A stretch of DNA of 34,192 bases, taken from positions 1 through 34,192 of the forward strand of contig JADMKN010000068.1 in the NCBI GenBank assembly GCA_015478825.1, read 5' to 3'. The translations under genes and the position numbers were made by a program. Position 1 is the stretch's first letter. Every line of letters begins with the position of its first letter. Origin of the DNA: Patulibacter sp. GTDB lineage: Bacteria > Actinomycetota > Thermoleophilia > Solirubrobacterales > Solirubrobacteraceae. The notes beneath the pieces are model-generated. The model did no database searches and had not been told where the DNA came from. It was given only the letters and a program-made list of their open reading frames with translations. This document shows positions 1-34,192 of the stretch, one piece after another.

Positions 1-115
1 CTGCTCGTAGTACAGGCACAACCTCGACAGGTCGGGTCCGAAGCGCCGGGGCGGCTCGACCGCCCTGCGACAATTCCCCCCACGGCGCGGAACCGACCGC
101 GTACGCTGACGGACC

Positions 116-1675
116 ATGAGCGGACTTCAAACAGACGGTCGGTACGACGTGGTGATCGTCGGGGCGGGCTCCGCGGGCTGCGTGCTCGCCGCCCGGCTCA
201 GCGAGAACCCCGACCGCCGGGTGCTGATCCTGGAGTCCGGCCCGACGTTCACGAGCCTCGCGGAGATGCCGCCGAGTCTCCGCGACGAGCGGACGTTCCC
301 GGTGGACCACCTCTGGACGTACGAGGGCTTCGACTACGCCGACAGCGCGGACTCGGCCCCGGTGATCCGGGGGCGCGCGCTCGGGGGCTCGGGGTCGGCC
401 AACGGGATGATCTACCAGCGCGGGCTGCCGGAGAACTACGACGGCTGGGGCTCGCCGTTGTGGTCCGCCGCCGCGTTGGACCCGGTCTTCGAGCGGATCG
501 AGGACGACCGCGACGCCGACCCGTCGACGTCGACGCCCGGCGTGCTGCCGATCGGCCGAATCGGGCGCGAGGGCTGGGCCCCGGCGCACCGCGCGTTCCA
601 CGACGCCCTGCGGGACCTGGGCGTGGCGGAGAACCCGGACGTGGCGCGGACCGAGAACCAGGGCGTCGGCGCCACCGCGCGGAACGGGATCGACGGGGTG
701 CGGGTCAGCGCGGCGCTGGCCTACCTGCTGCCGGCGCTGGTCCGGCCGAACCTGGAGCTGCGCGGCCACGCCCACGTGGCGCGGGTCGTGATCGAGGGCG
801 GACGCGCCCGCGGGATCGAGGCGATCGTCGACGGCCAGCCGGTCCGCGTCGCGGCGAGCGAGGTGATCGTCTCGGCCGGGGCGATCGAGAGCCCGCACCT
901 GCTGGCGCTCTCGGGGATCGGCGAGGCGGCGACCATCCGTCGCCTCGGGATCGACGCGGCGGTCGACCTGCCCGGCGTCGGCCAGCACCTCCACGACCAC
1001 CCGGCGGTGACGTCGAGCGTGCGGCTGAAGCGCCACGTGCGGGAGTGGGACCTGCGCTGCCTGGTCGCGTGCACGACCACGACGGAAGCGGACGCGTCCG
1101 CGGGGCAGCGCAGCGACGTCTCGACGGTCGTGCTCTCGGGGCCGTACGCCGGCAGCAACGGGGGAGGACTGCCAGACGCGCCCGATTCCGATCACGTCGA
1201 CGTCAACCAGATGGCGATGCTCTACGCCCCCGACAGCGTCGGGCACCTGGAGTTCGTGTCGGCGGATCCCGCGGTCCAGCCACGGATCCACTTCCGCTAC
1301 CTGGAGGCGCCGCGCGACCGGGAGCGGATGCGCGCGGCGGTTCGGCAGAACGCGGCGGTCTTCGCACATCCGGCGTTCGCGGAGATGATCGACGACTGGT
1401 CCGGTACGCCGGACACGGCGACGCTCGACGACGACGCGGCGCTCGACGCCTGGATCCGCCGCCGTCAGGCGACGACCCTGCACGGCTGCGGGACCTGCCG
1501 GATGGGTCCCGACCGCGACCCCGAAGCGGTGGTCGACTTCCACGGTCGCGTGCGTGGCGTCGACGGGTTGCGGGTCGCGGACCTGTCGATCGCCCCGCGC
1601 GCCCCGACGGCCGCGACGAACGCCACGGCGATGGCGATCGGTGAGCGGATCGCGGCGCTGATCGACGAGGGGTAG
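116..1675 (+). CDS. mftG: GMC-family FAD oxidoreductase, probable mycofactocin-system MftG
   Basis: N-terminal VVIVGAGSAGCVLAARLSE dinucleotide fold, GGSGSANGMIYQRG and HGCGTCRMG...APTAATNATAMAIGERIA GMC signatures; convergent with an MftR-like TetR gene and in the same window as mftA-F. Confidence 0.8.
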   Translation: MSGLQTDGRYDVVIVGAGSAGCVLAARLSENPDRRVLILESGPTFTSLAEMPPSLRDERTFPVDHLWTYEGFDYADSADSAPVIRGRALGGSGSANGMIYQRGLPENYDGWGSPLWSAAALDPVFERIEDDRDADPSTSTPGVLPIGRIGREGWAPAHRAFHDALRDLGVAENPDVARTENQGVGATARNGIDGVRVSAALAYLLPALVRPNLELRGHAHVARVVIEGGRARGIEAIVDGQPVRVAASEVIVSAGAIESPHLLALSGIGEAATIRRLGIDAAVDLPGVGQHLHDHPAVTSSVRLKRHVREWDLRCLVACTTTTEADASAGQRSDVSTVVLSGPYAGSNGGGLPDAPDSDHVDVNQMAMLYAPDSVGHLEFVSADPAVQPRIHFRYLEAPRDRERMRAAVRQNAAVFAHPAFAEMIDDWSGTPDTATLDDDAALDAWIRRRQATTLHGCGTCRMGPDRDPEAVVDFHGRVRGVDGLRVADLSIAPRAPTAATNATAMAIGERIAALIDEG

Positions 1676-1718
1676 CTGACCGCGGCGGCCGGCGACGGCC
1701 GGCGACCGCACGGAGCTC

Positions 1719-1814
1719 GTCGACTTCCGTACCGCCGGGGTACCGCGGGTGACGAGGCCGGCGACGGGGCGGCGACCGGGCCGAATCGCGTCGACTTCTG
1801 TACCGCCGGGGTAC
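1719..1814. repeat. Two 25-bp direct repeats (1719-1743, 1790-1814), one mismatch, each containing a GTACC-N5-GGTAC dyad
   Basis: gtcgacttcCgtaccgccggggtac vs gtcgacttcTgtaccgccggggtac, 71-bp periodicity, in the mftG/mftR convergent intergenic region. Confidence 0.8.
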
Positions 1815-1828
1815 GCCGGGCGACGGGG

Positions 1829-2473
1829 CTAGGCGCTTGCGCGCAGGGCGGCTTCGGGGAAGCCCGTGGCGAGCAGGCGGAAGCCGTCGTCGAGCTGCTC
1901 GAGCAGGTCGCCGCCGTCGCGGACCCACACGCGGTAGGTCGCGATCGAGACGCCGAGCGCGGCCTGGGCGACGACCTGGGGGACGTGGGCGTGCGCGTCG
2001 ACGGCGAGCCGCTCGGCGACGTAGTCGGCGATCACCTGGCACCAGTCGTGGTAGCGCAGCGTCGAGTGGGCCTGGAGCGCTGGGACGGTGGTGATCAGGT
2101 CCATCCGCACCCGCAGGACCGGCAGGCTGTCGGGACCCCAGTCGTTGAACGCGATCACCGAGCGGCGGACCGCTTCCAGCACCGGCTCGTCGGGCGGGCC
2201 GGCGCGCAGCGCGTCGTGCAGTCGGTCGAGCTGCTCGGAGAATTCGCCCCAGACGATGTCGTTCTTGGAGTCGTAGTACCGGAACAGCGTGCGGCGGTTG
2301 ATCCCGACGGCCCGACCGATCTCGTCGACGGTCGTCTCGTCGAAGCCGTGCTCGACGAACAGCCGCATCGCGGCGTCGGCGATCTCGCCGCGCGAGGTGC
2401 TCGGCGGCCGGCCGCGCGTGCCGCCGCGGCGGGGGGCGGCGGGGGCGGCCGATCGTCCTGTGGTCTGCGTCAC
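1829..2473 (-). CDS. mftR: TetR-family regulator, mycofactocin-system MftR-like
   Basis: AAMRLFVEHGFDETTVDEIGRAVGINRRTLFRYYDSKNDIVWGEF resembles the MftR-type helix-turn-helix (NRRTLFRYYxSKNxIxWGxF). Confidence 0.8.
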   Translation of the reverse strand: MTQTTGRSAAPAAPRRGGTRGRPPSTSRGEIADAAMRLFVEHGFDETTVDEIGRAVGINRRTLFRYYDSKNDIVWGEFSEQLDRLHDALRAGPPDEPVLEAVRRSVIAFNDWGPDSLPVLRVRMDLITTVPALQAHSTLRYHDWCQVIADYVAERLAVDAHAHVPQVVAQAALGVSIATYRVWVRDGGDLLEQLDDGFRLLATGFPEAALRASA

Positions 2474-2529
2474 GGTTCGGTCAGGCTATCGGGAACCTGC
2501 CGCCTCCCGGCCTCCGGTCGCCCGTTCGA

Positions 2530-3909
2530 TCAGGCCCCGAGCAGCGCGGTCAGCTCGCGGACGTCGTCGACCGCGGGCAAGCGCTCGACCACGTCGACCA
2601 GCCGAGCGGCGCGGTCGATCCCGACGACCGGCTCGGCGTTGGCCCGGAACTTCGCCCGGATCTCCTCGACGGTCAACGGCCGCGACGGGGTGCCGCGGAC
2701 GTCCGGGACGATCAGCTCGTCGCGCTGGCCGTCACGTTGGACGACCTCGATCCGCGCCGGGAACCGGGCGGGGAAGCCCGAGTCGACCCACGGCACGTAC
2801 TCGATCCGCGACGCCAGCTCCAGCACCGCGCCGTCGGACGCGATCCCAGGGATGTCCCGCGGACCGAGGTGGCCGCGCAGCAGGGCGGCGGCGACGCAGA
2901 CCGGCAGGCTGTAGCGGGCGGCCTGGTCGCTCGACGGCCGCTGCTTCTCGGCCCACGGGTCGGAGATCACCGATCCCGCCTCGACCGGCGCGTGGCAGAT
3001 CACGGACGCGACGTCCTCGACGCGCAGGCCCTCGGCGAGCAGCGACTCGACCGCTTCGAGGAACGGATGGATGTAGTGGCAGACCGGGTAGCGCTTGAAC
3101 GCGGCGTTGGGCAGCTCCCAGTCGCGCCCGATCCCGTCGACCAGCGGGGCGAGCGCCGGGGTGATGTCGTCGTCGTGCGCGTACGACGCGTAGAAGCCGA
3201 CCGGGCCCTCGAGCACGGTCGCCGGGCCGGTGACGCCGAGTCGGGCCATCTCGACGGCCATCAGCCCCGACTGGGCGGCCCATCCCGCGTGCATCGCCTT
3301 GACGGTCGCGCCGTCCCGCAGGAACTCGAACGTCCCGGCGGCCTGGCTGCCGCAGATCCCCAGCGCGTTGACGAGCGTGTCGCGGGGAACGCCCGCGAGC
3401 AGGCCCGCGGCGACGGCGGCGCCGAACGGGCCGGCAACGGCGACGGTCTGGAAGCCCGCGGACTGGAACCGGCCCGGCGCGGCCAGGCCGAGGGCGATCA
3501 GGGTCTCCCAGGCGGCGGCGACGGCGAGCAGCAGCTCCGCGCCCGACGCGCCCTCGCGCTCGGCGGCGGCCAGCGCGGCGGGGACGACGACGGCGCTGCC
3601 GTGGATCACCGACGGCACGTGGGTGTCGTCGAACTCCATCGCGTGCATGAACGTGCCGTTGACCAGCGCCGCGTGGGCGTGGGTCAGGCGCGCGTCGCGG
3701 CCGACGACGGTGGCGTCGCCCGCCCCGAGCCGCGAGAGGTCGGCCCCGATCGAGGTGGTGCCCGCCGCCCCGCCGGCGAAGCCGACGCCGAGCGCGTCGA
3801 GCAGGTGGTCCTGCGCGGCGCGGACGACCGCCGGCGGCAGCGCGTCGGCGCTCAGCGCCGTGACGCGGTCGGCCAGGACCGCGGCCAGCGGTGCGGCGGG
3901 GGCGCTCAT
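2530..3909 (-). CDS. MmgE/PrpD family protein (2-methylcitrate dehydratase-like)
   Basis: MSAPAAPLAAVLADRV...AAQDHLLDALGVGFAG...NGTFMHAMEFDDTH...FKRYPVCHYIHPFLEA; start overlaps the upstream gene stop (ATGA at 3906-3909). Confidence 0.85.
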   Translation of the reverse strand: MSAPAAPLAAVLADRVTALSADALPPAVVRAAQDHLLDALGVGFAGGAAGTTSIGADLSRLGAGDATVVGRDARLTHAHAALVNGTFMHAMEFDDTHVPSVIHGSAVVVPAALAAAEREGASGAELLLAVAAAWETLIALGLAAPGRFQSAGFQTVAVAGPFGAAVAAGLLAGVPRDTLVNALGICGSQAAGTFEFLRDGATVKAMHAGWAAQSGLMAVEMARLGVTGPATVLEGPVGFYASYAHDDDITPALAPLVDGIGRDWELPNAAFKRYPVCHYIHPFLEAVESLLAEGLRVEDVASVICHAPVEAGSVISDPWAEKQRPSSDQAARYSLPVCVAAALLRGHLGPRDIPGIASDGAVLELASRIEYVPWVDSGFPARFPARIEVVQRDGQRDELIVPDVRGTPSRPLTVEEIRAKFRANAEPVVGIDRAARLVDVVERLPAVDDVRELTALLGA

Positions 3910-5315
3910 CGCGGCAGCGGAGCGTTCGCGGCGGCGGCGCCGGCGACGCGGCCGAGGCCCATCGCGGTCAGCAGGCCGTTGCCGGAGCTGTAGCCCGCGC
4001 CGCCCTGCTGGCCGCTGATCCCGACCGCGACGCCGCCGGTCGCGAACAGGCCGGGGATCACGCTGCCGTCGGCCTTCAGCGGGCGGGCGTCGTGGTCGAT
4101 CGCGGCGCCGCCCTGGGTGTGGAAGAGGCCGGGGGTGGTCCGGCACATCGCGTACGGCGCGGTCAGCGGGCCGAAGCCGAAGTCGCTGCGGCCGAAGGCG
4201 TCGGGCGTGCCCTGCGCACCGGACTCGGCGTCCTTGGCCGCCTGGGCGATCGTCGCGGTGAGCGCGTCGGCGGGCACGTCGAAGAACGCGGCCAGCTCGG
4301 CCGGGTCGGACGCGACCTTGACGCCGCCCATCTCGACCAGCTCGCGGAACTCCAGCTCGTTGCCGGCGACGTAGTCGCGGATCCGCTCGTCGAAGACGAC
4401 GTAGGCGTGGCCGCCGTTGGCGATCACGTCGGCGGCGAAGCCCGAGTAGCCGGTCGACTCGTCGCCGAAGCGCACGCCGCTGGGGTTGATCAGGATGCCG
4501 CCCTTCTCGACCGTCGTCCACGACGTGATCGAGCCGTGCGGGTAGGCGACGGCGGCGTAGCCCTGGTACGCGCCGATGTTCTCGAGCTTGGCGCCGAGGT
4601 CGCGGACCCAGGCGACGGCCTCGCCGGTCGAGCCGTGCGCGCCGAAGTACTCGGCGTCGGCGACGTCCGGGCAGTACTCGCGGACCATCTCGCGGTTGCC
4701 GGCGAAGCCGTTGGCGGCCAGCACGATGTTGGGCGCGCCGAGACGCGTCTCGGCGGCGCGCTCGCCGGCCGCGATCACGCCAGAGACCTGGCCGTCGGCG
4801 TTCAGCAGCAGGTCCTGGACCGGGTGGCCGAGCACGAGGGGGATCTCGCGCTCGTCGAGCGCGCGGACGAGGTCGTTGACCAGGTCCTGGCCCTTGCGGC
4901 TCTTCGGCGCGTGCAGGCGCGGGACGGAGTGGCCGACGTGCTTGTAGTCCGTGATCAGCTCGAGCTCGATCCCGATGTCCTCGCGCAGCCACTCGACCAT
5001 CGGGGCGGACTGCCGGGCAAGCTGGTGGGTCAGCCACTCGGCCTCGTGCGGGCCGCTCTGGCGGAGCAGGTCGGCGGCCATCCGCTCCGGCGAGTCCTCG
5101 ATCCCGGCTTCGGCCTGGTACTTCGTGCCGCCGCCGGGCACCGATCCGGTGCTCAGCCCGGTGTTGCCGCCGGCGCGGTCGTACTTCTCGACGACGGCAA
5201 CGGTCGCGCCGGCCTCGTGGGCGGCCAGGGCGGCCACGAGGCCCGCGCCACCGGCGCCGACGACGAGGACGTCGACTTCGGTGTCGAAGTCGCCGGTGGT
5301 GTTGATCTGCGGCAT
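3906..5315 (-). CDS. FAD-dependent oxidoreductase, fumarate reductase/3-ketosteroid dehydrogenase-like
   Basis: VDVLVVGAGGAGLVAALAAHEAGATVAVVEK Rossmann motif; C-terminal GLFATGGVAVGISGQQGGAGYSSGNGLLTAMGLG. Confidence 0.85.
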   Translation of the reverse strand: MPQINTTGDFDTEVDVLVVGAGGAGLVAALAAHEAGATVAVVEKYDRAGGNTGLSTGSVPGGGTKYQAEAGIEDSPERMAADLLRQSGPHEAEWLTHQLARQSAPMVEWLREDIGIELELITDYKHVGHSVPRLHAPKSRKGQDLVNDLVRALDEREIPLVLGHPVQDLLLNADGQVSGVIAAGERAAETRLGAPNIVLAANGFAGNREMVREYCPDVADAEYFGAHGSTGEAVAWVRDLGAKLENIGAYQGYAAVAYPHGSITSWTTVEKGGILINPSGVRFGDESTGYSGFAADVIANGGHAYVVFDERIRDYVAGNELEFRELVEMGGVKVASDPAELAAFFDVPADALTATIAQAAKDAESGAQGTPDAFGRSDFGFGPLTAPYAMCRTTPGLFHTQGGAAIDHDARPLKADGSVIPGLFATGGVAVGISGQQGGAGYSSGNGLLTAMGLGRVAGAAAANAPLPR

Positions 5316-6740
5316 CTAGTCCTGATCCTTCGCGTGGTCGGTGAGGAGGTCGTCGAGGAGCTCGGCCCACGGTCGCTGGAGCAGCGCGGGCTGCTCGATC
5401 AGGCGGCGGATCGTGGGGACGAACCCGGGGTGGACGGGACCGACGGACCCGGCGATCTTGTCGTCGAGCAGGACGTCGGTCGAGAGGGGACGGTCGGGGC
5501 TGCCGATCGCGCTCATGCAGGTCCGCTCGATCGTGCGGCCGTCGTCGAGCGTCAGGACGACGGTCGCGGGGCGGTCGTGCGGGGGCGCCGGGGCAGGGAC
5601 GAAGGGCTGCATCGTGATCCGCTCGCGCAGCGCGGCGATCCGCGGATCGACGAGCGCGGCGGGTGCGCTGGCGTCGGCGTCGACCTTGCCGAGCACCAGC
5701 GCGGCGGCGGCCATGTGCGGCAGCGAGAACTTGGCGGCGAGGCTGGTGGCGGGCTGGGGGTTGGTGAGCTTCCTCGCCAGCGGATGGGTGCGGACGTCGA
5801 GGCCGACGACCCGCTCGGCGACGGCCGGATCCTCGGCGCGGATCTCCAGCAGCGGCTCGACGGTCGAGTGCGCGTACTGGCAGCAGGCGAAGAGCTTGTG
5901 GTACCCGTCGCGGATGCCCCAGGAGGACCCGAGCCCGGTGGTGAGCTGGGAGACGTCCGTGGTGGCGCCCATCGCGGTCGCGAAGGCGGTGTGCGGGGCG
6001 GACGGGTCGCCACCGATCCCGTGCGGGGCCCAGCGGGCGTGCTGGATCCCGGTCCAGGCGGCGATCCCGGTCCAGACGTTGCGGACCATCGCGCCGCTGA
6101 GCGCGTGGTCGAACGGCCCCATCATCGCGGTCGTGGCGCCGGCGGCGACGGCCGCGACGGAATGGTCGGGGCTCAGGCCGGAGGCGAAGGCGGCCCCGGC
6201 CGCGGCGCCGATCGGGCCGAGCAGCGCGTGGGGATGGATCGTCATGTGCTCGTGGCGCCAGGCCCGGGCGACGCGGGTGACGACCTCGTAGCCGGCCACG
6301 AGCGCGGTGACCAACTGCTCGCCGGTGAGCCCGCGGGCCTCGGCCTCGGCGAGCAGCGCGGGCAGCACGTAGAGCCCGGCGTGGCAGGTCGCGGGGCGGT
6401 AGCCCTCGTCCATCTCGGCCCAGTCGGCGGCGGCGCCGTTGGCGGCGGCCACCGCGGCTCGCTCGCCGCGGATCCGCCCGGACCCGAAGACGGTGGCCTC
6501 GGGCGCCTGGCCGGCGGTCACGAGGCTGTCGCGGACGGCGGTGACCTGCGGGTCGTCGCGGACGGCGATCATCGCGCCGAGATCGTCGGCGAGCACCAGC
6601 AGCGCGCGACGACGGACGTCGTCGGGCAGGTCGGCGTAGCGCACGCGGGCCGCCCAGCGGACGAGCGCCGCGAGGGCGTCGCCGGAGGACGTCGCGTCGG
6701 CGTCGTCCGGGGCGTGGGGGGAATGCGACGAGTCGGTCAT
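5316..6740 (-). CDS. MmgE/PrpD family protein (second copy)
   Basis: NGAAADWAEMDEGYRPATCHAGLYVLPALLAEAEARG...KLFACCQYAHSTVEPLLEI; GGAGG ribosome binding site just upstream of ATG; abuts the downstream gene. Confidence 0.85.
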   Translation of the reverse strand: MTDSSHSPHAPDDADATSSGDALAALVRWAARVRYADLPDDVRRRALLVLADDLGAMIAVRDDPQVTAVRDSLVTAGQAPEATVFGSGRIRGERAAVAAANGAAADWAEMDEGYRPATCHAGLYVLPALLAEAEARGLTGEQLVTALVAGYEVVTRVARAWRHEHMTIHPHALLGPIGAAAGAAFASGLSPDHSVAAVAAGATTAMMGPFDHALSGAMVRNVWTGIAAWTGIQHARWAPHGIGGDPSAPHTAFATAMGATTDVSQLTTGLGSSWGIRDGYHKLFACCQYAHSTVEPLLEIRAEDPAVAERVVGLDVRTHPLARKLTNPQPATSLAAKFSLPHMAAAALVLGKVDADASAPAALVDPRIAALRERITMQPFVPAPAPPHDRPATVVLTLDDGRTIERTCMSAIGSPDRPLSTDVLLDDKIAGSVGPVHPGFVPTIRRLIEQPALLQRPWAELLDDLLTDHAKDQD

Positions 6741-6784
6741 GGCCTCCGCAGCCCGTGCGGCGCCCGGGGCCGGGCGGCACGGCT

Positions 6785-6824
6785 GGTCGAGAGGCTACGT
6801 CGTCAATTGCAAACTGTCAACAGA
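6785..6824 (-). promoter_or_regulatory. Candidate sigma70-type promoter with -35 embedded in a GntR-like dyad (TCTGTTGACAGT)
   Basis: On the minus strand TTGACA (6820-6815), 17-nt spacer, TAGCCT; upstream of the MmgE/PrpD operon. Confidence 0.55.
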
Positions 6825-6842
6825 AGACAACGTGACCGCCGC

Positions 6843-6860
6843 GGGGGGGGGTCCGCCCCC
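6843..6860 (-). terminator. Candidate hairpin terminator of gntR, containing a G9 tract
   Basis: ggggggggg-tccg-ccccc immediately 3' of the minus-strand GntR stop codon. Confidence 0.35.
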
Positions 6861-6862
6861 GA

Positions 6863-7561
6863 TCAGGGGGTCTCGATCGGCGCGGGCTCGTCGTCGGCCA
6901 TCGCCTGCAGGGCGTAGTTGAGCGCCTTGGAGAGGTGCTCGTCCATCGCCGAGGCGGCCGCCTCGGGGTCGCGCGACAGCACGGCGGCGATCAGCGCGGC
7001 GTGCTCGTCGATCGCGTCGTGGGCGCGGGCCTGCGTCTGGCCGGACTGGGTGCGCAGCAGCAACAGCTCGCGGTTGACCGTCGCGACGTGCGCGGCCAGC
7101 GCGTCGTTGGCCGACGCGTCGGCGAGCAGCGCGTGGATGTCGTGGGTGCCCTGGAACTGGTCGTCGGGATTGACGTCCTCGTCCTCGGCGGCCATGTCGG
7201 CCCGGAGCTGTTCGAGCTGGTGCTGCTGAGCCGGCGTGAGCCGCTCGGCGGCGAGCGCGGCGACCTTGCGCTCGAGCGTGATCCGGACCTCGAACAGGTT
7301 GCTGACCTCGTTGACTGACAGCCGGCGGACGAACGCGCCGCGGTGGGGCTGGAGCACCACCAGGCCGTCCCGGGCCAGCCGTTGCATCGCCTCGCGGACC
7401 GGACCGCGGCTGACCCCCAGATCGGTCGCGATTTCGACCTCGTTGAGACGACCCCCGGGAGGGAACGCCCCGTGGAGGATCTGGTCGCGAAGCGTGCGCT
7501 CGGCCTGGTCGCTGAACGAGTTGCCGGTGCGGGAGATCGCGTTGCTGCTCTCCGCGCTCAT
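6863..7561 (-). CDS. GntR family (FCD/FadR-type) transcriptional regulator
   Basis: LRDQILHGAFPPGGRLNEVEIATDLGVSRGPVREAMQRLARDGLVVLQPHRGAFV winged helix followed by an FCD-like domain. Confidence 0.9.
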   Translation of the reverse strand: MSAESSNAISRTGNSFSDQAERTLRDQILHGAFPPGGRLNEVEIATDLGVSRGPVREAMQRLARDGLVVLQPHRGAFVRRLSVNEVSNLFEVRITLERKVAALAAERLTPAQQHQLEQLRADMAAEDEDVNPDDQFQGTHDIHALLADASANDALAAHVATVNRELLLLRTQSGQTQARAHDAIDEHAALIAAVLSRDPEAAASAMDEHLSKALNYALQAMADDEPAPIETP

Positions 7562-7705
7562 GCGGGGTCGCGGCGTGGTCCGCCGTGCGGGCGCCGTGGA
7601 CCGCGAGAGTCGGTGGTCGTCATGCCGGAAATCCTACGCGGAAACCGCCCCGTTCGCCGGATCTCGGCCCGTTCCTGCCCGCTGTTTCGCTCGGGTTAAC
7701 GATCA

Positions 7706-7740
7706 ACTGTTGACAATCGACAGAATGCGTGGTTCTCTAT
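7706..7740 (+). promoter_or_regulatory. Candidate promoter/operator: TTGACA -35 within ACTGTTGACAAT dyad
   Basis: ACTGTTGACAAT (7706-7717) resembles the TTGTnnACAA form of FCD-GntR operators; TCTCTAT about 18 nt downstream of TTGACA. Confidence 0.5.
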
Positions 7741-8633
7741 GTGCCGTGGCTCACGGACAACGACAGATCGCTCCCTTGCTCGACCAGGTGCAGACCGCGC
7801 GCTCGAGCGGGCAGCCCCTCCTGCTCCCGGGGGTCTACGACGCGCTCAGCGCCCGGCTCGCCGCCGCCGCCGGCTTCGAGGCGCTTTACCTGACCGGCGC
7901 CGGACTCGCGAACGCCCGTCTCGGCGTCCCGGACATCGGGCTCGTCAGCCTCGAGCAGCTCGTCGACCACGTGGCCGCGATCAGCGACCGGGTCGATGTA
8001 CCGCTCGTCGTCGACGGCGACACCGGCTTCGGCAACGCGGTCAACGTGACCCACGTCGTCCGCAAGCTCGAGCGCGCCGGAGCGTCGGCGATCCAGCTCG
8101 AGGACCAGGTCTTCCCGAAGAAGTGCGGCCACTTCGCCGGCAAGGCGATCGTGCCGGTCGACGAGATGGTCGGCAAGCTCCGCGCCGCCGTCGACTCGCG
8201 GCGCTCCGAGGGCACGTTGATCGTCGCTCGCACCGACGCCCGGGCGATCGACGGCGTCGACGCCGCCGTCGACCGTGCCGGGCAGTTCCTCGCGGCGGGC
8301 GCCGACATCATCTTCGTCGAGGCGCCGACCAGCGTCGACGAGCTCCGCGAGATCGCGCGCCAGATCGACGCCCCGCTCGTGGCCAACATGGTCGAGGGCG
8401 GCTCGACCCCGATCGTCCCGCTCGACGAGCTCGGCGAGCTGGGCTACTCGGTCGTGCTGTACGCCAACGCCGCGCTGCGGTCGGCGCAGTACGCGGTATC
8501 GCGTGCGTACGCCGAGCTTCGGGTATCGGGTATCAGCACCAACCTGCTCGACACGATGGCGACCTGGGAAGAGCGCCAAGCGGCGGTCGGCAAGCCCGAG
8601 TACGACGAACTGGAAGCCCGGTACGCCTCGTGA
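7725..8633 (+). CDS. Isocitrate lyase/PEP mutase superfamily lyase (methylisocitrate or dimethylmalate lyase-like)
   Basis: VVDGDTGFGNAVNVTHVVRKLERAGASAIQLEDQVFPKKCGHFAGK with the KKCGH lyase signature; start may instead be GTG at 7746. Confidence 0.85.
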   Translation: MRGSLCAVAHGQRQIAPLLDQVQTARSSGQPLLLPGVYDALSARLAAAAGFEALYLTGAGLANARLGVPDIGLVSLEQLVDHVAAISDRVDVPLVVDGDTGFGNAVNVTHVVRKLERAGASAIQLEDQVFPKKCGHFAGKAIVPVDEMVGKLRAAVDSRRSEGTLIVARTDARAIDGVDAAVDRAGQFLAAGADIIFVEAPTSVDELREIARQIDAPLVANMVEGGSTPIVPLDELGELGYSVVLYANAALRSAQYAVSRAYAELRVSGISTNLLDTMATWEERQAAVGKPEYDELEARYAS

Positions 8634-10054
8634 TCCCCGTGACGACCCCCGCAGACCTGCGTCTGGCCGGCGGCACCGTGGTCCTGCCGGGCACCGGCGC
8701 CCAGCGCGCCGACGTGCTCGTCGCCGACGGCCGGATCCTCGCCGTGATCGACCCGTCGTCGCTGGCCGAGGCCCGCGAGACGATCGACGTCTCGGGTCGT
8801 CACGTGCTCCCCGGCGTCGTCGACGCCCACGTCCATCTCGGCGCGGACATCGCAATGCCGCGCGACGCCGACGACGTCCGTCCGGAGACCGCGGCCGCCG
8901 CGGCCGGGGGCGTCACCTCGCTGATCGCCTACCTGATGTCGGCCGAGCCCTACGACGGCGTATTCGCCTCGTCGAAGGCCGCGATGGAGGCCGACGCGCT
9001 GGTCGACTTCGGCTTCCACTTCTGCATCGGCACCCGCGAGCAGCTCGAGTCGATCCCGAGCTACGTCAAGGACCTCGGCGTCAGCTCGTTCAAGTTCTTC
9101 ATGAACTTCCGGACGGACGAGGGCCAGCGCCTGGGCCTGCCCGGCAACGACGACGGCTTCCTGCTGGAGCTGCTGGAGGCCGCCGCCGCCAACGGCGCGA
9201 TGGTCAACCCGCACGCCGAGAACGCCGACCTGATCAAGCTGCTGGCGCGCCGCGGCGTGCTCGATGGCCCGGGGGTGGAGGAGAATCCGCTCCAGGCCTG
9301 GGACCGCAGCCGTCCGGACTACGTCGAGGCCGAGGCGCTCGAGCGGATCGGCTTCCTCTCGATGCTCGCGCAGGCCGACCTGCACACGGTCCACGTGACC
9401 AACGAGATGTCGCTGAAGGTGCTGCGCGACGTTCGCGCGCACCAGCCGAAGATCTCGATCGAGACCTGTACGCACTACCTGACGCTCGACATCGACGCCG
9501 GGGTCGGGGCGTACGGCAAGGTCAACCCGCCGCTCCGTCCGCGCAGCGACGTCGAGGCGCTCTGGGAGGCGATCGCCGACGGCACGATCGACACGATCGG
9601 CTCCGACCACGTCCCGCGCCACGGGAAGCACAAGCAGGGCGGGATCGCCAAGGCGTCGCCCGGCTTCCCCGGCCTGCAGTCGCTGCTGCCGCTCGTCCTC
9701 ACCGAGGGGCATCTCAAGCGCGGGATCTCGCTCGAGCGGATCGTCGACCTGGTCTCGACCCGCCCCGCCGCGAACTTCGGCCTCGGCGACCGCAAGGGCG
9801 CGATCCGCCCCGGCGCCGACGCCGACGTGGTCGTCGTCGACCTGAACGCGCCGAACGTGATCTCGACCGACCACGAGCTCAGCGGCGCCGGCTTCACCCC
9901 GTGGGACGGCGCCGAGGTCGGCGTGCGGGTCGAGCGTACGATCGTCCGCGGCCGCACCGTGTTCGTCGACGGAGCGGTGACCGACGAGGCCGCCGGCCAG
10001 TACCTGCCGCGCGCGAAGAGCGGCGCCACCACCAACCGAGGAGCCCGCGCATGA
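8630..10054 (+). CDS. Cyclic amidohydrolase (dihydroorotase/hydantoinase/allantoinase-like)
   Basis: Metal ligands present: DAHVHLG, SSFKFFMNF (carboxylated Lys), NPHAEN, TVHVTNE, GSDHVPRH; GTG start overlaps upstream stop. Confidence 0.85.
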   Translation: MIPVTTPADLRLAGGTVVLPGTGAQRADVLVADGRILAVIDPSSLAEARETIDVSGRHVLPGVVDAHVHLGADIAMPRDADDVRPETAAAAAGGVTSLIAYLMSAEPYDGVFASSKAAMEADALVDFGFHFCIGTREQLESIPSYVKDLGVSSFKFFMNFRTDEGQRLGLPGNDDGFLLELLEAAAANGAMVNPHAENADLIKLLARRGVLDGPGVEENPLQAWDRSRPDYVEAEALERIGFLSMLAQADLHTVHVTNEMSLKVLRDVRAHQPKISIETCTHYLTLDIDAGVGAYGKVNPPLRPRSDVEALWEAIADGTIDTIGSDHVPRHGKHKQGGIAKASPGFPGLQSLLPLVLTEGHLKRGISLERIVDLVSTRPAANFGLGDRKGAIRPGADADVVVVDLNAPNVISTDHELSGAGFTPWDGAEVGVRVERTIVRGRTVFVDGAVTDEAAGQYLPRAKSGATTNRGARA

Positions 10055-10755
10055 GCGCCGACCGCCACCGTCCCTGGACCGACGTCATCAGCGAGGACGA
10101 CGAGCTCCGGTACGAGAAGGCCGGCTTCGGTCGCCCGTCCGGGTTCGGCCAGCGCCCCGCGCTGCTGATCATCGACGTCCAGCACCGGACGATGGGCAAC
10201 AGCCCGAAGCCGTTCTACGAGTCGCTCGAGGACTACACGACGTCCTGCGGCGACGTGGGCTGGGCCGCGGTCGACCAGATCGCCAAGCTCGTGGCGGCGT
10301 TCCGCGCCGGCGGCTTCCCGATCCTCTACCCGCACGTCGCGCCGAAGACCGAGTCCGACCGCTCCGGCGTGCTCGGCGCGAAGGTCCCCGGGATCATGGA
10401 CGTGCCAGACCACGGCTACCGGTTCCCCGACGCGGTCGCGCCGCAGCCCGGCGACCTGCTGCTGCCCAAGAAGCACCCGAGCGCGTTCTTCGGTACGCCG
10501 CTGGCGAGCTACCTGATCGGCCTCGGCGCCGACACGATCGTCGCCACCGGCGCGACGACCTCCGGCTGCGTCCGCGGCACCGTGGTCGACGGCTTCTCGT
10601 ACAACTTCAAGTGCGTCGTCCCGTCCGACGCCGTCTACGACCGCACGCCGACGGTCCACCAGGCGAACCTGTTCGACCTCGGCCAGAAGTACGCCGACGT
10701 CACGACCACCGACGACGTCGTCGCCCAGGTCACCGCGCTGGGGAAGGGCTCCTGA
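10051..10755 (+). CDS. Isochorismatase-family cysteine hydrolase (N-carbamoylsarcosine/maleamate amidase-like)
   Basis: Catalytic triad context: ALLIIDVQ (D), LLLPKKHPSAFFGT (K), GATTSGCVRGTVVDGFSY (C). Confidence 0.85.
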   Translation: MSADRHRPWTDVISEDDELRYEKAGFGRPSGFGQRPALLIIDVQHRTMGNSPKPFYESLEDYTTSCGDVGWAAVDQIAKLVAAFRAGGFPILYPHVAPKTESDRSGVLGAKVPGIMDVPDHGYRFPDAVAPQPGDLLLPKKHPSAFFGTPLASYLIGLGADTIVATGATTSGCVRGTVVDGFSYNFKCVVPSDAVYDRTPTVHQANLFDLGQKYADVTTTDDVVAQVTALGKGS

Positions 10756-11126
10756 TGGCGTACGCGACGTCCTGGGACGACCAGCCCGAGGTCGAGGGCC
10801 TGCCGAACAACTTCCGCGTGGCCGTGGCCGGCGCCCAAATGGGCGTCAACCGGATCCGCTGGGTGCACCCGACGGTGCTCCCCGAGCACTCGCACCCCGA
10901 TCACGAGCAGGCGAACATCGTGATCCAGGGAAAGGTCGAGGTCACGATCGGCGGCCAGACGATGATCCTCCAGGAGGGCGACGTCGCGATCGTGCCGAAG
11001 GGCACCCCGCACTCCGGGCGCAGCATCGAGGGCGAGGCCGTCTACATCGAGGTCTTCGCGCCGCTGCGGATCGAGAACCTGATCGGCGCCCTCGGCGCCC
11101 CGTCGCTGCCCCCGCAGGAGGACTGA
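10755..11126 (+). CDS. Small cupin-domain protein
   Basis: LPEHSHPDHEQANIVIQGKVEVTIGGQTMILQEGDVAIVPKGTPHSG cupin motifs 1 and 2; TGATG overlap with the upstream gene. Confidence 0.85.
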   Translation: MAYATSWDDQPEVEGLPNNFRVAVAGAQMGVNRIRWVHPTVLPEHSHPDHEQANIVIQGKVEVTIGGQTMILQEGDVAIVPKGTPHSGRSIEGEAVYIEVFAPLRIENLIGALGAPSLPPQED

Positions 11127-11129
11127 GCG

Positions 11130-11996
11130 GTGGCGCTGCAGCAGATCACGGACCGGGTCCACGTCGAGACCCAGCACCTGGGCTCGAACAACGGGATCGT
11201 CGACGGCGGTCACGGCGAGCTGCTGCTCGTCGACGCGCCGCACCGGCCGACCGACGCGCAGCGCTGGGCGACGACGGTGGCGGGCTTCGGCACGCCGCGG
11301 TTCCTCGTCAACACCGATCACCACCCGGACCACACGATCGGCAACCGCTGGCTGCCGGGCACGGTGGTCTCCCACGAGCTGACCCGCAGCCGACTGGTCG
11401 ACGACGCGCCCACGCGCGAGTACCTGCGCGACCTGTTCGCGGTGATCGACCCGGCCGCCGTGCCGCTGGTCGACGACTACGAGGTGCGGCTGGCCGACGT
11501 GACGTTCAGCGATCGGCTCGAGCTGTTCGTCGGCGACGTCCACGCGACCCTGCACCACACGCCGGGCCACACGATCAACACCGTGATGGTGCAGCTCGCC
11601 GACGACGGCGTCCTCTTCACCGGGGACAACGTCTGCAACCTTGGGCTCCCGGCCTTCCTCGACGCCTCGGTCGACCGCTTCTTCGCGGCGATCGACGCGG
11701 CGGAGGCCCTGGAGTTCGAACATCTTGTCCCCGGGCACGGAGAGCCTGGTGGCCGCGAGCTCCTCGCGCGCTACCGCGACTGGGGACGCGAGGTGGTCGG
11801 CCGGGTGGCCGACGCCCGCGACCGCGGCCTGACCCGGGACGAGTGCGCGGCGCAGATCAGGTTCGAGGACCTGATCCACGCCGGCATCGGGGAGACGCCG
11901 GGGTATCCCGACGCCCTCATCGAGTACTTCCAGCAGCGATCGATCGAGCAGATCTTCGATGACGTGGAACGCGAACCCTCGTTGAGGGACCGCTAG
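11130..11996 (+). CDS. MBL-fold metallo-hydrolase
   Basis: NTDHHPDHTIGN, HHTPGHTINTV, FTGDNVCNLG, HLVPGHGEP motifs. Confidence 0.8.
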   Translation: MALQQITDRVHVETQHLGSNNGIVDGGHGELLLVDAPHRPTDAQRWATTVAGFGTPRFLVNTDHHPDHTIGNRWLPGTVVSHELTRSRLVDDAPTREYLRDLFAVIDPAAVPLVDDYEVRLADVTFSDRLELFVGDVHATLHHTPGHTINTVMVQLADDGVLFTGDNVCNLGLPAFLDASVDRFFAAIDAAEALEFEHLVPGHGEPGGRELLARYRDWGREVVGRVADARDRGLTRDECAAQIRFEDLIHAGIGETPGYPDALIEYFQQRSIEQIFDDVEREPSLRDR

Positions 11997-12030
11997 GGCA
12001 CAGAAGACGCAAAGCAACGAGAAGGAACAG

Positions 12031-13209
12031 ATGCGCAAACTCACCACATTCGGCGCGATCGCCGTGCTCGGAATCTCAGCCCTGGCCGGCTGCGGCTCCG
12101 ACGACAACGACACCGAGACCGCTTCCAACGGCGGCGGGACGACCGCCGCGCAGACCGACGGCCCCGTCTCGGCCGACAACGTCGCCGCGGCCAAGGCCGA
12201 GGTCGAGAAGCACCTCCAGATTCCGGCGTTCGAGCCGGGCGGCGAGCCGATCGACGTCGCCAGCCTCAAGGGCAAGACGATCTACTCGATCCCGATCACG
12301 CTGGCGATCCCGTTCTACAAGGACGGCGAGGCCGCGATGAAGCAGGCCGCCGAGAAGGCCGGCCTGAAGTACGTCACCTACCCGTCGCAGGGCAAGGTCT
12401 CGGACTTCCAGCAGGGCTTCGCCGACGCGATCAACGCCAAGGCGTCGGTGATCATCCTCAACGGCCCGCTGCCGGACACGCTCCAGCCGCAGATCAAGCA
12501 GGCCCACGCGGCCGGCATCAAGGTGATCGCCGCCCACGAGGAAGACGTCTCGCAGCCGGTTCCCGCCGGAGTCGACGCCGTCGCCGCCGCCGAGTTCTAC
12601 AACGGCGCCCGCTTGATGGTCGACAACGCGATCGCCGACCGCAACGGCGAGGCCGTCAACGCGCTCGTGATCACCTCGAACGACACCCGCCCGTCGAAGG
12701 GCATGGGCGAGGCGATCCAGGACCAGCTCAAGAAGCGCTGCGGCGACGAGTGCAAGGCCACGCTGACCAACGTCCCGGTCGCCGACTGGGCCGCCAAGGT
12801 CCAGGGCGAGGTCCAGTCCGCGCTCAACCGCGACGGCGAGATCAACACGATCCTGCCGATCTTCGACTCGATGATCCAGTACGTCGACCCGGGCGTCCGC
12901 CAGGCCGGCGGCGACCGTGACATCAAGAGCTACTCGTTCAACGGCACCCCGTCGCTGAACTCGTTCCTGACCAACGATCGCAGCACGTTCGAGGCGAACG
13001 TCGGCGAGGACCCGCTGTGGATCGCCTACCTGACGATGGACCAGGCCTTCCGCGTGATGCTCGACAAGGAGCCCGTCGACCAGCCGGCCGCGCCGCTGCG
13101 GATCTTCAACGCGGACAACGCCGCCGACCAGGGCGACCCGCCCGCCATCGGCAAGGGCTACGGCGACGAGTACATCCCCGGCTACGAGAAGCTCTGGGGC
13201 CTGCAGTGA
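12031..13209 (+). CDS. Sugar-type ABC transporter substrate-binding lipoprotein
   Basis: Signal peptide with lipobox ISALAGCGSD; periplasmic-binding-protein fold IPFYKDGEAAMKQAAEKAGLKYV...AGIKVIAAHEED; followed by NBD and permease genes. Confidence 0.88.
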   Translation: MRKLTTFGAIAVLGISALAGCGSDDNDTETASNGGGTTAAQTDGPVSADNVAAAKAEVEKHLQIPAFEPGGEPIDVASLKGKTIYSIPITLAIPFYKDGEAAMKQAAEKAGLKYVTYPSQGKVSDFQQGFADAINAKASVIILNGPLPDTLQPQIKQAHAAGIKVIAAHEEDVSQPVPAGVDAVAAAEFYNGARLMVDNAIADRNGEAVNALVITSNDTRPSKGMGEAIQDQLKKRCGDECKATLTNVPVADWAAKVQGEVQSALNRDGEINTILPIFDSMIQYVDPGVRQAGGDRDIKSYSFNGTPSLNSFLTNDRSTFEANVGEDPLWIAYLTMDQAFRVMLDKEPVDQPAAPLRIFNADNAADQGDPPAIGKGYGDEYIPGYEKLWGLQ

Positions 13210-14792
13210 GCACCCCCAGCCACGTCACGACCGGAGCCGCCTCCGGCGGCCCCGGCACGGACGTCCTCCGAATCGCGGGACTCGTGAAGCGCTTCAACGG
13301 CGTTCCCGCCCTCGGTGGCGTGGACCTCGCCGTCGCGCCTGGCGAGGTTCATGGGCTCCTTGGCGCCAACGGCTGTGGCAAGTCCACGCTGATCAAGGTC
13401 CTCGCCGGCGTCCACGACGCCGACGAGGGCCAGGTCTTCGTGCTCGGGGAGCAGGTGCCGATGCCGTTCGGCTCCGACGGTCTCCGGGCCCGCGGCCTGT
13501 CCTTCGTGCACCAGGACCTCGGTCTCGCCGACGCGGCGACCGTGGTCGAGCACTTCGCGCTCGACGGCATCTCGTCGAAGGGCGCGGTCGCGCGGATCCC
13601 GTGGGCGCAGCAGCGCCGGCGGGTCGCCGAGCTGCTCCAGCGGTTCGGGGTCGCGGTCGATCCCGACGCGCGGATCGACCAGCTCACGCCGGTCCACCGC
13701 GCGATGGTGGCGATCGTCCGCGCCGTCGCGAGCCAGGAGCAGCTCCGCGAGGAGCACGGCGGCGAGCGTACGCCGCAGCTCCTGATCCTCGACGAGCCGA
13801 CCGTCTTCCTGCCGAAGGCCGACGTCGACATCCTCTTCGGCCTGGTCGACCGGCTGCGCCAGCAGGGCGACTCGGTGCTGTTCGTGTCGCACGACCTCGA
13901 CGAGGTGCTCGAGTTCTGCGACCGCGTCACCGTCCTGCGGGACGGCAAGCTGGCCGGCACCCGCGAGGTCGCGGGCCTGCAGCGCCCCGAGCTCGTCGAG
14001 CTGATCCTCGGCGTGCAGATCGGCGACGTCCAGCGCCCGACCGACGACCACCGGGCCCGTCCCGAGGTCGCGCTGTCGGTCTCCGACCTGACCGGCGAGA
14101 TGGTCGACGGCGTCGACCTGACGATCCACCCCGGCGAGGTCGTCGGGGTCACGGGGCTGGCGGGTTCGGGGATCGAGGAGATCACCGACCTGATCTACGG
14201 CGTGCGGGCCGCGAAGCACGGCACCGTCTCGGTCGCCGGCGAGGTGGTCAAGCACCCGACCCCGGCCGCGATGATGTCCCGCCACATCGTGCTGCTGCCC
14301 GCCGACCGCAAGACGCTCGGCAGCGCGCCGCGCCTGACGGTGCTGGAGAACATGTCGCTGCCGTTCCTCGACGGCGACTTCCAGGGGGGCCGGCTGAACT
14401 GGAAGCGGCTGCGTCAGCGCGCCGAGGAGGCGACGCAGCGGCTGCGGGTCAAGCCGCAGGACACGACCGCGCTGTTCAGCAGCCTGTCCGGTGGCAACCA
14501 GCAGAAGGCCCTGCTGGGCAAGTGGCTCGATACCCAGCCCGCAGTGATGCTGCTGGCCGAGCCGACCCAGGGCGTCGACGTCGGCGCCCGCCGGGAGATC
14601 TTCCGCCTCGTTCGCGAGGCCGTCGGAGCGGGCGCCTCGGTGCTCTGCGCCACCTCCGACTACGAGCAGCTCGTGCAGCTCGCCGATCGCGTCCTGATCT
14701 TCGCCAACGGACAGATCCGTGGCGAGCTCGTCGGGGACCAGATCACCAAAGACGCCCTCACGACCGCGATCTACGCAGGAGTCGCAGCATGA
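13206..14792 (+). CDS. Sugar ABC transporter ATP-binding protein (two NBDs, RbsA/XylG-like)
   Basis: GLLGANGCGKSTLIKVLAG, LLILDEPTVF, LSGGNQQKALLGKWL, LLAEPTQGVDVGARREIF; GTG start overlaps upstream stop. Confidence 0.9.
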   Translation: MSTPSHVTTGAASGGPGTDVLRIAGLVKRFNGVPALGGVDLAVAPGEVHGLLGANGCGKSTLIKVLAGVHDADEGQVFVLGEQVPMPFGSDGLRARGLSFVHQDLGLADAATVVEHFALDGISSKGAVARIPWAQQRRRVAELLQRFGVAVDPDARIDQLTPVHRAMVAIVRAVASQEQLREEHGGERTPQLLILDEPTVFLPKADVDILFGLVDRLRQQGDSVLFVSHDLDEVLEFCDRVTVLRDGKLAGTREVAGLQRPELVELILGVQIGDVQRPTDDHRARPEVALSVSDLTGEMVDGVDLTIHPGEVVGVTGLAGSGIEEITDLIYGVRAAKHGTVSVAGEVVKHPTPAAMMSRHIVLLPADRKTLGSAPRLTVLENMSLPFLDGDFQGGRLNWKRLRQRAEEATQRLRVKPQDTTALFSSLSGGNQQKALLGKWLDTQPAVMLLAEPTQGVDVGARREIFRLVREAVGAGASVLCATSDYEQLVQLADRVLIFANGQIRGELVGDQITKDALTTAIYAGVAA

Positions 14793-15862
14793 CGAACACC
14801 ACCACCGCGCCTCCGGCCTCGTCCGGCGAGGTGCGCAAGAAGAAGCAGCGCGAGCCCGAGCGGTTCGCCCTGATCGGCGTCTGGATCGCCGTGATCATCT
14901 TCTTCTCGTTCGCGACCGACCGGTTCATGACCGAGGGCAACATCTCGAGCCTGCTGGGCTCGCAGGCCGTCCTCCTGATCCTCGCGCTCGGGCTGCTGCT
15001 GCCGCTGCGCGTCGGCGACTTCGACCTGTCGGTCGCGTCGACGCTCGGCCTGTCCGCGATGCTCGTGGCGATCCTCAACGTCGAGCACGGCTGGAACGTG
15101 TGGCTCGCCGCGCTGTTCGCGGTGCTCGTCGGCTGCGTGATCGGCCTGACCAACGGCTTGATCGTCGTGCGATGGAACATCAACCCGTTCATCGTCACGC
15201 TCGGTATGTCGACGTTCATCCAGGGCGTGATCTTCTGGGTCTCGAAGTCGAACACGATCTCGGGCATCGACCCGGTGCTCTCGGACTTCGTCCTGCAGGA
15301 CACGATCTTCGGCATCCCGGCGGACTTCTGGTACGCGCTGATCGTCGCTGCGGTGATCTGGTACGTCTTCGAGTTCACGCCGCTCGGCCAGCGCTTCCTG
15401 TTCGTCGGCCAGAGCCAGGACATGGCGCGGCTCAACGGCATCGCCGTCTCCCGCACGCGGGTGATCGCCCTCGTCGCCTCCGGCGGCATCGCCGGACTCG
15501 CCGGCGTGGTGCTCGCCGGCTCGACCGGTAGCGCCGACCCGAACTCCGCCGCGTCGTTCCTGATGCCGGCGTTCGCCGCCTGCTTCCTCGGCACCACGGT
15601 GCTCAAGATCGGCCGCTTCAACCCCTGGGGCACCGTCATCGCCCTGTACTTCATCGGGACCGGCACCACCGGTCTCCAGCTGCTCGGCGCGCAGAACTAC
15701 GTCCAGCAGCTCTTCTACGGCGCGGCGCTGATCATCGCCGTGATCCTCGCCGAGGTGCTCCGCAAGCGGAACGCCCGACGACTGCAGAACGTCGCCCGCC
15801 AAGCCGCGCTCGCGGCCAAGAACGGCGACCGCTCGACCTCGAACGAAAAGGACAACGCATGA
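14789..15862 (+). CDS. Sugar ABC transporter permease (RbsC-like)
   Basis: Multiple hydrophobic segments; LLLPLRVGDFDLSVAST, NPFIVTLGMSTFIQG; adjacent to SBP and ATPase. Confidence 0.88.
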   Translation: MTNTTTAPPASSGEVRKKKQREPERFALIGVWIAVIIFFSFATDRFMTEGNISSLLGSQAVLLILALGLLLPLRVGDFDLSVASTLGLSAMLVAILNVEHGWNVWLAALFAVLVGCVIGLTNGLIVVRWNINPFIVTLGMSTFIQGVIFWVSKSNTISGIDPVLSDFVLQDTIFGIPADFWYALIVAAVIWYVFEFTPLGQRFLFVGQSQDMARLNGIAVSRTRVIALVASGGIAGLAGVVLAGSTGSADPNSAASFLMPAFAACFLGTTVLKIGRFNPWGTVIALYFIGTGTTGLQLLGAQNYVQQLFYGAALIIAVILAEVLRKRNARRLQNVARQAALAAKNGDRSTSNEKDNA

Positions 15863-16980
15863 AGACCCGCGGAGCCATCATCCAGGCCGTCGGCCGTGAC
15901 TGGGACGTCGTCGAGCTCGAGCTCGGCGAGCCGAACGACCACGAGGTACTGATCGAGGTCCACGCGTCGGGCCTCTGCCACTCCGACGCGCACCTGACCG
16001 ACGGCGACCTGCAGGTCGAGCTGCCGTTCGTCGGGGGGCACGAGGGCGCGGGCATCGTCAAGAAGGTCGGGTCGAAGGTGACCCGGGTCAAGGTCGGCGA
16101 CCACGTCTGCACCTCGTTCATCCCCGCCTGCGGCGTCTGCAAGTACTGCGCCTCCGGCCGCTCCAACCTGTGCCAGAACGGCTACCTGATGGAGCAGGGC
16201 AAGTCGATGGACGGCACCTACCGCTTCTTCCACGAGGGCACCGGGATGGGCGCGCTCTGCCGCCTGGGCACGTTCTCCGACCACATCGTCTGCTCCGAGC
16301 AGCAGGCGGTCAAGATCGACGACGACATCCCGCTCGACGTGGCCTGCCTGGTCTCCTGCGGCGTCGCGACCGGCTTCGGCGCGGCCGTCAACGTCGCCGA
16401 GGTCAAGCCCGGCGACGTGGTGATGATCGTCGGCATGGGCGGCGTCGGCGTCAACGCCGTGCAGGGAGCGGCCGCGGCCGGCGCGACCCACGTGGTCGTC
16501 GTCGACCCGGTCGAGTCCAAGCGCGAGCGCGCCGCGCAGTTCGGCGCGACGGCGACCTTCGCGACGATCGAGGAGGCCGTCCCGTACGTCCACGAGCGCA
16601 CCGAGTGGCAGGGCACCGACTCGACGATCATCACGGTCGACCGGGCCATGGGCGACCTGATCGCGGAGGCGTTCCGCACCGTCGCCAAGTCCGGGAGCTG
16701 CGTGCTCGTGGCCCTGGGCCCCGATTCGGAGATCATCCCCGTCCACCCGCAGGAGCTGCAGACGATGTCGCGCAGCATCAAGGGCGTGATGTTCGGCAAC
16801 TGCAACCCGCTGGCCGACATCCCCAGCCTGCTGGGCCAGTACAAGGCCGGCAAGCTCAAGCTCGACGAGCTCGTCACCACCCGCTACAAGCTCGACGACA
16901 TCAACCAGGGCTTCGAGGACATGAAGTCCGGCAAGAACATCCGTGGCGTGCTGATCCACGACCACGCCGCGTCCGCCTGA
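15859..16980 (+). CDS. Zn-dependent, NDMA/mycofactocin-dependent alcohol dehydrogenase
   Basis: GLCHSDAHL, GGHEGAGIV, CGVCKYCASGRSNLC zinc motifs; NGYLMEQGKSMDGTYRFFHEGTGMGALCRLGTFSDH segment typical of NDMA-dependent ADHs. Confidence 0.88.
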   Translation: MKTRGAIIQAVGRDWDVVELELGEPNDHEVLIEVHASGLCHSDAHLTDGDLQVELPFVGGHEGAGIVKKVGSKVTRVKVGDHVCTSFIPACGVCKYCASGRSNLCQNGYLMEQGKSMDGTYRFFHEGTGMGALCRLGTFSDHIVCSEQQAVKIDDDIPLDVACLVSCGVATGFGAAVNVAEVKPGDVVMIVGMGGVGVNAVQGAAAAGATHVVVVDPVESKRERAAQFGATATFATIEEAVPYVHERTEWQGTDSTIITVDRAMGDLIAEAFRTVAKSGSCVLVALGPDSEIIPVHPQELQTMSRSIKGVMFGNCNPLADIPSLLGQYKAGKLKLDELVTTRYKLDDINQGFEDMKSGKNIRGVLIHDHAASA

Positions 16981-16992
16981 GAGGCAGTCCCC

Positions 16993-18471
16993 ATGACGAA
17001 TTCCCCCGTTTCCGAGCACGCGCCGAAGATCGGCGACACCCGCCTGCTGATCGACGGTGAGCGCGTCGACAGCGCCGACGGCGCGACCTTCGCGGTCTAC
17101 AACCCGGCGACCGGCGAGGAGATCGCCCAGGTCGCCGAGGGCAAGTCCGAGGACATCGATCGTGCCGTCAAGGCGGCGCGCCGGGCCTTCGAGTCGGGCC
17201 CCTGGCGCGATATGAAGCCGAAGGACCGCGCCGCCGCGATCTGGCGGCTCGGCGAGCTGCTGGTCGAGAACAAGGAGGAGCTCGGCGGGCTCGAGACGCT
17301 CGACAACGGCAAGCCGTTCCTGCAGGCCCGGGACGGCGACGTCCCGACGGCCGCGGGGCTCTTCCACTACATGTCGGGCTGGGCGACCAAGCTCGAGGGC
17401 ACGACGATCCCGATCTCGTTCCCGGGCCAGTTCCACACCTTCACCCGTCGTGAGGCGGTCGGCGTGGTCGGCCTGATCGTGCCGTGGAACTTCCCGCTGA
17501 CGATCTCGGCCTGGAAGGTCGCTCCGGCGCTCGCCGCCGGCAACACCGTCGTGCTGAAGCCGTCCGAGGTCACGCCGCTGACCGCGCTGCGGCTCGGTGA
17601 CCTGGCGCTCGAGGCGGGCATCCCGCCCGGCGTGCTGAACGTCGTCCCGGGCTTCGGGGCCGACGCTGGCGCCGCGCTGACCGCGCATCCCGACGTCGAC
17701 AAGGTCTCGTTCACCGGCTCGACCGCGACCGGCCGCGCGATCATGCAGGCCGCGACCGGCAACATCAAGAAGCTGACGCTCGAGCTCGGGGGCAAGAGCC
17801 CCGACATCATCATGGGCGACGCCAACCTCGAGGCCGCGATCGCCGGCGCCGCGGACGGCATCTTCTACAACCAGGGCGAGGCCTGCGCCGCCGGTTCGCG
17901 GATCTACGCGCACCGGAGCGTCTACGACGAGGTCGTCGCGGGCATCTCCGCGGCCGCCAACGGCATCAACGTCGGCGACGGCTTCGACGCCAGCTCGTTC
18001 ATCGGCCCGCTGGTCAGCAAGGAGCACCACGCCAAGGTCCGCTCCTACGTCGACCTCGGTCGCGAGGAGGGCACGGTCGCCGCCGGCGGCGAGTACGCCA
18101 CCGACGGCGGCTACTTCGTCAACCCGACGGTCTTCACGGACGTCACCGACCAGTCCCGGGTCGTCCGCGAGGAGATCTTCGGGCCGGTCGTGTCGATCAT
18201 GCCGTTCGACGACACCGACGAGGTGATTCGTCGCGCCAACGACACCCGCTACGGGCTGTCGGCGGGCGTCTGGACCGAGAGCATCAGCACCGCCCACCGG
18301 ATGGCCGAGGCCCTCCGCGCCGGCACGGTGTGGGTCAACTGCTACGGCGTGTTCGACGCCGCGATGCCGTTCGGTGGCTACAAGGAGTCGGGCTGGGGCC
18401 GCGAGATGGGCGGCATCGTGCTCAACGACTACACCGAGACGAAGACGGTCTGCATCAAGATCGGCGACTGA
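16993..18471 (+). CDS. Aldehyde dehydrogenase (copy 1)
   Basis: VPWNFPLTISAWKVAPALAAGNTVVLKPSE, FTGSTATGRAI, LELGGKSPDI, NQGEACAAGSR. Confidence 0.93.
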   Translation: MTNSPVSEHAPKIGDTRLLIDGERVDSADGATFAVYNPATGEEIAQVAEGKSEDIDRAVKAARRAFESGPWRDMKPKDRAAAIWRLGELLVENKEELGGLETLDNGKPFLQARDGDVPTAAGLFHYMSGWATKLEGTTIPISFPGQFHTFTRREAVGVVGLIVPWNFPLTISAWKVAPALAAGNTVVLKPSEVTPLTALRLGDLALEAGIPPGVLNVVPGFGADAGAALTAHPDVDKVSFTGSTATGRAIMQAATGNIKKLTLELGGKSPDIIMGDANLEAAIAGAADGIFYNQGEACAAGSRIYAHRSVYDEVVAGISAAANGINVGDGFDASSFIGPLVSKEHHAKVRSYVDLGREEGTVAAGGEYATDGGYFVNPTVFTDVTDQSRVVREEIFGPVVSIMPFDDTDEVIRRANDTRYGLSAGVWTESISTAHRMAEALRAGTVWVNCYGVFDAAMPFGGYKESGWGREMGGIVLNDYTETKTVCIKIGD

Positions 18472-18496
18472 GCGGCGTCTCGAGCAGGAGAGAGCG

Positions 18497-19999
18497 ATGA
18501 GCGTGCAGATCCCCCGTCCGCGCGAGCACGCGCCGTCGATCGGCGACACCCGTCTGCTGATCGACGGCCAGCGCATCGACGCCCTGAGCGGCGGGACGTT
18601 CGCCACGGTCGACCCGTCGACCGGCGCCGAGCTGGCGCAGGTCGCCGAGGGCCGCAGCGAGGACATCGACCGGGCAGTCCAGGCCGCCCGGCGGGCGTTC
18701 GAGTCGGGCCCGTGGCCGCGGATCAAGCCGAACGAGCGGGCGCGGATCCTGCACCGGCTCGGGGACCTGATCCTCGAGCACCGGGACGAGCTGGCCGGGC
18801 TCGAGGCGCTCGACAACGGCAAGACGTTCGCGACCGCCCGCGCCTACGACATCACCGGCGCGGCCGAGCTCTTCCACTACATGGCGGGCTGGGTCACCAA
18901 GCTCGAGGGCACGACGATCCCGATCTCGTTCCCCGGGAACTTCCACACCTACACCCGGCGCGAGCCGGTCGGGGTGTGCGGGCTGATCGTGCCGTGGAAC
19001 TACCCGTTCGGCCAGTCGGCGTGGAAGGTCGCGCCGGCCCTGGCCTGCGGCAACACCGCGGTGCTGAAGCCGGCCGAGCAGACGCCGCTGTCGGCGCTGC
19101 GGCTCGGCGAGCTGGCGCTCGAGGCGGGGGTCCCGGAGGGCGTGCTGAACGTCGTTCCGGGCTTCGGCGGCGAGGCGGGGGCGGCCCTGGTCGCGCACGA
19201 CGACGTGGCGAAGATCGCGTTCACCGGATCGACCGAGACCGGCCGCGCGATCGTCCGCGGCGCGACGGGCAACGTCAAGAAGGTCTCGATCGAGCTCGGT
19301 GGCAAGAGCCCGAACATCGTCTTCGCCGACGCCGACCTGCCGACGGCGATCGCCGGGGCCGCGGCCGGCATCTTCTTCAACCAGGGCGAGGTCTGCACCG
19401 CCGGATCGCGGCTGTACGTCCAGGAGGCGGTCTACGACGATGTCGTGGCGGGCGTCGCCGACGCCGCGAAGGCGCTCAGGATCGGCGACGGGTTCGACCC
19501 GGCCACCGACGTCGGACCGCTGATCAGCGGCGCGCACCGCGACGTCGTCCGCGGCTACGTCGAGGCCGGGGTCGCGGCGGGCGCCGAGCTGGTCGCCGGC
19601 GGCGAGCCCGTCGGCGACGCCGGGTACTTCCTCTCGCCGGCCGTCTTCGCGGACGCGCGTCCCGAGATGTCGATCGTCCGCGAGGAGATCTTCGGGCCGG
19701 TCGTCTCGGTGATCCCGTTCCGCGACGTCGACGACGTGGTCGCCGCCGCGAACGACAGCCCGTTCGGGCTGGCGGCCGGGGTCTGGACGGAGGACGTCGG
19801 CAAGGCGCACCGGATGGCCGCGGCGCTCGAGGCCGGCACGGTGTGGGTCAACTGCTACGGCGTGTTCGACGCCGCGATGCCGTTCGGCGGGACCAAGCAG
19901 TCCGGTTGGGGCAAGGAGATGGGGCACGCGGTCCTCGAGGACTACACCGAGGCAAAGACCGTCTGCGTCGATATCGGCCCCGCCCACCCCGCCCGATGA
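18497..19999 (+). CDS. Aldehyde dehydrogenase (copy 2, tandem paralog)
   Basis: VPWNYPFGQSAWKVAPALACGNTAVLKPAE, FTGSTETGRAI, IELGGKSPNI, NQGEVCTAGSR; shares EHAPxIGDTRLLIDG N-terminus with copy 1. Confidence 0.93.
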   Translation: MSVQIPRPREHAPSIGDTRLLIDGQRIDALSGGTFATVDPSTGAELAQVAEGRSEDIDRAVQAARRAFESGPWPRIKPNERARILHRLGDLILEHRDELAGLEALDNGKTFATARAYDITGAAELFHYMAGWVTKLEGTTIPISFPGNFHTYTRREPVGVCGLIVPWNYPFGQSAWKVAPALACGNTAVLKPAEQTPLSALRLGELALEAGVPEGVLNVVPGFGGEAGAALVAHDDVAKIAFTGSTETGRAIVRGATGNVKKVSIELGGKSPNIVFADADLPTAIAGAAAGIFFNQGEVCTAGSRLYVQEAVYDDVVAGVADAAKALRIGDGFDPATDVGPLISGAHRDVVRGYVEAGVAAGAELVAGGEPVGDAGYFLSPAVFADARPEMSIVREEIFGPVVSVIPFRDVDDVVAAANDSPFGLAAGVWTEDVGKAHRMAAALEAGTVWVNCYGVFDAAMPFGGTKQSGWGKEMGHAVLEDYTEAKTVCVDIGPAHPAR

Positions 20000-20688
20000 G
20001 CGCGCGGCGCAGCAACGGTCGGTCCGCGATCGACCGCGTCGGCCACACGCTGGCCGACAAGGTCGAGACCGCGCTCCGCGAGGAGATCATCCGCGGCACG
20101 CGCGTCCCCGGCGAGCGGCTGAACGAGGTCGAGATCGCGTTCCAGCTCGGCGTCAGTCGTGGCCCCGTGCGCGAGGCGCTGCAGCGGCTCTCCCGCGACG
20201 GCCTGCTGCGGATGGAGTCGCACCGCGGGGCGTTCGTCCGCGAGCTCGACGTCGCCGAGGTCCGCGAGCTGTTCGAGGTCCGCGGATCGCTGGAGCGGCA
20301 GGCCGCGGCGCTGGCCGCCGAGCGCGCCGGCGCCGACGAGATCAGCGCCCTGCGCGCGCTGCTCGACCGCTCGCGCGACGCCGTCGAGGCCGAGGTCGAG
20401 CCGCACTACCCCGAGCGCCTGGACGTCCACGAGCTGATCGTGAGCTGCGCGCGCAACGCGGCCCTGGCCCGCTACCTGGCGCTCGTCAACCAGGAACTGA
20501 AGCTGGTGCGCGCCCGGTCGGGGTTCCTGACCGTCCGCGCGCCGAAGGCCTTCGAGGAGCACACGCGCGTGGTGGAGGCGATCGCCGCTCGCGATCCCCA
20601 CGCCGCGGCGGAGGCGATGAAGATCCATATGGAGTCGGCCCTGCAGAGCACGCTGGGCCTGCTCCGTGAACCGGGAGGAACCGAATGA
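19996..20688 (+). CDS. GntR family (FCD-type) transcriptional regulator, paralog of the 6863-7561 gene
   Basis: LREEIIRGTRVPGERLNEVEIAFQLGVSRGPVREALQRLSRDGLLRMESHRGAFV; ATGA overlaps on both sides. Confidence 0.9.
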   Translation: MSARRSNGRSAIDRVGHTLADKVETALREEIIRGTRVPGERLNEVEIAFQLGVSRGPVREALQRLSRDGLLRMESHRGAFVRELDVAEVRELFEVRGSLERQAAALAAERAGADEISALRALLDRSRDAVEAEVEPHYPERLDVHELIVSCARNAALARYLALVNQELKLVRARSGFLTVRAPKAFEEHTRVVEAIAARDPHAAAEAMKIHMESALQSTLGLLREPGGTE

Positions 20689-21425
20689 GCTTGATGAAGG
20701 ACCGCATCGTCGTGGTGACCGGCGGGAGCGCCGGCATCGGTGAGGCGTGCGTCGACCGCTTCCTCGCCGAGGGCGCGACCGTCGAGGCCTGGGATCGCGA
20801 CTCCGCGACCAGCGAGAAGCCGGGCGTCGTCCACCGCGTCGTCGACGTCTCGTCGGAGGACGCCGTGCGCGAGGCCGCCCAGGCGGCGGTCGCGCAGCAC
20901 GGGCACGTGAACGTGTTGGTCAACTGCGCCGGCGTGATCACCGAGAACAAGCCGGCCCAGGACGTCGACGCGGCGGACTACCGGAAGAACTTCGACGTCA
21001 ACGTGATGGGCATCGTCCACACCTCGCGTGCGCTGCACGCCACGCTGGCCGAGCAGCAGGGCGCGATCGTCAACGTCGCGTCGCAGGCCGCGCTGGTCTG
21101 CCTGCCGCACCAGTCGGCCTACTCGGCGAGCAAGGGCGCCGTCGCCGCGTTCACCCGCGCGACGGCGATCGACTGGGCCGCCGAGGGCCTGCGCGTCAAC
21201 GCCGTCTGCCCCGGGTTCACGCTGACCGCGATGGCCGAGAAGCAGATGACGCCCGAGCTGGACGCCGCGGTCTCGCGCCGCGTGCCGCTCGGCCGGTTCT
21301 TCCAGCCGGTCGAGATCGCCAACTCGATCCTCTTCCTGGCCAGCGACCTGGCGTCGGCGATCACCGGCGTCGTGATGCCGGTCGACGGCGGCTGGACGGC
21401 GGGCGAGCCCGCCCTCCCGATGTAG
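20685..21425 (+). CDS. SDR family oxidoreductase
   Basis: VVVTGGSAGIGEACVDRF, NCAGV, YSASKGAVAAFTRATA, VNAVCPGFTLT. Confidence 0.92.
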   Translation: MSLMKDRIVVVTGGSAGIGEACVDRFLAEGATVEAWDRDSATSEKPGVVHRVVDVSSEDAVREAAQAAVAQHGHVNVLVNCAGVITENKPAQDVDAADYRKNFDVNVMGIVHTSRALHATLAEQQGAIVNVASQAALVCLPHQSAYSASKGAVAAFTRATAIDWAAEGLRVNAVCPGFTLTAMAEKQMTPELDAAVSRRVPLGRFFQPVEIANSILFLASDLASAITGVVMPVDGGWTAGEPALPM

Positions 21426-21428
21426 GTG

Positions 21429-22211
21429 ATGACCGTGCGCTTGAAGGACAAGATCGCCCTCGTCACCGGCGCGGGCACCGGAATCGGCCAGGGCACGGCC
21501 GTCAAGCTCGCCGAGGAGGGCGCGTTCGTCGTGCTCGTCGGCCGCCGCGCCTCGGCGCTCGAGGACACCAAGGCGAAGATCGGCGACCGCGCCGTCGTGC
21601 TGCCGCTCGACGTCAGCTCGCGGGAGGACGTCGAGGCGAAGCTGCCCGCGGCGATCGCCGAGCACGGCGTGCCCGACATCGTCGTCCACGCCGCCGGCAA
21701 GACCGTCGTGGGGGCCCTGCACGAGCTGACGGACGAGCAGTGGGACGATCAGCTCGACGTCAACGTCCGCAGCATCCACCTGCTGACGCGGGTGCTGTGG
21801 CCGCTGATGGCCGCCGAGGATCGCCGGGGCCGCGACCAGTCGATCGTCACCATCGCCTCGACCGCGTCGTTCGCGGCCTTCCCGCAGGACGCCGCCTACG
21901 TGGCGTCCAAGGGCGCCGTGCTCGCGCTGACCAAGGCGATGGCCCTGGACGGCGCGTCGGTCGGCATCCGGGTCAACGCCGTCTGCCCGGGCTACATCCT
22001 GACCCCGAACCTGCAGGGCTACTTCGACGAGCAGGACGATCCGGAGGCCGCCAAGGCGGCATCGGCGGCGACGGCGCCGCTCAACCGGATGGGCACGCCG
22101 GAGGACATCGCCGGAGCGGTCGCGTTCTTCGCGTCCGAGGACGCGTCGTTCGTGACCGGCGCGTCGTTGCTGGTCGACGGCGGCGTGCTGGCGAAGGTGC
22201 CGCTCTCATGA
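21429..22211 (+). CDS. SDR family oxidoreductase
   Basis: ALVTGAGTGIGQGTAVKLAEEGA, HAAGKT, YVASKGAVLALTKAMA, VNAVCPGYILT; start may be GTG 21426 or ATG 21429. Confidence 0.92.
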   Translation: MTVRLKDKIALVTGAGTGIGQGTAVKLAEEGAFVVLVGRRASALEDTKAKIGDRAVVLPLDVSSREDVEAKLPAAIAEHGVPDIVVHAAGKTVVGALHELTDEQWDDQLDVNVRSIHLLTRVLWPLMAAEDRRGRDQSIVTIASTASFAAFPQDAAYVASKGAVLALTKAMALDGASVGIRVNAVCPGYILTPNLQGYFDEQDDPEAAKAASAATAPLNRMGTPEDIAGAVAFFASEDASFVTGASLLVDGGVLAKVPLS

Positions 22212-23251
22212 GCGCCCCGCGTCCGACGCTGAGCGTCGGGTTCCACCCGGACCGCCCGATCGCCGAGGTCGGCGACCTGGCGGCCGAGGCCGAGAAGCTC
22301 GGCTTCCACGGCGTCTGGGTCGCCGACTCGCAGAGCCTCTTCCGTGACGTCTACGCCGCCCTCACGGTCGCGGCGACGCGAACCTCGCGGATCGAACTGG
22401 GGACCGGGGTGACCAACCCGGTCAGTCGCCACCCCGCGGTGATCGCGAGCGTGCTGGGCACGATCGACGAGCTCTCCGGCGGCCGCCTGAAGATGGGCGT
22501 CGGCACGGGGGAGACCGCGGTCCAGTCGCTCGGGAAGAAGCGGGCGACGATCAAGCGGATGGAGAGCACGGCGGCGTTGATGCGCGGGCTCTGGGCGGGC
22601 GAGGCCGTCGAGTACGAGGAGGCGACGCTGACCCAGGACTGGCGCGCGCGTCGCGTGCCGGTGCTGTTCGCCTCGACCGGTCCGAAGTCGCTGCAGGCCG
22701 CGGGCCGCAGCGCTGACGGCGTGTACCTGAAGCTCGGGATCCACCCCGAGGTGATGGCCTACGCGCTGCGCAACGTGGCCCAGGGCCGCGAGGAATCGGG
22801 CAAGACCCTCGACGGCTTCCTGGTCAAGGCGATGATTCCGGTCGCCGTCGACGACGACGATCCGGACCGGGCCCGCGACGAGGTTCGCGGCCAGGCCGGG
22901 GCGATCGCCCGGGCCGCCGCGCTGGCGATCCCCGCCGAGGACCTGCCGTCGTCGCTTGCCGAGACGCTGGCGGATATCGAGCGCAAGGGCTCCGAGGCCC
23001 GGGGGAACCAGGGCTACGTCGAGTGGCTGCACAGCCCCGAGTACGCGGCCTCGATCCCGGACGAGATCGTCGACGCGTTCGCGATCGCCGGAACCTCGCA
23101 GCAGGTCGCCGACCGGATCAACGGCCTGGGCGCGCTCGGGATCACCGGCGTGATCCCGCCCCTGACGATGCCGGACCCGTGGCCGACGTTGCGCGCGATC
23201 GGCCAGGGCGTCGTGCCGCGGCTGGATCCGACGACCGCCGAGTCGGCCTGA
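22208..23251 (+). CDS. LLM-class flavin/F420-dependent oxidoreductase
   Basis: LGFHGVWVADSQSLFRDVYAALTVAATRTSRIELGTGVTNPVSRHPAVIASVLGTIDELSGGRLKMGVGTGETAV. Confidence 0.88.
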   Translation: MSAPRPTLSVGFHPDRPIAEVGDLAAEAEKLGFHGVWVADSQSLFRDVYAALTVAATRTSRIELGTGVTNPVSRHPAVIASVLGTIDELSGGRLKMGVGTGETAVQSLGKKRATIKRMESTAALMRGLWAGEAVEYEEATLTQDWRARRVPVLFASTGPKSLQAAGRSADGVYLKLGIHPEVMAYALRNVAQGREESGKTLDGFLVKAMIPVAVDDDDPDRARDEVRGQAGAIARAAALAIPAEDLPSSLAETLADIERKGSEARGNQGYVEWLHSPEYAASIPDEIVDAFAIAGTSQQVADRINGLGALGITGVIPPLTMPDPWPTLRAIGQGVVPRLDPTTAESA

Positions 23252-23285
23252 CGCCGGCGAGCGGGGGCGATTCGGTCGCGTGGGC

Positions 23286-23334
23286 GGCCGGCATCACACC
23301 CGCTCGCGACCGCGGTGCGCGTCCCGCGCCGGCC
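23286..23334 (+). terminator. Candidate hairpin between the catabolic operon and mftA
   Basis: GGCCGGC (23286-23292) / GCCGGCC (23328-23334) with an inner GCGCG-TCC-CGCGC hairpin; no U-tract. Confidence 0.3.
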
Positions 23335-23369
23335 GTCCGGGTAGGGGCCGGGAAACGACCGGGCGGCGA

Positions 23370-23423
23370 TTGTATTTGTCATTCAGTGACGTAAGTGATA
23401 CAACGTCACGTGAGCACGGTCAC
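23370..23423 (+). promoter_or_regulatory. Nested/overlapping dyads in the mftA promoter (candidate regulator operator)
   Basis: TTGTAT-N22-ATACAA (23370-23403), GTCA-N5-TGAC (23378-23390), GTGACGT-N10-ACGTCAC (23386-23409), TCACGTGA (23406-23413), GTGA-N6-TCAC (23410-23423). Confidence 0.6.
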
Positions 23424-23439
23424 AACCAAGGAGCACCCC

Positions 23440-23577
23440 ATGACGGACCCCGTCGCCGAGAACCAGGAAGTCGAAGCCACCGAGACCGCCCCGGTCGAGA
23501 CCAGCACCGAGGCGCTCGTCGACGAGCAGCTGCTGATCGAGGACGTCTCGATCGACGGGATGTGCGGGGTCTACTAG
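23440..23577 (+). CDS. mftA: Mycofactocin precursor peptide
   Basis: MTDPVAENQEVEATETAPVETSTEALVDEQLLIEDVSIDGMCGVY; conserved C-terminal IDGMCGVY core; AAGGAG ribosome binding site 6 nt upstream of ATG; followed by mftB and mftC. Confidence 0.95.
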   Translation: MTDPVAENQEVEATETAPVETSTEALVDEQLLIEDVSIDGMCGVY

Positions 23578-23604
23578 ACCACGTCCCTTCGCGTATCCAG
23601 ACCA

Positions 23605-23943
23605 ATGAGCACGATGACCTCCGCCTCCGAGCCGGACTCCGCCGTTCCCGCTGGTGATCAGCCCGCGGCGCAGGTCGACCTCGACGGCCCCTGGATGCTG
23701 AGTCCGCAGGTCGCGCTGCGCCCCGAACGCTTCGGGGCGCTCGCGTACCACTTCGGCACCCGCCGCCTGTCGTTCCTCAAGAGCCCGCAGCTCCTCGCGG
23801 TGGTCGAAGCCCTCACCGACCACGCCACCGTGCGCGACGCCTGCCGCGCCGTCGGGGTCACCGACGCCGAGCTGCCGACCTACGAGAGCGCCCTCGGCAC
23901 GCTCGCCCGCACCGACATGATCGTCCCCCGGAGTCCCGCATGA
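23605..23943 (+). CDS. mftB: Mycofactocin-system RRE/chaperone protein MftB
   Basis: PWMLSPQVALRPERFGALAYHFGTRRLSFLKSPQLLAVVEAL matches the MftB pattern; overlaps the radical SAM start by ATGA. Confidence 0.93.
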   Translation: MSTMTSASEPDSAVPAGDQPAAQVDLDGPWMLSPQVALRPERFGALAYHFGTRRLSFLKSPQLLAVVEALTDHATVRDACRAVGVTDAELPTYESALGTLARTDMIVPRSPA

Positions 23944-25232
23944 GCACCCTCGAACACGCCACGCCGGCGAAGATCGCTCGCCCCGTCGGCCGTCTGGTCG
24001 ACGAGTTCCAGTCCGGCCTCGACGCGCCGATCTGCCTGACCTGGGAGCTGACCTACGCCTGCAACCTGGCGTGCGTCCACTGCCTGTCCAGCTCCGGCCG
24101 CCGCGACCCGCGCGAGCTCTCGACCGACGAGTGCAAGGCGGTGATCGACGAGCTCCAGCGGATGCAGGTCTTCTACGTCAACATCGGCGGCGGCGAGCCG
24201 ACCGTCCGCAAGGACTTCTGGGAGCTCGTCGACTACGCGACCGCGCACCAGGTCGGCGTCAAGTTCTCGACCAACGGCAGCCGGATCGACGCCGAGGTAG
24301 CAGCGAAGCTCGCCGCCAGCGACTACGTCGACGTCCAGATCTCGCTCGACGGCGCGACCGCCGACGTCAACGACTACGTTCGCGGCCCCGGCTCGTACGA
24401 CACGGCGATGACCGCGATGCAGCACCTCTCCGACGCCGGCTTCGAGGGCTTCAAGCTGTCGGTCGTCTGCACCCGCCAGAACATCGGCCAGCTCGACGAG
24501 TTCAAGGCGATCGCCGACCGCTACGGCGCCCAGCTCCGGCTGACCCGCCTGCGCCCGTCCGGCCGCGGCGCCGACACCTGGGACGAGCTGCACCCGCTGC
24601 CGCACCAGCAGAAGGAGCTCTACGACTGGCTCGTGGCGCACGGCGAGGACGTCCTGACCGGCGACTCGTTCTTCCATCTCGCCGCGTACGGCGACGCGCT
24701 GCCGGGACTCAATCTCTGCGGCGCCGGGCGCGTCGTCTGCCTGATCGACCCGATCGGCGACGTCTACGCCTGCCCGTTCGCGATCCACGACGAGTTCCTC
24801 GCCGGCAACCTGCGGGCCGAGGGTGGGTTCCAGAAGGTCTGGCGCGAGTCGGAGCTGTTCCAGGAGCTGCGCGCGCCGCAGTCGGCGGGCGCCTGCAATA
24901 GCTGCCAGTTCTTCGACAAGTGCCGCGGCGGCTGCATGGCCGCCAAGTTCTTCACCGGCCTGCCGATGGACGGCCCGGACCCCGAGTGCGTGCTCGGCCA
25001 CGGCGAGCAGCTCCTCGCGGACCGCGGCGACGACCTGCTGCCGAAGCCGTCGAAGGACTACTCGAAGAAGCTCTCCAAGCGCCAGCGCCTGGAGAAGGCC
25101 GCCGCCGAGCGCGGCATCACCCTGCCGGACGTGCTGCCGTCCGAGGTGGGGGCCGGCGCAGGTCCCGACGCCATGCCCGACCGCGCGTGCGACGAGAACC
25201 CGCTGGCCGGCTTCGCCGTGCAGCAGCGATAG
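23940..25232 (+). CDS. mftC: Mycofactocin radical SAM maturase MftC (SPASM)
   Basis: CNLACVHC (CX3CX2C) radical SAM motif; C-terminal SPASM Cys cluster CNSCQFFDKCRGGC...PDPEC. Confidence 0.95.
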   Translation: MSTLEHATPAKIARPVGRLVDEFQSGLDAPICLTWELTYACNLACVHCLSSSGRRDPRELSTDECKAVIDELQRMQVFYVNIGGGEPTVRKDFWELVDYATAHQVGVKFSTNGSRIDAEVAAKLAASDYVDVQISLDGATADVNDYVRGPGSYDTAMTAMQHLSDAGFEGFKLSVVCTRQNIGQLDEFKAIADRYGAQLRLTRLRPSGRGADTWDELHPLPHQQKELYDWLVAHGEDVLTGDSFFHLAAYGDALPGLNLCGAGRVVCLIDPIGDVYACPFAIHDEFLAGNLRAEGGFQKVWRESELFQELRAPQSAGACNSCQFFDKCRGGCMAAKFFTGLPMDGPDPECVLGHGEQLLADRGDDLLPKPSKDYSKKLSKRQRLEKAAAERGITLPDVLPSEVGAGAGPDAMPDRACDENPLAGFAVQQR

Positions 25233-25244
25233 GAGCTTCCCAAG

Positions 25245-26435
25245 ATGGCCAGTACCAAGACGTGGTTCGAGTCGGTTGCCGAAGCGCAGCGTCGAGCCAA
25301 GAAGCGCCTGCCCGCGTCGGTCTACGGCGCGCTGATCGCCGGTGCCGAGAGCGGCATCACGGTCGACGACAACGTCACCGCGTTCCGCGAGCTCGGGTTC
25401 TTCCCGCGGATCGCGACCGGGCAGGACGGCAACCGCGACCTGTCCACGACGATCCAGGGCCTCGACGTGTCGATGCCGGTGATGATCTCGCCGACCGGCG
25501 TCCAGGCCGTCCACCCCGAGGGCGAGGTCGCCGTCGGACGGGCCGCCGCGCACGCCGGGATCGCGCAGGGCCTCAGCTCGTTCGCCTCCAAGTCGATGGA
25601 GGACGTGATCGCGGTCAACGACACGCTGTTCTTCCAGATGTACTGGATGGGCGACCGCGACCGGCTGCTGCAGATCATGGATCGCGCGCGGAGGACCGGC
25701 GTCAAGGGGATCATCCTGACCCTCGACTGGACCTTCGCCCACCGCCGCGACTGGGGCAGCCCCGAGATCCCGGCGAAGATCGACGCCAAGGTCGCGCTCA
25801 AGATGGCGCCTGAGGTGCTGCGGCGTCCCCGGTGGATCAAGCAGTACCTGCAGGCCGGCGGCCCGCCCGACCTCTCGGCGCCGAACATGGCCCGTCCCGG
25901 CGAGCCGGCGCCCGGCTTCTTCGACGCCTACGGCGAATGGATGATGACCCCGCTGCCGTCGTGGGACGACATCGCTTGGCTGCGTTCGCAGTGGGAGGGG
26001 CCGTTCATCGTCAAGGGGATCACCCGTCCCGAGGACGCGATCGCCGCGGCCGACGCGGGCGTGTCGGGGATCTCGGTCTCCAACCACGGCGGCAACAACC
26101 TCGACGGCACCCCGGCGTCGATCCGGGCCCTGCCGGGCGTCGTCGACGCGGTCGGCGACCGGGTCGAGATCCTGCTCGACGGCGGGATCCGCCGCGGCAG
26201 CGACGTCGTCAAGGCCGTGGCGCTCGGCGCGCAGGCCGTGCTGATCGGCCGGGCCGCGCTGTGGGGCCTGGCGGCCAACGGCGAGGCCGGCGTCGGCAAC
26301 GTGCTGGAGATCCTGCGCGCGGGAATCCAGGAGACGCTCGCCGGGATCGGCCGCGAGTCGATCCACGACGTGACCGCCGAGGACGTGCTGGTGCCCGACG
26401 GCTTCGTGCGGCGTCCGCAGGGCGCCTCGGTCTGA
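25245..26435 (+). CDS. mftD: Mycofactocin FMN-dependent deaminase MftD (lactate dehydrogenase/glycolate oxidase fold)
   Basis: GISVSNHGGNNLDGTPASIRALP, LLDGGIRRGSDVVKAVALGAQAVLIGR; position after mftC. Confidence 0.93.
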   Translation: MASTKTWFESVAEAQRRAKKRLPASVYGALIAGAESGITVDDNVTAFRELGFFPRIATGQDGNRDLSTTIQGLDVSMPVMISPTGVQAVHPEGEVAVGRAAAHAGIAQGLSSFASKSMEDVIAVNDTLFFQMYWMGDRDRLLQIMDRARRTGVKGIILTLDWTFAHRRDWGSPEIPAKIDAKVALKMAPEVLRRPRWIKQYLQAGGPPDLSAPNMARPGEPAPGFFDAYGEWMMTPLPSWDDIAWLRSQWEGPFIVKGITRPEDAIAAADAGVSGISVSNHGGNNLDGTPASIRALPGVVDAVGDRVEILLDGGIRRGSDVVKAVALGAQAVLIGRAALWGLAANGEAGVGNVLEILRAGIQETLAGIGRESIHDVTAEDVLVPDGFVRRPQGASV

Positions 26436-26454
26436 CCATGCTGGGACAGGTCCC

Positions 26455-27147
26455 GTGACGTCGCTGTCGTCCCTGCGCTGGACCGACGTCGCGGACCTGC
26501 GGGACCGGCTGCTGGTCGTGCCGCTCGGCGCGACCGAGCAGCACGGACCCCACCTGCCGCTGAGCACCGACACAGTGATCGCCTGCGAGCTGGCCGACGC
26601 GGTCGGCCGCGAGCGCGACGACGTCGTGGTGGCGCCGGCGGTGCCGTACGGGGCGAGCGGCGAGCACCAGGCGTTCGACGGGACGCTCTCGATCGGCTCC
26701 GCGGCCACCGAGCTGCTGCTGATCGAGCTCGCGCGCTCGGCGACGGAGACCTTCCGGCGGGTGCTGTTCGTCTCGACCCATGGCGGCAACGCCGAAGCGG
26801 TGCGTTCCGCCGTCCAGCGGTTGCGGGCCGAGGGGCGCGACGTCCGTGCCTGGGGACCGACCTGGGGCGGCGACGCGCACGCCGGGACGAGCGAGACCTC
26901 GGTGATGTTGGCGATCCGGCCGGAGCAGGTCGGCGTCGACCGCCTGGAGCCGGGCGCCACGCGTCCGATCCGCGATCTGCTGCCGGAGCTGCAGCGCGAC
27001 GGCGTGCGCGGGGTCAGCGCCAACGGGATCCTCGGCGACGCGACGACCGCGTCCGAGGAGCAGGGCCGGACCGCCCTGCGCCGCGCGACCGGCGAGCTGG
27101 TGGCGTTCGTCGCCGGATGGCCGCCCGTCCTCACCCCGACCCGGTAG
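26455..27147 (+). CDS. mftE: Mycofactocin precursor peptidase MftE (creatininase family)
   Basis: PLGATEQHGPHLPLSTDTVIA, VSTHGGNAEAV; GTG start. Confidence 0.93.
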   Translation: MTSLSSLRWTDVADLRDRLLVVPLGATEQHGPHLPLSTDTVIACELADAVGRERDDVVVAPAVPYGASGEHQAFDGTLSIGSAATELLLIELARSATETFRRVLFVSTHGGNAEAVRSAVQRLRAEGRDVRAWGPTWGGDAHAGTSETSVMLAIRPEQVGVDRLEPGATRPIRDLLPELQRDGVRGVSANGILGDATTASEEQGRTALRRATGELVAFVAGWPPVLTPTR

Positions 27148-27157
27148 CGTCGGGGAC

Positions 27158-28699
27158 GTGCCAGCGTCCGACCGCATGGGGATCGCGTTGGACCGCGCGA
27201 CGCGGCGGTACGGCGACGGGCGGGTGCTGGTCGGCGGGTCGCCCCGGCGGGTGCTGCGACTGAGCGCCCCGGGCGCCGCCGCGGTCGACGCGCTGCAGGC
27301 CGGGGAGGCGACCACCCCGGTCGTGCTCGCGCTCGGACGGCAGTTGATCGACGCGGGACTGGCGCACCCCGAGCCGGCCACGCCGCGGTTCGCGCCGAGC
27401 GTGACCGTCGTGATCCCGGTCCGCGACCGGGCGCCCGAGCTCGACCGCTGCCTGACGACGCTCGGGCCGCGGGGCCGCCGCAACGGACGCAGGGGACGGT
27501 TCGAGGTCCTCGTGGTCGACGACGGCTCGAGCGACGCCGCGGCGATCCGCGCGGTCTGCGCCTGGCACGGCACCGGCCTGTTGCGCCTGCCGCGATCCGA
27601 AGGGCCGGCGGCGGCGCGCAACGCGGCGCTCGCGTGGGTCTCGAGCGAGCTGGTGGCGTTCCTCGACAGCGACTGCGTGGCCCCGGCCAACTGGGTCGCC
27701 GAGCTGTCGGGCTACTTCGACGATCCCCGGGTCGGAGCCGTCGCGCCGCGGGTTCGCTCGCTGGTCGGGCGCGGCTTCGTCGGACGCTACGCGGCGGCCC
27801 GCTCCCCGCTCGACATGGGGGAGCGACCCTGCGCGGTCGCGCCGGGCAACGTCGTCTCCTACGTCCCGACCGCCGCGCTGGTGGTGCGTCGCGCGGCGCT
27901 CGGCGAAGGGTTCGATCCGGCGTTGCGCTACGGCGAGGACGTCGACCTGGTCTGGCGGTTGAGCGACGGCGGCTGGAGGGTCCGCTACGTGCCCGCGGTC
28001 GAGGTCGACCACGAGGACCCCGAGGACTGGCGCACGCTGCTGCGGCGGCGCTGGGCCTACGGCAGCTCGGCGGGTCCGCTCGCCGAGCGCCACGGCGCCC
28101 GGCTGGCGCCGGTGGTGCTGCAGCCGGCCGCGACCGTGGCCGCCGCGCTGCTGCTGACCCGGCGTCCCGGCGCGGCGGCGCTGGTGACCCTGGCCCGGTC
28201 GGGCTGGATGGCGCACCGGCTGCGCTCGTCCGGCGTGCCGGTGCGGTGGGCCGGGCCGTGGACCCTGCAGACGCTCGCCCGGACGCTCGACGGGCTGGCG
28301 CGGACGGGGACGATCCTCGCCGCGCCGGCGCTGCTGACGGGCATGCTCGTGCCGTCGCGCGTGCGCACGCCGCTGGTCCTGCTGGCGGTCGGCAGCGGCG
28401 CGGCGTCGTGGTGGCGCGAGGGCCGCGGGCACGACCTCGATCCGCTGCGCTGGACGCTCGCGAGCTGGCTCGACGACGCGGCCTACGGAGCGGGGGTCTG
28501 GAGCGGCAGCGTGCGCTCGCGGACGCCGTGGGCGGTGCTGCCGGCGGTCGGCGGGTCGGGTGAGCTGCGGCGCGCCTGGTCGGTGGCGGCCGAGCGGGTC
28601 GGCGCGCTGCGCGACCGGGCGCCGGCGGTCGGTCGCCGGCTCGCGGCGGCGCGGCGCGGGTTCGGCGCCGTGCGGCGAGGCCTGCGGCGCGTCCCGTGA
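27158..28699 (+). CDS. mftF: Mycofactocin glycosyltransferase MftF (GT2 family)
   Basis: PSVTVVIPVRDRAPELDRCLTTL, VVDDGSSD, FLDSDCVAPANWV, YGEDVDLVWRL; order after mftE. Confidence 0.92.
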   Translation: MPASDRMGIALDRATRRYGDGRVLVGGSPRRVLRLSAPGAAAVDALQAGEATTPVVLALGRQLIDAGLAHPEPATPRFAPSVTVVIPVRDRAPELDRCLTTLGPRGRRNGRRGRFEVLVVDDGSSDAAAIRAVCAWHGTGLLRLPRSEGPAAARNAALAWVSSELVAFLDSDCVAPANWVAELSGYFDDPRVGAVAPRVRSLVGRGFVGRYAAARSPLDMGERPCAVAPGNVVSYVPTAALVVRRAALGEGFDPALRYGEDVDLVWRLSDGGWRVRYVPAVEVDHEDPEDWRTLLRRRWAYGSSAGPLAERHGARLAPVVLQPAATVAAALLLTRRPGAAALVTLARSGWMAHRLRSSGVPVRWAGPWTLQTLARTLDGLARTGTILAAPALLTGMLVPSRVRTPLVLLAVGSGAASWWREGRGHDLDPLRWTLASWLDDAAYGAGVWSGSVRSRTPWAVLPAVGGSGELRRAWSVAAERVGALRDRAPAVGRRLAAARRGFGAVRRGLRRVP

Positions 28700-29988
28700 C
28701 GTCCCCGAGGCCGACGTCCGGCGGCGACGCGGCGGCCGATCAGCCGCCGGAGGCCCGCGAGGCCCGCGAGCGGATCGCCGACCTGCCGTCGGAGCTGGGC
28801 GCCGCGCTGCGTCCGATCCTTCCCGACGTGGCGGACGAGATCCTGACCGCGATCCGGCTCGAGGTCGACGAGTACCGGCGGCCGTTCGAGGGGCGGTTCG
28901 GCGACGCGGTCCGGAGCGGCGTCGAGTTCACGCTCGGCGAGTTCGTGGCGATGCTCGAGGACCCGGCGCGGCAGCCGGCCGGGACCGAGATGATCGAGCA
29001 GTTGGGGCGCGGCGAGGTCCGCTCTGGACGGACGTTGGACGCGCTCCAGGCGGCGTACCGCTGCGGGGCGCGGGTCGCCTGGCGGCGGTTCGGCGACGCG
29101 GCCCGGGCCCACGGCGCCGATCAACGCACGCTGATCCGGCTCGGTGACGCGATCTTCGCCTACATCCACCGTCTGGCCGCGCTCTCGGTCGCCGGCTGGG
29201 CCGACGAGCAGACGTTGCGCGCGGGGGCGACCCAGCGCTCGCGGGACGCGCTGGTCCGCCTGATCGCGTCGTCGACCCGGGTCCCGGTCGAGGATCTCGA
29301 CGCCGCCGCCCAGGCGTTGGCCTGGGCGCCGCCCCGCGAGGTCGCGGTGGTCGTGCTGATGGGGTCGGAGAACGCCGGCGACCTGCTGCGGATCGACCCC
29401 GGCGTGGTCGCCGCCGCGCGGGACGGCGCGGTGATCGGGATCGTGCCGGTGCCGACGGCGCTGGCCCGGGTCCGCGAAGCGCTGCGACACGCGCCCGCGG
29501 TGCTCGGCCCGACGGTGCCGTGGCCGCGGGTCGGTCGGTCGTACCGTCGCGCCCGGTCGGTCGCCGCGCTGCTCGACGCCGGCCGGATCGGGACCCCGGC
29601 CCGGCCCGGGCTGGTGCAGGCCGTCGATCATCTCGCGGACGAGGTCGTCCACGCCAACCCCGAGGCGGCCGAGGACCTGGCCGCAGCGATGCTCGGTCCG
29701 ATCGAACGGCTGCCCGAGAGCCGGCGGGCGCGGCACCTCGAGACGCTGCGGGCGTGGCTCGACCACCGCGGGCATGGGCCGCGGATGGCCGAGGCGCTGC
29801 ATCTTCACGCCCAGACCGTGCGCTACCGCGTGGCGCGGCTGCGGGAGACGCTGGACGTCGACCTCGACGACCCCGACGACCGGTTCGCGATCGAGCTCGC
29901 CCTCCGCTGGCGGGCCGGGCCGACCTCTACGGACCGTCTATTGCCGTTTGGTGATATTGAACACAACGGTCCACGCGGAGAGGCGTAG
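28696..29988 (+). CDS. PucR-family helix-turn-helix regulator
   Basis: C-terminal MAEALHLHAQTVRYRVARLRETLDVDLDDPDDRFAIELALR HTH_30; GTG start overlaps mftF stop. Confidence 0.85.
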   Translation: MTSPRPTSGGDAAADQPPEAREARERIADLPSELGAALRPILPDVADEILTAIRLEVDEYRRPFEGRFGDAVRSGVEFTLGEFVAMLEDPARQPAGTEMIEQLGRGEVRSGRTLDALQAAYRCGARVAWRRFGDAARAHGADQRTLIRLGDAIFAYIHRLAALSVAGWADEQTLRAGATQRSRDALVRLIASSTRVPVEDLDAAAQALAWAPPREVAVVVLMGSENAGDLLRIDPGVVAAARDGAVIGIVPVPTALARVREALRHAPAVLGPTVPWPRVGRSYRRARSVAALLDAGRIGTPARPGLVQAVDHLADEVVHANPEAAEDLAAAMLGPIERLPESRRARHLETLRAWLDHRGHGPRMAEALHLHAQTVRYRVARLRETLDVDLDDPDDRFAIELALRWRAGPTSTDRLLPFGDIEHNGPRGEA

Positions 29989-30085
29989 GCCGGGAATTTC
30001 GGAACGACCGCGTGTCGGTCTTGGCCGATCTCTCGTGTGATGTGCCGCACGCTTCCTCGTAACCGTGTACGTTTGCGTGAATCAC

Positions 30086-30115
30086 GGCCGTCTCCGCGCT
30101 TCCCGCGCGGCGGCC
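30086..30115 (+). other. GC-rich hairpin in the 5' leader of the secreted-protein gene
   Basis: CCGCGC-TTCCC-GCGCGG flanked by GGCCG/CGGCC. Confidence 0.35.
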
Positions 30116-30157
30116 GGGAGTCCGATTCGCGTCAACCATGAGGTGATAGTCAACGCC

Positions 30158-30910
30158 ATGCGCAAACTCACGTTCTTGCTTCCCGCGGCTGCCGCGGCGG
30201 CCCTGTCGGCGTCGGCCGTCGTTCCCGCGATCGCCCAGTCGCCCGAGCCGGTGACCACGATCGAGGCCTCCGGCAAGGTGATCCCCAACAAGGCCGGCAC
30301 GAAGAAGAAGCCGAAGTCGGTCAAGCTCGATTTCAAGGGCTCGATGTCGACGTCGGGCGAGGACGGCCTCAACAAGCCGGTCGTCAACAAGATCGAGATC
30401 CTGCTGCCGAAGGACGGCTACTACGCCGGCGGCAAGCTGCCGAAGGGCGTCAAGGGCAAGGTCACGCCGAAGTGCTCCGAGTCGGCGATGATGAACGGTC
30501 TGCCGGGCGACGTCTGCCCGAAGGGCTCGATCGTCGGCAAGGGCTCCGGCAACGCCTGGGCCGACACCGTCACGACCAAGGTCGACCTGACCTTCGTCAA
30601 CGGCGGCGCGAACACGATCTACGCCTTCACGGAGCTGACCAACCCGGCGGTCGTCCAGCTTCCCGTCGCGGGCAAGATCAAGAAGCAGTCCGGTAAGTGG
30701 GGCTACAAGGTCACGTTCACGGTGCCCGAGGATCTGCAGGTCGTCGCCGGCACGCCGATCTCGCTGCGCGACCTCAAGGCCAAGATCACGGCGAAGAACT
30801 ACCTGTTCACGACCGGCTGCCCGAAGAACAAGAAGTGGCCCTACGAGGTCACGACCTACCAGAACACGACGGCCCCGGCCAACTTCAAGGGCACGACGCC
30901 CTGCAAGTGA
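30158..30910 (+). CDS. Secreted protein of unknown function with four cysteines after the signal peptide
   Basis: MRKLTFLLPAAAAAALSASAVVPAIAQ signal peptide; KCSESAMMNGLPGDVCPKGSIVGKGSGNA and TTGCPKNKKWPYEVTTYQNTTAPANFKGTTPCK. Confidence 0.8.
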   Translation: MRKLTFLLPAAAAAALSASAVVPAIAQSPEPVTTIEASGKVIPNKAGTKKKPKSVKLDFKGSMSTSGEDGLNKPVVNKIEILLPKDGYYAGGKLPKGVKGKVTPKCSESAMMNGLPGDVCPKGSIVGKGSGNAWADTVTTKVDLTFVNGGANTIYAFTELTNPAVVQLPVAGKIKKQSGKWGYKVTFTVPEDLQVVAGTPISLRDLKAKITAKNYLFTTGCPKNKKWPYEVTTYQNTTAPANFKGTTPCK

Positions 30911-30975
30911 GCACGGCGCAGTGACCGGCGGTTCGGGGCCCCAGGGTCCCGACCCGCGGAAGAGAGAAGAGGCAC

Positions 30976-31015
30976 CCACGGGGGCGCGGTCACGGCGGTG
31001 ACGGCGCCCCCGTGG
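30976..31015. terminator. Strong hairpin between convergent genes
   Basis: CCACGGGGGCGC / GCGCCCCCGTGG perfect 12-bp stem with inner GTCAC-GGCG-GTGAC. Confidence 0.65.
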
Positions 31016-31058
31016 TGCTTCAGCCGTGGGGACCGCCGTGGTGGTGCTCCGAGCAGCG

Positions 31059-31078
31059 GGCCCGGCCGCCTTCGGGCC
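31059..31078 (-). terminator. Possible hisS-side hairpin
   Basis: GGCCCG / CGGGCC inverted repeat just 3' of the hisS stop on the minus strand. Confidence 0.35.
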
Positions 31079-31094
31079 GAGCCGGCACGGACCC

Positions 31095-32348
31095 TCAGCC
31101 CAGGTCGCGCAGCTCGTCGCCGTCGAGCGTCGCGTAGGCCGCGATGCCCAGCGCGCGGACCTCGTCGAGCACCCTCCGCATGTTCTTGGCGCGGGGGATC
31201 AGCGTGACCGCGTGGCCGCGGGCGATCCACGCGCGCTTCGCGGTCAGGACCTGGGTCGCGTCCGCGTCGGTCGGGTGGACCAGCGCGATCCGCCGCGGTC
31301 CGGACGCCTCCGGATCGGGAGCCAGGTCGACCAGTCGCTCGAAGCCGAGCGAGAACCCGCAGGCCGGGACGTCACGCCCGAGGAACCGGCCGACCATCCC
31401 GTCGTACCGGCCACCGCCGCCGATCGAGCTGCCGCTCTCGGGGTGCTCGACCTCGAAGATCGTGCCGGTGTAGTAGCCGAGCCCGCGCACGAGCGTCGGG
31501 TCGAAGCGGACCACGCCCGGCCCGACGATCGCCTCGACGCCGGCGAGGATCGTACGGTGGTCGTCGAGCGCGGCCGTCGCCTCGTCGCCGGGATCGAGCA
31601 GGGCCGCGAACTCGCCCGCGTCGATCGGGCCCGACGCAAACCGCTGCAGGTGGCGGCCGAGGGTGGCGGCGACGCCGTCGCCGAGCTCGAGCCCGTCGAG
31701 CTGCTGCTGGACCTGCTCGAGCCCGATCTTGTCGCGCTTGTCGATCACGACGAGCACCGCGGCCCGCTGGTCGTCGGCGACGCCAGCGCTGGCGAGCAGC
31801 GCCTTGAGCAGTCGCCGGTCGTTGATCCGCACCGTCGCTCCGCGGACGCCCAGCGCGTCGAGCGCGGTCAGCGTGGTCGTGACCAGCTCGGTCTCCGCCA
31901 GCGGCCCCGGCTCGCCGATGATGTCGATGTCGCACTGGGTGAACTGCCGGAAGCGGCCCTTCTGCGGACGCTCGGCGCGCCACACCGGGGCGATCTGGAT
32001 CAGCCGTGCGACCCGCGGCAGCCGGGAGTGCTCGCTGGCGTAGAACCGCGACAGCGGCACCGTCAGGTCGTAGCGCAGCCCGAGGTCGCAGAGCTCGTGG
32101 ACCGCGTCGATCGCGTGCGCGTCCTCGACCGTCAGCCCGCGCCGCTGGATCGCGAAGATCATCCCGACGTTGTCGCCGCCGTCGCTGCTGCGCAGCCGGT
32201 CGAGCGGCTCGACCACCGGGGTCTCGATCTCGGCGAAGCCGTGCTCCGCGTAGACCCCGCGGATCGTGCTCAGTAGCTGGTCGCGGCGGGCCTTGTCGGT
32301 GGGCGCGTAGTCCCGGAACCCGCGCGCGGGCGATACATCCTTGCTCAC
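31095..32348 (-). CDS. hisS: Histidine--tRNA ligase
   Basis: ARGFRDYAP, YDLTVPLSRF, RAERPQKGRFRQFTQCDIDIIG, GLGYYTGTIFEVE class II HisRS motifs. Confidence 0.95.
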   Translation of the reverse strand: MSKDVSPARGFRDYAPTDKARRDQLLSTIRGVYAEHGFAEIETPVVEPLDRLRSSDGGDNVGMIFAIQRRGLTVEDAHAIDAVHELCDLGLRYDLTVPLSRFYASEHSRLPRVARLIQIAPVWRAERPQKGRFRQFTQCDIDIIGEPGPLAETELVTTTLTALDALGVRGATVRINDRRLLKALLASAGVADDQRAAVLVVIDKRDKIGLEQVQQQLDGLELGDGVAATLGRHLQRFASGPIDAGEFAALLDPGDEATAALDDHRTILAGVEAIVGPGVVRFDPTLVRGLGYYTGTIFEVEHPESGSSIGGGGRYDGMVGRFLGRDVPACGFSLGFERLVDLAPDPEASGPRRIALVHPTDADATQVLTAKRAWIARGHAVTLIPRAKNMRRVLDEVRALGIAAYATLDGDELRDLG

Positions 32349-32371
32349 CCGCGCATCATCGCACTCCCGGC

Positions 32372-33322
32372 CTACGCGGCGTCGGAGAGCGGGGCGCCCT
32401 GGGGCGCCGTGGCGGGGACGGCGCCCGGCAGCTTCTTCGCCTGCTGCTCACGGCTGATGTAGACCGGCTTCGACATCAGGCCGAGCTTGACGAAGCCCTT
32501 GATCAGCAGTGCCGACAGGTCGACCTCGTACCAGCGCATGCCGTGGCTGGCCGAGCGGGGGAAGGCGTGGTGGTTGTGGTGCCACGACTCGCCGAGGGTC
32601 AGGACCGCGAGGAACGGGTTGTTGCGCGAGTGGTCATCGACGTCGAACCGGCGGTAGCCGGAGAAGTGGCAGATCGAGTTGACCGACCAGGTCACGTGAT
32701 GGATGAAGAAGATCCGGACGAGGCCGGCCCAGACGAAGGTCTGCAGGCCGCCGGCGACCGTGCCGTAGAACGCCCAGCCGGCGAGGAACGGGATGATCAG
32801 GCCGACGAGCGCGATCCACGGGAACCACTTCGAGATCCGCACCAGGCCCTTGTCGCGGAGCAGGTCCGGGGTGTGCTTGCGCGGCCAGCCCCGCTCGATC
32901 TCGGTCGACCAGAGCCATCCGACGTGGGCGTGCCAGAGCCCGCGCAGGCCCTCGCCGCCGCCGATGTGCGGGGAGTGCGGATCGCCCTCCTGGTCGGTGT
33001 GGGCGTGGTGCTTGCGGTGGTCCGCGGCCCAGATCAGGGCCGGACCCTCGACCGCCGTCGAGCCGGCGACCACGAACGCGTAGCGAACCCACTTCGGGGC
33101 CTGGACGGCGCCGTGGGTCAGCATCCGGTGGTACCCGACGGTCACGCCGAAGGCGCTGATCAGGTACATCCCGACGAGCATCGCGATGTCGAACCACGTC
33201 ACCGCGGAGTTCCAGAGCATCGCGATCGCGGTCAGGACGCCGATGAACGGGACGGCGACGGCCACGATGTTCACGTAGCGCGTCGCCTTCGACATCGTCT
33301 TGTGGGGGCGGACCTCGGACAT
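32372..33322 (-). CDS. Acyl-CoA delta-9 fatty acid desaturase
   Basis: Histidine boxes HRMLTH, DHRKHHAHTD, SWHHNHHAFPRSA; four hydrophobic segments. Confidence 0.93.
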   Translation of the reverse strand: MSEVRPHKTMSKATRYVNIVAVAVPFIGVLTAIAMLWNSAVTWFDIAMLVGMYLISAFGVTVGYHRMLTHGAVQAPKWVRYAFVVAGSTAVEGPALIWAADHRKHHAHTDQEGDPHSPHIGGGEGLRGLWHAHVGWLWSTEIERGWPRKHTPDLLRDKGLVRISKWFPWIALVGLIIPFLAGWAFYGTVAGGLQTFVWAGLVRIFFIHHVTWSVNSICHFSGYRRFDVDDHSRNNPFLAVLTLGESWHHNHHAFPRSASHGMRWYEVDLSALLIKGFVKLGLMSKPVYISREQQAKKLPGAVPATAPQGAPLSDAA

Positions 33323-33385
33323 ATGCTCATGGTATGCGTGTCCGTCCCCCCGACCTACCGGCGATCTCGCAAAGTTGACCGCCGT

Positions 33386-33405
33386 TACTCATCACATGAT
33401 GAGTA
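33386..33405. promoter_or_regulatory. Palindromic candidate operator TACTCATCA-CA-TGATGAGTA upstream of the desaturase
   Basis: Perfect 9-bp inverted repeat with 2-bp spacer. Confidence 0.6.
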
Positions 33406-33409
33406 CGTC

Positions 33410-34012
33410 CTAGCTACGGGCGGTCTTCCGGAGCTGGAGCGCCAGGCCGATCTCGACGGCGCCGCGCAGCAGGAAGCCGAGGCCCGCGAGCAGCGCCACG
33501 GTCTGCAGGCCGATCACCGGGTCGACCACGAGCACCACGCCCGCGGCGATCCCGATCACGCCGAGCAGGCCGCGCCAGACGCGGTGACGCTGTTCGTGGA
33601 AGGCGGTCACCAGGTCGCCGATCCCGGTCAGCATGAACCAGAACGCGACCGTCAGCAGCACCGCGGCGATGCCCGCGCCCGGTCGGACGAAGCAGATCAG
33701 GCCGGCGAGCGTGGCCACGAAGCCGAGCAGCACCGACAGCGTCTGACGGCCGGCCGAGCCGTCACCGGTCAGGCCGGTCGCGATCGTCGCCACGCCGGTG
33801 ATCATCAGCGAGACGCCGAACAACAGCCCGAGGAACAGCACGGTCGCCCCGGGGACCGCCAACGCGAGCACGCCAACGAGGACCGACAGCAGACCGCTGA
33901 TCAGGACGAGCCACCAGAGGCGCGGCGGCGGACCGTCGACGGCGACGGCGGCGACGGCCGGGCCGTCGGTCGGTGGGACGCCGGCGGGCGCAGGGGCAGG
34001 GGACGAGGACAT
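33410..34012 (-). CDS. HdeD family acid-resistance-like membrane protein (DUF308)
   Basis: Repeated hydrophobic segments LLSVLVGVLALAVPGATVLFLGLLFGVSLMITGVATI...GVIGIAAGVVLVVDPVIGLQTVALLAGLGFLLRGAVEI. Confidence 0.85.
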   Translation of the reverse strand: MSSSPAPAPAGVPPTDGPAVAAVAVDGPPPRLWWLVLISGLLSVLVGVLALAVPGATVLFLGLLFGVSLMITGVATIATGLTGDGSAGRQTLSVLLGFVATLAGLICFVRPGAGIAAVLLTVAFWFMLTGIGDLVTAFHEQRHRVWRGLLGVIGIAAGVVLVVDPVIGLQTVALLAGLGFLLRGAVEIGLALQLRKTARS

Positions 34013-34192
34013 GCGGGGTTCCTTCGGCGGGATCAGGTCGGGGACAGGCTACCCTCGGACCGTCGATTTGCGGGAAGAATGGCCGGGCCGTGGCGAGCTA
34101 CCCTGGTGATGCCGGATCGGGCCCCGACGGGTCCCGCAGCCCCGGTCGCGACGTGCCGCTCTCGACACATCGAACGGATTGTGACCAATCCG

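What the first reader, a model, noticed from the sequence alone, without database searches (positions are those of the whole stretch)
23370..23423. Dense nested dyads covering the mftA promoter
Within about 54 bp there are several overlapping inverted repeats: TTGTAT-N22-ATACAA, GTCA-N5-TGAC, GTGACGT-N10-ACGTCAC, TCACGTGA and GTGA-N6-TCAC, with GTSAC half-sites recurring. A plausible promoter (TTGTCA-N17-TACAAC) lies inside. MftR-type TetR proteins are known to control mft promoters, and the PucR coupled to mftF is a second candidate ligand. Multiple half-sites suggest cooperative or alternative dimer binding.
Basis: partly seen in the sequence, partly recalled or inferred. Interest (0 to 1): 0.6.

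Follow-up and report, generated by a model that had tools for sequence, protein, structure and literature searches.

The report
MftR operator at the mycofactocin promoter
The overlapping mirror-image repeats in front of a mycofactocin gene contain one real switch site, a variant of the site known from mycobacteria where the repressor MftR binds, while the other repeats look like chance; this helps explain the regulation but is not a new kind of system.

Summary
The dyads are present as described, at 23370-23423. Only one stands out: GTCA-N5-TGAC (23378-23390), inside T-N2-GTCA-N5-TGAC-N2-A, the layout of the footprinted Mycobacterium smegmatis MftR operator (T-N2-GGCA-N5-TGCC-N2-A, PMC8728441). 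GNCA-N5-TGNC lies upstream of mftA in 44 of 81 relatives (6.8±2.5 in shuffles), only at spacing 5. A matrix trained without the window's class gives the window site 21.5 bits; the next best in 34 kb is 5.2, nothing in 6 Mb of random sequence reaches it, and the untrained M. smegmatis operator scores 22.9. Within Patulibacter the site keeps 62-71% identity to the window, its flanks 10-37%. Every locus with MftR nearby has the site. The window's TetR (1829-2473) passes the MftR cut-off. The other dyads are not conserved and near chance. The PucR is not linked to mft in relatives. Best reading: one MftR dimer on the -35/spacer represses mftA-F. Local twists: mftR lies 21 kb away instead of divergently adjacent, the second operator of four sister loci is absent, and the GTCA half-site goes with an unusual MftR recognition helix (exploratory).

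The parts
23374..23394 (.). MftR operator (O_mft): ATTTGTCATTCAGTGACGTAA, core GTCA-N5-TGAC at 23378-23390
   Evidence: 21.5-21.9 bits with matrices trained without it, next best in the window 5.2-5.8; conserved in Patulibacter while flanks are not; same layout as the footprinted M. smegmatis operator
23376..23381 (+). -35-like TTGTCA, overlapping the left operator half
   Evidence: sequence; register comparable to sister loci; not found by a strict consensus scan
23399..23404 (+). -10-like TACAAC, aligned with TAGAAG in sister loci
   Evidence: inferred, start site not mapped
23428..23433 (+). ribosome-binding site AAGGAG
   Evidence: sequence
23440..23577 (+). mftA, mycofactocin precursor
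   Evidence: TIGR03969, 44.9 bits over cut-off 25
23605..28699 (+). mftB, mftC, mftD, mftE, mftF: the operon the operator would control
   Evidence: NCBIfam equivalogs TIGR03967, TIGR03966, TIGR03964, TIGR03965 over cut-off; mftC by 87-90% identity to the mftC of sister mft clusters
1829..2473 (-). mftR, TetR-family repressor, 21 kb from mftA
   Evidence: TIGR03968, 235.5 bits over cut-off 224.9; only hit over cut-off in this genome
23370..23423 (.). remaining dyads (TTGTAT-N22-ATACAA, GTGACGT-N10-ACGTCAC, TCACGTGA, GTGA-N6-TCAC): not conserved, probably chance

Best explanation
The site at 23374-23394 is the operator of MftR. An MftR homodimer binds the palindrome T-N2-GTCA-N5-TGAC-N2-A, which overlaps the -35 element and the spacer of the mftA promoter, and blocks RNA polymerase, keeping mftABCDEF off. 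An acyl-CoA-type ligand, as shown for M. smegmatis MftR, would release it. Shown here: sequence conservation, spacing, promoter position, association with MftR, and the family of the window's TetR. Inferred: binding, repression, the ligand and the start site.
For: GNCA-N5-TGNC upstream of mftA in 44/81 relatives against 6.8+-2.5 in shuffles, peak only at spacing 5. Matrix without Thermoleophilia: window 21.5, next 5.2, zero of 6 Mb random positions, M. smegmatis operator 22.9. Operator identity 62-71% against 10-37% in flanks. All 63 loci with MftR nearby have the site (62 without the window), 9 of 17 without MftR do (Fisher 8e-7); loci not used to train the matrix give 25/25 against 4/11 (P=4e-5). 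The window TetR passes the MftR cut-off and is the only one in the genome to do so. Footprint, repression and oleoyl-CoA response of the M. smegmatis homologue: PMC8728441.
Against: The half-site is GTCA, not the mycobacterial GGCA. mftR is 21 kb away, not divergent from mftA. The strict promoter scan finds nothing. No binding data exist for this protein. In M. smegmatis single substitutions in the palindrome did not stop binding (PMC8728441), so the base-level code is loose there.
Confidence: 0.88

Rival explanations
1. Several dyads work together: MftR dimers bind cooperatively to two or more overlapping sites in the 54 bp.
For: Seven short dyads (arms >=4, gap <=10) against 2.9 expected, P=0.016. 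Four sister mftA promoters have two operators exactly 22 bp apart, and P. minatonensis has a pair 23 bp apart upstream of a dehydrogenase gene, so paired binding sites occur in the genus.
Against: In the window no second site exceeds 5.8 bits, and the position 22 bp upstream holds no palindrome. The four other dyads are not kept at the same register in sister loci.
Confidence: 0.07
2. The PucR-like regulator encoded after mftF binds one of the other dyads (for example GTGACGT-N10-ACGTCAC).
For: Its gene overlaps the end of mftF (starts 28696, mftF ends 28699), so it may be co-transcribed with mft.
Against: Orthologues (64-67% identity) sit away from mft in the four mft-bearing sister genomes where one was found (in two of these judged only by different contigs), and also in two Patulibacter genomes that gave no mftC match; in P. 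minatonensis the gene is next to an aldehyde dehydrogenase gene, 2.5 Mb from mft. The dyads it would need are not conserved.
Confidence: 0.04
3. The dyads outside the operator form a 5' leader RNA hairpin that influences mftA translation or mRNA stability.
For: GTGA-N6-TCAC would lie at or near the 5' end of the transcript; some sister leaders carry short GTG...CAC dyads at a similar place (by eye).
Against: The leader folds no better than its shuffles (z=0.15); no consistent structure seen across sister loci.
Confidence: 0.03

Closest known systems
MftR operator O_mft of Mycobacterium smegmatis (PMC8728441)
   Same: Layout T-N2-GNCA-N5-TGNC-N2-A upstream of mftA; the footprinted sequence scores like the window site with a matrix trained on neither (22.9 and 21.5); an MftR equivalog is in the genome.
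   Different: Half-site GTCA instead of GGCA; the core starts 62 bp before the mftA ATG, against -79 to -53 for the M. smegmatis footprint; mftR is not adjacent here.
mftA promoters of sister Patulibacter loci (L002, L003, L004, L005, L006, L031)
   Same: Operator at the same place in the promoter, 62-71% identical to the window site.
   Different: mftR is close upstream and divergent in these; four of the six carry a second operator 22 bp upstream; half-sites GGCA, GACA or degenerate ones.

Membership tests
MftR operator (O_mft) | palindrome T-N2-GGCA-N5-TGCC-N2-A as given for mycobacteria | tested here: inconclusive
   Layout and spacing met exactly; second base of each half-site is T/A instead of G/C. 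That position varies across the phylum (G 42, A 8, T 5 of 55 left half-sites), so a strict GGCA rule would exclude many MftR-linked loci.
MftR operator (O_mft) | lies in the promoter region just upstream of mftA | tested here: met
   23374-23394, mftA ATG at 23440
MftR operator (O_mft) | genome encodes an MftR equivalog | tested here: met
   1829-2473, TIGR03968 235.5 bits over cut-off 224.9
MftR operator (O_mft) | bound by MftR (footprint or EMSA) | not testable with these tools
   needs purified protein
MftR operator (O_mft) | release by long-chain acyl-CoA | not testable with these tools
   shown only for M. smegmatis MftR (PMC8728441)
PucR-regulated promoter | regulator gene conserved next to the mft operon | tested here: not met

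The most novel reading that the evidence does not exclude
MftR and its operator co-evolve by a readable code. MftRs with an unusual recognition helix (GI-NRR in the window, GI-NKR in Dactylosporangium, GI-SGR in two genomes of another genus) have turned the half-site from GGCA to GTCA on both sides, and in the window's lineage mftR has moved into another gene cluster and has no operator of its own. In P. minatonensis a pair of MftR sites also stands before a putative mycofactocin-dependent alcohol dehydrogenase gene, so MftR would control users of the cofactor as well.
Probability: 0.35. Interest if true: 0.45.

Novelty: new member of a known kind. Interest (0 to 1): 0.3.

Why it matters
It extends a switch described for mycobacteria to a distant class of Actinomycetota and gives a phylum-wide motif (GNCA-N5-TGNC in the promoter core) for finding genes controlled by MftR. 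It also offers a cheap test of how TetR-family recognition helices choose half-sites, and it makes PucR an unlikely mft regulator here.

Tried and rejected
Dense nested dyads as a cooperative array: near chance and not conserved. PucR as ligand: genomic context against it. A further MftR site in the own genome (C176:2239, 18.6 bits on 19 columns): lies inside a coding sequence, so judged chance; the genome search used the exact pattern only and may miss sites with a mismatch. A simple rule 'N in the recognition helix gives GTCA' failed: two genomes with GI-SGR also have symmetric GTCA; only the looser statement holds (helices other than [GSA]RR: symmetric GTCA 4/8 against 0/71, P=5e-5; at least one GTCA 6/8 against 3/71, P=8e-6), and its categories were made after seeing the data and ignore relatedness. 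Presence of the strict pattern alone against MftR presence is not significant (P=0.10); the matrix is needed. RNA hairpin in the leader: no better than shuffles.

Full report
What was checked. The window (34,192 bases, a whole contig) lies in a genome whose genus-mates include Patulibacter minatonensis and other Patulibacter records. It holds mftA 23440-23577, then mftB to mftF up to 28699, a PucR-like gene at 28696-29988, and an MftR at 1829-2473 on the minus strand.

Chance. Against dinucleotide shuffles of the same 54 bp, the number of short dyads is modestly high (7 against 2.9, P=0.016), and the longer ones are not clearly so (P=0.065 for arms of 6 or more, P=0.125 for the 7-bp dyad). Density is therefore a weak argument.

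Conservation. Upstream regions of mftA were taken from 86 loci with a readable mftA, the window and four duplicate records included. GNCA-N5-TGNC occurs in 44 of 81 distinct relatives against 6.8+-2.5 in shuffles (largest of 200: 12), and no other spacing from 0 to 20 exceeds 14. A 21-column symmetric matrix trained without the window scores the window site 21.9, next best in 34 kb 5.8. With the Patulibacter, Conexibacter and other known Thermoleophilia loci removed from training, the window site scores 21.5 (next 5.2), no position of 6 Mb of random sequence reaches it, and the footprinted M. smegmatis operator, which was not in the training set, scores 22.9 (sequence from PMC8728441). Within Patulibacter, identity to the window is 62-71% in the operator but 10-37% in the 30 bases on either side; the other four dyads are not kept at the same register.

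Link to MftR. All 63 loci with an MftR within the fetched stretch have a site scoring at least 10 (62 without the window); of 17 without one, 9 do (Fisher 8e-7). Loci not used in training give 25/25 against 4/11 (P=4e-5). 'Without' means not in the fetched 4-9 kb, so a distant mftR would count as absent. The weakest MftR-linked site is L002 (10.2 bits). In the class-wide search most further MftR loci also carry the site next to mftA.

Position and mechanism. The site overlaps TTGTCA (23376-23381) and the spacer before TACAAC (23399-23404). In many other actinobacteria it sits between a TTCCAT/TTGCAT-like -35 and a TAGTAT-like -10 (by eye). This is a classical place for a repressor that excludes RNA polymerase. 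For M. smegmatis, DNase I footprinting, repression on overexpression and release by long-chain acyl-CoA are published (PMC8728441). For this genome these steps are inferred.

What is different here. In 50 of the 63 loci mftR was scored as divergent and adjacent to mftA (L002, L065 and L091 were left out of the 50 only because their open frames run on). In the window mftR is 21 kb away on the minus strand, close behind other minus-strand genes (MmgE/PrpD-like and flavoprotein frames; names partly by recall), and no operator lies in front of it. Four sister loci have a second operator 22 bp upstream (L004 with one deviating base in the second site); the window does not. P. minatonensis has two sites 23 bp apart upstream of an iron-type alcohol dehydrogenase gene that follows mftR. 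A T at position 2 of the half-site goes with unusual recognition helices; this was found by looking and rests on few independent lineages, so it is a lead.

PucR. Orthologues occur in six of seven sister Patulibacter genomes, including two (G004, G005) in which no mftC was found; in the mft-bearing ones they lie on other contigs or 2.5 Mb away. Its place behind mftF is peculiar to this genome among those held.

Verdict. An MftR operator with a variant half-site, in the expected place, plus chance dyads. It is ordinary in kind, with two modestly interesting details (the relocated mftR and the helix/half-site association).

Noticed in passing
L053:2541-2584 (P. minatonensis): Two MftR-type sites (14.9 and 19.6 bits) 23 bp apart upstream of an iron-type alcohol dehydrogenase gene, probably a mycofactocin-dependent enzyme (family recalled from its sequence, not tested).
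   Followed up: partly
window 23252-23320: Strong GC-rich stem between the LLM oxidoreductase gene and the mftA promoter (-43.4 kcal/mol, z=-2.2), without a T run; possibly a terminator that insulates mft.
   Followed up: partly
window 7700-23251: Catabolic cluster between mftR and mftA with ABC transporter genes, an NDMA-dependent alcohol dehydrogenase (TIGR03989, 15859-16980), aldehyde dehydrogenases and SDRs: likely users of mycofactocin; no MftR site in front of them.
   Followed up: partly
L165:2112-2133, L166:1395-1416: GTCA-N5-TGAC between a divergent MftR relative and (in L165, read by eye) mftE instead of mftA, in two genomes of one genus.
   Followed up: partly
L063:6568 and 8719; L099:9077: Additional high-scoring MftR-type sites away from mftA (21.5, 25.5 and 28.6 bits), possible further regulon members.
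   Followed up: no
L002 (G003:C12) and L031 (G003:C190): One Patulibacter genome has two mft loci, each with its own MftR and different operators.
   Followed up: no
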